This document shows positions 1 to 64,000 of a stretch of DNA of 64,000 nucleotides, piece after piece. The notes beneath the pieces are model-generated. The model made no database searches, was not told where the DNA came from, and was given only the letters and a program-made list of their open reading frames with translations. This stretch comes from Trachythela sp. YZ-2020. Its lineage: Eukaryota > Cnidaria > Anthozoa > Malacalcyonacea > Clavulariidae. Location: positions 1-64,000 of the forward strand of contig JADLSH010000173.1 in the NCBI GenBank assembly GCA_016169945.1, in the 5' to 3' direction. Position 1 is the first letter of the stretch. The number at the start of each line of letters is the position of its first letter. Made by a program: the position numbers and the translations under genes.

Positions 1-339
1 TGGCTGCTCAACCGGTCAAATTTTGTTTGAATTTTAGCGCGTTGTCAATATAGTGCATTGAACAAATATAATACCGATACTAATGACGAGTAAGCAATCC
101 ATATGTCTCCTATATCTATGCCACCACCAGTTAATGAAATGAGATGGTTAGGCTGAACGACGTCACGAAATATGTTGTGTTCGCCAATTATTTTGGTCAC
201 GTGGAAACTTGACGGCACGCCAGATTCGAAGTGTATTGAATTACATTGCGCGAGTGGCTATTCTCGATTGAAACTGCTATTTTTCAACCCCGAAAGAGAT
301 ATTTTCATTGTTTTAACTTTTTCAATGTAAGTTAAGGAA

Positions 340-1197
340 ATGCCCGGTGCAAACTGTGCGTCTTACGGCTGTTTTAGCGGCGGTAGAAAGAAAATATCGC
401 TGTTTAAAATTCCTGTCGTCAGCGCAAGAGGTGGCGATCATGTGAAAGCGTTGAAGCAAAACGCTAGAGAAGAATGGCTTCGCCTTATTTCAAGAACGAG
501 AGAGATGATTTCCGAGCTGAAAAAAAAACAAATAGAAAGAAACAATATCCATATCTGTGAGCTTCATTTCAAACCCAGGTGCATTAATGTCTGTAAGTAT
601 TCTAGCTTATTTATATTCGCGTTAACCTTGTTATGAATATTTAAATATATGGTCGAGAATACAAAGGAGTTCGATTGCCATCTTAATAATCCATAGAAAA
701 CTGCTAAATCCACAAATTATGAACAAATTATGTTAAATATATGGCTGACTTTCTAATGCCAGATGGAAAGGCTATTTTACATGCGCCAACATGCGCCGCG
801 AATATATCTTAGTCAAATACGATATTTTCAACTGAGGTCGTTATTTACACTGTAAAATAATCTGCCAAATTTTAAATTTTTAATCTATAGCTCCGAAAAG
901 AAAAGATTCAATTGTGCGGCAGCGTTCAACTGAGAATCTTCCTACGAGAAGCCACGGAAAACCAACGAAAGAACGAAGACCTTCTGGGAGCAGCAGATGA
1001 AGCTTCTTCAATCAAGCAAGATAGAACAAGATATCACCCCAAATTATCCGGTTTACCCTGTTACTTCATGCGAAATCTGCTAGTGCATACCGTGAGGTGC
1101 AAGACAGTGGTGCCCTCATTCTCCCGAGTGAACGTGTCCTTAGGGACTACAAGAACTATTACAAACCAAAAGCAGGCAAGAAAGCATTATAAATAGC
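340..1197 (+). pseudogene. THAP-domain P-like transposase, N-terminal half (two exons)
   Basis: Exon 1 starts at ATG 340 with MPGANCASYGC and continues through W (EEWLRLI) to ICELHF. This is the C2CH zinc-finger layout of a THAP domain (C-x4-C, central W, C-x2-H). A consensus donor (GTAAGTAT) follows at about 593. Exon 2 begins after CTATAG at about 891 and has a basic stretch (PKRKDSIVRQRS). A later segment at about 1036-1190 reads IRFTLLLHAKSASAYREV, then LPSERVLRDYKNYYKPKAG, which resembles the conserved region after the zinc finger in THAP-type P transposases. The exon 2 frames are interrupted by a stop, so I call it a pseudogene. THAP domains bind specific DNA, here presumably the element's own ends. 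The catalytic middle is absent. Confidence 0.65.
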
Positions 1198-1203
1198 ATA
1201 TTA

Positions 1204-1284
1204 TTTGTTACCTATCAACCAACGTGCAACCACCATGTCTGCAAAAGATTGCTCCAAATATTTTAGGTCTTGATAGGTAACAAA
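1204..1284. repeat. 15-bp perfect inverted repeat near the rearrangement point
   Basis: TTTGTTACCTATCAA at 1204-1218 is exactly reverse-complemented at 1270-1284, with a 51-bp spacer. It lies just after the + strand transposase half ends and before the inverted half. It may mark a small insertion or the inversion breakpoint. Confidence 0.6.
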
Positions 1285-1773
1285 GATTAGCAGCGCCACC
1301 TATTAGTATCAATAGGATATGAAGAACTAGAGCAGAACTGATATAAAGAAATTTACTGTGTAAAGAAATTTTTAATGAAGTCGTCATTTGGAATTATAAT
1401 TGTGACTGCTATAATTGTTTTGTGAAACATACCATTATTTATTTCTCAAAGCACTGAAGAAAATTCAGGTTTACAGAACGAAAGCTTTGCAAAATAAATG
1501 ATATTTTTTTTCAAAACAGTTCTATCTGTTGCAAACTTCAATACAAAGTTAAAAATCGAATGTAATTTTGTTGCACTATTATTCAATATTCACATTTCAC
1601 AATTTAATACAATATTAATCCATAAGCAAAAATGATATACTAAAGCAATTTGTGTGATTGTTCATTTCCCATCAGACTTTTCTAATTGTTTTCGTAGTGC
1701 CTTGGTCTTGTTTGTTTCTCTTTTATTTTGTATTTTGTTATAAAGTCACGAACGTATGAAAAGGATCTTACTC
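1285..1773. other. A+T-rich spacer within the P-like element
   Basis: No ORF, repeat or RNA motif is recognised here beyond A/T runs. It probably corresponds to the 3' non-coding part of the inverted transposase half. Confidence 0.4.
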
Positions 1774-2420
1774 TTAAATAAAGTTTGACGACATTTTCCA
1801 AGCATAACTTTTGAGTTGGCGATGAAATATCAATGCCAGATGACATAACGATATTCTCCACAAAGACTTCACAACAGGAAAATCAAGCACTTTACTACAT
1901 ATCAAGTCAGTTGGTATGTTTCTTAATATATCCTTTGCGTTGCTTACTTCGCTTCTAAAAGACAACTCGGCGACTTCCAGGATTCCAACCAAGTCAGCAG
2001 TGGGCGATACAAGTCCACCTCTGCTTCGCGCTGAAATAAATTCTTGAGCTGTTTCAGTCGACTTCATAGCGTGCAACAGAGTTTGAGTTCCTCATTAGAT
2101 TTGTCCTGTTTGCTCTATTTTTCTGATGAAGTTTACTTACTATATAGCCAGCGATATAAGAGAGGTCCGTATTCAGCAGGATCAAGTTTTGAAGCACTAT
2201 CGTCACCTTCAGTATCATGATTAAGTTAGCTATTTTATAGTCTTCGCATTTCAGCAGCTCGCACGATCGACGGATCAGACCATAAAACAATTCCAGCATC
2301 TTGTCCTGGTTTCTTTTCCTGGTGAACGTTTTGTAAATCGGCAGTACATCATTGAACAAGGCTTTATTGGACGATACAGCAGCTAGCGCTTTATTCGTTT
2401 CTGTACCGTAAATATCTTCG
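1774..2420 (-). pseudogene. P-like transposase C-terminal remnant
   Basis: On the minus strand, one frame reads MFNDVLPIYKTF, then LNTDLSYIAGYIVSKL (to 2054). A frameshift leads to TAQEFISARSRGGLVSPTAD, then LVGILEVAELSFRSEV (to 1774). The pairing of an AGYIV block with a downstream RSRGGL-P block and an E-x2-FR motif is typical of the C-terminus of invertebrate THAP/P-type transposases. Upstream coding-like sequence with a stop extends to about 2650. The frame change near 2060 and the stops make it non-functional. It is antisense to the THAP half of the same element, which is not the normal arrangement. The family assignment is from recognition of motifs only. Confidence 0.5.
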
Positions 2421-3130
2421 TCAATAATACGTGCTTACGGGAAAGATTTCTTGCCTTCGATTTCTGTCACAGCATCGCAAAATTCGCTGTCTATCTCGGC
2501 TGCTTCCGTTTTAACAACGGCAACGCTCAATTCAAGGTTAAAACAACCGAAAACAACCTCCAAGTCTGTTTCAGCAGACGAATATATAGACGATCCACTC
2601 GGTGAACTACTATGGCTTCTTCCTCGCTCATGCCGCTTTAAAAGTAACTGATTTTCCTTCTAAAGTACTTGCCTTGCACGCCTTAAAAATATATTCGTTT
2701 TTGTCTGGCAAAACGATCTGAAATTTGATCTTTTGGCTGGAAATTCAATCACTCCTATATGTAAATATAATAAGATCGCACAGCAGGTGCCGCTAAGTTG
2801 CCACGTGACTTTTTTCCCTTTGATCCCCGACATCATTTGCCGCCGCCTTTGAAGTTTGCCGGCTAGCCTAACCATCTCATTTCTATTAACTGTGATGCCA
2901 CCAACCTTGAACCGCGCGCCCGCGATTATTGATGAACTTTAGATCTCCCATGGATTTCCTTTTTTCCGGGTGTGATAAATAACCGAGCGGAATTAGTACC
3001 TCGCCCGGGCTATCGCCCGGCTCGGAGATTAAAACAATAAAAGTGTTGATGTATTTTTGTTCTAAAAACTCCTGCTTTGTATATATAGTTTTTCATTTAT
3101 TTACGGTTAAAGTATCGTATATTTTATATG

Positions 3131-4129
3131 TAGACGGCCGGCCAAGCTTGAAAAAAATGTCTAGAAAACACTGTCGATGGCATTTTTTGATACAAGCATG
3201 AAACTACGCAAAATGTCTTAGGATAGTGTTTACTTTGGGAGTGAGAATGGTTGCCAACTGTAATTTTTTATTTATGTGCTAAAATTTGAAGGTTTTTTCT
3301 AAAACATTTCGAAGGATGGGATTTTTGTCGAATGCTGCATTTTATATTAGTGTTTTATTTTAATTGGCTGACTATCTAATTAACATTTGTAAACCTCGGG
3401 TAGTCTTCTTTCGTATAATTAAAAATGATATGCTAATAAGAAACATGGCGCAAATACATCAAAACACGACCTTTCAAAAAGAAGCCACAACAATATGTTT
3501 TTGTTGTGTTACAGACAGGCAACCATCACATATGTTTAGATTACATACGAATCAGTATTATATGCCCGGTTGCCACCCTTGTAACACAATATATTTCTGT
3601 TGAGCCAGTCGAGTTTTGGCATGTAAATGGTTGAAAAACAGCATGTTGGCGCAAACACGCTGTTTTACTACAAGACATAGACTTTCAAAATCGGTAAATA
3701 TTCGAAATTAAACGCAATAATTTACGAATTTAAGCCTTCGGGTAACCACTCGTCCTAATAAATCCATCCTTATTTTGAAACTCGCCATCATACAGGTATT
3801 TTAACAAGTGTAATAGTAATACCACTTTCTCATTAGCATGTCACTTTGAGTTATGACAATTAAGAAGAGGAGAAATTTGCACATGTTAATTAGGTAGTGA
3901 ACCAATTACAATAAATTCATGATATCGAAAATTGCTTTTAAATGGATTCCCATCTATCGAAATGTCGTTATAAAAACCTTCCAATTTCGGTGCATAAATA
4001 GAAAAATTACGGAAGGCAACCACTTTCACCGTCAAAGTGAACACACTTCGATTACATTTAGTGTGGTTTCCTGCTTGTAACAAAAAATGCCATCGACAGT
4101 CACTTTTTTCGAGGCTGGCCGGCCGTCTA
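3131..4129. mobile_element. Non-autonomous TIR element, about 1 kb
   Basis: Terminal inverted repeats of about 50 bp: GACGGCCGGCC starts at 3133 and GGCCGGCCGTC ends at 4127. The inner parts share GTCGATGGCATTTTTT. Both ends abut TA (3131-3132 and 4128-4129), which would be a TA duplication as in Tc1/mariner-type elements. No transposase is seen inside, and short ORFs such as 3364-3603 have no recognisable domain. The superfamily is uncertain because a 2-bp duplication in A+T-rich DNA is weak evidence. Confidence 0.65.
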
Positions 4130-4397
4130 ATGATGAAAAAGGTCTAAATTAAAAGGAGAACGAAATCATTTTTACACTTATATTTTAAACTGATTTCATT
4201 TCAAAAAGGAATTTTTATCGTAAAATGCAGTTTAATAGTTTTGTGAACATTTCGAAAATTTATATTTGAACGGAAGCTTGAATTTTACATTAGTTTAAAG
4301 CTCATATAACGAATAATAACATACCTACATCATAAATTCGGAATTCTATAGCTAAAACAACTATTTTTTAATTATTTTTGGCAAATTTGTATCCTGT

Positions 4398-6392
4398 TTT
4401 GTACCCATAGATATAATAAACCTAGATTGCTGACTCATACCTAGCGGAGGCGTGACCTGCATGATAAATCCAAGATGGCCGCCATTCAGGGCAAAAAGAC
4501 TTTTAACTCTACGGGGAAATCCATATTTTTTGCATTTTGCGTCGTCCCAGTGTTTCGAATCCACTTCGATCAAACTTTTTTGCAACAACTACTTATCGTG
4601 AAGGTTTTAGATGCAAACTGGACAGCTGGGGATGAATTGATGTAAAAATATCGCTCGCCGAAATTTGTACGAAATCGTCACTTGGTCAGTTCGAGTGAAT
4701 TACTCTGGTTTAGAGTATTTTATAAAGGAAATTTGTGGTTTTGAAGGCCAAAGACGTATACCTTGAAGGCTTTGGATGCAGAGTGGTCCGTTTAGGATAA
4801 ATTATATTAAAATATCGCTCGCCGAAGCTTGACATGAAAATGTCACTTGCTCAGCTCGAGTCACTTACTGCAGACAACTAATACATTTAGTCATTAGATA
4901 TTTTGAGGAATATTCGGAACATTACTTAGAGGATAAAAGTAATGTCTGTAACAGGCTTTACTTGCTGAGACGACTGGGATTACAAAAAAGCAATAAAAAT
5001 AGCAATTAAAATTGGGAATGGAAAATGAGATTATGGTCCCTCCCCCACCTCTTACAACCCTCTGACTTCTTTCCCCAGCTTACCATATAGCTTACTAAAT
5101 GTCGTGTTAAAAAGAACCATAAATAGAAAACACTAACATATTGCTAATCTGGACATTCATTCTCACTAGATGACATGTCAAGAAATTTAGTTTTGGACAC
5201 GCAAGAAAACTTCATGTTAGTTTTATTGAGGTTCAACAAAGTAGGAAAATTTGCCATTAATTACTTGAATGATTAATATATTTTTACTATAGAAATGATA
5301 ATTAATAGTAGTATAACAATGTATGGATTTCATCCAAGCATACATGAATCTGTTAAGTTTAATGAACTGAATTTATTTTATAGAGGTTTATATTTCACGA
5401 CCACCATGGAAAGTCTGGCCGATGCATACTTGATATTTTTCAGTACATGAACAGGTTGCACACTGTTACTGTATTGTTAAATGTTAAGTTAAATGTTTTA
5501 AAACAATACTGAAAATCAGAAACAACACTCAAATTTGCAGTGCACTCGCCACAATTTTGCACACTACACACTGTCACACTTGAATTTTTCCCTGCTGCAT
5601 AAATGTTTCCTTGTCGAAATCTGCCATATTAATATTACCCAGTCTGGTCTCATGATCTCCCCGGGAAAAGCCTAATCAATATAATGTTCAAATTCTTGCT
5701 TTCATGAGTAATATATGCTGTCTGCCATTTCATACAGTGAGTTCAAATAGGCTGCATTGCACACATACCATGTCTGTGTGTCAAATTTCACCTCTAGGTG
5801 ATATTTGGCATCAGTTAACAGTGGACTTATTTTTAAATACTGCTTTTATCCTCTAAGTAATGTTCCGAATATTCCTCAAAATATCTAATGACTAAATGTA
5901 TTAAACCAAGTACATTTAAAGTACTTGTCTGCAGTAAATGACTCGAGCTGAGCAAGTGACATTTTCATGTCAAGCTTCCGAGAACGATATTTTAATATAA
6001 TTCATCCCAAACGGTCCATTCTGCATCCAAAGCCTTCAAGGTATACGCCTTTGGCCTTGAAGGCTTTGGATGCAGAATGGACCAAAATAATTCACTCGAA
6101 CTGACCAAGTGACGATTTCGTACAAATTTCGGCGAGCGATATTTTTACATCAATTCATCCCCAGCTGTCCAGTTTGCATCTAAACCCTTCACGATAAGTA
6201 GTTGTTGCCAAAAAAGTTTGATCGAAGTGGATTCGAAACACTGGGACGACGCAAAATGCAAAAAATATGGATTTCCCCGTAGAGGTTATAGTCTTTTGCC
6301 TGAATGGCGGCCATCTTGGATTTATCATGCAGGTCACGCCTCCGCTAGGTATGAGTCAGCAATCTAGGTTTATTATATCTATGTTTGTACCC
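4398..6392. mobile_element. Foldback element with long inverted arms and 9-bp TSD (MULE-like)
   Basis: Arms of about 550 bp (4407-4960 and 5840-6383) are reverse complements with small indels. They share, for example, GACTCATACCTAGCGGAGG and TTGCATTTTGCGTCGTCCCA on the left, and their complements on the right. The element is bounded by perfect 9-bp direct repeats TTTGTACCC (4398-4406 and 6384-6392). Nine-base duplications and long TIRs are typical of Mutator-like elements. The 0.9-kb middle encodes no recognisable transposase, so this is a non-autonomous copy. Confidence 0.75.
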
Positions 6393-6821
6393 TAAAAATT
6401 TGTATTATTTTGTGTCAGTGTTGCTATGACTACAGTGCTTCCACTACTTACGAAATATTTCCGTTGCGTATCTTTCAAGAAACCCTATGAAAGTGAAAAA
6501 CCCTTAACTCCTACAGTTTTCCTTTCAAGCTATTAGAGTATTATTTTCCTTCAAACTCATTTGAGATGAACTTATGTCAAGAAGTTATATGACGCTGTCC
6601 TTTGAGTGCGTCATAAATGGGAGAGGGGGGTGTAGAGAATTCAATTCTGTTTATTAGCGAAAATGATGCCTGAATCGAAGATACCAAACACGGCCACTGA
6701 TTTACCGAATCCCATTTCCAGAAGAAAGACTGCTGGTGCAACGGCCTTTTCCTGCATTTTTCATCGCAGATTTTGCAACAAAAAAGCTTAGTGTAATGTT
6801 GGAAACTGTCGTTGTTTAGCT
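6393..6821. other. Unassigned stretch before the gypsy remnant
   Basis: No firm feature. A minus-strand reading frame (6577-6888) has CCKICDEKCRKRP and a Trp/Phe-rich stretch that could be an old TE protein remnant, but I do not recognise it. Confidence 0.3.
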
Positions 6822-7392
6822 GTGGCGAGGGGTTGCTGCATGCATGTATTTCTAGTAGGTATAAATAGGGAAGTAAAAACGCCCTCAAGTATGATTTTTA
6901 ATAGAGAGATACCCACAGAGCATCCATCCATAGGGCCGTCGAGTTCTGATATGAGACCAGATGAAGCAGAAGAGAAGGCTCGAACGTACCAAAAGCAGAT
7001 GAAGTTTTACCACGATCAGAAGCATGGTGTAAAAACACATTCCTTTGCTATTGGTGATGTTGTGTATCTGGCCAGGAGTAAAGTGGGTGGTAAACTTGAT
7101 TCTAAATTCAGTCTGGTAAAACGTTATTATTGAATGAATTTGTGAGGAGGGATACTTGTAAGGTGGTTAGTACACTTGACGGGAAACTATATGTTAGAAA
7201 TGTCAAACATTTGGTTCACGCCCCGCCTGGGGAAGGGCGTTAATATTTGATGACGTTTTAGAAAATCAAAAAATAGCTCAAGAAGTGAATGAAATTGTAA
7301 GAGAGCAAGAAACTGCAAATGATGCAGTAATACGAACAAGATCGGGACGCGTATCAAAATCCACGAAATCAAAGGATTTTGTATATTATTAA
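6822..7392 (+). pseudogene. Ty3/gypsy-type retrotransposon, 3' end of pol (integrase C-terminus)
   Basis: The frame reads KTPSSMIFNREIPT, the usual post-catalytic block of Ty3/gypsy integrases. It continues with a D/E/K-rich helix (EAEEKARTYQKQMKFYHDQK), then GDVVYLARSKVGGKLDSKF, the GPY-like region near the integrase C-terminus. A frameshift at about 7133 moves the reading to RRDTCKVVSTLDGKLYVRNV. A final stretch (RTRSGRVSKS, then KDFVYY) ends at TAA near 7390, a common terminal motif of gypsy polyproteins. The catalytic DDE core, RNase H and reverse transcriptase are missing. This is a 5'-deleted relic. Confidence 0.7.
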
Positions 7393-7495
7393 TGTGAAAG
7401 TCATTCTAATCTTGATGTTTGTTTCTTAGTAGTTAGAAAGAAAAAAACCCCCAAAAAATGTATTTAGCTATTCGTAAACCCTTTCCGGAAGAAAG

Positions 7496-7813
7496 ATGTA
7501 GTGTACCGGAAATAGATATACAATTAATATATGCATGCAATTGCTGCCGTTAGGCAGCTCCCTATTCTTGACGCACTTGTGTTTCGCCAGAGTTCACTTG
7601 ACCCAGTCTTTCGCGCGACATATATATGGGCAAGATCTCGATCGAATGTGTCCGCGTGTCTGTCCGCAATTCCGGGGGAATAATTCCGGGGGATGTTTCT
7701 AAAATGAGGGGTGAGGCCGAGAAACTATGTTAGCCGCATGCATGATTCCATGATTCACTTTGTGACGAACGAAGTTTTTGCTGGAATTTTACATAGAAGG
7801 AACGAGTTTACAG
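7496..7813 (+). mobile_element. Candidate 3' LTR of the gypsy remnant
   Basis: About 100 bp after the pol stop, a purine-rich run (GGAAGAAAGA) precedes TGTAGTGTACCGGAAATAG, a plausible LTR start. A TATA-like motif (CATATATATGGG) lies at about 7619. The right end is not defined. The stretch runs into CAG|GTAAGT at 7811-7818, which could instead be a splice donor of a following transcript. There is no second LTR copy in the window to prove it. Confidence 0.35.
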
Positions 7814-7958
7814 GTAAGTTATGGCTTTATTTCTTTCGGCTAATATACATCAAGGCGATGCCCTTTTTAGCATTAATTCTAGAGGAAAACAATGTGCTTT
7901 TAAGTCTTTGTCGGCGCTCCTAACGGCGCAAAATATTCCTTTGAGCACATGGTAAAAA

Positions 7959-8573
7959 ATGACAATTGATAATGTCTTACTACAAGGAGATCAAATTTAT
8001 TTCAACGCCTTCAATAGTGGGTTTGCAGTTCTCGACCCATGTTTGGAATTTTTGTCTATAGATGACTTACCAAAGGTTGTTAATGTTTCATTTGATAGAA
8101 ACATGTTTTCTTATCAGATATGTCAAACTGTACAAGGAAATAAAGCAGCTACAATAACTAGAAATAGTGATGATTTACCGTTAGTGATAGAAGCAATTGT
8201 TTCACAAAATACAAGTGATCTACCTGTGGTGGTAGCACAAATTACGAGTGATCTACCTGTGGTGTTGGCACAAAATGCGAGTGATCTACCCGTGGTGGTA
8301 GCACAAAATACCATTAATCTACCTGTGGTGGTAGCACAAAATACGAGTGATCTACCCGTGGTGGTAGCACAAAATACCAGTGATCTACCCGTGGTGGTAG
8401 CATAAAATATCAGTGATCTACCCGTGGTGGTAGCACAACATAATGATAAAGTACTCATTGATATTAGTGTACAACCTGATCAGGATCAGAATGAAAACCA
8501 AATATGGGCAATACATTATGGTAAAGAACCTCAAGGTCTTGTATATGGCATATTGGCATGTGGATTCCCATGA
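7959..8573 (+). pseudogene. Unrecognised ORF with seven 11-residue DLPVVVAQ repeats
   Basis: From ATG 7959 the frame runs through a non-repetitive N-terminus (MTIDNVLLQGDQIYF, SIDDLPKVVNVSF, NMFSYQIC). It then has seven tandem copies of an 11-residue unit (QNTSDLPVVVA) and a short tail (NENQIWAIHYGKEPQGLVYG), ending at TGA 8571. A single TAA at 8403-8405, one C-to-T change from the CAA that starts every other repeat, interrupts the last unit. All else stays in frame across 205 codons. The N-terminus already contains degenerate relatives of the repeat core (DDLPKVV and DDLPLVI), so the array probably grew from an existing motif. No membrane segment or known domain is recognised. It lies inside a dispersed repeat, so it is more likely a TE-encoded protein than a host gene. 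Confidence 0.45.
8205..8435 (+). repeat. 33-bp coding minisatellite, 7 units
   Basis: Seven contiguous 33-bp units start at CAA 8205. They differ by a few substitutions, for example AGTGATCTACCTGTGG versus AGTGATCTACCCGTGG, and keep the reading frame throughout. The sixth and seventh units are the most alike. Confidence 0.9.
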
Positions 8574-8975
8574 TAATGATAGATCTGTTTACCTGAAGAC
8601 TACAAAAATCATCCTGTTTAGTTAAAAATATTCAGTTTGTTGGAGAGTTCTCATATTAAACTCCCAAACCATGTGTAAGCAAAGGCCCAGACCTTCCAAC
8701 TCTCACGCATATTGCGTGAGACACACGCATTTGGCGTCTATCTCACGCTCGCACGCATAACTACATTTTTCTCACGCATTTTCATGTCTGAATTGTTCCT
8801 TAGAAGTTTCGTTCAATAAATGGCCATAAAATTACGTATTTCTAGATGATTTGACATTGAATTGAGCAAAAGGACGGAAGCAGTCCAATATTTTAATATT
8901 TTCAATCACAATTTTTTTTTTGATTGAATGAATCAATCACATATGATTTTTATGATTGAAGTCTGACTGTTTGAT

Positions 8976-9099
8976 TTCTTTCCAACATGCTTACAAATTG
9001 TGGAAACTATATTTCTGGGACTTATTTTTCTTTCCAACATGCTTACAAATTGTGGAAACTATATTTCTGTGACTTATTTTTATTTCTGTGACTTATTTT
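8976..9099. repeat. 52-bp tandem duplication plus short duplication
   Basis: TCCAACATGCTTACAAATTG and the following 30 bp occur at 8981 and 9033 (period 52). Immediately after, TATTTCTGTGACTTATTTTT is duplicated (9063-9099). This is a local slippage-type duplication with no evident gene. Confidence 0.85.
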
Positions 9100-10539
9100 T
9101 GAAAATGTTGAGGTGGAGAGGGGGGCGACCCATAGGCATGTTGCATATAAGATGTGTATGTTTATCATATTCTCACTCATTTTCAATTCACAAAGTTGGA
9201 AGGTCGGGCAAAGTATACACAACTATTCAGCAACTTTCTCAATTTGTTGCTTTTGTTCGCTGGAACTGCTTCTAAATTGTTACATTTTATAAGGCCTGGT
9301 TTCCATTTGGTCATAAATCTTGTGGGAAATAGTCAGGATGTATCTTGTCTTTTGTGTGCTGTATGTAAATCGGTCTTAACTGACTATAGAGATATATGAA
9401 CACTCTATTACATCGGTCACCTTGATTTGTTCACAACAGTAACTAGTAAATGGACCAGGCTTAACACATTCTGTGAAACTTTAGTTAGTACTTTCAAATA
9501 GTACAATCTTTGTGATTGCATGTTAGTTAACCCATTCTCTGTTTTATATAGGTATCTCCAGAATGCTCAAAGTGAATGTTACAATATACCAGTATAGTTT
9601 AACACTATATATCGTAGCGACAAAATAATGAGGAATTGAAAATCTGTCTACAGAGTTTAAATGATGGGTCATTGCCATAAATAGGTGCACTTCCATCTTC
9701 ATTTGTTTCATGTGCAACAGCTATTATCTGTGATGAATTTGAAAGACAATTTGACTGTGATACACAGATGATCATCTACCATTCTACCATACACAAACTG
9801 TACTTGAATGGTTACACTGTTACATTGTACACTGAAATGAACTACAACAATTCATTAATAGATGCGAACAATGAGTATTTAAGCTGTACATCATCTGTCT
9901 GTACTCGCATCAACACCGGATATCTGATGACACCGGAAACTGTGAAATGAATTATTGACGAAGACATGTCATTTAGTGCTTGAGGAACCATGGTTTAATT
10001 AATATTCTCAAAAATTCTTAACAAATTATGAACAAATATAATTGGTACAATAGTAGCAATTCAAAACAATATCATAGTTGTAAACAAACTTTTTATACAT
10101 ATGGACTACTGCATGTATATGAACAAGTATAATACATTTTTGAAAATATATATCAAAATATCACATATCTCAAAAGGGATCACATGACTTGAAATGGCTA
10201 ATTTGCATACGAAGCTGAGGAGGTCTATTGTCTTTTGTTTATTGCATTGATGCCGGCTTCGGCAGCACTTTCCTTGCGGTAGTAACTTCTAGTAGTTAAA
10301 AATAGGGAAGTATTAAATAAATCATTATTCTGTTCACTAACTTGGTGGTTCAATGTGCTAACAACACCTGTGTAACTGATAATAGGATTAAGCACTAACG
10401 CTGTGCCTTGAATTTCAAAATTTAAGTCAGAGCTACTTTGGGCGAGCTCCGCCATATTGCTAGGTCAAGGTAATGTAATGATGTGATGTCATGTATTTAT
10501 GAGGGATGTAATGATGTGATGTCATGTCATGTATTTATG
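9100..10539. other. No recognisable gene
   Basis: Short ORFs only (for example 9154-9399, 9768-9950 and minus 10225-10455), with no domain similarity or repeats that I can name. It has simple A+T-rich composition. TGATGTCATG direct repeats appear from about 10475. Confidence 0.4.
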
Positions 10540-10640
10540 TGACGTCACTTGTATATAGTTGGCATACCATGCATATTAAAATCAGTATTGATATAACCAC
10601 TCAAACAACGAGTCTCGTATTAACTATTATAATATAGGAA
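10540..10640 (+). promoter_or_regulatory. Possible LTR-type promoter (CRE plus TATA)
   Basis: A palindromic TGACGTCA (10540-10547) is followed 10 bp later by TATATAG (10552-10558), then an A+T-rich leader. This is the arrangement of a promoter in some LTR retrotransposons. No LTR ends or internal ORFs could be tied to it. Confidence 0.25.
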
Positions 10641-10728
10641 TATTGCATTCTTCATACACCGGGGCATTTGCCAAGTTTTGATTATATGTATGTGAACCAA
10701 TTTCTCTGGATTATTGGGGGTTGAGCCA

Positions 10729-11329
10729 AGGTGGAAGTAGCCTGCGAGGCAGACGGTCCTGCGGCGAAACACCCAAAAACGGGGAAGGGAAAGACCGTCT
10801 GCAAGGTTTGGCAGTGTATTTGATTTCCGCCCCCTTTCAAGAAGTAACTAACAATAGACTAAACTCACAGCTAAAAATAGATGTCATTACTTATGTAAAC
10901 AAACAGCGCAATTTTAAATAAAAAAAACTTAACGTTCCTGCTGAACGGTATAGCGATATAACGCTGTGGATTCTTTTCAAGATAAAACCTAAACCTATAC
11001 TGTAGAAACAAGTGCCGTTGGACCTCTCATTAACGTTTCAGAATTAACAGTTGGCGTCTCGTTCCTTAAAATATTTTAATTTACAAACTTTTGTCTCTGT
11101 GCTCAGAGCTATTGTTATTGCGTGTTAGATATATTACATTAATTAACACACATTTCCTATTGATTGACAGCGGTAAAAATAGTACAGCCAATCATCAATT
11201 CCCGTCCACTGGTGGACGGACATATCAAATACACACCCAAACCTTGCAGACGGTCTTTCCAGCTTCTGCCTTGCCCACCTTTTAGGAGTTCCGCGGGCTG
11301 ACCGTCTGCTACGCAGGCTAAGGTGGAAG
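10729..11329. mobile_element. MITE-like element with 9-bp TSD
   Basis: TAGCCTGCG at 10738 and CGCAGGCTA ending at 11320 begin TIRs of about 90 bp, with imperfect matches including AAAGACCGTCTGCAAGGTTT. A perfect 9-bp duplication AGGTGGAAG flanks the element (10729-10737 and 11321-11329). The 583-bp element has no coding capacity. A 9-bp duplication suggests Mutator-like mobilisation. Confidence 0.8.
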
Positions 11330-11991
11330 CTGCCTTTACATGCATAAGGTTTATAGGATTTGGGTTAGACAGGGTTCGAATAGGAGTTAGTTAATGTTAG
11401 TTTTTTGTATAGATATATTTAGAATTTGCATTTAGATCATGAAAGGCTAAAGTTTGCATGACACCAAGAGTATCACAGAATTATGAAACAAATTCTGAAG
11501 AACTCAAAGATCCTAAGGATAGTGCAAAGTTTCAACAGGCTATGGATAAACCATACTTATTTTTTATTATTTTAACTATTTCATTTTTATTCTTCAAAAC
11601 AGGAAAATTCCATGAAAATTTATCGAAAAAAGAAATTTTCTTTTAGAGCGGACGTTTTGTTCTTTTGTAAGCGGAAAGACTGTAATAGTTTCGCTTTCTA
11701 AAAATAGGTATTACCGGTACCAACGGCACAGACTTACGTCCAGATTTTCTTTGATATTTATGCCTTTTTCAATACTATTGCATGTGCAAAAGCAATTTTG
11801 TGTTTATTAAAACAGTATAAAAGTGTAAATATATCAAAACAGTATATAGAAGTATAGATATATATTAATTTAGAACCGATTCGGCCAAGCATCGCAGTCG
11901 GACATTAGTAATTGCTATTATTTCAGCAACGTTTCGTACACATGTAGTAGTAATGTATTATTTATAGCTTTATTTTAGTTTATGCTATTAC
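11330..11991. other. No recognisable gene
   Basis: Nothing supported: A+T-rich DNA with one short ORF (11458-11646) lacking any recognised domain. Confidence 0.4.
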
Positions 11992-12373
11992 AATAGCCAT
12001 TTTCACACTAGAAGACGGACAAGTCGTCTTGACGAACAAATCGTCTGGCAATTTGTTTGTCTAATATGAATTCTAGACAGACAAAAACATAGCTGTGTGC
12101 CATTTTGTTTTCCCAAAATACCGCTATTTCCATTCTCCTCGCGATTGAGATACCGCAATATTTTAATTTGTTCGTGTATTTTGTTCGACGTGTATGAATC
12201 CAAGACGTTTTTCGATGACTTGTTCGTCCACACGATTAAAGGGTCGGACAAATTTAGACGATTTGTTCGTCTGAAATTTTGTCCGACTCGTTTTCACATC
12301 AGACGATTTGTCCGACTGAGACGATTTGTTCGTCTAGACGACTTGTTCGTCTTCTATTGTGAAAACGGCTAAT
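11992..12373. mobile_element. MITE with sub-repeats of GACGAACAAGTCGTCT type
   Basis: TIRs of about 55 bp: AGCCATTTTCACACTAGAAG at 11995, and on the other strand at the right end AGCCGTTTTCACAATAGAAG. Next to and inside the TIRs, short units of the form GACGA.TTGTTCGTCT recur at least six times in both orientations, so much of the element is self-complementary. A 3-bp AAT duplication is possible (11992-11994 and 12371-12373). No coding capacity. Confidence 0.7.
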
Positions 12374-12689
12374 AATACAATTTTATGAACAGTTATGTAA
12401 ACTTTAATTGGCAATATCAATATGCTTCTTTTCAATCGATTTAGTCTACAGACCATATAATAAAAACATGTGTATAATATCTTCTACTTCGCAAACAGCT
12501 TCTCAGTTTTTGAAGGTAAATAATATGACGATATTTAGTTGATACGGATCAGAGTAGATCAAAATGTTTCGTTAAATTGGAAGAAAAAAGTACATAATAG
12601 TTAATACGTATTAATATCATTTTAAATGTCCAGTAAGCAATAAATTCCAGAAATTTAATATATCACAAATTTGCACGTTAATCGTGAGC
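12374..12689. other. No recognisable feature
   Basis: A+T-rich DNA with no ORF or repeat that I can support. Confidence 0.4.
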
Positions 12690-12790
12690 ACACCCCGGAA
12701 GTTTACACTCTGCCTGTATGTATGAATAGATGTATGAATGCATGACTCGTCCATGCAATTTGCCACCACAACAATACTGCAACGTTTCCA
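12690..12790. repeat. Short dispersed repeat, copy 1 (partner at 26808-26960)
   Basis: ACACCCCGGAAGTTTACACT, a short GTATGTATGAATAGATGTATG stretch in imperfect tetranucleotides, then CACAACAATACTGCAACGTT. The same three parts recur in the same order at 26808-26960, where the middle is an expanded microsatellite. Confidence 0.6.
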
Positions 12791-13133
12791 TGGAAACTTT
12801 GCACTAAAAACGAAAACGTCACTCTAAAAGCGGTAACTTTCAAACATGATATTGAAGTGCAATCGTTTGCAAACGCCATTTAACATTTTATGTCCGTAAT
12901 AGGCCGTGAGCTAGTGCACCAAAAGATGGCTAGAAAATGAATTTCATTGGACACCTCGCTAAGCTAAAATAACTTTACATATGCTTATAGATTAAAACAC
13001 GCTGAATCCAAATCTAAAAAGTTCTTGTCGATATACCCTGCAGTTTTTTTGTATTTTTCGATTGAAATCTTAAAAATTCACTGTCGCGTGATTATGTTTA
13101 TTAGTAGTTTCGCGAAACCACATCTTTCAAAAA

Positions 13134-13161
13134 TAGGTACGCTAAGCGTACATGTATCTGC
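13134..13161. repeat. Shared TE-end sequence (partner at 62478-62505, inverted)
   Basis: AGGTACGCTAAGCGTACATG, itself containing a short palindrome, then TATCTGC. It occurs here directly after a point where the related copy at 31778-32013 diverges, and in reverse complement at 62478-62505 at the edge of another insertion. It looks like a terminus of a separate TE family inserted into this element. Confidence 0.5.
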
Positions 13162-14086
13162 TCATGGTGGTCCCACTGTAGTCGTGAAGGAATAATATTC
13201 TACAATTCTATTTGGCCCTAAATTGTATAAGTTCATTCAACCAGTAACTTGTAAAGATGTCATTTGCTGAAATATGTTAGGTTACCAATCTTCTCGATAG
13301 TCCATAATATACTACAATCAGGTATGTGAAAAAATTGTAGATGCATGGATGTTGTCAGAATGCCAGGTGTCACTAACACACCCTTGCACAGTTTCAAAAG
13401 CCTTTTTAAACACATTGATACACGACTTCAACATGTGGTATTCAGGGATGGAGGAACACAAATGAACTATTTATTCGACATGGATGTGTTAGCAAATAGG
13501 TCATATTATTGAAGTCTATTCATCAGTAGCAAATGTTAACTATGTTGAAAATCAGGAGTATAATTTAACACATGTATATAGTCTAATAATATAAACACAG
13601 CATATCAGATCCATACATTGGCTAGAATTGACTAGTCAAAGCTGCAGTGTTCCGTGTGTTTGTTCACCTTACAATACAAACATGAGTGATGTATGTGTAA
13701 ATGTAAAGTACAGGCTTGAAAAGACATTAAATATAAGCAATTTAGTAATTTAGAGGAGAATTTGCCCATGGATATGAAGTATGAATTTCTATTATGAAAA
13801 TTATAAGTATGTGATTGTGAGACGGTCTGCAAAAAATGTCATGCCAAAAGGAGTATTGTACAGTCTTATCTTTTACCGTCTTATTAACTATTATATACTA
13901 TAAACAGGACTATATTTGTACACAATATTTTATTTAAGACCACTATAAAATGTGGAATTGCTAAATGTGGGATTAGCTAGTATTCATGGTAGTCAAATTT
14001 ACTTTAGTATTGAAAACTTATCTGCGTATAAAACAAGATGCTATATTTTACAATTTACGCGTCAATTTTATGTTAATATGTTGTAG

Positions 14087-15214
14087 ACTTGTTTTGCAAA
14101 AATACTTGAGAAAATTATGTATAAACGTCTCATCAATTTTGTTGAAAAAAATAATATTCTTTCGGAGCACCAGTATGGGTTTCGTAAGAATAGATCAACT
14201 GAACTCGCTATAATTGAGTTTATTGATAAAATAACAAAATCAATAGACAAAGGACAATATACAATTGGTATTTTCCTTGACTTGTCAAAAGCGTTTGATA
14301 CTATTAATCATAGTATTCTGCTTAAGAAATTGGAATACTATGGAATTAGAGGTGTTACACTTAAATGGTTTGAGAACTACCTTTCCAATAGAAAACAAAT
14401 TGTAAAATATAATGAAACTAAGTCTGAAGCAATGACAATAACTAGTGGTGTCCCTCAAGGCTCAATATTGGGGCCACTTTTATTTTTATTATACATAAAT
14501 GATATCCAAAATTGCAGCACACTAGTTTCCAAAATATTGTTTGCAGATGACACAAATACTTTCCACAGTCATTCTTGCTTAAAAGAATTAAATTTAATCA
14601 TGCAAGATGAAATAAATAAAATAGCTGATTGGATTAGCAGTAATAAATTATCACTGAATGCATCTAAAACAAAATTTATTCTATTTAGATCATCAAATAA
14701 AAAGATTAAACACAATATAACAATTTCTATAAATGGACAACCAATTAAGCAAGTTAAAAATACAACTTTCCTTGGTGTTATTATTGATGAACACCTAACT
14801 TGGAATGATCACATTGATTTAATTGTGAAAAAAGTTATAAAATCTATCCAAAAGAAAATAATTCGATTAATGATGTTCAAATCGTATTCTGAGCACTCTG
14901 AACCACCATTTAATAAATCAAACATTCTGAATATTAAAAAAATTAATGATTTTCTAACTAGTTTATTCATGTTTCGATATCACTACCTGGAAAATTTACC
15001 AAAATACTTTAGCAATTATTATGTAACTAAAAACAAAATACATGAACACAACACAAGGAACGCATTTAAACTTCATAAATCATACTCAAGAACTAATTTT
15101 GTCAAACATTCACTTTACAATAAAGGTGTAAATATCTGGAATGAGTTAAAGTCTGAATTAAAAAATATTAAATCTTATAACATATTCAAGAAAAAATCAA
15201 AAAATTATTTCTAG
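14087..15214 (+). pseudogene. LINE reverse transcriptase (CR1/Jockey-like), 5'-truncated, internally deleted
   Basis: Homology begins upstream of the first ATG (14117) with CFAKILEKIMYKRL and runs 366 codons to TAG at 15212-15214. The reverse transcriptase blocks are complete and in order: YGFRKNRST, LDLSKAFDTINH (motif A), GVPQGSILGPLLF (motif B) and LFADDTN (catalytic motif C, FADD). After WNDHIDLIVKKVIKSI the frame jumps directly to QKKIIRLMMFKSYSEHSEPP. In related LINEs about 60 residues (thumb region) lie between these blocks, so there is an in-frame internal deletion. The C-terminal tail ends KSYNIFKKKSKNYF. The endonuclease domain and ORF1 are absent. The fragment sits inside the TAGGCCGT element and has a long open frame, suggesting fairly recent insertion. 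Confidence 0.85.
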
Positions 15215-15713
15215 CTGTAGCACGAAGCTCTACTGTTTCTATATTACGCTTCATCGCTGCCAAAAAAGAAACACATTCAAACGATCAGAAAAAAGCTTAT
15301 TTTTATCGGAAACCTGATATGAATTAAATACGTAACATTTTGTTTACAAATGTTTTGTACATCACTATTTTGTATATCTTAAAATGACCCGAGATATGCC
15401 CGAGATGTAGGAGGTATGCATACAGGCTATTGGTCCGATTCTTACGAAACGCTTTTTGAACGATGAATTTTGCACGGAATTGCTAATAAACGTAGTTCAA
15501 AACAGTGAATTTTTTAAGATTTCAATCGAGAAATACAAAAAAAACTGCAGGGTATCTCGACAAGAACTTTTTAGATTTGGATTCAGCGTGTTTTAATCTA
15601 TAAGAATATGTAAAGTTCTTAGCTTAGCGAGGTGTCCAATGAAACTAAACGTTTTGGTGCAGTAGCTGACGGCCTATAATACATTAATGCCAAGATCTCT
15701 CGCCCGGTTATAT

Positions 15714-17066
15714 AACTGTTTTAAGATAAACTGATGATGACGGGCAACATGGCATATGTGCCAAAACGCGAATCCGGGACGATACTATATGATAGTTGTC
15801 CCAAGAATATTCCAGGCAAGTTTTGTCAGGTTTCAATTTAGTTCGATTCATTTGACCTTCGACATTATAGAAGCTTCGTTTTGTTCAATAATGGCGCCTG
15901 TGCAAGTGTCTATTTTCTGCTCCAAATCACGCCATTTCGTCACCAAATATAATCTCTGTTGCAGCATCCAAAAAATTAGATTGTGGCAACTATCCTGAAA
16001 GAAAACTGCTCACAAAATGATAACATACAAATTGTTACCACCCTGAAGATCAGTGGAAGTACAGTATATTGTTCAATGTAGTTTGATAGTTTCGCGAAAA
16101 CATTGCGTGGGCAGAGCTGTCAGGGTTGGACAAAATATATTCACGCAGCACTCAAGCTAAACTTATCATCAAAATTATTTGAATTATTGAAGAAAAAAGC
16201 TTTATATTTTTATAAATTTCTATTCTTATACAGGATACAAAAGAAAACTATTGCCTGATATCCTATCAATAAATAACCTATATTAGCCTTTGTTTAGTAC
16301 AAATTTCGCACATTTAAATAGTCACCCACCCGCGCGAAACTTTCAGAATACTTTGCACATTGTACAGTAGTTTCCACTCATCTATAGGGTGGTAAATTTT
16401 GTATCTGTCCACAATCTATTTTTTTGGATGCTGCAATAGAGGTTATATTTGGTGACGAAATGACGTGATTTGGAGCAGAAAATCGACACTTGCACAGGTG
16501 CCATTATTGAAAATACGAAGCTGCTATAATGTCGAAGGTCAAATGAATCGAACTAAATCGAAACCTGACAAAACTTGCCTGGAGTATTCTTGGGACAACT
16601 ATCATATAGCTCAAGTATTACTTTGCGTGAATTTCTGCCTGTCTCGATGACAAACAGCAAGGAAAATGGCCAAAACATGGCGAAAAACGTCCATTGGTAG
16701 GGGGTAAGTGTACTTAAACGTATTGTTTCTCTACAAAATAGCAACACTATTTACGAAATGTATTCGTATTATATTTGAATAAATAGAGAAAAATAGAAAT
16801 AAGGAAAAATAGCAATTCTGTGGTGTTGAAAGTTGTATGATGTATAAAATAGTCAGTTCACCTGTTATGGTGTATAGCCACTTTCTCATAAAATATCATA
16901 CTTAGACATTTCACAATCTCCTATGACCACCCCTATAAGTAACCATTCTAAACACTATAAGCACTCGAGAAGCACTATATAGTCATTTTCGGGCATTTCG
17001 TCCCGGATTCGGGTTTTGACACATATGCCATGCTGTCCGTCATAGTCATTTTACCCTAAAACAGTT
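15714..17066. mobile_element. Foldback element with several hundred bp of inverted arms
   Basis: Outer arms 15714-15800 and 16985-17066 share AACTGTTTTA and CATGGCATATGTG. Inner arms 15800-16110 and 16310-16625 share ATGATAGTTGTCCC, TTCGATTCATTTGACCTTCG and TGCTCCAAATCACG. The left arm is continuous, while the right arm is split by about 360 bp (16625-16985), probably a later insertion. No convincing TSD or ORF is seen. Confidence 0.7.
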
Positions 17067-17560
17067 GAGATTATCTGTCCTAAATGAAATGCACATAAAC
17101 TCATATACAGATCCTAGACTAATATTTTTAGCTTTACTTCACAAAACCTTTTCCCACAAAATTCCTACAAATACCCATATGTAGATCAAACAAACGTCCT
17201 GAAAACCCTTCTTAGATTGTACTGTACAAGATTGCATTTCCATCACATGCACGAGTACCGATATTCATTATGTTTATAACTTTTGCTTGGCAGGTCCTTC
17301 AGTTTTAGAAATGGGCATGAAGGGGCGAAATTCACAAAAGCCAAAGCTGTTCATTCTAATATTGTATATAAGTAGATATAAAATGGAAAAAATTATGAAC
17401 GTGTAAAACAATACTTACCCATCAGATGGCGTAGGATCCGAATCGTGGTCGATATAGTCATAGCTCAATTTTGGAAGCTAAATTGAAATATTTAAACTTA
17501 AATCTTAATTCTTGGTTTTCCACTAACTTAAAAGTTCAATTCTACTATGAAGAAGATTAC
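17067..17560. other. No recognisable feature
   Basis: A+T-rich DNA with no supported gene or repeat before the PLE debris. Confidence 0.4.
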
Positions 17561-17582
17561 GTCAAATGCATGTATATATATA

Positions 17583-17800
17583 TAATGGACATTGAAAGAA
17601 AACAATAAGGATTTCAGTATTAATTGGCAAATTTTAAAACATTCTATTTCGTATACGGGAGGATCAAAAACAAGGATTGTTTACTCAACAAAAGAGCTGA
17701 AATAACAAATTTCGCGTAAACAACGCAAACAAAGCCATGCATGCACACATTGTCTCCCACACACACTCCCACGCTCCGGCAGGAAGCATATAAGCGGTCA
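17583..17800 (+). pseudogene. Penelope-like element, 3' coding fragment
   Basis: The + strand matches the last codons of the PLE ORF found intact at 50295-50570 (LKENNKDFSINWQILKHSIS, then NKDCLLNKRAEI and a HAHIVS-like end). Two short deletions remove the Cys-containing block after TGGSK and part of the final segment. It is followed directly by a PLE hammerhead. A (TA)n-type tract precedes it (17574-17582), so this is a heavily 5'-truncated insertion of the same PLE family. Confidence 0.75.
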
Positions 17801-17820
17801 TTTCTTTCGATATTTGTAAA

Positions 17821-17861
17821 CTGCCTGATGATTCTTTTACAGATGAAACAGCCTGTTGCAG
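17821..17861 (+). ncRNA. Hammerhead ribozyme motif, PLE type
   Basis: The core CTGATGA, a short stem II, GAAA, and a minimal helix III (ACA/TGT with a GCC loop) lead to a GTT cleavage triplet. Helix I is CTGC/GCAG. Stem II is weak (TCT/AGA). PLE terminal repeats are known to carry hammerheads with very short helix III. This one sits directly downstream of a PLE coding remnant, as expected. Confidence 0.7.
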
Positions 17862-17993
17862 ACAAGTTTTGAGGTAAGTGAAAATATATATATATATATA
17901 TATACGTGTAGGTTTAGGTCTACGAAACGCAAAGAGTGCTCGACAACATATAGTTAGAGCAAATTATAGATTTTCGCTTACCTCAAAACTTGT

Positions 17994-18054
17994 CTGCAAC
18001 AGGCTGTTTCATCTGTAAAAGAATCTGTAAAAGAATCATCAGGCAGTGATGATT
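17994..18054 (-). ncRNA. Hammerhead motif, PLE type, stem II duplicated
   Basis: Minus-strand copy of the same motif, but TCTGTAAAAGAA is duplicated, lengthening the stem II segment. It is head-to-head with the + strand copy at 18059. Together they form an inverted pair with only a few bases between. Confidence 0.55.
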
Positions 18055-18058
18055 CTGA

Positions 18059-18097
18059 CTGATGATTCTTTTACAGATGAAACAGCCTGTTGCAGAC
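18059..18097 (+). ncRNA. Hammerhead motif, PLE type, helix I 5' strand damaged
   Basis: CTGATGA, stem II, GAAA and the GTT site are intact. The 5' strand of helix I reads TCTGA instead of CTGC, so cleavage is doubtful. It is followed by the PLE downstream sequence TTTTGAGGTAAGCGAAAATC and then (TA)n. Confidence 0.5.
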
Positions 18098-18149
18098 AAG
18101 TTTTGAGGTAAGCGAAAATCTATATATATATATATATATATAGTCAAAT

Positions 18150-18193
18150 CTGCAGACATGCATGTTTCGCCGTTCAACGGCTCGTCAGTGCAG
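18150..18193 (-). ncRNA. Hammerhead ribozyme, retrozyme type
   Basis: Read on the minus strand: helix I CTGCA, core CTGACGA, stem II GCCGT-TGA-ACGGC, GAAA, a tiny helix III (ACAT/ATGT) ending GTC, then TGCAG completing helix I. All invariant core positions are present. Confidence 0.85.
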
Positions 18194-18365
18194 CTTGTAA
18201 CGCAGCCTAGATGCGAGTGAATTCGTATTTATACACCATACTCTTGCCCTCACCCTCACCCTCACCAAGCGCATGTGGAACAATACTCAGACACATGCGC
18301 ATCCAGACATGCGTGAAGTGTCTTGGGGCCAGAGTGCTCAAACGACCACAAGGGAAGTGAGCTTT

Positions 18366-18408
18366 TGCAGACATGCATGTTTCGCCGTTCAACGGCTCGT
18401 CAGTGCAG
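18366..18408 (-). ncRNA. Hammerhead ribozyme, retrozyme type
   Basis: Same core as the preceding motif. Helix I is shortened to four pairs because the unit boundary replaces the fifth base. Confidence 0.75.
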
Positions 18409-18647
18409 CTTGTAACGCAGTCTAGATGCGAGTGACTTCGTATTTATACACCATACTCTTGCCCTCACCAAGCGCATGTGGTACAATACTCAGACACATG
18501 CGCATCCAGACATGCGTGAAGTGTCCTGGGGCCAGAGTGCTCAAACGACCACAAGGGAAGTGAGCTTTTGCATTATAGCTTATATAGCCACCAATTAACC
18601 TCACAGAGTGCTCAACAACACAAGTGAAGGAGTATATATAGTTAAAT

Positions 18648-18691
18648 CTGCAGACATGCATGTTTCGCCGTTCAACGGCTCGTCAGTGCAG
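18648..18691 (-). ncRNA. Hammerhead ribozyme, retrozyme type
   Basis: Complete motif identical to the array consensus, including five-pair helix I and GTC cleavage triplet. Confidence 0.85.
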
Positions 18692-18889
18692 CTTGTAACG
18701 CAGTCTAGATGCGAGTGACTTCGTATTTATACACCATACTCTTGCTCTCACCAAGCGCATGTGGTACAATACTCAGACACATGCGCATCCAGACATGCGT
18801 GAAGTGTCTTGGGGCCAGATTGCTCATACGACCACAAGGAAGTGAGCTTTGCATTATCGCTTAGAGCTTTGCATTATCGCGCATAGTTT

Positions 18890-19016
18890 TCGCTTACGTC
18901 AATGTAACCACTACAGTCTGTTTCAAGCAATAAGCGATCATCAAGTGCAGGCGAGCTTGATGATCGCTTATTGCGTGAAACAGGCTGTAGTGAATACCTT
19001 GAGGTACGCGAAAACT
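18890..19016. repeat. PLE-derived inverted repeat with decayed hammerhead
   Basis: TAGTTTTCGCTTACGTCAA at the left and TTGAGGTACGCGAAAACTA at the right are inverted, as are the TGATCATCAAG and CTTGATGATCGC segments near the middle. The right half resembles the PLE hammerhead, with TTGATGA in place of CTGATGA, stem II TCGC/GCG, then GAAACAGGCTGT. Losing the core C should abolish cleavage. Confidence 0.55.
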
Positions 19017-19219
19017 ATATTTGCTCCATCTATATGATATTGAGCATTCTTTGGCATTTCGTGAACCAAAACACGCTCAGTACCCTGCCCAGTGGCGTGC
19101 TGGCAGGGGGGGCCGGGGGGGGGGGCATGCCCCCCCCAGCGAAGACTTTTTAGGGGGCGCCAAAACATAAATGGGGCGCCGAAATTGCACAAAATCACGC
19201 AAAAGCGCACTGTTTATTT

Positions 19220-20040
19220 ATTTTTCGTTTAGGTCAGATCGAATTGGTGGTTGCAGGTATTCGGATCCTGGAACATGTTTTGGGGACCCTGTCCAGTTGG
19301 AACAGCTATTGGGTCTATATTAAGTTATTTCTTAATGGTTTGAAGTGAGGTGTTGGATAATTATAGTGGTTTGATGTATGATGAATGGTTTATTGTTTGA
19401 TAAATGGTATAATGTTTGATTCGTGGTGTGAATAATATGAAGATGACATAATGAAAATATAGAACAGTAACATATTGAAAATATAGAACAGTAACATAAT
19501 GAGATTATAGATATTAACTGTGATAAAATGAGTTTGTGTGTTGTTTGTGTAGGCAAAACCCGGGTGCAATCATGTGTGGAATGATGCCAAGGTCTGGGTG
19601 AATGCCAGTGTGTTTTTGCCACCCAGACCAAGTCCCATATCGTTTTTTGTTAAAACCTTGGTTATGTTATCATCAGGTTCCGAGCATAACCGGGACAGCA
19701 CGTTTCTAACCCGCTAGCAGGTCTTGGAACAACGTGCTTGCATAAAAATATTGATTTTGGTGGTTTATGAATACACCATGTGGTCCGCGCGAAATATGCG
19801 TTGATATTTCGTGCGCAAAAACATTGTGGAATTGTGTGTGAGAATGGTTTTTATGTAGTGTTGATGATGAGGGTGGTTTATATAAACTATTTGAAGTGTT
19901 ATATGCGAGACATTTGATAATAAATACGGTGAAAATGAAGTTTACTTACGAGAAGGATTGAGTTGATTTTCTCTTTGCGTTGACGCGAGCGGAAAGGATT
20001 TATCAGTGGGGGGTTGAGAACTTGAGACGGAAGGAAAATT
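19220..20040. other. Left interior of the hAT-like element, non-coding
   Basis: No coding sequence is recognised. Two TAACATA.TGAAAATATAGAACAG repeats lie near 19450-19500, and a GC-richer stretch follows (19550-19740). Confidence 0.4.
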
Positions 20041-20042
20041 TG

Positions 20043-21508
20043 AGGGCTGTTGGTGAATCTGACTAATGATGCATGTGGGTTGTGACAGATGGTGTGACGT
20101 ATGTGTGACCTGTGATCGTGACGGTGGTATCAAGATGTGGACTATGATGAAAATTGTTGTACGAAGTGGAAGCACGGGTTGACAATGTAGTACGTAATGA
20201 GTGAATTGCGGTCTGTGTGGTGAATGTGGATAATGATGTATGTGGTTTGTGACAGATGGCGTGACGTATGTGTGACATGATTGTCGTGACTTTGTTTTGG
20301 CTTCTCGCTCTTTGGGAGAATTGTGAATGGCGGACTTGGGTATGGCACATTGTGTCCAAATTTCAGTCTGGTCAACATACATCTGGTTAGTTTGTCAAGC
20401 CATTTTTGTAATGCTTTATTTGCTGAGTTGTTAGATATTGCTGAATGTGGAATGAGTGAGTAATGGTTGGTTAAGGCATGTTGCTGATGCTTAACCTTTT
20501 CCTGTGAGTATTGGCCGAGATTGGGGTTTCGATTAAGGTTTGAAATCCAGTGAGATCAGATGTTGAGGAGGGGTACAGTGGTGAAAATTGTTGTGCTGAG
20601 TGGAAGAATCACTTGACAATGTGGTACGAAGTGAGTGTAGTGTGGTCTGTGATGGATGGTGGTGAATCTGAATAACGGTGTTTTGGTGTGTGACAGATGG
20701 CGTGACGCATGTGTGACATGGTGATTGTGACAGTGGGATCAAGAGGTGGACAAAGAGATGAAAATTGTTGTATGAAGTGGAAGCATTGATTGACAATGTA
20801 GTACGGAAGGAATGAAGTGCGGTCTGTGTGGCGAATGTGGATAATTATGTATGTGGTTTGTGACAGATGGCATGACAATGTGGTACGAAGTGAGTGTAGT
20901 GTGGTCTGTGATGGATGGTGGTGAATCTGAATAATGGTGTTTTGGTGTGTGACAGATGGCGTGACGCATGTGTGACATGATGATTGTGACAGTGGGATCA
21001 AGAGGTGGACAAAGAGATGAAAATTGTTGTATGAAGTGGAAGCATTGATTGACAATGTAGTACGGAAGGAATAAAGTGTGGTCTGTTTGGCGAATGTGGA
21101 TAATAATGTATGTGGTTTGTGACAGATGGCATGACAATGTGGTACGAAGTGAGTGTAGTGTGGTCTGTGATGGATGGTGGTGAATCTGAATAACGGTGTT
21201 TTGGTGTGTGACAGATGGCGTGACGCATGTGTGACATGATGATTGTGACAGTGGGATCAAGAAGTGGACAAAGAGATGAAAATTGTTGTATGAAGTGGAG
21301 GCATTGATTGACAATGTAGTACGGAAGGAATGAAGTGTGGTCTGTGTGGTGAATGTGGATAATTATGTATGTGGTTTGTGACAGATGGCATGACGCATGC
21401 GTGACATGATGTTCGTGACTTTGTTTTGGCTTCTCGCTCTTTGGGAGAATTATGAATGGCGGACTTAGGTATGGTACATTGTGTCCAAGTTTAAGTCTGG
21501 TCAACATT
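20043..21508. repeat. Tandem repeat of about 259 bp with diverged flanking copies
   Basis: GACAGATGGCGTGACGCATG recurs at 20694, 20952 and 21211 (periods 258-259), alternating with GACAGATGGCATGAC at 20865, 21121 and 21380. Outer, more diverged copies begin near 20085 and 20254. The blocks 20220-20380 and 21340-21508 are homologous and both end near CAGTCTGGTCAACAT or AAGTCTGGTCAACAT. The long minus-strand reading frames here are by-products of the repeats lacking stop codons. Confidence 0.85.
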
Positions 21509-21519
21509 CAACATTATTG

Positions 21520-22473
21520 CAATCTGGACTCATGGAATTGAAAAACTCCAACTATTTTTAACCTACATTAACAATTTCCACCCTACAATAAAATTTGATT
21601 ACATATATTCACATAAATCAGTTAACTTTCTCGACACAACCATCTACATCAACTCCAACAATAAACTTGAATCAGATCTATACATTAAGCCAACGGACAG
21701 AACCCTCCTATTACACCAAAACTCGTTCCACCCTCAAGCATGCAGAAATGCAGTTATTTACAGCCAGGCACTACGGTACAGACGTATTATCACTGACAAC
21801 GACAAACTACAACAACGACTGAACCATCTACTTGTTGCACTCATCCACCGTGGACACAAACATGACAACATAATAGCAAATTTCAACAAAGCATTACAAT
21901 TCACTCAACATGAATTACTTAACAAGGACAAGACACCCAAAACAAACAACAGCCCTATATTCACAATACCATACAATAACAATACTAAATACATTGCACA
22001 AATATTACGCAAACACTGGAGCATCATTGAAAATGATCCTACATTGCAAATTCTATGGCAAGAACCTCCAATTGTAGCGTATCAAAGAAATAGAAATCTC
22101 AAAGACACACTTGTAACGGCAAAACTCAAAACTAATAATAACAAAAAATAATTTGAATACACAAGACCTGACTAACCTAACACACCATTGACCAATGGTT
22201 AAATACCTAATAAATGACCCCATCATCTACAAAATCCCACCTTACAAAAAGCGATACAAAACAGGCAAACACACACATTGGGCACATTGGATTATAACAA
22301 AGGAATTCACAAGGAACTCAAGATTTCTAACCCCATGCATCACACGCCTTCAATTATCTGATGGTTGGAAAGAACGAGATAAATTGACAACAGAATCACA
22401 GTGGACATATAAAAGGATAAGAACCTTAAATAGCTTTCCTAAAAACTACTATAATCATTGTACAAACAATTAA
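21520..22473 (+). pseudogene. Penelope-like element ORF, C-terminal remnant (second PLE family)
   Basis: One frame from about 21520 reads THGIEKLQLFLTYINNFHP, FLDTTIYINSNNKLESDLYI, KPTDRTLLLHQNSFHP and ALRYRRI. It later reads HWSIIENDPTLQILW and NRNLKDTLVTAKL, ending at about 22150. This is the post-catalytic thumb/linker region of PLE reverse transcriptases (FLD-T-I, KPTD, S-HP and NLKD-LV blocks). After stops, a second frame (22195-22473) has PYKKRYKTGKHTHWAHW and WTYKRIRTLNSFPKNYYN, resembling the C-terminal region where the GIY-YIG endonuclease normally lies, although that motif is not visible. The catalytic motifs are missing. It differs clearly in sequence from the PLE at 45.8-50.6 kb. 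Confidence 0.6.
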
Positions 22474-23336
22474 TTGTACATATATGGATATATCCATTGT
22501 GAAGATCTAGCTAGCCACCACATACCAAACAATTCACTTTGAAACAATTATAATTGTACATAAATACACATGAAATTGTACACCACATAGCCTTATATTT
22601 CAAGAAGACATATAACAATTACAACTGTGTTAAAAATAGTTATATGCAATAATTTTTACCACAATTAATTACCATATGTTATATGTTCAATCCCAACAAC
22701 TATGTATGCACACATTTCTATTTTTGTAAAATTATTTTCATTATAACACAAATTGTTGTACAAATTTCTCCTTGTATACAGGCACTCACCAATTATGGCG
22801 ACTTTTACAAGATATAATTTAACTTCCTTCCTTGACATCATTAACCTAAGACTTTTAACTTCTTGATATAAGCCAAAACACACTTATTCAAATATAAATC
22901 CACAAATTTAACGTCGCACACACAAATAATTGCCAATCTACAAATACTACATTAAGTACATCTACTTGCTTGCTACATACACAATCGCATCCCTCCATCA
23001 CAATCCATATCCTCTATTCACCCCCACTATCCACATATTACAATTACAGCCCCAATACGCATGACAGAACACACGCAATTTATACTAACGCAAATTCAGC
23101 AATCGCCCTTTCTGCCCACTGATCTTAAGCAAGACAGTTCTAAACAAGCGCTCTCGTAGCTACAAAGAAAATATTCTACAACTTTCCACAATGGCCCGTC
23201 GCATCGGTCTACATAAGAACAACAACGAGTTTGGTATGACACTACAACTTTTATATCATACATATATTATTTTTGTTTATCCTTGTTTGCCTTCAAAATT
23301 CTCTCTTCTATCTTTCTCAAACATGTGCCAACCCTG
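22474..23336. other. PLE 3' region or hAT interior, non-coding
   Basis: A+T-rich with many CACATA-type stretches. No gene is recognised. It links the PLE remnant to its hammerhead and probably represents PLE terminal sequence. Confidence 0.35.
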
Positions 23337-23380
23337 ATCCCCGCTGACGAGTCCATGAGGGACGAAACGCGTACGGGGAT
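23337..23380 (+). ncRNA. Canonical hammerhead ribozyme (third type)
   Basis: Helix I ATCCCCG (23337-23343) pairs perfectly with CGGGGAT (23374-23380). The core CTGACGA is at 23344-23350. Stem II GTCC/GGAC has an ATGAG loop. GAAA is at 23364-23367. Helix III is only A-U and C-G with a two-base GC loop, and the cleavage triplet is GTA, with cleavage expected after A23373. All conserved residues are present. Such minimal helix III is characteristic of PLE hammerheads, and a PLE remnant lies 0.9 kb upstream on the same strand. Confidence 0.9.
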
Positions 23381-24010
23381 TCTGAAATACATACATATAT
23401 TTCCTTCTTCTCTTTAACTAATTTTTACATGCCTCTATACAAGATTTTCAGTACAGCGTGACCAGTCTCGTATCATCGTATGAGCCTGAGGCACATTTTT
23501 ATACACCACATTTACACTTACATCAAAACACACATAAACCTTACATACACTACAAACTCAACCTTTATGTTTCACTTATAACTCACATACTCTCATTTTT
23601 TAGGTCTACATTCATATAAACATTTTACTTTTATAACTTTTTTACATTCGACATAACAATAAAACATTGTCTTGCCTTCCAACACATGGTCAATACACTA
23701 TCATATTTCACACTTAAGTTTTCCACTTCGCAGCTCACTTAGGGACTGTTGTTACAATTATAAATTATTTACCACCATTATGGTTCTCATTACCTATATC
23801 TAAACTGAAAAAATGTGAAGTGATTTGGCTTACGATCACTGGTAAGATCGCCGTCTACTTCATGAATGTTCGCCGTCTATTTTTCTTTGTTTACGAAAAA
23901 AACTAAGTACGTCCTTCTATGAATTATATACTGATTTATTCAAACTCTTGAATGTGTGGTTCTTGCGCATTTTTATTTTTACGATGTTTGTAATTCTCAG
24001 AATTCCGTCA
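23381..24010. other. Right interior of the hAT-like element, non-coding
   Basis: Nothing coding is recognised. The stretch directly inside the right TIR (about 24010-24070, CGCAAGAAATGGCATTTTAG) is matched by a related sequence at 61600-61660. Confidence 0.4.
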
Positions 24011-24369
24011 AATCGCCTCCCAAAACGCAAGAAATGGCATTTTAGGGACTCTAAATTTCAAAAATTTTCCGGGGGGGCATGCCCCCGGACCCCCTAGAGG
24101 TCTTGCGCCTACGACGCTCAACCATACACATATTACAAGGGGGCGCCAAATTTGCAGCTGGCCTCCCCTGGCGAACACAAGCCAGCACGCCATTGACCCT
24201 GCCTCATATATACCTGTACCCTGGCTTGTAAACCATGCACATACAAATGATAAATGAAAATACTTATTAGTTACAAGCACTAGTGGTTGCAACATGTATG
24301 TTACAACTACAAGTGTGTGTAACTATTTTACATATATGTATTGGTTCATTTGATAAGTTGTTTAGAACA

Positions 24370-25025
24370 TTGGAGCTCCTTCTTGAGAAGAAGGTTAAGA
24401 ATTGTGATAATTCAGCGCTATGGTGGAAATCTATTAACCAACTCTCTGGCCGCCAAACAAATAAGACTTTATCTATAGTATGATCGTGTCAGGAAAATAG
24501 GTCCACTCGAAAAAACTGGCAACACATATTAACCTCGGTTTCCTTTCTACCACAAATTCTTTGCCACCTTTACCCGAGCTCAAAAATAACGTAGCCAATG
24601 CTATGGATTATAATTTAAAGAAATACTATATCTCTCCACAAGATGTTCACAAGAAACTATTTTTAACGCATCTATTCAGGAGAGCTTAGTTCCTGACCTA
24701 TGGAAGGAAGCTGGCGTAGTCCCAATTGCGAAGACCAAAGTAGTTAAAGAAGCTGAAAATGACCTACGCCCAATATCCTTGACTGCTATCCTCTCAACGG
24801 CTATAGAGAATTTTGTTGCCGAGTGGATTATGACTCAGATTAATAATTTAATTGATCGAAGGCAATTTGGATCTCTACCGAAACAGTCCACAACACATGC
24901 ACTTGTGTCCTTCTTCCATCAATTCTACAGCCTTTCTGAGCAACCTGACTAATGCGTAAGAATCCTGCTGCTGGATTTTAGCAAAGCATTTGATAGGATA
25001 AATCATCATATCCTTATCAGAACTA
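24370..25025 (+). pseudogene. LINE reverse transcriptase fragment, 5' part
   Basis: Frames broken by shifts read WWKSINQLSGR, then LWKEAGVVPIAKTKVVKEAE, NDLRPISLTAIL, NFVAEWI, RQFGSLPKQSTTHALVSF and LLLDFSKAFDRINHHIL (motif A). This is the fingers and first catalytic motif of a non-LTR reverse transcriptase. The sequence stops at NHHILI. The next block of the same protein type reappears at 26966, so the element seems interrupted by about 1.9 kb. The endonuclease is not found and there are several stops, so it is an old relic. Confidence 0.75.
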
Positions 25026-26807
25026 GTGATCCAAGGAAGTAGTGATCCAAGGAAGTTTCACTTTCAAAGGGGAAAAATCTATGTCACATTATATCGACTA
25101 ACTGGAGGACAAGCGTGGTCTGTACATGCGTAATTGCTGTGCATGTACATACGCGGCGGTTCATAAAACTGTTGAAATGAAATTATATAGCTATTATATA
25201 AAGTCAGCAAACACTGCATGGTTGAATGGAAGTATGTCAAGTTGTCAACACTGTAGACAGCCAAATACATTTTGTTCAATCGTACATCACAATTTTTTTG
25301 AATTCTTTATTTCCCCTTTTAATATTTGGAATCAGTATTTGACATCTATAGACTATACCATCGTATAAAATGCATGCATGAACGGCGAGTCATATGCATG
25401 CGTTCTTGTCCGGCTTTAATATAAGTTCATTTGATTTTGTATTGTAAAGATTGTGACATATTTTTAGTCTCGTTGACATTTGTTTTATATTTCCCAAGGT
25501 CAACCTCAAAATCGCGACTTACTTCCTTGTTAATATTTAGAAATACTAGATTCTCGTTTGTATTATAGGTTTTGATTTGGCATTGATAAGTATTGATTTG
25601 CTTGTAAGATTGCTCGTAAGATTGCTCGTTAGATTGCTTCGATCAAGAGACCACAATTTTGCACCCAACTGATGCTAGACTTGCAATCAAAGTCTGTGTC
25701 GACAACGCGTGGGTTATCTCCTCGTCTTTCGCTTTTAAATAAAGCTCTATCACCTCCCTGACGAGTGAAGGGATTGTCGTCAATCTCACAGAAAAAATGT
25801 CCATCTTCTCGACAAAAAAAGTGAATATATAAGACACAAATATTACACTTGATAAAATATTTGTAAAGTGAAACCAAGAATTGCTTAGCTGCGCATTAAT
25901 ATAAACAATGGCTGATGCAACACTTTAACATAAACCTGGAATCTTACATTCTTACTACCGGAATCTGTGCAGAATGTATAGTTGTGAGAATTTTAGCGTC
26001 GAAGCTTATTTTATTAATTATTTGCCTAATTCAGGGATTTCAATGTTATTGTATGTATAAGTAAAAATCAGGCTCAGCGACAGCGTGAACAAAACATTTT
26101 GGCTGGCCTCATATTGAATTACTGAATATATTTTTGCATCAAATAATTACTACTTATACGAGGTATTATTTTGGTATTATGTTGTTCAAGCTGGTTTGAG
26201 ATTCCTTGTTCAGCCCTGTTTAATGTTTGTTTGTTTAACAATATAAATATTTACTACCGTCTACGTACTCTACGGAATACATGCAGGCAGTCCGCACGGC
26301 AGTTATTTATAGTCAATATTAGTCAATATTTATATCAAATCGGCAAATGAATACAAGAAAAAAATATTGCAATAATGAATATTCGACCCATTCAGTATTG
26401 TCTATTGAATATATAAATGACAAAACGCACTACTAATCCAAAAGGCCAAAATGAAAACGTTTATTTATAAATTTGATCGTATTTCCATCACATTCCCACT
26501 CCCTGCTGCCACCATTGTGCGGTAAATATTTCGAAATTTCGTATTTTCGTTCCGTGATATTATTAGACAGTGGACTTGAACGCACGTGTTCATAGCTACC
26601 GGGGGAGTTAGCACCCAATATTATATATAAAACGATTGTTATGATGTAGACGTTTAATACCACAACCCAAATGGTGTTCGTAAATCTAATTAAACACTGC
26701 ATGAATACAACCGAATTGAGCTATAAGATAACTTGAAAGTGCTTAAAAAAGTTTCAACCCCAAAGTTTAACAACTTTAACAGATACGGTATTAATAGAGA
26801 ATCTTCG
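25026..26807. other. Intervening DNA, possibly an insertion in the LINE
   Basis: No recognisable gene. A short direct duplication AGTGATCCAAGGAAGT lies at 25024-25054. Otherwise A+T-rich. Minus-strand ORFs at 25629-25877 and 26433-26702 have no known domain. Confidence 0.35.
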
Positions 26808-26960
26808 CAAACACCCCCCGGAAAGTTTACACTATGATGTATCTATGTATGTATCTATGTATGTATCTATGTATGTATCTATGTATGTATCTATGTATGT
26901 ATCTATGTATGTATCGCTCGTGTGAATTTTCGCCCCTCATCACAATACTGCAAAGTTAAA
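26808..26960. repeat. Short dispersed repeat, copy 2, with (ATGTATCT)n microsatellite
   Basis: ACACCCCCCGGAAAGTTTAC, then about nine units of ATGTATCT (26838-26915), then CATCACAATACTGCAAAG. The flanks match 12690-12790, where the central tract is short and imperfect. The repeat therefore carries an expandable microsatellite core. Confidence 0.75.
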
Positions 26961-26965
26961 AAAAT

Positions 26966-27070
26966 GGAAATAGATCCAATCCTCATTGCATGGGTAAGAA
27001 ATTTCCTTACTGGCCGGAAGCAGCGTGTAAAAATAGGGAAATTTGTTTCTAGTCTGGAACCAGTAAATTG
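26966..27070 (+). pseudogene. LINE reverse transcriptase fragment, continuation
   Basis: DPILIAWVRNFLTGRKQRVK, then IGKFVSSLEPVN. This is the segment between motif A and the GVPQG block in CR1/RTE-like LINEs, and fits directly after the fragment ending at 25025. No further reverse transcriptase blocks follow. Confidence 0.65.
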
Positions 27071-27639
27071 GGCACTATTTTGTTTACTATAGCCAATTTA
27101 TAGATCACAATGTATAAATTTAAGTTAATGAGACAACACATTAACTTGAGGCTTGTTTTACTATACAACAAGTGGGAAAAGCCTGTCAACACCCACTAAA
27201 TTCACAAGAAAATATCTCTGATCAAAGTTCAAAGTATGTCCGGACATGTGCAATACGAATGCAATTTGCTCAGCCAATCGAATGACTCTATTGCCAATCA
27301 TATTTCAATGACCATAGGTAAAGCGCGCTATATAACGTCAAGTGTGTCACTTTGCCGAATGTTTCAACTGAATAAACACGAAATTCTGCAAGAATAAAAA
27401 TTTACATAATATGCGAAGTGTTTTGGACGGTGTTATGGACGGTGCGAGAACTTAGGCGATTCGAATGCTAAATATGTCGATGCGAGACCTCCTTCGGCAC
27501 AAGAACAAGACCCAACAAGATTAATGCGAACGACGGGCAGCATGGCGAATAACGACGTGGTTTTATATCTACAATCAGAACTCACTGATGCAGAGCAAGC
27601 ATGACAGTTGTGCTATTATTCCTCCCATGGTAGTTAGTA
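27071..27639. other. No recognisable feature
   Basis: Nothing supported. The stretch abuts the 5' truncation point of the LINE that begins near 27640. Confidence 0.35.
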
Positions 27640-29873
27640 TGTTACAGACTTGATAGACTACATAAAAAAGGCGGAGGAGTCTGTGCATATGTCAAAAAAA
27701 CTATGAAAGTAACTATATTAAACGACTTGACACAAACATCAGAGTCAAACTTCCAACAACTCTGGATTAAGCTTCAAAATAAGAAGATGAAGACAATAAT
27801 AATATGCGTGACCTATAGACCACCTGATAGCCCGCTTAATTGTATTCAGGACGATCTCAGACCAAATTATACAGTATACAGGCACTCACTATGAACAAAC
27901 CAATTTTTATTCTTGGTGATTTGAACTGTAACTTATTGAAAGAGGGCCCGGAAAAAAGAGTTATTACAGAACTTTGTGATGATGTAAATCTCAAGCAAAT
28001 AATAAAGGATCCAACAAGGATTACAGACACGTCGCAATCGCTTATTGATATTATATTAGTTTCTACAGAAGCCGCAATCCTCGAAAGTGGAGTTTTACAT
28101 TCCTCAATCAGTGATCATTTTCCAATTTATGTAATAACGAAACTGAAGGTCCCAAAGATACCCCCGACGTATATCACGGTGAGAAGTTACAGAAATTATG
28201 ATCCTACAGTATTTTCCACTGAACTGGCTACGAAATCTGATTGTTTGTTATCGATATTTACCGAAGCAGATGTAAACGCAAAAACGAAAGCACTTAAGGA
28301 AACGATTCAATCAACATTAAACCTCCACGCACCAATTAAAACAATCAAAATTAGGAGCCGTACTAACACATTCGTTACGCCAGACACGAAAGAACTTATG
28401 ACAACTCGAGACAAATTACATCAGAGATTTTTAAAATCACGTTGTAAGAGGGATTGGGAAAAGTACAGAGAATCTCGTAATAAAGTTAAAGTTATACTGA
28501 AGGAGTCAGCAATAAATCATTTATCCGATGAAGTTAAAGCTAACAAGAACAATCCAGGTTCACTTTGGAAAATAATAAACAATTCGATACCTGTGAAAGA
28601 GAAGGAAAAACACTTTTATACGAAAGAACTCAAGACGGTTGTTGAAGACTTTAACAAATATTTTACTTCAGTCGGTAAAATCACTGCCACCGCAGCTTTA
28701 GACCTAGCAAACAAAAATAATATTGTGCTATCTGACCCCCTGTTGAACGACGTATCCTATCCTATGGAAGAACAGTTTAAATTTGAACCTGTTACTTGTT
28801 CAAAAATTCGACGAATTATTACAGATATGCCTAGAAACAAATCACCGGGGCCTGACAAGTTAAGCATGGGTGTCGTCAAAGATTGTTTACCCGTCATCTT
28901 GGGACCTCTCACGAACATAATTAACTGTTCCTTTCAGTCAGGTGTGTTTCCTGACTTATGGAAATTATCGGAGGTGATACCTTTGCTTAAAGATGGCGAT
29001 CATGAGACTCCGTCCAACAATCGACCCCTCTCCCTTTTAGAAGTTTTATCAAAGGTCTGTGAAAGAGTTGCACTTGATCAATTTGGGTCATATATAACAG
29101 GAAACCAACGCTTATCACGACATCAAAATGGAAATAGGAAACACCACTCAACAGAAACTTTTAACATTTTTATTACGGATAAGATGTTGGAAGCAATGGA
29201 CAACAAACATGTAACAGCTCTTGTTTTATTAGACTTGTCTAAAGCTTATGACAGCATCAATCACAAGATCCTCCTGCATAAGTTAAAATGCGTAGGAGCG
29301 TCACCACCAGTAATCAAATGGTTTGAAAGTTATTTATCGGGCAGAACACAATATGTACGGATAAGGTCAACCATTTCTCCAGTCATAGCACTAACTCATG
29401 GAGTGCCTCAAGGCTCCATTCTGTCACCATTTTTGTTTGGAATTTATGTCAACGATCTACCTGCTATAACGATCTCAAGTGATGTAGACTCTTACGTTGA
29501 TGATTCAAAACTCCACCTTGCATTTCTAGTCGAAGACATACAACAGGCAATCCTTAAATTAGAAAATGATTTGCATAACACCGCAAAATGGTGCCTGGAA
29601 CATCAATTGTTAATAAATCCCAACAAGACTAAATTCCTCTTGGTAGGAACACGATCAATGTTACAGAAGTTACCAACAACAATTAGTCTGAAATTTCTCG
29701 GTGAAACTCTTAGGCCAGTACCAGTTGCTAAAGATCTGGGTATGCATCTAGACTTACATCTTTCTTATGATGAACATATCTCTAAACTATCATCTACGTG
29801 CATTAATAGATTATGCCAAATCAACAGAGTAAAGGAGAGCTTTGATAAAGAAACGTTATCATTACTTAATTGA
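27640..29873 (+). pseudogene. LINE ORF2: endonuclease and reverse transcriptase
   Basis: The reading starts in YRLDRLHKKGGGVCAYVKK, continues to WIKLQ, VTYRPPDSPLN, and shifts frame near 27880. It then runs 29873-ward through FILGDLNCNLL and ISDHFPI, the GDxN and SDH catalytic blocks of the apurinic-type endonuclease. Reverse transcriptase blocks follow: KSPGPDKLS, NNRPLSLLEVLSKVCERV, LLDLSKAYDSINHKIL (motif A), HGVPQGSILSPFLFGIYVND (motif B) and SYVDDSK (motif C, YVDD). The usual FADD is YVDD here, which is acceptable for reverse transcriptases. The enzyme nicks DNA and copies LINE RNA at the nick. The long open stretch (about 660 codons) suggests a young copy broken only by single-base shifts. 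Confidence 0.85.
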
Positions 29874-30345
29874 AGCACTGGTAATAAACAAGTTGTTATA
29901 TTGTTCTAATGTATGGGCCAATACTTCATCCAGAAATTTGAAGAAATTGCAAACAGTCCAAAACTTTGCATGCCGAATTATTACGAATATTAAAAAATTT
30001 GATCATGTGACACCAGGTTTTCAACAACTCAAATGGTTAACTATCGATAATTTACTAATTTATAAAGACGCGGTGATGGCTTACAAATGCCTTAACAACC
30101 TTGCGCCAAGCTATCTCACAAAGAAATTCATAAAGCGATCTGACATCCATAACTGTCAAACTAGAAATAATCACAAATTAGACATTCCAAGTTATAAAAC
30201 AGCTACTGGACAGAGAACTTTTTATTACCGTGCAGTTAAAATATGGAACGAAATAGACGATGATCTAAAAAACATTTCAGAACTTAAAGGTTTTAAGAAA
30301 AAACTAAAAGAACATCTTTTAAATTTTAAATCATCAGATTTATAA
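29842..30345 (+). pseudogene. LINE ORF2 C-terminus in a shifted frame
   Basis: It overlaps the previous frame by about 30 bp and continues the protein: KRYHYLIEALVINKLLYCSN, VWANTSS, LKKLQTVQNFACRIITN, YRAVKIWNEIDDDLKN and FKKKLKEHLL, the standard C-terminal blocks of CR1/Jockey-group ORF2. A one-base shift in an A-rich stretch near 29850 separates it from the catalytic part. Confidence 0.85.
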
Positions 30346-30524
30346 TAGTTTTATATAGATTTTGATAGTATAGTTTAATTAATTTATTTGTAAGTGTATG
30401 TTGAAAAGCCCTTTGGGGAACATACAGTGTTTAATAATAATAATAATAATAAAGTTAGTACGGACAGACGCCAACCAGTCAACAGATCCGACGAACACGC
30501 CGTGCTGAATATTGCGCGAACGGG

Positions 30525-31004
30525 TGTTCCATTGTATTCCTACATTTAAGCAGTAATTTTAAGTTATGACAGGACAAAAGAATGCTTTTATGGCTGCTCA
30601 ACAAGTAGACAACGCGAAGGAAGTTAGCTTTCAAGATACCAGCGCGAACGAAAAGCTTTTAACTAAAGAATGGTTCTGCTGCTCTTGAGGTCAAAAATAG
30701 TGACAATATCTTGCTGTTCTACCTTCATTTAAAGCCATTGTGTACATTTGGCGCAAGTTTTTTATCTTTATAATATTATACACTTGCGCTTTGTCTAAAC
30801 ACTATGTCTATATATATTATTTATATTCCTCATTGTTCACTGCAATATACATACACAGTAAACACATTACAGTGAACACTCCTGGAGTAAAATATAAATG
30901 AAAGGAGATGCATTTGAGCATTGGATGTCAGCCCACTATTCCTCAAAGCACATTTAGTACATCTGCTCTATCCAGACTGCAGAATTGGTCAATGCTGCAC
31001 CTGA
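30525..31004. repeat. 480-bp direct repeat, copy 1
   Basis: Nearly identical (a handful of substitutions) to 32191-32670, in the same orientation, 1.19 kb apart. It starts TGTTCCATTGTATTCC and ends GGTCAATGCTGCACCTGA. It could be a pair of LTRs or a segmental duplication. The ends do not give the usual TG...CA, and no TSD or retrotransposon protein is seen between the copies. Confidence 0.85.
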
Positions 31005-31774
31005 ATTTTAGAATAGCTAGGTTGAAACATTTTTTCAAAAATTTAGACTGACATATTGTTGAGATATGTTAGTGTGTCTCTCCCTTAGGATATGTTTTGG
31101 CTTGCAGTTTTGACCGAATTAGTGTTAGTATAAGTTCCCTTAAGTGGAAAATTGGCGAGGCTCCATGTCAAATTTTCACAAAATGTATCCCTTTCGTAGT
31201 ATATTCATTAAGGCCAAACAGCAATATTTTATTATGTATTCACTTACTGATTATACACTTTCACAACTGCTACTTAGAAAAGTGCAGTTGGTCGTACAAA
31301 GTGTATCAATGGGAATTAAAGCATTGTAGTTTTCTAACGATTGACAGTTCAAATTGACGGCGTCAAAGCTAAGTGAGGCTTCTCCCCTAATTTTGCCATG
31401 TTGATTTCAAATTTTGAACTAGAACCGAAGTAAACAAATCCCGTTTCCAGAAATATTTCGCTTTCTGATAAAGTAATAGGCACAATACATGTATCAAAAT
31501 GGGCACCAAGATGTGGAGAATGACCCTGCGTCGAAATTAAAATCGTATATGAGACGTTCTGAAGGATAAATCAGTCACAAAATACAAGGTGGAAGATATT
31601 TTTTACAAAACGCAGTTTGGAAGATGTCCATAGTTGAATATTATTTTTTATGACATTATTCGCAATGTTTATAATTTGTTCTTGTCTCTCACGCTGACCG
31701 CGGGGTAAAATCTTTCGATATCAAAAAATTAAAAAAAGACTGTATAATTGGTGTGGAGAACGGTTCGGCAAATA
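31005..31774. other. Spacer between the direct repeats, left part
   Basis: Short ORFs only (31097-31357 and 31144-31329), with no recognised domain. Nothing supports a gag/pol gene. Confidence 0.4.
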
Positions 31775-32013
31775 TAATAGGCCGTGAGCTAGTGCACCAA
31801 AAGATGGCTAGAAAACGAATTTCGTTGGACACCTCGCTAAGCTAAAAGAACTTTACATATTCTTATAGATTAAAACACGCTGAATCCAAATCTAAAAAGT
31901 TCTTGTCGATATACCCTGCAGTTTTTTTTGTATTTTTCGATTGAAATCTTAAAAATTCACTGTCGCGTGATTATGTTTATTAGCAGTTTCGCGAAAACAC
32001 ATCTTTCAAAAAT
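31775..32013. mobile_element. Solo left arm of the TAGGCCGT TIR family
   Basis: TAA (31775-31777) followed by TAGGCCGTGAGCTAGTGCAC and about 230 bp closely matching 12900-13133. It ends near TCTTTCAAAAAT with no matching right arm in the vicinity, so it is a truncated copy. Confidence 0.75.
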
Positions 32014-32190
32014 CATACTTCCTGTACGAACATGCGCCGATTATCTGCCGGTTTCTATTCGACTTACAGGTGACAGCTGTTTGAGGCATGTGTTTTTTAT
32101 TTTCTTATGGATTTGTCAATGTGCGAGAAAGATCATATTGCATATCTTCGGTTATTCTGCCTGTTTCACCTAAACTTCGAATTTCAGATG

Positions 32191-32670
32191 TGTTCCATTG
32201 TATTCCTACATTTAAGCAATAATTTTAAGTTATGACAGGACAAAAGAATGCTTTTATGGCTGCTCAACAAGTAGACAACGCGAAGGAAGTTAGCTTTCAA
32301 GATACCAGCGCGAACGAAAAGCTTTTAACTAAAGAATGGTTCTGCTGCTGTTGAGGTCAAAAATAATGACAATATCTTGCTGTTCTACCTTCATTTAAAG
32401 CCATTGTGTACATTTGGCGCAAGTTTTTTATCTTTATAATATTATACACTTGCGCTTTGTCTAAACACTATGTCTATATATATTATTTATATTCCTCATT
32501 GTTCACTGCAATATACATACACAGTAAACACATTACAGTGAACACTCCTGGAGTAAAATATAAATGAAAGGAGATGCATTTGAGCATTGGATGTCAGCCC
32601 ACTATTCCTCAAAGCACATTTAGTACATCTGTTCTATCCAGACTGCAGAATTGGTCAATGCTGCACCTGA
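32191..32670. repeat. 480-bp direct repeat, copy 2
   Basis: Partner of 30525-31004, with the same length. The high identity implies a recent duplication or LTR-pair origin. Confidence 0.85.
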
Positions 32671-33084
32671 GATTTCTCAATGTAAACGTTTTAGCACACC
32701 TGGGATGTGCTTTGATATAAACAATTTTTATATTCCTAATCTATCCCCTAAATTTCATTGTTTTTAATATCTATTTGGTCAATTTTGTGACCCTGACTGC
32801 TTCTTGACATGCCCTTGGAAACAGTTTTGCAACCTTGCCCCTAGATTTGTAGCTTCTGCACCACCAAGACCTCATCAAGAACAGCCCTTGAACTCTCTAG
32901 CTGCAGGTGTCTTGTACCCAGGTGTCTTGTACCATCAGTTGCTACATTGTTGTGTGACTGGGGCATATGATATCGATTATGATTTCGGAATACAGTTTAA
33001 AATTTTTGCACTAGGAGACGGTGAACTACTTTGACATTGATTTAAAGTGACATTTGGGAGTCAATCTTTAAAAAAACTAATAAA
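32671..33084. other. No recognisable gene
   Basis: Contains a small direct duplication of GGTGTCTTGTACC (about 32906-32933). The ORF 32804-33034 has no known domain. Confidence 0.35.
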
Positions 33085-33088
33085 GTTG

Positions 33089-33620
33089 CTAGCTAAGACA
33101 GAAGTTTAAATGCAGACCAGAAGCATTCAAGTGAGGAGCATTAATGTTTGTATGCTTTATAATTGGCCAACCAAATTTACCACACATTTTTTCTAACAAA
33201 CTATTGGTTTTTGTAATTTTTGAATTTAGGGTTTCATTTTGTGTAAGGATAATTTCACATACAACACCTTTGGTCAAGTTATTTTCAACAATACCTTTAC
33301 CCATGGATTCTATCTTAGATACAATTTCTTCTGCATCCTTGGTTTAAATATCGTTAGTGCCAATATGGATTACAATAGCTTTGGGTCGTTCTTCAAGTGC
33401 TGGCCTCATATGGTGGAGCATATGATCGCAAGTTGCTCCAGGAAAGGTTTTAATGTTGATCTTTTTGCCAGTCGATCGTCGTAATCTTGCAGGATTCAAT
33501 TTTTTAATCATCGAGTCTCCAATTATTTGTATCGTTTCGTTGGGTGATTGATTGGTCCTGTTGCTCATATTGCTTTTTTGCTTGGTAGGTTCACTTTTGC
33601 GGCCTCGAGGTGGTTAACTT
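33089..33620 (-). pseudogene. SGNH/GDSL esterase-like domain, probably LINE ORF1
   Basis: On the minus strand: ETIQIIGDSMIKKLN (block I, GDS with the nucleophile), FPGATCDHM (Gly block), IVIHIGTNDI (block III, GTND) and HLNASGLHLN (block V with the catalytic His). One in-frame TAA follows GTNDI, after which KDAEEIVSKIESMGKGI continues in the same frame. SGNH esterase domains occur in ORF1 of several CR1/L2-clade LINEs, which fits the abundance of such LINEs here. All catalytic blocks survive. Upstream, a polar Q/S/N-rich segment (NRTNQSPNE) may be the linker from a lost N-terminal region. Confidence 0.7.
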
Positions 33621-34645
33621 TTTCAAATACTTTGGGGGTCATTGGCGCGTACTTTATCTGCCATGTGCAAATTTTCAAAATTTCATTGTGCAAATTTTCA
33701 CGCTCTTTTAGGTGTATAAAGGATTATAGTAGCACGAGAGTTGGAAAACCGAAAATTTAAAGATATGAATTTTGAAATTATAGAAATTCGCACATTGTTT
33801 ATCTTCTTGCGTGGCACGTGCCGTGGTGAAGTCTGGCGTGTTTATGGGATATTTAGGGATAAACGCTTGGATATTAAGGACTAAAGTGGGACTAAAGTTC
33901 CAGAAAATTTGGGTTATTGATGGATAATTTTCATGACGTCAAAAAATTGACGTAGGTGCATTTTGTGTCCAACGAACGACGAAAAAAAGAAATGCGAGCC
34001 GAAACCTATAGTTGCTGCGACCCCCAGCAACTAATTATAAACAAATGACTCTGGATAATTTGACAATTCAACTTTTGGATTTCAAAACAAGAAAATCAAT
34101 TTTGTTGGTGAAGCTGTGATGAATTATGGAGTTCTGACACTGATTTGTTAATTACATTCGGTACGCGACTGATTCAATTTGCTAGTCAGTAAATTTGGCG
34201 TATCGCAAGTTTTGAGAAGTCTGTATCTGTCAGAGTCAGGAGTGGAGGGAATCGTCCACTGCGAGTAGAACAGAACGAACGAAAATTTGAAGTTAACGAA
34301 ATCTTTGATGGGAAAACGGATAATCGAAATGGAAATTTGGCTTCAACAACCGGAGTTTTACTTAATTATGTTCGATATTGCTACTGTTTGCTTGATTCAA
34401 TTGTGGTTTGATTGATCCGAATTAATGATTAATTTATATATCGGTCTGTTCGATTTAAGTAAGTATTGCTCGATTTAAACCATTGATGTTCAATTAATAG
34501 CTATTAAATTTAGCAGTAAAGCCATGCCATAGTTTAGAGTCTTGATTTATACTTTGGCAAAACATATTTGAATAAAGTATCATGCAACAGCTTGTTTCCT
34601 GGCTTAGCTATAACATATTCTCGTTGCCCTTAATAATCCAGGCGG
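33621..34645. other. No recognisable gene
   Basis: A+T-rich, with no supported ORF. Multiple TTGATT/AATTGA motifs around 34350-34500 are probably compositional. Confidence 0.4.
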
Positions 34646-34647
34646 TG

Positions 34648-34782
34648 AGCCCATATCATCGCGAAAATTCATTTCGGCAACGTCATTGGTCATCGCGCGA
34701 ATTTTTCCACTAACCAATCACATTGCCGAGATTTGCTTTTTGCTTTGCGCGAACAAATTCGCCTAGTGGAAAACGGGCTTAA
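34648..34782. mobile_element. Candidate short MITE
   Basis: AGCCCATATCATCGCGAA at the left and a reverse-complement end AGCCCGTTTTCCACTAGG with TTCGCGC internally. ATTGGT/ACCAAT occurs near the centre. The inverted match is short and no TSD is evident. Confidence 0.35.
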
Positions 34783-35049
34783 GACAATTTTGGAGAATCT
34801 GGCTCAATAATTTGAAGCCAAACGCAACATCAGTTATGAAAGCTATGTATTTAATTAATGTATACAAGATCCTAAAGATAACTTTGCTGAGGAAATAATT
34901 CGTCTAAGGTAACTGATCACATAGAATTGTAATTGGCGTAACAAGCAACACCACTAGAGAAAGGCTTCTTCGAGAGAAACAACTGACAATAGACAAACCA
35001 TTAATATCTGTCGAACCAGTGGAACTGGAAGCGACTTAAGCAAATGAAA

Positions 35050-36890
35050 CAACACGAATCCGAAATACGGAACGAAATAACCTAAGACATAAGAAAAGCA
35101 AAGGCTGAATACTTCTTAAATTCGTTCGACCAGGTAAAAACAACTAGAGCATATTGGAACTTGTTGAAGAAATCTGTATCACCTATAGAAGGTAAAAATT
35201 TGGCCCAATTCGAAGAGAAAACGGTATATTAGCTTTAAGGCTGATTTAATGAATACTTATTTTGCAACAGTTGACAAAATCCTAGTTGGTGCTTTACCTC
35301 TACCTGCTGCAAGAGACTCTTCTACGGAGCAGCACGAAGCCGTTGTGCCAACATACGATACAATCTGCATATCGGAGGCTAATATAGGAAGACATGTTTC
35401 GAACTTAAACATTCGAAAATCAAGAGGTAGGGGTGGTATATCGCCATGCAAATATGTTAAAACTCTCTGGGGATGCCATTGCTCCATCATTAACGAACCT
35501 ATTTAGAAGAAGTATACAGGCAGAAAAAGTGTTTGATAACTGGAAGTTAGCACGTGTCACCCCGGCCTATAAGAAGGACGAAGAAGAAGAGAGAGAGAAT
35601 TGTCGTCCTATCACTGTACCTAGGAAAATTTTGGAATCCCCAATAAACGATACTATTGTGGATCACGTTTGTTTGAAAAAATCAGTTATTGTCAGCGACA
35701 GTGGGCCTACAGGCTCGAGCATTTGACAGAATTGCTCCTTTCTTGTCTATCTGAGGTTTGGTGGAGGTCAGTGGACTCGAGTCCCATGGTTGGTGTAGTG
35801 TTAGTCGATTTCAAGAACACGGCTTTAGGCAGTGTTTCCAATCAAATTCTAGAACGAAACTTCGGGAAATTTGGCATAGATGGCCCACTTCTTTCTTAGC
35901 TAAAAGTAATTTGAAGGACAGAAAGCAGTATACAGTAGTGAACGGCAAGTATTCAAATAAAGCATCGGTTTTGTTCTGAATCCTACAGGAGTCAGTGTTG
36001 GGTCCAACCTTGTTTACTGTAGTTACCAGTGACCTCCCTAGTGCAGTATTTACCAATGACCCCCTCTGGAACGGTGCGTATGTATGCGGATGATACAACC
36101 CTCTTCAGCATTGGTTATCTTAAGAAATAATACCATTAAGATCGTCAGAAAGGCTGAGCTCTTGGATTTACAATTGATGATAAGTTAAAGTGGAGTGAGC
36201 AGATGGTCGAACTCAAACTAAGCTATATCAATAGGTTAAATCTCTTAAAAAGATCGAGATTTCTTCCTAAATGTGTGTTATTAACATTATACTTCAAAGT
36301 AATCCTACCATCCATAACCTATAGATTAGCCGTTTGAGGTGGATGAAATAATAGAGACCTTTAGCATTGCGTTTCATGCGAACCGCAAACCTCAAGAAAT
36401 CACGTGACCAGTCCTTGGCGTCGCGTTTCTCAGGTAAGTCATTTACCTCAGCTTTTGTTTGGCTGAATATTGTTTTATCTCACGTATACCTATCTTTGGT
36501 GTACAGAAGAAAGTGTGTTCTTTCACTTATATGTAATTTTCTCTTGTAAACATTGCTCTTTGGTTTAAAATTATCGCAAACATTGACCAACACTCAGCAT
36601 GAATGAAATTCAATTTAAGTAAAAGCGTTGTAAATAAAAACAAAATGAGACAAATATGAACAATACCTTCTTGCAGTCGCCATGTTTATTGCCTAGAATT
36701 CCGCTCTTTACGTATACGTACGGTTTGAAAAAAAGCGCCATGCTAAACGTCGAAAGCTTGACGGAAAACGTCTGACGTCAAACTGCAGTTTGAGGTTTGC
36801 GGTGCCGTGAAAGTGACGAGATGCTAAAGGTCTCTATTAGACAATCTTAGTTCACTGGAGCAACTCAATGTCTGAAATAGTGAATAGGCA
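35050..36890 (+). pseudogene. Old LINE reverse transcriptase relic, split by a MITE
   Basis: In successive frames: KAEYFLNSFDQ, MNTYFATVDKIL, NIRKSRGRGGISP, LFRRSIQAEKVFDNWKLARV, TPAYKKDEEEERENCRPITV, VGVVLVDFKNTALGSVSNQI (degenerate motif A), WLKSNLKDRKQYTVVNGKYS, an altered SVGSNL block in place of VPQGS, and MYADDTTLFS (motif C, YADD, at about 36085). After the inserted element at 36349-36839 the protein resumes as LDNLSSLEQLN. Many stops and shifts mark it as ancient. It belongs to the CR1/L2/Jockey group of non-LTR elements. Confidence 0.8.
36349..36839. mobile_element. TIR element inserted into a LINE relic
   Basis: ATAGAGACCTTTAGCAT (36351) and its complement ending at 36837 start TIRs of about 55 bp that also share ACCGCAAACCTCAA. 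TA flanks both ends. The LINE reading flanking it (GG.N and LDNLSSLEQLN) is interrupted exactly at this element, confirming insertion. No coding capacity. Confidence 0.75.
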
Positions 36891-37250
36891 TGAATGTAAT
36901 TACTCAATACTCACTTCGTGCAAAATATTAACTCTCAGTGCGTTCCTAATTCAATTCTCGAATGATGAAGAATTATATTAGGTATAGCGGTACGGCAATG
37001 TGGAGTGCTGTTAGCCGTAAACATAGTGACAACATTGCTTTAAACACTAATCGTGTTAAAATACAGGTTCTTGTTATTCCTATTATAAGCCATCAGCTAC
37101 GCCAACACAAGAAGTGGTGGAAGATCACGAACTGATTTTTAAAACACCAAAATGCGCCGATACTGGTGAAAAGCACGAGAAAGGAACTTACAATATGTTT
37201 ACAAACAGTTAAACAAGGATTTGAATATTGTTACTTATTACAATAATTGT
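36891..37250. other. No recognisable feature
   Basis: May contain the decayed 3' end of the LINE relic. Nothing further is supported. Confidence 0.3.
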
Positions 37251-37252
37251 AT

Positions 37253-37872
37253 CTAGGAAGTTAAAATATTAACACTATAATATATATTAAAATCGGATAT
37301 AGAACTATATACAATAAGAAATGGATTGAAAATTACAGATACGCCATTGCTGGGAAGAAACTTCTTTGTATCTGTCCATACGACATTTAGGCAGAGATAA
37401 ACTCGAGTTATTTGGTAGGTTATTTGGGCGACATTCTTGACCCGTGGGAGGCACAAGGTGGTGAAGACGTGATTCAGGACTTGGATGTTAGTCAAAACGT
37501 TGAAACAGATTTCTAGCCTTCTTTCATCGAGACGACTACACTTAGCAACCATCAGTGCGTCACTGTAATGAAGGCCAGGAAACACTATACGCATAACGCT
37601 CTTCTGGACCGTTTCTATTTTGTTACAAAGATATTCCGGAATACTGTGAGACCACACCACACAGCAATATTCCAATACCGACCGTATCAAAGCAAAATAT
37701 ATGTGGATTAGATGATTTCATGGCTGGGACACCCGCTCGTTTGAGCACCCTAATAATATGAAGACGTTTTGATGCTCTTGAAGTTGTTTCAAATTTAACG
37801 ATCTCCGATAATGAAATATCATCAACATATTTCCAATGATTTGCTTTGGAAATATGTTGATGATATTTCATT
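37253..37872 (-). pseudogene. LINE ORF2 C-terminal fragment beginning at motif C
   Basis: Minus strand: WKYVDDISLSEIVKFETTSR (reverse transcriptase motif C, YVDD), KRLHIIRVLKRAGV, a frame change, then LIRSVLEYCCVVWSHSIPEYL, IETVQKSVMRIVFPGLHYS and RRLEICFNVL. This order is the C-terminal half of a CR1-like ORF2, with a deletion after motif C. The 5' boundary is the arm of a perfect hairpin at 37810-37872. Confidence 0.75.
37810..37872. repeat. Perfect 26-bp-arm hairpin at LINE YVDD codons
   Basis: AATGAAATATCATCAACATA plus TTTCCA (37810-37835) is exactly complementary to 37847-37872, with an 11-base loop. Each arm encodes WKYVDDISL on its own outward strand. Confidence 0.95.
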
Positions 37873-37885
37873 GACCGCGGGAAAA

Positions 37886-38590
37886 CGTCTGCGCATGCGC
37901 ACGAACTAAAACATGGCGAGAAATTTAGTTTCCAAATTTGAAAACAAAAACACTGCCATTTACACATTGAAGATAAGTGAAACAAACAAGAAAATAAGGC
38001 AGATGGGTAGACCAGACCTTAATTATTAGTATTATAACATTTATCTTATAAAAAGAAATAAAAATTAAATATAAAATCGTTTGTTTGTACGGGAATGTAT
38101 CTGGAATTACACAAGTTTAGACCAAAAATATAACTAATTTCTCAGGAATATAAGATTCTTAATGTCCTTAATCTTTCAAGTAAATCATAAAGTTTAATTA
38201 CTGTTTACGCAAAAAATTTTCATGCTACGCAAAAAAAGATATGGACAAAAATATTGGTCAAATGTACCTGCGAAAAATATCCTTGCATGGTTCCGTATGA
38301 GAATTGTTTACACGATGAGTTAATCGCCAGTCACCTTTGGTTCATTTTATTGCATGATACTATTTCTTGAGCTTGTAAACTATAATTATTTCTAGTTTTT
38401 AAGTTGACACATCTATTATTTCGCTCGCAATTTTACGGCAAAGACACACGAGGAAGTCACTCCTTTTAACGGCCATTTTGAGTCTTCGACCCACCGGAAC
38501 ACTTGGACATCAAGTTTTCGCAAGGCAAATTTCAGTTAAATTGACGCATGCGCAGACGTTTTTCCGCGGTGTTGTGCTCAACATATTTAA
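37886..38590. other. No recognisable gene
   Basis: A+T-rich. The motif CATGCGCA.ACG appears near both ends (37890 and 38545, inverted: GTCTGCGCATGCGCA and TGCGCATGCGCAGAC), so this stretch may itself be the inside of an inverted-repeat element of about 650 bp. Confidence 0.4.
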
Positions 38591-38596
38591 TACTTA

Positions 38597-38891
38597 ACAA
38601 TTATTCGCCGCAGGCGAGGTGAATATCGGTGAATAAAAACCGAGACGAAGTCGAGGTTTTTATTCACCAATACTCACCGAGCCTGCGGCGAATAATTGTC
38701 TTAGTAAAATTACATAGGTGATTATTTGGAAAAACATAAAAAATGCACATTTCAAAAATATTTTAATTGAATATTTACGATAAAAGCGGCTTAAAAACGC
38801 TTTAGGTGATTATCGCGTATTAATCCGAGGTCGCGCAACCAATCAGCATTGAGAATCTTCAATAATCGATATCACCTGTGTAATTTTACTA
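38597..38891. mobile_element. MITE with two nested inverted repeats
   Basis: Nearly perfect palindrome 38597-38699: ACAATTATTCGCCGCAGGC, GTGAATA..GGTGAATAAAAAC, then complements. A second inverted pair flanks the next 190 bp: TTAGTAAAATTACATAGGTG (38701) and CACCTGTGTAATTTTACTAA (38874). Both could fold as long hairpins. Non-coding. Confidence 0.75.
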
Positions 38892-38959
38892 AAAACTTTT
38901 AATGTACGGAACTACGTATGCAAAAGATTGAAAATTTTCAGAAAAACTCAGGTAGCTAA

Positions 38960-39640
38960 GTGTCGCTATATTTCTTTCTGCCGATATACATCAAGGCGAT
39001 GAGCTATTTAGCGTTCGATCTAGACGCAAGGAATGTGCTTTCATGACTTTGCTGATCGGCTATTTTATATTTTAACAGCCAAGTGTTCAAAACGATAAAC
39101 ATTCCATTGAATCGGCCCCATTCGTTATTCATATAAATACTGACAGTAATTCGCTCCATGTGTTTTCTTTTGATTTGAACAACCAAAGACCTATATGAAA
39201 ACCGATTGATCGACTGTTGTAAACGAATTCATGATATGAAAATGATTATGACAGTCTCACAGTCACATATTGTACTTTCTTCACAAATTATGAGCTACAC
39301 AGTAATATTTTGACCATTATTTTGGAAGACAGATACTTATTAAAACCTCTATGTAAATTACAAATACATTACATGCAAACTTTCCCAGATATCAATTAAA
39401 TATAATTTAAAATATACCATACATGTAGGCTACTTGCAAAATACAGCTAGCTGATATATAAGTTGACTAATATAGCATGTGGATTAACAAAATAATGATA
39501 GATCTGGCTAGCAATAAACTTTGAGAACTATCCCTGAACACTGCAAAAATCGTCCTATTTAGCTGTTTACTAAAAATATGCAGTTTGTTGGAAAGCTGTC
39601 ATAACTCCCAAACCATGTGAGAGCAAAGCATGTTAATAGC
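38960..39640. repeat. Dispersed repeat, copy 2
   Basis: Start and end match 7825-8690 (ATACATCAAGGCGATG; AATGATAGATCTG; CAGTTTGTTGGA; CTCCCAAACCATGTG). The ORF with the 11-residue repeats is missing here. Confidence 0.6.
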
Positions 39641-39937
39641 CAATGACATGTCTTGATTGGTCCACGCATAAAGTTTGACCATGCAGTGAGTTAAGGAATG
39701 TCCAACGAGATCTCTCCACAACTCCGTGTAAAATCATGTGACTGGGACAGGGTGTTTCAAATCCAAGTGTCAAATCCGATTCACATCCCGTCTGTTCACA
39801 GGCAACGTGCAGTACGAAACGAATGTGGAGTCATGCATACGCCAGCCATTAAAAGGAAATTTCCTTTCGAATGAAATTTGGAAAAAGATACAAGTAAATT
39901 GAAGTATATATATATATATATATATATATAGTCAAAT

Positions 39938-39981
39938 CTGCAGACATGCATGTTTCGCCGTTCAACGGCTCGTCAGTGCAG
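39938..39981 (-). ncRNA. Hammerhead ribozyme, first of 20 in the array
   Basis: Minus strand: helix I CTGCA, CTGACGA, stem II GCCGT-TGA-ACGGC, GAAA, CATGCATGTC (helix III of at most four pairs with a GC loop; cleavage expected after GTC), then TGCAG closing helix I. The same sequence recurs about 7 bp after each unit start listed for the array. Such a minimal helix III is unstable in a monomer and is thought to act better as a dimer, which a tandem transcript would provide. Confidence 0.9.
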
Positions 39982-42900
39982 CTTGTAACGCAGTCTAGAT
40001 GCGAGTGACTTCGTATTTATACACCATACTCTTGCCCTCACCAAGCGCATGTGGTACAATACTCAGACACATGCGCATCCAGACATGCGTGAAGTGTCTT
40101 AGCCAGAGTGCTCAAACGACCACAAGGGAAGTGAGCTTTTGCATTATAGCTTATTAGCCACCAATTAACCTCACAGAGTGCTCAACAACACAAGTGAAGG
40201 AGCATATATAGTCAAATCTGCAGACATGCATGTTTCGCCGTTCAACGGCTCGTCAGTGCAGCTTGTAACGCAGTCTAGATGCGAGTGACTTCGTATTTAT
40301 ACACCATACTCTTGCCCTCACCAAGCGCATGTGGTACAATACTCAGACACATGCGCATCCAGACATGCGTGAAGTGTCTTGGGGCCAGAGTGCTCAAACG
40401 ACCACAAGGGAAGTGAGCTTTTGCATTATAGCTTATTAGCCACCAATTAACCTCACAGAGTGCTCAACAACACAAGTGAAGGAGCATATATAGTCAAATC
40501 TGCAGACATGCATGTTTCGCCGTTCAACGGCTCGTCAGTGCAGCTTGTAACGCAGTCTAGATGCGAGTGACTTCGTATTTATACACCATACTCTTGCCCT
40601 CACCAAGCGCATGTGGTACAATACTCAGACACATGCGCATCCAGACATGCGTGAAGTGTCTTGGGGCCAGAGTGCTCAAACGACCACAAGGGAAGTGAGC
40701 TTTTGCATTATAGCTTATTAGCCACCAATTAACCTCACAGAGTGCTCAACAACACAAGTGAAGGAGCATATATAGTCAAATCTGCAGACATGCATGTTTC
40801 GCCGTTCAACGGCTCGTCAGTGCAGCTTGTAACGCAGTCTAGATGCGAGTGACTTCGTATTTATACACCATACTCTTGCCCTCACCAAGCGCATGTGGTA
40901 CAATACTCAGACACATGCGCATCCAGACATGCGTGAAGTGTCTTGGGGCCAGAGTGCTCAAACGACCACAAGGGAAGTGAGCTTTTGCATTATAGCTTAT
41001 TAGCCACCAATTAACCTCACAGAGTGCTCAACAACACAAGTGAAGGAGCATATATAGTCAAATCTGCAGACATGCATGTTTCGCCGTTCAACGGCTCGTC
41101 AGTGCAGCTTGTAACGCAGTCTAGATGCGAGTGACTTCGTATTTATACACCATACTCTTGCCCTCACCAAGCGCATGTGGTACAATACTCAGACACATGC
41201 GCATCCAGACATGCGTGAAGTGTCTTGGGGCCAGAGTGCTCAAACGACCACAAGGGAAGTGAGCTTTTGCATTATAGCTTATTAGCCACCAATTAACCTC
41301 ACAGAGTGCTCAACAACACAAGTGAAGGAGCATATATAGTCAAATCTGCAGACATGCATGTTTCGCCGTTCAACGGCTCGTCAGTGCAGCTTGTAACGCA
41401 GTCTAGATGCGAGTGACTTCGTATTTATACACCATACTCTTGCCCTCACCAAGCGCATGTGGTACAATACTCAGACACATGCGCATCCAGACATGCGTGA
41501 AGTGTCTTGGGGCCAGAGTGCTCAAACGACCACAAGGGAAGTGAGCTTTTGCATTATAGCTTATTAGCCACCAATTAACCTCACAGAGTGCTCAACAACA
41601 CAAGTGAAGGAGCATATATAGTCAAATCTGCAGACATGCATGTTTCGCCGTTCAACGGCTCGTCAGTGCAGCTTGTAACGCAGTCTAGATGCGAGTGACT
41701 TCGTATTTATACACCATACTCTTGCCCTCACCAAGCGCATGTGGTACAATACTCAGACACATGCGCATCCAGACATGCGTGAAGTGTCTTGGGGCCAGAG
41801 TGCTCAAACGACCACAAGGGAAGTGAGCTTTTGCATTATAGCTTATTAGCCACCAATTAACCTCACAGAGTGCTCAACAACACAAGTGAAGGAGCATATA
41901 TAGTCAAATCTGCAGACATGCATGTTTCGCCGTTCAACGGCTCGTCAGTGCAGCTTGTAACGCAGTCTAGATGCGAGTGACTTCGTATTTATACACCATA
42001 CTCTTGCCCTCACCAAGCGCATGTGGTACAATACTCAGACACATGCGCATCCAGACATGCGTGAAGTGTCTTGGGGCCAGAGTGCTCAAACGACCACAAG
42101 GGAAGTGAGCTTTTGCATTATAGCTTATTAGCCACCAATTAACCTCACAGAGTGCTCAACAACACAAGTGAAGGAGCATATATAGTCAAATCTGCAGACA
42201 TGCATGTTTCGCCGTTCAACGGCTCGTCAGTGCAGCTTGTAACGCAGTCTAGATGCGAGTGACTTCGTATTTATACACCATACTCTTGCCCTCACCAAGC
42301 GCATGTGGTACAATACTCAGACACATGCGCATCCAGACATGCGTGAAGTGTCTTGGGGCCAGAGTGCTCAAACGACCACAAGGGAAGTGAGCTTTTGCAT
42401 TATAGCTTATTAGCCACCAATTAACCTCACAGAGTGCTCAACAACACAAGTGAAGGAGCATATATAGTCAAATCTGCAGACATGCATGTTTCGCCGTTCA
42501 ACGGCTCGTCAGTGCAGCTTGTAACGCAGTCTAGATGCGAGTGACTTCGTATTTATACACCATACTCTTGCCCTCACCAAGCGCATGTGGTACAATACTC
42601 AGACACATGCGCATCCAGACATGCGTGAAGTGTCTTGGGGCCAGAGTGCTCAAACGACCACAAGGGAAGTGAGCTTTTGCATTATAGCTTATTAGCCACC
42701 AATTAACCTCACAGAGTGCTCAACAACACAAGTGAAGGAGCATATATAGTCAAATCTGCAGACATGCATGTTTCGCCGTTCAACGGCTCGTCAGTGCAGC
42801 TTGTAACGCAGTCTAGATGCGAGTGACTTCGTATTTATACACCATACTCTTGCCCTCACCAAGCGCATGTGGTACACTCAGACACATGCGCATCCAGACA

Positions 42901-43249
42901 TGCGTGAAGTGTCTTGGGGCCAGAGTGCTCAAACGACCACAAGGGAAGTGAGCTTTTGATATAGTCAAATCTGCAGACATGCATGTTTCGCCGTTCAACG
43001 GCTCGTCAGTGCAGCTTGTAACGCAGTCTTGATGCGAGTGACTTCGTATTTATACACCATACTCTTGCCCTCACCAAGCGCATGTGGTACAATACTCAGA
43101 CACATGCGCATCCAGACATGCGTGAAGTGTCTTGGGGCCAGAGTGCTCAAACGACCACAAGGGAAGTGAGCTTTTGCATTATAGCTTATTAGCCACCAAT
43201 TAACCTCACAGAGTGCTCAACAACACAAGTGAAGGAGCATATATAGTCA

Positions 43250-43367
43250 AATATATATATATATATACAATATCTGTGTTGTGATTGTAGTAGATAAGAG
43301 TGCTCAACACAAAATCATTTGTAGAGCAAAATTTATTATAATTTTAAAACAGCTATATATATATATA
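43250..43367. repeat. Interrupting segment 1 with (TA)n borders
   Basis: (TA)n, then CAATATCTGTGTTGTGATTG, GAGTGCTCAACACAAAATCA, and a shorter A+T end with (TA)n. The same segment recurs at 44420-44574 and 45629-45784, longer at the right end (CCGTTTTTGTTACTACTTCT). It has no hammerhead but shares the GAGTGCTCAAC motif with the retrozyme and PLE units. Confidence 0.8.
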
Positions 43368-44419
43368 GTCAAATCTGCAGACATGCATGTTTCGCCGTTC
43401 AACGGCTCGTCAGTGCAGCTTGTAACGCAGTCTAGATGCGAGTGACTTCGTATTTATACACCATACTCTTGCCCTCACCAAGCGCATGTGGTACAATCAG
43501 ACACATGCGCATCCAGACATGCGTGAAGTGTCTTGGGGCCAGAGTGCTCAAACGACCACAAGGGAAGTGAGCTTTTGCATTATAGCTTATTAGCCACCAA
43601 TTAACCTCACAGAGTGCTCAACAACACAAGTGAAGGAGCATATATAGTCAAATCTGCAGACATGCATGTTTCGCCGTTCAACGGCTCGTCAGTGCAGCTT
43701 GTAACGCAGTCTAGATGCGAGTGACTTCGTATTTATACACCATACTCTTGCCCTCACCAAGCGCATGTGGTACAATACTCAGACACATGCGCATCCAGAC
43801 ATGCGTGAAGTGTCTTGGGGCCAGAGTGCTCAAACGACCACAAGGGAAGTGAGCTTTTGCATTATAGCTTATTAGCCACCAATTAACCTCACAGAGTGCT
43901 CAACAACACAAGTGAAGGAGCATATATAGTCAAATCTGCAGACATGCATGTTTCGCCGTTCAACGGCTCGTCAGTGCAGCTTGTAACGCAGTCTAGATGC
44001 GAGTGACTTCGTATTTATACACCATACTCTTGCCCTCACCAAGCGCATGTGGTACCATACTCAGACACATGCGCATCCAGACATGCGTGAAGTGTCTTGG
44101 GGCCAGAGTGCTCAAACGACCACAAGGGAAGTGAGCTTGCATACAGACATGCATGTTTCGCCGTTCAACGGCTCGTCAGTGCAGCTTGTAACGCAGTCTT
44201 GATGCGAGTGACTTCGTAATTATACACCATACTCTTTCCCTCACCAAGCGCATGTGGTACAATACTCAGACACATGCGCATCCAGACATGCGTGAAGTGT
44301 CTTGGGGCCAGAGTGCTCAAACGACCACAAGGGAAGTGAGCTTTTGCATTATAGCTTATTAGCCACCAATTAACCTCACAGAGTGCTCAACAACACAAGT
44401 GAAGGAGCATATATAGTCA

Positions 44420-44574
44420 AATATATATATATATATACAATATCTGTGTTGTGATTGTAGTAGATAAGAGTGCTCAACACAAAATCATTTGTAGAGCAAA
44501 ATTTATTATAATCTTAAAACAGCCGTTTTTGTTACTACTTCTTCGACTTATATATATATATATATATATATATA
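44420..44574. repeat. Interrupting segment 2 with (TA)n borders
   Basis: Second copy of the segment at 43250-43367, ending in CTTCTTCGACTTA and a 26-bp (TA)n tract. Confidence 0.8.
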
Positions 44575-45628
44575 GTCAAATCTGCAGACATGCATGTTTC
44601 GCCGTTCAACGGCTCGTCAGTGCAGCTTGTAACACAGTCTAGATGCGAGTGACTTCGTATTTATACACCATACTCTTGCCCTCACCAAGCGCATGTGGTA
44701 CAATACTCAGACACATGCGCATCCAGACATGCGTGAAGTGTCTTGGGGCCAGAGTGCTCAAACGACCACAAGGGAAGTGAGCTTTTGCATTATAGCTTAT
44801 TAGCCACCAATTAACCTCACAGAGTGCTCAACAACACAAGTGAAGGAGCATATATAGTCAAATCTGCAGACATGCATGTTTCGCCGTTCAACGGCTCGTC
44901 AGTGCAGCTTGTAACGCAGTCTAGATGCGAGTGACTTCGTATTTATACACCATACTCTGCCCTCACCAAGCGCATGTGGTACAATACTCAGACACATGCG
45001 CATCCAGACATGCGTGAAGTGTCTTGGGGCCAGAGTGCTCAAACGACCACAAGGGAAGTGAGCTTTTGCATTATAGCTTATTAGCCACCAATTAACCTCA
45101 CAGAGTGCTCAACAACACAAGTGAAGGAGCATATATAGTCAAATCTGCAGACATGCATGTTTCGCCGTTCAACGGCTCGTCAGTGCAGCTTGTAACGCAG
45201 TCTAGATGCGAGTGACTTCGTATTTATACACCATACTCTTGCCCTCACCAAGCGCATGTGGTACAATACTCAGACGCATGCGCATCCAGACATGCGTGAA
45301 GTGTCTTGGGGCCAGAGTGCTCAAACGACCACAAGGGAAGTGAGCTTGCATACAGACATGCATGTTTCGCCGTTCAACGGCTCGTCAGTGCAGCTTGTAA
45401 CGCAGTCTTGATGCGAGTGACTTCGTATTTATACACCATACTCTTGCCCTCACCAAGCGCATGTGGTACAATACTCAGACACATGCGCATCCAGACATGC
45501 GTGAAGTGTCTTGGGGCCAGAGTGCTCAAACGACCACAAGGGAAGTGAGCTTTTGCATTATAGCTTATTAGCCACCAATTAACCTCACAGAGTGCTCAAC
45601 AACACAAGTGAAGGAGCATATATAGTCA

Positions 45629-45784
45629 AATATATATATATATATACAATATCTGTGTTGTGATTGTAGTAGATAAGAGTGCTCAACACAAAATCATTTG
45701 TAGAGCAAAATTTATTATAATCCTAAAACAGCCGTTTTTGTTACTACTTCTTCGACTTATATATATATATATATATATATATAT
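45629..45784. repeat. Interrupting segment 3, joining the array to a PLE
   Basis: Third copy. Its right (TA)n tract (about 45758-45784) directly abuts the terminal region of the minus-strand PLE, so array and PLE are physically contiguous. Confidence 0.8.
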
Positions 45785-45810
45785 AGATTTTCGCTTACCT
45801 CAAAACTTGT

Positions 45811-45851
45811 CTGCAACAGGCTGTTTCATCTGTAAAAGAATCATCAGGCAG
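45811..45851 (-). ncRNA. Hammerhead motif, PLE type (3' of PLE A)
   Basis: CTGC/GCAG helix I, CTGATGA, weak stem II, GAAA, ACA-GCC-TGT helix III, GTT cleavage triplet. Identical to the copies at 48229-48269 and 50598-50638. Confidence 0.7.
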
Positions 45852-45878
45852 TTTACAAGTATCGAAAGAAATGACCGC

Positions 45879-48115
45879 TTATATGCTTCCTGCCGGGGCG
45901 TGGGTGTGTGTGTAGGAGACAATGTGTGCATGCATGGCTTTGTTTGCGTTGTTTACGCGAAATTTGTTACGATGACGACATCGTGAAATTATTTCAGCTC
46001 TTTTGTTGAGTAAACAATCCTTGTTTTTTTCTTTCAAAATACAAAATTTTTCTTCTAAACATAAATTGCATCGTTTTGATCCTCCCGTATACGAAATAGA
46101 ATGTTTTAAAATTTGCCAATTAATACTGAAATCCTTATTGTTTTCTTTCAATGTCCAAATATATTTCGAAAGTTCCGTGTCATTTGCATGCTTTTTATGC
46201 TGAAAAGATTTAGTGTGGTTGGCCAATCGCTCTTTGAATGTGGTTGCAGTCATGCCAATGTAATTTTTGATCGTGTTTGTGTTGCTTACTGTGACTGTTG
46301 CTTTGTATACTATGTCCCTAGTCATGCATTGTTTTTGAAGCGGGCAAATGGTGTTTTTCCTACAACTGCAATTGGTAGTGTCCCGCTCTTGTGGCTTGTT
46401 ATTTCTAGATATGCGTGCATTGTGTTTAGTGATTACTGACTTAATATTGTTCATGCAGCTATAGCTTACTTTCACCGTATTTCTGTTAAAAATTTTATGT
46501 AGCTTGTGGTGCGGTGGAAAATGCTTGTCAATTAAACTAAGGAAATTACGTCCCATGTTTGTGCTAACACTCTTGCTAAATGGTGGGTTGAACCAAATGA
46601 TGTTGCGTTGCCTATTCCTGCGTTGTTTTTGCGGTGTGTGCTGAGTGTAGCTAAGTTCATGATTAAAGTTGCTATGCCTAAGTGCGTTCTGATATATGGG
46701 TGCAGATTCCTGAAAAGTTTGCTCATCTGATGAAAGAAGTGCGATGCGCTTGTTAATTGATGCAGGTAGTTGCCTTGTGATGCTCGGTGGATGATTAGAG
46801 TGCATATTTATGTATAGTGGGTCGTCATTGGGCTTCCTATAGGGCCTATGTTTTCCATTGTTAAGGTCGAAAGTTACATCTAAAAAGTTTACGATGCGTA
46901 AATTTGATTCGGCGGTAATTTTTAGGTCAAACTGCTCGAAAATTTTGTGGAGATCTTTTCTTGTTTTGTCTGCTAAACGTGCTGATTTACTTTTTATAAT
47001 AGCCAAACCGTCATCTCTATATAGGCCGATGCTTTCTTTGCCAAATTTCTTACTTAGGTGGTTTAAAATGAAAAGGCCTACTAACTCACAAATTTCCGCG
47101 CCGTCGAAACTGCCCATGCTAACGTCAAACAAACTATGGCTATCTTTTTTTTTTTTTTTTTTTTTATCCATGAAATTCCGGTATTGAAAAGGAGAGATTT
47201 TCTAGCGTGTTTTATTATTGAAATATCGTTTTCAGGTATAGTAGCCAAATTTGAAGCCCAAGATAAAGCTTGGTCCAATAGTTTTTCAGAAATAGATGGG
47301 TAGAAATCGACAATGTCAAACGAAATAAAACTGTGTCTGTCCTTATCTTTTATATTGCCAAACCACTGAATAACTTGTTTTGTATTCCTCCATTGATTTA
47401 AATTCAGTTTTTCTCTCAAATTGGAATTAATTTTGTCCAAAATAACTTTGCTTATTTTTCCGGATTCGCTTTTAGCGGGATTAATTAATCGGCATTTTGG
47501 ATTGTTTTCGAAATTTTCTTTGTGATCTTTTAAAGATATAAATGCTTCGCGTTTTTTCATTTTTTCAATTCTGTCGCCGATTCCTAAATTGTTCGAAATA
47601 TTTTTTAGTTCTGAATCAATTTCATCTATAGTGTCCTCGGATCCATGCTTATATGTTTTTGTGATGTTGTCATGTAAGAGCTTGTCGTATGTGTCGAGCG
47701 AGGTTTCAAAAATATTCCTAGTTTTGTCTGCAAAAATGAAAATGTTGGGAGACGAATTGATTTTCTTTAGATCGTTAGTCAAAGATTTCTGAAATTGGTT
47801 CCTATATGGCCGAAATTGTAAATTTTCGATTAATTTTATAAGGTCGTCTTCGAAAGGTTTCATTTCCGGAATAGAAGGAGGTGTTTTGTTGGATGCAAGG
47901 CCGAAATGGTTGTTTTGGTTTTCACATTTTTGGTTTTTGTTAAGAAAGAAATTAGCTTTCCATCTCATACGTTTTATTACACTTTCCACTTTTTCAATCA
48001 AATTTTTCAAATAAGCGTCCTGTGATGGTATAGGGATATTCTTTAGTGAATAGTCAAATCGAAATTGCCGCATTTTGAAGTTAAATAGAAATGAATAACG
48101 TAAACAAGAGTGCAC
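45879..48115 (-). pseudogene. PLE protein: reverse transcriptase plus GIY-YIG endonuclease (one frameshift)
   Basis: The N-terminal frame starts at 48115 and includes KPFEDDLIKLIENLQFRPY, an RLINPAKSESGKIS block, FISFDIVDFYPSIS (motif A, catalytic Asp) and SWIKK. A homopolymer of about 23 A residues on the coding strand (47144-47166) then shifts the frame. It continues with SHSLFDVSMGSFDGAEICEL, GLYRDDGLAII (motif C, YRDD), VNFLDVTFDL, and KPNDDPLYINMHSNHPPSIT. A Cys cluster follows (NCSCRKNTICPLQKQC), then the endonuclease: IVYKATV, NYIGMTATTFKERLANH (GIY-YIG with the Arg helix), LSKYIWTLK (Glu is replaced or not obvious) and CNLCLEEKFCILK. C-terminal GIY-YIG is the classic EN+ PLE arrangement. 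The enzyme copies its RNA at a nicked target. This copy is inactive as written. Confidence 0.85.
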
Positions 48116-48228
48116 AACCGATATACGGGTGCGAATATACGTGTAGGTTTAGGTCTACGAAACGCAAAGAGTGCTCGACAACATATAGTTAGAGCAAATT
48201 ATAGATTTTCGCTTACCTCAAAACTTGT

Positions 48229-48269
48229 CTGCAACAGGCTGTTTCATCTGTAAAAGAATCATCAGGCAG
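48229..48269 (-). ncRNA. Hammerhead motif, PLE type (5' of PLE A)
   Basis: Same motif and orientation as at 45811, located upstream of the PLE A start codon. It also lies downstream of the truncated copy ending at 48297, so it is shared by both units. Confidence 0.7.
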
Positions 48270-48296
48270 TTTACAAGTATCGAAAGAAATGACCGC

Positions 48297-48766
48297 TTAT
48301 ATGCTTCCTGCCGGGGCGTGGGTGTGTGTGTAGGAGACAATGTGTGCATGCATGGCTTTGTTTGCGTTGTTTACGCGAAATTTGTTACGATGACGACATC
48401 GTGAAATTATTTCAGCTCTTTTGTTGAGTAAACAATCCTTGTTTTTTTCTTTCAAAATACAAAATTTTTCTTCTAAACATAAATTGCATCGTTTTGATCC
48501 TCCCGTATACGAAATAGAATGTTTTAAAATTTGCCAATTAATACTGAAATCCTTATTGTTTTCTTTCAATGTCCAAATATATTTCGAAAGTTCCGTGTCA
48601 TTTGCATGCTTTTTATGCTGAAAAGATTTAGTGTGGTTGGCCAATCGCTCTTTGAATGTGGTTGCAGTCATGCAGTGGAAGCGGGCAAATGGTGTTTTTC
48701 CTACAACTGCAATTGGTAGTGTCCCTCTCTTGTGGCTTGTTATTTCTAGATATGCGTGCATTGCGC
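48297..48766 (-). pseudogene. PLE copy B, antisense 3' part (GIY-YIG only)
   Basis: Minus-strand sequence near-identical to 45879-46425. It encodes MTATTFKERLANHTKSFQ to the C-terminus HAPAGSI. About 85 bp are missing (after GTTGCAGTCATGC, before GAAGCGGGCAAATGG). At about 48766 the sequence flips to + strand PLE. Confidence 0.85.
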
Positions 48767-50570
48767 TCGACACATACAACAAGCTCTTACATGACAACAT
48801 CACAAAAACATATAAGCATGGATCCGAGGACACTATAGATGAAATTGATTCAGAACTAAAAAATATTTCGAACAATTTAGGAATCGGCGACAGAATTGAA
48901 AAAATGAAAAAACGCGAAGCATTTATATCTTTAAAAGATCACAAAGAAAATTTCGAAAACAATCCAAAATGCCGATTAATTAATCCCGCTAAAAGCGAAT
49001 CCGGAAAAATAAGCAAAGTTATTTTGGACAAAATTAATTCCAATTTGAGAGAAAAACTGAATTTAAATCAATGGAGGAATACAAAACAAGTTATTCAGTG
49101 GTTTGGCAATATAAAAGATAAGGACAGACACAGTTTTATTTCGTTTGACATTGTCGATTTCTACCCATCTATTTCTGAAAAACTATTGGACCAAGCTTTA
49201 TCTTGGGCTTCAAATTTGGCTACTATACCTGAAAACGATATTTCAATAATAAAACACGCTAGAAAATCTCTCCTTTTCAATACCGGAATTTCATGGATAA
49301 AAAAAGATAGCCATAGTTTGTTTGACGTTAGCATGGGCAGTTTCGACGGCGCGGAAATTTGTGAGTTAGTAGGCCTTTTCATTTTAAACCACCTAAGTAA
49401 GAAATTTGGCAAAGAAAGCATCGGCCTATATAGAGATGACGGTTTGGCTATTATAAAAAGTAAATCAGCACGTTTAGCAGACAAAACAAGAAAAGATCTC
49501 CACAAAATTTTCGAGCAGTTTGACCTAAAAATTACCGCCGAATCAAATTTACGCATCGTAAACTTTTTAGATGTAACTTTCGACCTTAACAATGGAAAAC
49601 ATAGGCCCTATAGGAAGCCCAATGACGACCCACTATACATAAATATGCACTCTAATCATCCACCGAGCATCACAAGGCAACTACCTGCATCAATTAACAA
49701 GCGCATCGCACTTCTTTCATCAGATGAGCAAACTTTTCAGGAATCTGCACCCATATATCAGAACGCACTTAGGCATAGCAACTTTAATCATGAACTTAGC
49801 TACACTCAGCACACACCGCAAAAACAACGCAGGAATAGGCAACGCAACATCATTTGGTTCAACCCACCATTTAGCAAGAGTGTTAGCACAAACATGGGAC
49901 GTAATTTCCTTAGTTTAATTGACAAGCATTTTCCACCGCACCACAAGCTACATAAAATTTTTAACAGAAATACGGTGAAAGTAAGCTATAGCTGCATGAA
50001 CAATATTAAGTCAGTAATCACTAAACACAATGCACGCATATCTAGAAATAACAAGCCACAAGAGAGGACACTACCAATTGCAGTTGTAGGAAAAACACCA
50101 TTTGCCCGCTTCAAAAACAATGCATGACTAGGGACATAGTATACAAAGCAACAGTCACAGTAAGCAACACAAACACGATCAAAAATTACATTGGCATGAC
50201 TGCAACCACATTCAAAGAGCGATTGGCCAACCACACTAAATCTTTTCAGCATAAAAAGCATGCAAATGACACGGAACTTTCGAAATATATTTGGACATTG
50301 AAAGAAAACAATAAGGATTTCAGTATTAATTGGCAAATTTTAAAACATTCTATTTCGTATACGGGAGGATCAAAACGATGCAATTTATGTTTAGAAGAAA
50401 AATTTTGTATTTTGAAAGAAAAAAACAAGGATTGTTTACTCAACAAAAGAGCTGAAATAATTTCACGATGTCGTCATCGTAACAAATTTCGCGTAAACAA
50501 CGCAAACAAAGCCATGCATGCACACATTGTCTCCTACACACACACCCACGCCCCGGCAGGAAGCATATAA
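48767..50570 (+). pseudogene. PLE copy C, sense: RT plus GIY-YIG, N-terminus lost
   Basis: It begins inside the ORF (LDTYNKLLHDNITKTYK), lacking the first 140 or so residues. The reverse transcriptase is open through motif A (FDIVDFYPSIS) and motif C (YRDDG), because the A run here is only six bases (SWIKKDSHSLF). A one-base deletion near 50065 (GAGAGGAC versus GAGCGGGAC in copy A) ends the frame in VVGKTPFARFKNNA. The Cys cluster and GIY-YIG continue in the next frame from about 50070, through MTRDIVYKAT at 50124, to TAA 50568-50570. So copies A and C each carry one different frame break. Confidence 0.85.
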
Positions 50571-50597
50571 GCGGTCATTTCTTTCGATACTTGTAAA

Positions 50598-50638
50598 CTG
50601 CCTGATGATTCTTTTACAGATGAAACAGCCTGTTGCAG
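50598..50638 (+). ncRNA. Hammerhead motif, PLE type (3' of PLE C)
   Basis: The complete PLE-type motif 27 bp after the stop codon, followed by TTTTGAGGTAAGCGAAAATC, GTTGTCGAGCACTCTTTGCG and (TA)n. Confidence 0.7.
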
Positions 50639-50727
50639 ACAAGTTTTGAGGTAAGCGAAAATCTATAATTTGCTCTAACTATATGTTGTCGAGCACTCTT
50701 TGCGTTTCGTAGACCTAAACCTACACG

Positions 50728-50811
50728 TATATATATATATATATATATATTGCATTATAGCTTATTAGCCACCAATTAACCTCACAGAGTGCTCAACAAC
50801 ACAAGTGAAGG

Positions 50812-50846
<35 letters not shown>
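50728..50846. repeat. (TA)n tracts enclosing a 65-bp retrozyme fragment
   Basis: Between two (TA)n tracts lies TGCATTATAGCTTATTAGCC through CACAAGTGAAGGATCATATA, matching the end of the 282-bp unit without its hammerhead. Confidence 0.85.
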
Positions 50847-50849
<3 letters not shown>

Positions 50850-51805
50850 GAGCTCACAAAAGGTCCTGGAACTTTGCACTATCCTTGGGATCTCTGAATT
50901 TGTTCTAATTGTTTGTATATCAACATTTGAAGGAAAGTATATGTTATGGGGCACCTATGTATTTGTCAGCAGGACTCATAATAAAGTGCGTGCTCAGCAT
51001 ATATAACTTTAGTCAAGCAAAATATCATAACAGGCTTTTGTCAAGAAGTAATATTTTTTTCACCTACAGATTGTGACTTCATATATTACTAATTAGGCTG
51101 TCAGCTTTTCAATAGTATAGGGATATCAATTAGAATAACATGTTAAATATATACTATTGTAAAACTTAATATCTTTTTAAGTAGTTTTTGGACAAAAAGT
51201 GTTCCCCTACAATTGTGCAACATATGTTAAGGGTTGAATATTCAGAAAAGCGACATCTGAAGTCTATATAGCAGTATAATAAACCATTGTTGAATGAGGT
51301 TTTTGTGATATCCGGAATTATCAAGCTCAATTAAGTGTGATTAGGCGAAGCCGAAGGCTGAAAGTCAGAAGCCCGCAGGGCGTTGGGGTTAGGGTTGGGG
51401 TTAGAGTGGGGTCAGTATCCATTACAGCTCCAGAAGATGAAATACTTACCTCTAGCGTGTAAAGCTGCCGATTTCTAAAAGGGACGTATTGCGGGCTGAA
51501 TATAGGCTACAACTAGCTGTAATATAGACAGCTTAAGAAAGTGACGTTCTGACAACACGGGCGTCACGCGTGCATAACTTAGCCGTTTATTATGGCATCA
51601 GCAGTTCTTGCTTGAAATCAAGAACGGCAGTCAATCTGGTTTTACGTTCGTAATTTCAAACAAGAACGGCTGTCGCTATCTATAACGGCTCGATTTACTT
51701 CCGGTTGGCGTTCGTGAATCAAAAACGTCGCTTACTTAAGCTCACTATCAGCCATCAGAAGACACGTAGTAACTACAATGTATCATAACACTTTCTATTT
51801 TATAG
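50850..51805. other. Presumed host intron, no recognisable feature
   Basis: No exon of the upstream P/Homo B domain could be identified. A GGGTTAGGGTTGGGG run (about 51386-51401) is telomere-like in composition but isolated. CAAGAACGGC.GTC recurs near 51620-51690. Confidence 0.35.
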
Positions 51806-51874
51806 GTACGCTGTTCGGATTTTCTTTAACTTTATATGGCACTGAAGTAAACCCATTCAATCCAACCCCGCCAG
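51806..51874 (+). CDS. Host exon: end of a P/Homo B (proprotein convertase-type) domain
   Basis: The 69-bp exon lies between a good acceptor (TTCTATTTTATAG) and a consensus donor (CAG|GTAAGAAG), phase 1 on both sides. It reads (G)TLFGFSLTLYGTEVNPFNPT then PP. TL-x-x-(W/F)-x-L-x-LYGT is the final strand motif of the P/Homo B domain that follows the subtilisin-like catalytic domain in furin-type convertases. The protein is probably secretory or membrane-associated. The rest of the domain must lie on other exons that I could not find. The next exon in phase is the EGF module at 57165. Confidence 0.6.
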
Positions 51875-52914
51875 GTAAGAAGAATAACACAACTAGAAGT
51901 AAGTTTTTGGGTTGATATTTTGAGCTATTTCTGCCCAATTTAATTAGTGGAGGTAATCTTCACATATACAGGACATTTCCAGTAGCTCTGAGAAATTTTA
52001 ATGTTATTTGTGCTAGTAGTTAATATCGTCAATTAGAGGCAATTCGCATAACAGATTTCCATTTTAAGTCCATGTTACTCGAGACAATTCTCAAACAGAG
52101 CGATGTTATGTAAAAAGTATATTCGCAGAGACATTGTGAGCATGAATCTTGTTTTACTTTGGCGATATTTTTCTTCCTAAACATGCATAGACTGCAGCAA
52201 AGAAATGAATGAGAACGATGTCGGTGGAGTGAAACGCGGGCCATGTTCATTGTTTTTCTGTGCGTACATTTCTACATATATCATGGCAGAAATTATGTTG
52301 CAAGTTGCAGCAACAGCAATGGCCTTAGTGCTCAAACTTCAATTTTTTTATTGACGGATATATACTTGTTTTATTAAGTCAATTGGCAGAATTTTACAGT
52401 TAGTTTCGAGCTTACGAACGCAGGCAGTTTGAAATTCATACGCGTAAGTAAACAAAGCGTGCAACGTCCTTCAGAAGTTTTTCAATAACACCAAAACCAC
52501 AGTTTATGATTGTTAATGCATCTCAACAATCAAAGAATCTATTGGGCCTCAAAATCGGCGTTTTATTTCGTTTTACCGTGAGCATAAAAAGACTAGGGCG
52601 AAAATGCCGACGTGACGTTACATGGGGAACAAGCGAAAACAACAAAGCTATATCGACATAAATTTAAACGGAATTATTTTTTCCAAATTTCTTTTGAATT
52701 TCGCTTGAATTTTCAATGGCAGTGTGTCCATAAGTTTTAATGGTTAAATTGATAGCCAAATTGTGTAAGAGTGTAATTTTATGGCCGGTTTAACAGCAGT
52801 CGCGTCAAGGACGAGGTCACGAATAATACAATACGATGCTATACTTGGGTCAAGTTACAATAATATCAGAACTGTAGGCTATTGAATGCTGTATTTAACG
52901 TTACGAATGGGAAC
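51875..52914. other. Intron, left part, no recognised gene
   Basis: No supported ORF. It probably contains the 5' end of the transposon whose gene starts near 52915. I could not define a TIR. Confidence 0.35.
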
Positions 52915-55900
52915 CTTTTTGCATTGCCGATGCAGATGAGATTGCAAATTATTTGGAGCAAAGTCGTCTCGAACAGAGACGCCGGTTTCATTTGTATAAT
53001 CACTATAGATGGACTATTTGGCTGGATGTGTCAATGTTGAAAGTGAGTAATCTAACTTAATTAATACGATTTTTACACGATTTAAAAGTTGTTAAAATCC
53101 GACCGGTTTTGTCTTAATGCTGCCAAGGTTGCTGCTATAGAAGCAGCTCTTAAAAAGCCATCAGATGGTGGTGAACTCAAAGTTATATATGATTGTGCAA
53201 AGATACTGCACAAGGAAATTAATAAGGCAAGCATTTGGCAATTTGATGGGACTCTCGATGATGATGCAGGCGATATTGTTCCAACCAAGCTCTTTACGTT
53301 ACTCAAGTGGGTTCTTTCAGGCGCTGTTTCAGATATGAAGACGGAAAAGCGAACGGAAGAAGTCAATAGAAAGGCAATTCTTCTGGCACAACAGATTATG
53401 TATCACGCCAATACCAACCGACAAGTCAACTATGTGCCAAAAAACGTTCAAGAGGAAAAGTCGTTTCGTCACCAGCGTGAATACCCGTTGCAAGTAGGAA
53501 TTGGTCTATTATCGCACCAACATATGTGAAGTAGATCTGCGATTGATGTGTTGCATCAACTGGGTGTGTCCGTGGACTATACCCGGATCCTACGCATTGA
53601 AACGCAACTGGCAAACGCAACTGGCACAGCTCTGTATCATTCATATTATATTACTTCCACTTACCAATGTTGCCATGATGCCACTTCTTGTTGCTCCCGC
53701 ACATGAATGGAGTACTATACTTACAGTTTTAATGCAGGCACAGAATATCACTGCAGTTGTGATGGGGGCAAATCGAAAGACCGTAATAACCTTTGATCTT
53801 CAGCTTTATGAGATGGCAGTGAAGCTACAGCTTCATAAAACACCAGAATTAGATAACATGATTTTTCGCCTTGGGAGATGCACACAGTAATGACCTGTCT
53901 ACGTGCCCTTGGAACATCCATCGAAGAGAGTGGATTAGATGATGCATGGGTAGAAGCAGGAATATATGGGCCGACTACAAAGCATCAGATTCTCGAAAGT
54001 CGCCATATGAAACGCGCATTCACAGCCCACAGCATAACCTACTCAGCTTTGAGTGACCTGTATATCGATGCCTTTTTGAAGAAAGAATGTGCTGATTCTG
54101 ATTCTGACAGGGGATATACAGGCGTGCGTCTTGCTTCAATTGAACTAAACGCCATTTGTCAACGAGCTCAGTACGAGAAACTAGCACAACAACATGAAAA
54201 GCTTGTAACAGCACTGGAAGAGGAGCATCTAAAAGAAAACCTTGAAGAATTCGACAAAGTAATGGAGTCACAGAATCCAATGTCTAAATTTATTCGAGAT
54301 TACATGAAGTTTGTCACTTGCATTTTCATGTTTTTACGTGCCACAAGAGAGGGAGATTGGATTCTCCACTTGCAGTCACTAAAGGCTTTGGCAAAATATT
54401 TCTTTGCCCATGATCGTATCAACTACGCTCACTTGGTTCCACTTTATCTTGCTCAAATGGAAAAGATAGAAGTTGATGATCCTCATATTTATGAGGAATT
54501 CATGCAAGGAAACTTTTGCGTAAACAAGAATGAGATCCCATTCTGTGCAATTGGGCCAGACCACGCCATAGAGCATGTCAATAAGATAATGAAGATCCGA
54601 AGTGGTTTAAAAGGTCTGACACAGCAACCAGTAGCCATGACTAGATGGTTTCTCATTGCACCAGAACTGAGTCGACTTGCATGCAGTTAAGGTAGAAACC
54701 ATGGTTGGTGTGCAGAAGTCAGTTCCAAGTCGTCATCATGATTTAACTGAAGCAGTGGTTAAGCGATATAACGAGAACATCGAGAAGTTGAAGGAAGTGA
54801 TTAGGTCTAAGGACCCATTCCAGGAAGAAGACGAGCTTGTGAACATTACAACAAAAGCTGTTATGCCAACTGCAATCAAGGAGGAAATACTCAAACGTGA
54901 CGATACTGGTCAATAACATTTTGACACATTTGTTAAAGAACGAATTGGCGCTGACAGTACCTTGAGCGTTTGGAATCCAATGAAAAAGGCCAATTTGAAG
55001 ACCTGGAAGTCAGCACGACAATCAAAGTCTAACAAAAAAGCTGCTAGCGTCAAAGCTTTAAAGGATGACAGGGCATGGTTTGCACGTTTCCTCGTGGTTG
55101 TTCTCGCGAGGCCTGATCTAGATGTCAAAGAAAGCATAAGCAAGTTTGAGTTGGCTGAATACCCCAGAGCACTCTTTACTTCTTATGGAAATCTACGGCA
55201 TTGTGTCACGAAGAGCAAACTTATGAACATTCTAGAGGGTCTACCTCCTCAACAGCAACCCCCTTTTGCTGCACCACTGGTTAGTCATACAGTGATCATT
55301 GACGCAATGGCAGTGGTTCAATCAATGGGAAAGCCCACCTGGGTTAAAACTGGACGTGATCTGGGAGACCATTTTGTGGAGATGATTGATGGCAGGTTAG
55401 CTGGTGCCACGGAAGTTCACGTTATATTTGATATGCACCAAACTCTCTCAAGGAAAATACTCGCAGATTCCGTCAGACCACCACCCAACCCATTATCTAC
55501 AAGATTTCAGCAGATGCTGTGATTGCGAAAGTGACAATGAAACAGCTGTTGTCATGTAAAGAGAACAAGGAAGCTCTAGCAGTCTATTTCGCATCACATC
55601 TCATTGCTTGCAAGCAGAATACACAGAAGATCTATGTTGTCACCTCTAAAGACGACTGTATGTCTTCAAACAGCTTAAATGTTGAGCATCTGAGAAGTGG
55701 GCAAGAGGAGGCAGATACTCGTATGCTACTGCACGCCATTAATGCTACACAACGTGGAGCATCCTCCATCACTATAGAGAGTCCTGATACTGACGTCCTT
55801 GTTCTTGCCTTATGGATTTACAAGCGACTTTGTCCTGCAACTTTCATAATGGTAGGCAGAGGAGCAAAGAGGAGAAGTATCGCCTCGGCCCACTTTATGA

Positions 55901-56275
55901 ATCAATTGAAGAAGAGCTTGTGAGTGCATTACCAGGTTTTCACAGTTTCTCGGGATGTGACCAGACGGGTACTATATGTGGAAAGTCGAAAGTTTCCTGT
56001 TGGAATGGTCTCCCTTCTCCGACATTACACAGATGGAAAGACGATGGCGGAAAACTGCAACCAGTTCCTACTACTGTTCTCCAGCACCCAAGGCTGTTCT
56101 TCAGCTGATTAAATGTGGATGCAAAAAGATGTGCACAACGATGATCTGTTCGTGTCGCCTTAAATGCACAGATATGTGCGCCTCGTGTGAGCCAAATTGT
56201 AAAAACAGAAGCAGTGACAATTTATCAACAGTGGAGAATGAGGACAGTGATGTCGAAGCTTTAGATATGTAAATG
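52915..56275 (+). pseudogene. Transposon protein with FEN1/XPG-like nuclease domain and Cys-rich tail (AcademX-like)
   Basis: At least six short frames in order rebuild one large protein. N-terminal: EIANYLEQSRLEQRRRFHLY; from 53089 CLNAAKVAAIEAALKKPSDG; SAIDVLHQLGVSVDYTRILR. Middle: PLLVAPAHEWSTILTVLMQA, LQSLKALAKYFFAHDRINYA, FCAIGPDHAIEHVNKIMKIR. C-terminal nuclease: TVIIDAMAVVQSM, VHVIFDMHQTLSRK, GQEEADTRMLLHA, IESPDTDVLVLAL, FHSFSGCDQTG. These acidic blocks match, in order, the metal-binding positions of FEN1/XPG nucleases (IxxD, VFD, EAE-like, DxD, G-D). It ends with a cysteine cluster (CGCKKMCTTMICSCRLKC, then CASCEPNC). XPG-type nuclease plus C-terminal Cys zinc finger is described for Academ (AcademX) transposons. 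Frameshifts near 53525, 53640, 53880, 54680, 54920, 55520 and 55920 make it non-functional. Confidence 0.65.
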
Positions 56276-57164
56276 TAAACTCTACTGCTAGCATGCAGTC
56301 TGTACATTTACCTTATGTGAAAGAAAACTGTTTACGTTAGCTTTTGAATATATTTGTTCAAACAGTAAAGCAATGTATTTCTATTTGAGAAATTATATCT
56401 TGTTTTCTAGTGCATTTGTGACGTCATAACTTATTTTTATATCAATTTGATATCAATATTATTCAAAATATATTTTTATACCTTTAATCTATTATTTTGC
56501 ATAAAAAAACGACAAAATAAAGCAAGGACACATGGCCAAAATTTGGTTTCAGGGAATTTTCCACTATTCGTGCGCGTCCGTGACGTCATCATAAAAAAAT
56601 GACGTCACTTCAATGAAAAAAATTAGTGGCAACATTTTTTAAAAATTAGAGTATCCAAGCTTATGATTCATGAAGAAACCTCCAAATGATCATGAATTTC
56701 CCACGGGGTTACACAAGGCCAATATCACTTTTTACTGCGATTTTCGTTTGAGTTGAAGTTCTGCTGAGTTGGTTTGCCATTCTGTTTGAAGGTTTGAACA
56801 AAACGTTTTGATATTTTGGAATGTATGTCTCCAATGCGTTTGGATTACGTAGTCAACGTCATTCTCAATTGTTTGTCAAGATGTCAGAACAACGTTGTTA
56901 AAGTCGTTAACAAATATTGTCAAGGTGTTTTACCAATGTTGAGGAATTTATTGTTTCTACTGTTTAAGTTTAAGCGCTTGTAACTAGTCAGACTGTTCAG
57001 TTATAGCTTCAGGGTATAACTGTTGAGGTTTCAAACTCAAATTGCGGTATTTTTTGTTTATGAAATAAACAGAATCTCACAATGCAAATTCGGTTATAGT
57101 TATCAATTTTAAGTGTAATAGTAGTTATGTTATTCTTAATCTGTTTAAATATTTCCTTTTCTAG
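56276..57164. other. Intron, right part; possible transposon 3' end
   Basis: Polyadenylation-like AATAAA near 56515. TGACGTCA-containing stretches at 56578 and 56598. No gene. Transposon boundary not found. Confidence 0.35.
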
Positions 57165-57278
57165 ATATTGATCATTGTGCAAAGAAACCGTGTCGTCATG
57201 GTGGAAGATGTGCTAATAAAGTAAATTCATATCAATGTATCTGTAAGACTGCATATACAGGAGTTAACTGTGAAAACC
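57165..57278 (+). CDS. Host exon: calcium-binding-type EGF domain
   Basis: The 114-bp exon lies between TTTTCTAG and CC|GTAAGAAA, phase 1 on both sides, the usual phase for EGF exons. Joined to the G left by the exon at 51874 it reads DIDHCAKKPCRHGGRCANKV, then NSYQCICKTAYTGVNCEN. All six cysteines are spaced as in an EGF fold. The D-I-D start with a later Y/C pattern fits the calcium-binding subtype. Extracellular protein-interaction module. A P/Homo B domain followed by EGF is inferred only from phase and orientation. Confidence 0.75.
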
Positions 57279-57394
57279 GTAAGAAATATTTCTTAAGAAA
57301 TTTTTTATATATTATAGGTGCATTTATATTATTAGTGGAAGGTGTTTGTATAGATGGAATATTTGAACGAAAATTTATATACATTTTTAGACCT

Positions 57395-57505
57395 ACCCAG
57401 GAGCAGTTGCGAAAAATGCAACTTAGGCTCTCTGGCAGGAAGCGAACCTGAGGCCCTGCGATTCCGGTGCAGCGCTCTAACAAACTGAGCTACAGAGTCT
57501 AGTTG
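57395..57505 (-). mobile_element. tRNA-derived SINE
   Basis: Minus strand: GACTCTGTAGCTCAGTTTGT (A-box region, D-arm GCTC/GAGC), anticodon arm CTGC/GCAG, and GGTTCGCTTCC (B box and T arm). Only five of seven acceptor pairs form and the base 5' of the anticodon is C rather than T, so it is not a working tRNA. A tail with AGTTGC..GCAACT hairpin follows. RNA polymerase III promoter boxes with a non-tRNA tail define SINEs. It lies in the host intron just after the EGF exon. Confidence 0.65.
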
Positions 57506-58299
57506 CTGAGCATTAACCTCAAATTCGTGTATATATGATGGGAATGATGCCAGTATTCTGTATCGCTTACCTAGAAAAATGTCAATAATACATCCTTCAT
57601 GAATTTAGCGGCATTTTTTTTTCATTTCAAACTTCGAAATCAGGCTTAAAAAAGCGATTTTTGTTTTAAATTCAATAGCTCGCGAAGAAGCCATTTTAGT
57701 ATCACTTTTTAGTATAAACCTACTAGTAGGCTATTACAAATCCAGCGTTCTGATTGGCTACTTTACTAGAGGGCCACCAGGCATTAGCCTATTGGTAGCG
57801 AAGAGCGAGAGAAAAACTTGTCAATCAGTTGCTTTTTTAAGAAAAAAAACTTCAAAGGTGTCCTACTTTTTATTCCGTAACAAAAACTAATAGGCCGTAG
57901 GATGAGCATCCAAAAGATGCAGTTCCGTTGCACCCCTCGTGGAACTACGTAATTTTCACATGAATCAATAGATAAAAACTTACTTTATCAGAATCCGTTG
58001 CTCCCCAAGCGAAACAGGTGCACAATTGAGAAAAAAATCCCTCTGGTTGCTATTTTCGCGCTTCAAAATATTCGAACCGCCATTGTTTTGGTAGCAAATA
58101 CGCATGCGCATGTCAGCCAAACTCGCACTGCGCACGCGCAGACAGAAAAATGGATTTTCCCTGTGGGTTTTCCCCGATTTCCCCCGTAAAAACAAAATAA
58201 AATCACGGAATAGAGATCAAACGTTGTAATATTAACGAATAAATACACACACATTAAATATTGTTTAAAACACATTGTACATTTTGCTTGCTCATATGC

Positions 58300-58950
58300 T
58301 AAATCACTTCAATTCATTGGCTATTGTTTCAAAATACTGTTTTAATTATAACGTTTAATTCTACTTATTAACATCCTAATTCAATACAAATTTGTGTGAG
58401 GTAAAAACCCACCTGTATCAAACAGGACGGACAATATATAAATATACATACAATTCACACGATCAAGGAACAAATTAAATATTTCGCTAAACTAAAGCCT
58501 TGGCCAAACGTAAGAAACTTGTCGCAGAAATATTCGTGATTTTCAATGTTTGCTCAAATGTCTCCCTGTCTCCCACATCTGGAAACATTGGCTTTTATTG
58601 CAGAAACAAAATTTGCTTCCCGGAAAGCAAAAATATTTCCTACCAAATTCAGAAACATTTGATGAAACACTCTTTCTCTGTTTGCCGACGCTGGTAGGAC
58701 AATATGACATACCGAGACATTGGTAAGACAAATAATATGACAAATATCTTTGCGCAACAATGTTTCCCAGTTTGTCCCGGGCTTGAAGGGATATTTATAT
58801 AAACTCCTAGGAAAACCTCTGATTGAATCTTTAATGTATTATTGAATAACTATGCAAGATATGTTTGGCGCTTCTTAAATTGTGTGTTCCATCCATCGCT
58901 TAAGTATATTCTATGGATACCAATCTTGGATTTGGACCAACTTTTCCATT
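58300..58950. other. Transposon interior, non-coding
   Basis: Nothing recognisable. A minus-strand ORF at 58968-59180 (SIIDSYDEIMDFIFPPDFFF) may be coding remnant of the same element, without identifiable domain. Confidence 0.3.
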
Positions 58951-59382
58951 CGTTCCAACCATCTTTTTCAACCATCTGTTCCAACCGACAAAGCCGGACT
59001 GCACCAGTGAAGGACCTTTAACTGTGAAAGAAACATGTCCCAGGCACCAACTCGAAATTCATCATAAAAAAAGAAATCGGGAGGAAATATAAAATCCATA
59101 ATTTCATCATAGCTATCTATAATTGAAAGAAATGTTTTCATCCTTGAGCCCAGATTTTCATCAGTGCAATAAAATCCCACTTATTGGGTCCTGGCCAAGG
59201 GCCTACGCTCAAAACGAGATTGCATGTATTCTACAATAAGCTGTCCTGGTTTTTGTCTGGTAAAGTTCTACTTCTCCTTTTTGAACTATTACATATATTA
59301 TATTGTGACATAAGTTGGTATTTAGCCACTATCTAAAATAACAAGGAACGATTTAGAATTTCCCTCAGTTCTGTGTTGAAAT

Positions 59383-60410
59383 TCAGATCATCATCATCAA
59401 TGGTACAGCTCTCTTCATCAAAGTCTTCATCGTTGTTTTCAGACTTATTTGACATATATGTTCCTCAACCAATTCAGAAGAATCCAAATTTTCCACATAT
59501 ACAATCTCACTAACATTTCTCATTTTCAGCACACAGAACATAAGATTTCTCGTACACTGATGTAGATCTTTCAGTCTCCGATTGCTTCTTCGCGTCTTTG
59601 GTGAGAAATTTTGTATAATTGCAGTAGCAAACATTGTGATAGCGGACCAGTGCTACACAGTCTTTCCCCCGGATTTGCACGAGTATCCGTTCATCATTCT
59701 TTCTCTCGGCAGCTGTACGTAGAAGACCAGCATCAATTGTTTCTGCCAACATGAGTGGGGTTCTTCTTCTCTTCTTAGTTACCTAGTGTGAAACAAAATT
59801 ATTAAACTAAATATCTGCTAATAACAAGGTTGGATGTTTGTAGCATTAGAAATTACTTTACCCTAAATAAACTTAATTGATCACAATTCAAGATATTTTA
59901 AAACCAAACCCGAGAATGTTGTGCACATTGCGCTAGTATTATACCTATCGAAATGACCATACCTTGTCTAGTGAGAACCAAGAGGCGTCTCTTCCACAAA
60001 TAATACATATCTCTGGGAGTACATTGGTCTATTGGCTCCTTCGCCTTGGTTCTATTGGCTCCACTTCCACTTGTGGTTCTTCGGTAGAAGTTACAGTTTT
60101 AGAGCTAGTTCCTTCTCCTTTTTCTTCTTTTCTCTGTTGTGTACGGATCTTCTCTTCATCACAAGTTAATGCTGTCAGGGTTCTTCTCCATGAATGAATT
60201 GTCGAATTGACATTTGACAGATCCGTCATCGATGTTCTCGTACGATTTCTTAGCTATTTCAGCTTGTTGACATTTAAGTTTGGCCCATTTAGACCTATAC
60301 TCAAGAAATTTCTTAAGCCTTTGGCGTGTAACTTTGCAAAGTTGCTCCATAACGCCATCAAAATGCATAAAACATGAGGATATTCGAGTTTTATAAATAT
60401 TTTCAGCCAT
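59383..60410 (-). pseudogene. N-terminal part of the Academ-like (XPG-associated) transposon protein
   Basis: Exon 1 region from 60410: MAENIYKTRISSCFMHFDGV, EQLCKVTRQRLKKFLEYRSK. After a frame change: PEICIICGRDASWFSLDK, then a consensus donor (AAG|GTATGG at about 59962). Acceptor CACTAG at about 59785 leads to VTKKRRRTPLMLAETIDAGL, AAERKNDERILVQIRGKDC, ALVRYHNVCYCNYTKFLTK. The C-x2-C block and the YH-x2-CY-x2-YT block look like the zinc-binding N-terminus found before the nuclease-type protein at 52915-56275 in this family. The middle and nuclease parts are absent. Assignment to the same family is from memory of block order, not from an alignment. Confidence 0.45.
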
Positions 60411-60963
60411 GATTGTTTTGCATAACTAAGCGTGTTTCCACTTCGAAGCATGTGCGTGTTTGTGCGCGTGCGCAGTGCGAGTTTGGCTGATAAGCGCATG
60501 CGTATTTGCTACCAAAACAATGGCGGTTCGAATATTTCGAAGCGCGAAAATAGCAAACTTTGGAGGGATTTTTTTCCCAATTGTGCACCTGTTTCGCTTG
60601 GGGAGCAACGGATTCTGATAAAGTAAGTTTTTATCTATTGATTCATGTGAAAATTATGCAGTTCCACGAGGGGTGCAACGGAATCCGTTTTCTAAGCATC
60701 TTTTGGATGCTCATCCTACGGCCTATAACAAGCAATCTTGGAAATTGCGTGCAAGAAAAGGTAAAATTTTGACGTTTTACTCGTATTTTTACAGTTTTGA
60801 ATCGCCAATTTATGAACATGGACAATTTTTGTTTATATTTCGAGCAAAATCATTCAAAACACAATCGCTTAAAGTGATTTAACTATATTTTCTTGGCCTT
60901 TAAAGCATTTTCTTGATTTAAAAATTTTTCATCCATTTAGCTATAAAATTTCAAGGGTTTTGT

Positions 60964-62508
60964 ATCTGCGAATGCAGATATATTGCCATCGCCTTGTTAA
61001 TGTTAATGTGGTGTTAGCTTGTAGCCAATCAGCGACAGCCTAGATTAAAGTGACGTAATTATAATTTTACTCTTTGATCTCTGTGTACAACTGGATTGAT
61101 ATTGATTATTTCAAGATGGCGGACTACTGAAGGGCGAGCATTGTAAACATAAGCAAGTTTAAATTTTACGATAAAAATTATACAACAAACCAACGACATC
61201 TTTATTTTCTGTACTATTTTGAACATGGCAAAAGTTGAGGGAATATTTTTAGTAAGTATTGGAAATGTTTTGATAACATTTTACTCTGTGGAAATGATTC
61301 GCCAATTTACAAAAAGTATTGACTTTTATATTGTGATTTTTAGTAGTCAGAATACGCATAGTCAAACATATTATAATTTTTCACAACCATAACGAAGTTA
61401 AACTGAAGAAGACATTATTATATATGTCTATACAAGATCTCTGCTATGTCTTAGGTTTACTTAAATCTAGGGAATCGTTCGGCGTTTTGGCGCAAAGTAT
61501 GAATTTCTTCAGTCTTTGCAGTAAATACTGATTCGTTGCGTAGATACGATCGGTATAGATCGACCAAATATTTGGATAGAATTCTTGTGACATCGCTCTT
61601 AAATCTTCCCCCAAAATGCATGAAATGGCATTTCAGAGAATGTAGATTTCAAAATAACGCGCATAATATACAGTATAAATTCTCGTCTGTCTCTGAATTA
61701 CTATAAATAGTCCGTATAAATACATCTATTTGAAATTTATGTATTAGACTATTTCTTATATGGGAAAAATATGGCGACAAAGGTTAAGTTTCAACAAAGG
61801 TTAAGTAAAATCTCAATCCATATCCGAGTCCATATCAATATTTGAGTATTAGCATGTGGCCTTTGCACCGACTGTATGCTTTTATACGCTCTGAAAAATC
61901 AGAGCTTGTCTGAGTAGTTGATTGTAATTGGTCTCCTTTAAACTTATTTAATTCTGATTGGCTGCGCACAAAGGTCGCCAAAGTTTCAACCTTAAATTTT
62001 GTCTCAGGTTAATGTAAACAAAGCAGAAATAGAATACAATTGCTTTCAATTTTAACTCACGTCGCCTGTTATATGTTCGATCCGCTATCACATTAAATCG
62101 CAAGACATTAGGAACATTTCTGCATCGAAAGTAAAATGGTTTGAAACATTTAGAAGTGTGAAACTTTCAATTAACGCTACGCTGAGTGCCAAGAAAATAC
62201 ATTTTGTATTTTGAACATCTCAGTGCCAGTGTGAGATCAAATCTCACAAAGAACGTCTGCGCAGGAGATAGTCTATGCACAAGCTAAATCCATATAAACT
62301 CAATTAAAAGCAAATTTCGACAATAAAAATAATTGCACGGCGAGTTCTCGCTTACCGAGCTGGTCCGATATATACAATTCACTTTAGTCACAAGTAGACT
62401 GCTACAGCCAGGAAAGTCCTCTCAGATGTTAACAAAAAGTCTAACAACGACACCAAAATAGCATTTGGCGGCTTGGCGCAGATACATGTACGCTTAGCGT
62501 ACCTATTT
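60964..62508. mobile_element. Insertion splitting the foldback arm
   Basis: The left arm breaks after AAGGGTTTT and resumes with CCGTTTTAATGATAT, while the right arm is continuous, so about 1.5 kb was inserted. The inserted ends share GTATCTGCG / CGCAGATAC, and the right end carries the AGGTACGCTAAGCGTACATG sequence also found at 13134. Inside, 61590-61670 resembles the hAT subterminal region at 24005-24065. No gene is recognised. Confidence 0.5.
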
Positions 62509-62539
62509 TTCTCCGTTTTAATGATATATTTTACATGTT

Positions 62540-63245
62540 TTTAGATTTCCCGCCATATTGTTTACAGTTTGAAAATATCTAACGTTTTGGCCTTTTTAAG
62601 CCTTTTTTATTTCTTTTTATTAGCCAAATATGACTTGAAACTTTCCTTCGATATAATGGTTGTTATACCAACTTTCCTTCGATATAATGGTTATTAACTC
62701 ACAAATCAAGAAGCTGGCACGGAAGTCAAAGGAAGCCATCTAAATGCTCGTGAATGATCTTAAATTTCGTTAAAAATTTCCTATTTTATACCTGCAGCTT
62801 GGGCCTCTTTGTCTAATTGTTAATTGGACGCTCAATTTCGACCAATCAGAATGCTGGAAAAACAATAGCCACTCACAATTTCCACTAATAACGACAACAA
62901 GGCCGAGTTGTCTAATTGTATTAGTGTAAACCAACTTGTATATCTCAAGCTGCAGGTATAAAATAGGAAAGTTTTAGCGAAGTTAAGGGTATTCATGAGC
63001 GTTTAGATGGCTTCTTTCGACTTTCGCGCCGGCTTCTTATTTATAAAGCGGCGAGTGCCCGAGTGAAAACTCGCTAAAAATATACGGTTTGTGAGTTTAA
63101 ACATGAAAAAAACTGACCGTATAACAGCCATATATCGAAGAAAAGTTTTAAGTCATATTTGGTTAATAAGAAGAAAGAAAAAGGCTTAAAAAGGCCAAAA
63201 TTGTTAGATATTTTAACACTGTAAACAATATGGCGGGAAATCTCG
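62540..63245. repeat. Inner inverted repeat of the foldback
   Basis: About 300-bp arms (62540-62830 and 62935-63245) share TTTCCCGCCATATTGTTTAC, CCAAATATGACTTGAAACTT and TATTTTATACCTGCAGCTTG, with a loop of about 105 bp. A TTCCTTCGATATAATGGTTG segment is duplicated in the left arm (62644-62695). Confidence 0.85.
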
Positions 63246-63601
63246 AAGCACATAGAAACATATCATTTAAACGGATAAAACCCTTGAAATTTTATAGCTA
63301 AATGATGAAAACACTCTTAAGTCAAGAAAATGCTTTAAAGGCCAAGAAAATACAGTTAAATAACTTCAAGCGATTGTGTTTTCAATGATTTTGCTCGAAA
63401 TATGAACAAAAATTGTACATGTTCATAAATTCAAAACTGTAAAACTACGAGTAAAACGTCAAAATTTTACCTTTTTTGCAAGCAGTTTCCAAGATTGATA
63501 GTTTTTATTCCACAATAAAAAGTAGGAGATCTTGTGAAGGTTTTTTTCTTAAAAAGCAACTGATTCACAAGTGTTTCTCTCGCTCTTCGCTACTAGTAGG
63601 C

Positions 63602-64000
63602 CAGGGGCGGATCTAGGATTTTTCGTACGTTAGTAAAAAATTTCGTTGCTGAACATCGGGGGGTGGGGGTACTTTTGATCGGGGGGGGGGTCGCCAAGCG
63701 AAGATTAAACAAACTGAGGTTACAAAGTATTGATTATTGTGTAAGTAAAATATTAACCCAGCTTTCTAGTATCTGTAATCTATAGCATTGAGTAACAAAA
63801 TATAGTTGCTTCTCGAGTTTTATTCATAGCAGAAACATGTGCCATGAATAAATATTCACAATGGCAACATGATCCATTTTACTTGTTGTATATATGTTGT
63901 AGAGATCGCATTACACAAAGCCATGCCACATTGTCATGTGCTTGTAATTTATACTAGGTATAAATAATACAGTATTATTAAGTATCTGATTAATATATAA
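63602..64000 (+). mobile_element. Left end of a hAT-like element (runs past the window)
   Basis: CAGGGGCGGATCTAGG immediately after the foldback end, followed by G-rich GGGGGGGTCGCCAAGCGAAG. CAGNGGCG-type ends with G-runs match the left end of the hAT at 19090. The other end is outside the window, so the call is provisional. Confidence 0.45.

What the first reader, a model, noticed from the sequence alone, without database searches (positions are those of the whole stretch)
39931..45630. Array of 20 self-cleaving ribozyme units: a retrozyme locus
Seen: 282-bp non-coding units, head to tail, each with a complete hammerhead on the minus strand. The stretch 40493-42749 is almost homogeneous, and three (TA)n-flanked segments interrupt the end of the array. 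Known: metazoan retrozymes are short non-coding hammerhead repeats propagated through circular RNA. Inference: this is an active or recently active family; minus-strand transcription would yield about 282-nt RNAs.
Basis: partly seen in the sequence, partly recalled or inferred. Interest (0 to 1): 0.9.

Follow-up and report, generated by a model that had tools for sequence, protein, structure and literature searches.

The report
Ribozyme circles hitchhiking on Penelope retrotransposons
A 5.7-kb array of twenty hammerhead-ribozyme repeats lies beside a Penelope retrotransposon and shares with it short sequences predicted to form hairpins and the same copy end points, so its predicted circular RNAs are likely copied back into the genome by the Penelope enzyme, which would tell who moves these small ribozyme parasites.

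Summary
There are 20 complete type I hammerheads on the minus strand in 39,943-45,388. Ten 282-bp units are identical, nine of them in a row (40,223-42,760). By anatomy this is a metazoan-type retrozyme (RTZ).

The array abuts, through (TA)n, the 3' end of a Penelope-like element (PLE): a telomerase-like RT plus GIY-YIG endonuclease. A second RTZ/PLE junction lies at 17.6-19.1 kb and a 72-bp RTZ piece at 50.75 kb.

RTZ and PLE share a 3' module: hammerhead, site 1, hairpin A, site 2, hairpin B. The hairpin is GCNC, inner stem, 2-nt bulge, GNGC, then ACUCU. It also occurs in a second PLE subfamily and in a PLE on a bivalve-symbiont contig. A covariance model built without RTZ ranks RTZ hairpin A among its top untrained matches; RTZ hairpin B is weak. 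All 11 scorable 3' ends fall at site 1 or site 2. All 12 (TA)n tracts in the window border these elements.

Best reading: the ribozyme RNA circularises and PLE protein reverse-transcribes it from these sites at (TA)n. Nothing was shown experimentally, and genome-wide copies could not be searched. Earlier papers proposed PLE mobilisation from coexistence and shared general features.

The parts
39905..39930 (.). (TA)13 tract at the RNA-sense 3' end of the array
39931..43250 (-). Retrozyme array block 1: 12 hammerheads, including 9 consecutive identical 282-bp units (40223-42760)
40505..40786 (-). Modal 282-bp unit, RNA from ribozyme cleavage site to cleavage site
   Evidence: 10 identical copies
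40782..40825 (-). A type I hammerhead of the array: stem I CUGCA/UGCAG, core CUGACGA, stem II GCCGU/ACGGC, GAAA, stem III ACA(UGCA)UGU, cleavage after GUC
40739..40767 (-). Retrozyme hairpin A (GCUC...GAGC-ACUCU), with RT site 1 (UAUAUAU) just 5' of it
40669..40700 (-). Retrozyme hairpin B, with RT site 2 (AAUGCAA) just 5' of it
   Evidence: 8.5 bits, weak
42761..42975 (-). Unit lacking the site 1-site 2 tail module (64-bp deletion); similar 205-bp units at 43941-44145 and 45150-45354
43251..43367 (-). (TA)n-flanked segment 1: PLE-type tail with hairpin A at 43297-43327; copies at 44421-44574 and 45630-45785
43368..44420 (-). Retrozyme array block 2 (4 hammerheads)
44575..45629 (-). Retrozyme array block 3 (4 hammerheads), duplicate of block 2
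45758..45785 (.). (TA)14 tract joining segment 3 to the PLE 3' end (site 1)
45782..48199 (-). Penelope-like element copy 1 with the tail upstream of its ORF; ORF in two frames (48148-47081 and 47201-45879, shifted at an A-run)
48168..48195 (-). PLE hairpin A, in the intact tail between the upstream copy's hammerhead and the ORF
48107..48132 (-). PLE hairpin B (GCAC/GUGC outer stem), just before the ORF
48200..48763 (-). 3' part of a further PLE copy in tandem with copy 1 (collinear with 45782-46422, about 64 bp missing)
48764..50732 (+). Penelope-like element copy 2, 5'-truncated and inverted (RT to 50127, then GIY-YIG frame 50052-50570), ending at site 2
50750..50821 (-). 72-bp retrozyme tail module alone between (TA)n tracts (unit positions about 13-84)
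17578..18142 (+). PLE fragments with an inverted pLTR and 3' ends at sites 1 and 2, then (TA)11
18143..18863 (-). Second retrozyme locus, 3 hammerheads
18883..19080 (+). Tail of a second PLE subfamily in an inverted arrangement; hairpin A at 19023-19050

Best explanation
The array is a metazoan-type retrozyme whose RNA is predicted to self-cleave and circularise and is likely reverse-transcribed in trans by the neighbouring Penelope-like element's protein, which would recognise the hairpin tail that both RNAs are predicted to carry.

Proposed steps. (1) Minus-strand transcripts cut themselves at GUC in each unit (inferred from a complete hammerhead). (2) The 282-nt monomers circularise (inferred; reported for other metazoan retrozymes). 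(3) PLE protein, from an intact copy elsewhere in the genome (inferred), binds hairpins A and B, nicks (TA)n DNA and starts cDNA just 5' of either hairpin. Shown here are only the shared hairpin sequences, the shared 3' end points and the (TA)n junctions. (4) On a cleaved linear monomer, site 1 has only 12-18 nt of template upstream. Only a circle or an uncut multimer gives a full copy, so a circle would naturally yield tandem copies. (5) Unequal exchange then duplicated parts of the array (shown: a 1.2-kb duplicated block; the process is inferred).
For: Complete hammerheads, 20 of 20 in the array.

Shared tail: the PLE tail aligns to the retrozyme at hairpin A with score 34 (0 of 1000 shuffles, maximum 29). 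The hairpin descriptor gives 47 hits in the window, all in PLE, retrozyme or segment tails, against 9 in 100 shuffled windows. A covariance model from four non-retrozyme hairpins ranks, outside its training sequences and their copies, PLE hairpin B (E 0.0025), the 17 array hairpins A (E 0.053 in 73 kb; 0.00023 within the unit) and the bivalve-contig hairpin B (E 0.058) first; next comes a chance-like 16.9 bits. In the model's own alignment 93.8% of cells pair and the covariation score is reached by 4 of 500 shuffles. Swapping arms among 7 hairpins keeps the pairing in 16 of 5040 cases.

3' ends: 11 of 11 with an intact reference fall at site 1 (8) or site 2 (3). (TA)n tracts of 12 bp or more: 12 of 12 border these elements.

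PMC11167929 (parts 1-2 of 4 read) shows a PLE protein starting RT at two adjacent internal sites downstream of the hammerhead, one in a stem-loop, at AT-rich targets.
Against: No RNA, cleavage, circle or binding was shown. Retrozyme hairpin B scores only 8.5 bits, and the retrozyme hairpins have mismatches in the inner stem. The mutated hairpin A of the second retrozyme locus scores 12.3 bits, E 3.6, below a chance-like hit. The number of doubly changed pairs in the model's alignment (3) is reached by 78 of 500 shuffles. The bivalve-contig tail alone is not clearly like the retrozyme (13 of 1000 shuffles reach its score). The descriptor was written after all the hairpins had been seen. The 11 ends are not all independent (duplicated blocks, inverted pLTRs). 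Rfam models stay below cut-off. The minimal free-energy fold of the 282-nt circle does not show the full hammerhead, and on the isolated motif the hammerhead fold (-9.5) is less stable than the best fold (-12.9). In Anolis, hammerhead mutants did not affect insertion in vitro (PMC11167929). Both PLE copies here look broken: a frame change in each, and copy 2 is 5'-truncated. LINE-type RT ORFs are also present in the window.
Confidence: 0.7

Rival explanations
1. The array is ordinary satellite DNA: an old hammerhead repeat amplified and homogenised by unequal crossing-over, with no current RNA cycle. The PLEs merely inserted into its (TA)n edges.
For: A duplicated 1.2-kb higher-order block (6 mismatches) points to recombination in the array. 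Identical neighbouring units are what recent unequal exchange gives.
Against: It does not explain why unit and PLE share hairpins, or why both end at the same two sites in separate loci. A 72-bp tail module sits alone between (TA)n tracts at 50.75 kb. All 20 hammerheads in the array stay intact.
Confidence: 0.15
2. The unit is not a separate retrozyme but the pLTR plus tail of an unseen Penelope family, left as tandem pLTRs after loss of the ORF.
For: The unit has the PLE pLTR order (hammerhead, site 1, hairpin A, site 2, hairpin B) with the ORF missing.
Against: No PLE in the window carries this pLTR around an ORF: outside the retrozyme copies themselves, BLAST of the unit finds only the 72-bp tail piece. 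The unit has its own body of about 130 nt between hairpin B and the hammerhead, and a stem II without the mismatch of the PLE hammerhead.
Confidence: 0.25
3. The retrozyme is mobilised by a LINE, and the similarity to the PLE tail is descent or coincidence.
For: Two RT ORFs that I read as LINE-type lie in the window (14087-15214 and 27840-29873).
Against: No shared 3' tail with them was found: the descriptor has no hit there, and the one model hit near the first LINE, at 15336, has E 0.28. The junctions are (TA)n, as for the PLE.
Confidence: 0.06

Closest known systems
Metazoan non-LTR retrozymes (Cervera and de la Pena 2020, PMC7229834; parts 1-4 of 6 read)
   Same: Type I hammerhead with short stem III, head-to-tail units of a few hundred bp, no LTR, GC below 50%, coexistence with PLEs.
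   Different: The paper names PLEs as candidates from shared hammerheads, tandem form and coexistence. In the parts I read it describes no shared tail hairpins or common RT start sites.
Penelope-like element of Anolis, PAc (Frangieh et al. 2024, PMC11167929; parts 1-2 of 4 read)
   Same: Hammerhead followed by a tail with a stem-loop; two adjacent internal RT start sites; AT-rich targets; an optional genomic 'tail' that corresponds to the stretch between the two sites.
   Different: Its RT site lies inside the ORF, the stem-loop is AC-rich, and in the parts I read it is not linked to retrozymes. Here the tail lies before the ORF, the targets are (TA)n, and an ORF-less element carries the module.
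Adineta vaga Penelope families (PMC3846280; passages read)
   Same: Inverted pLTRs and an optional 31-bp 3' tail, as at 17.9-18.1 and 50.7 kb here.
   Different: No hammerhead, hairpin or stem-loop is mentioned (term search of the main text: 0).
Rfam RAGATH-1 hammerhead (link to PLE-associated, dimer-acting hammerheads is recalled; a paper of that title is only cited in what I read)
   Same: Best Rfam hammerhead match of the unit. The unit's stem III plus loop is a 10-nt palindrome, so dimers are possible.
   Different: 22.7 bits against a gathering score of 56.3.

Membership tests
Metazoan retrozyme | Complete type I hammerhead (core, three stems, NUH) | tested here: met
   20 of 20 in the array, 0 in 30 shuffled windows
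Metazoan retrozyme | Short tandem non-coding units of about 150-450 bp without LTRs | tested here: met
   282 bp; no stop-to-stop ORF of 90 aa or more between 39931 and 45611
Metazoan retrozyme | GC below 50% (text) or below 45% (figure legend) | tested here: inconclusive
   The unit has 47.2% GC: it meets the first limit, not the second
Metazoan retrozyme | Dispersed copies in the genome | tested here: inconclusive
   Two more pieces in the window; the genome search did not complete
Metazoan retrozyme | Self-cleavage and circular RNA in tissue | not testable with these tools
   No RNA data
Rfam hammerhead families | Match at or above gathering score | tested here: not met
   Best 22.7 bits, RAGATH-1
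Penelope-like element (neighbour) | Telomerase-like RT | tested here: met
Penelope-like element (neighbour) | C-terminal GIY-YIG endonuclease | tested here: met
Penelope-like element (neighbour) | Tandem or partial-tandem copies with pLTR, hammerhead and optional tail | tested here: met
   The 3' part of another copy precedes the ORF of copy 1; inverted pLTRs; ends at site 1 or site 2; hammerhead with a mismatch at the base of stem II
Non-autonomous partner of a PLE | Shares the 3' recognition region and the insertion end points with the autonomous element | tested here: met
   Sequence level only; hairpin B weak
Non-autonomous partner of a PLE | RNA bound and copied by the PLE protein | not testable with these tools
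   Needs purified protein and RNA

The most novel reading that the evidence does not exclude
Metazoan retrozymes are the SINEs of Penelope elements: ORF-less Penelope tails. A conserved twin-hairpin tail lets the Penelope reverse transcriptase start at two fixed sites on them. The hammerhead cuts between body and tail, so only a re-closed RNA circle offers a full template, and each insertion can be laid down as a rolling-circle tandem array at (TA)n.
Probability: 0.45. Interest if true: 0.85.

Novelty: new variant of a known kind. Interest (0 to 1): 0.72.

Why it matters
Who moves metazoan retrozymes is open: the papers I read name PLEs or LINEs as candidates, from coexistence, tandem form and shared hammerheads. 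This locus gives a molecular handle: the same predicted hairpins and the same two end points in both element types, at (TA)n. It turns the question into a direct assay, in which purified PLE protein plus circular retrozyme RNA should start cDNA at two predicted places. It also suggests why a ribozyme and RNA circles are needed at all: cleavage separates the RT start site from the template, and circularisation would restore it.

Tried and rejected
Rfam hammerhead models: below gathering score. Pfam for the PLE ORFs: nothing meaningful. PDB by sequence, one ORF piece: nothing. Viral contigs: no exact match to the core pattern and no PLE relative. Plasmids by tblastn: no match. Foldseek for the endonuclease model: no match at E 0.001 or better; the second look by VIA-align found GIY-YIG folds.

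LINE-driven mobilisation was considered and put low. The model hit at 15336 (E 0.28) near the first LINE was taken as chance: no GCUC/GAGC outer stem was seen on reading it. The separate minimal hammerhead at 23344 has no descriptor hit after it, so the tail hairpin is not tied to every hammerhead here.

L001 could not test the tail, because its contig ends just after the hammerhead core. The MAFFT alignment of all six PLE-type hairpins put two out of register; I used the four that align and kept PLE hairpin B and the bivalve-contig hairpin B as untrained tests. In one search the arm string for the bivalve-contig hairpin B was two letters too long; one search repeats the test without that hairpin. 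A ~100-bp 'repeat' that I noted inside the PLE copies was a misreading: on checking, BLAST shows it as ordinary PLE coding sequence around the inverted junction, and the start of copy 2 is 48764.

N-terminal extensions of 5 PLE relatives among the 120 listed encode residues (STL, ALL, VEH) compatible with an AGCACTCT box before the ORF. This is only a hint and is not used as evidence.

Searches for print listed no paper whose title or abstract start reports a tail shared by retrozymes and PLEs. Only passages or parts of some were read. Three papers wanted were not held.
Full report
WHAT IS THERE. TRF reports a 282-bp period over 39924-42958 and 43361-44138 and a 281-bp period over 44568-45347, with 205-bp variants. 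The minus strand carries the hammerhead core 20 times, and all 20 meet a strict type I descriptor. The descriptor has 24 hits in the window and 0 in 30 shuffled windows. Read from cleavage site to cleavage site, the 20 units are eleven of 282 bp, three of 279-281, three of 205-215 without a 'tail' module, and three interrupted by a (TA)n-flanked segment. Ten are identical, nine in a row at 40223-42760. A 1.2-kb higher-order block is duplicated (1200 matches, 6 mismatches, 13 gap columns). The unit's hammerhead has stem I CUGCA/UGCAG, core CUGACGA, a 5-bp stem II, GAAA, and stem III ACA(UGCA)UGU, with cleavage after GUC. Rfam models score it below their cut-offs.

THE SHARED MODULE. Behind its own weaker hammerhead (stem I CUGC/GCAG, stem III ACA/UGU, a mismatch at the base of stem II) the PLE has CUAUAAUUU, then a hairpin GCUC-UAAC-UAUAU-GUUG-UC-GAGC-ACUCU, about 35 nt, then a second hairpin GCAC-CCG-UAUAU-CGG-UU-GUGC-ACUCU, then the ORF. 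The retrozyme has CUAUAUAU, then GCUC...GAGC-ACUCU (hairpin A), about 40 nt, then GCUC...GAGC-ACUCU (hairpin B). The PLE tail aligns with the retrozyme exactly there: score 34, maximum of 1000 shuffles 29. The same hairpin occurs in a second PLE subfamily at 19023-19050, in the three (TA)n-flanked segments, and twice in L002. L002 is a contig filed under a bivalve gill symbiont; I infer that the PLE there is host DNA. In it, two hairpins lie between a hammerhead and the ORF of a PLE matching at 47% identity. The relation of the L002 tail to the retrozyme by simple alignment is weak (13 of 1000 shuffles).

TESTS OF THE HAIRPIN. A descriptor (GCNC, 7-20 nt, U-N bulge, complementary GNGC, ACUCU with Y allowed) has 47 hits in the window: 3 PLE A, 1 PLE B, 1 second subfamily, 3 segment, 17 retrozyme A, 22 retrozyme B. 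None lies elsewhere, and 100 shuffled windows gave 9 in all. I wrote the descriptor after seeing the hairpins. A more independent test is a covariance model built from four hairpins without any retrozyme. Besides its training sequences and their copies, its best matches in 73 kb are PLE hairpin B (E 0.0025), the 17 array hairpins A (19.8 bits, E 0.053) and the L002 hairpin B (E 0.058). Then come a chance-like hit at 15336 (16.9 bits, E 0.28) and, below it, the mutated hairpin A of the second retrozyme locus (12.3 bits, E 3.6). Within one unit's stretch alone, hairpin A has E 0.00023 and hairpin B only 8.5 bits, E 0.14. On the four-sequence alignment 93.8% of cells pair, the covariation score is reached by 4 of 500 shuffles, and slid registers pair at most 50%; three pairs change on both sides, a count that 78 of 500 shuffles also reach. 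Re-dealing the arms of seven hairpins keeps the real pairing in 16 of 5040 cases.

ENDS. Eleven 3' ends can be compared with an intact copy: five PLE, five retrozyme, one of the second PLE subfamily. All 11 fall, within a few bases, at one of two places: site 1, just 5' of hairpin A (8), or site 2, just 5' of hairpin B (3) (my reading of the printout). They are not all independent. Two kinds of end (19.08 kb and the three segments) have no intact reference and are left out. The tail-less units are missing roughly the stretch between sites 1 and 2, the two 205-bp ones also up to the cleavage site. All 12 (TA)n tracts of 12 bp or more in the window border PLE, retrozyme or segment ends. The 5' end of the array lies at unit position 6-7 and that of the 72-bp piece at about 13-19, both close to the ribozyme cleavage point. 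The third 5' end, at 18.86 kb, lies at about 70-75 (my reading).

MECHANISM. A PLE protein of Anolis starts cDNA inside its RNA at two adjacent sites downstream of the hammerhead, the commonest in an AC-rich stem-loop, on AT-rich targets, and the two sites explain an optional genomic tail; hammerhead mutants did not affect insertion there (PMC11167929, parts 1-2 of 4 read). The locus here shows a like pattern for its PLE and also for the ORF-less retrozyme. I therefore infer that the retrozyme RNA is copied by PLE protein. After self-cleavage a linear monomer has site 1 only 12-18 nt from its 5' end, so copying from site 1 is fruitful only on a circle or an uncut multimer. Four of the five retrozyme 3' ends are at site 1 and lead into multi-unit blocks, which fits a circle. 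Array growth by unequal exchange probably also happened, and I cannot apportion the two.

LIMITS. No RNA data exist here. The source organism is unknown to me. The genome search did not complete (16 calls, listed under Tried and rejected), so dispersal beyond this window is untested. The circle's minimal free-energy fold does not show the full hammerhead, and on the isolated motif the hammerhead fold (-9.5) is less stable than the best fold (-12.9); whether it forms in the cell is open.

PRIOR WORK. The 2020 NAR paper (PMC7229834, parts 1-4 of 6 read) names PLEs a strong candidate because both have type I hammerheads, tandem copies and coexistence. PMC7761336, PMC11722881 and PMC8969392 (passages read) say much the same, and PMC11722881 suggests that retrozymes are reduced PLEs. 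I found no report of a shared tail in the listings. Most subscription papers are not held, including the 2014 and 2017 papers on PLE hammerheads.

VERDICT. By anatomy the object is a metazoan-type retrozyme. What is new is its Penelope tail, which makes the question of its mobiliser testable.

Noticed in passing
23344-23373 (+): A second, different minimal hammerhead (CTGACGAGTCCATGAGGGACGAAACGCGTA), about 1.2 kb after an RT-like ORF fragment (21495-22151) that I read by eye as PLE-like (Pfam found nothing); no tail hairpin follows it.
   Followed up: partly
17905-18120; 50194-50732 versus 48135-48673: Inverted PLE pLTRs; the 539-bp inverted pair is identical, so very recent or gene-converted.
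   Followed up: partly
48200-48764: Tandem 3' part of a PLE with about 64 bp missing, joined head-on at 48763/48764 to inverted copy 2.
   Followed up: partly
unit positions 204-211 (RNA sense): TATAAATA lies about 45 nt before the hammerhead core in the modal unit: a candidate TATA box.
   Followed up: no
43250-43353, 44420-44546, 45629-45757: The (TA)n-flanked segments look like the tail of a third, unseen PLE family.
   Followed up: partly
20614-21394: Three copies of a 259-bp tandem repeat, 97% matches.
   Followed up: no
57430-57497 (-): tRNA-like match (Rfam tRNA, 32.6 bits), perhaps a tRNA gene or a SINE.
   Followed up: no
15336-15374 (+): Weak hairpin-model hit (E 0.28) just after a LINE-type ORF; read as chance.
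   Followed up: partly
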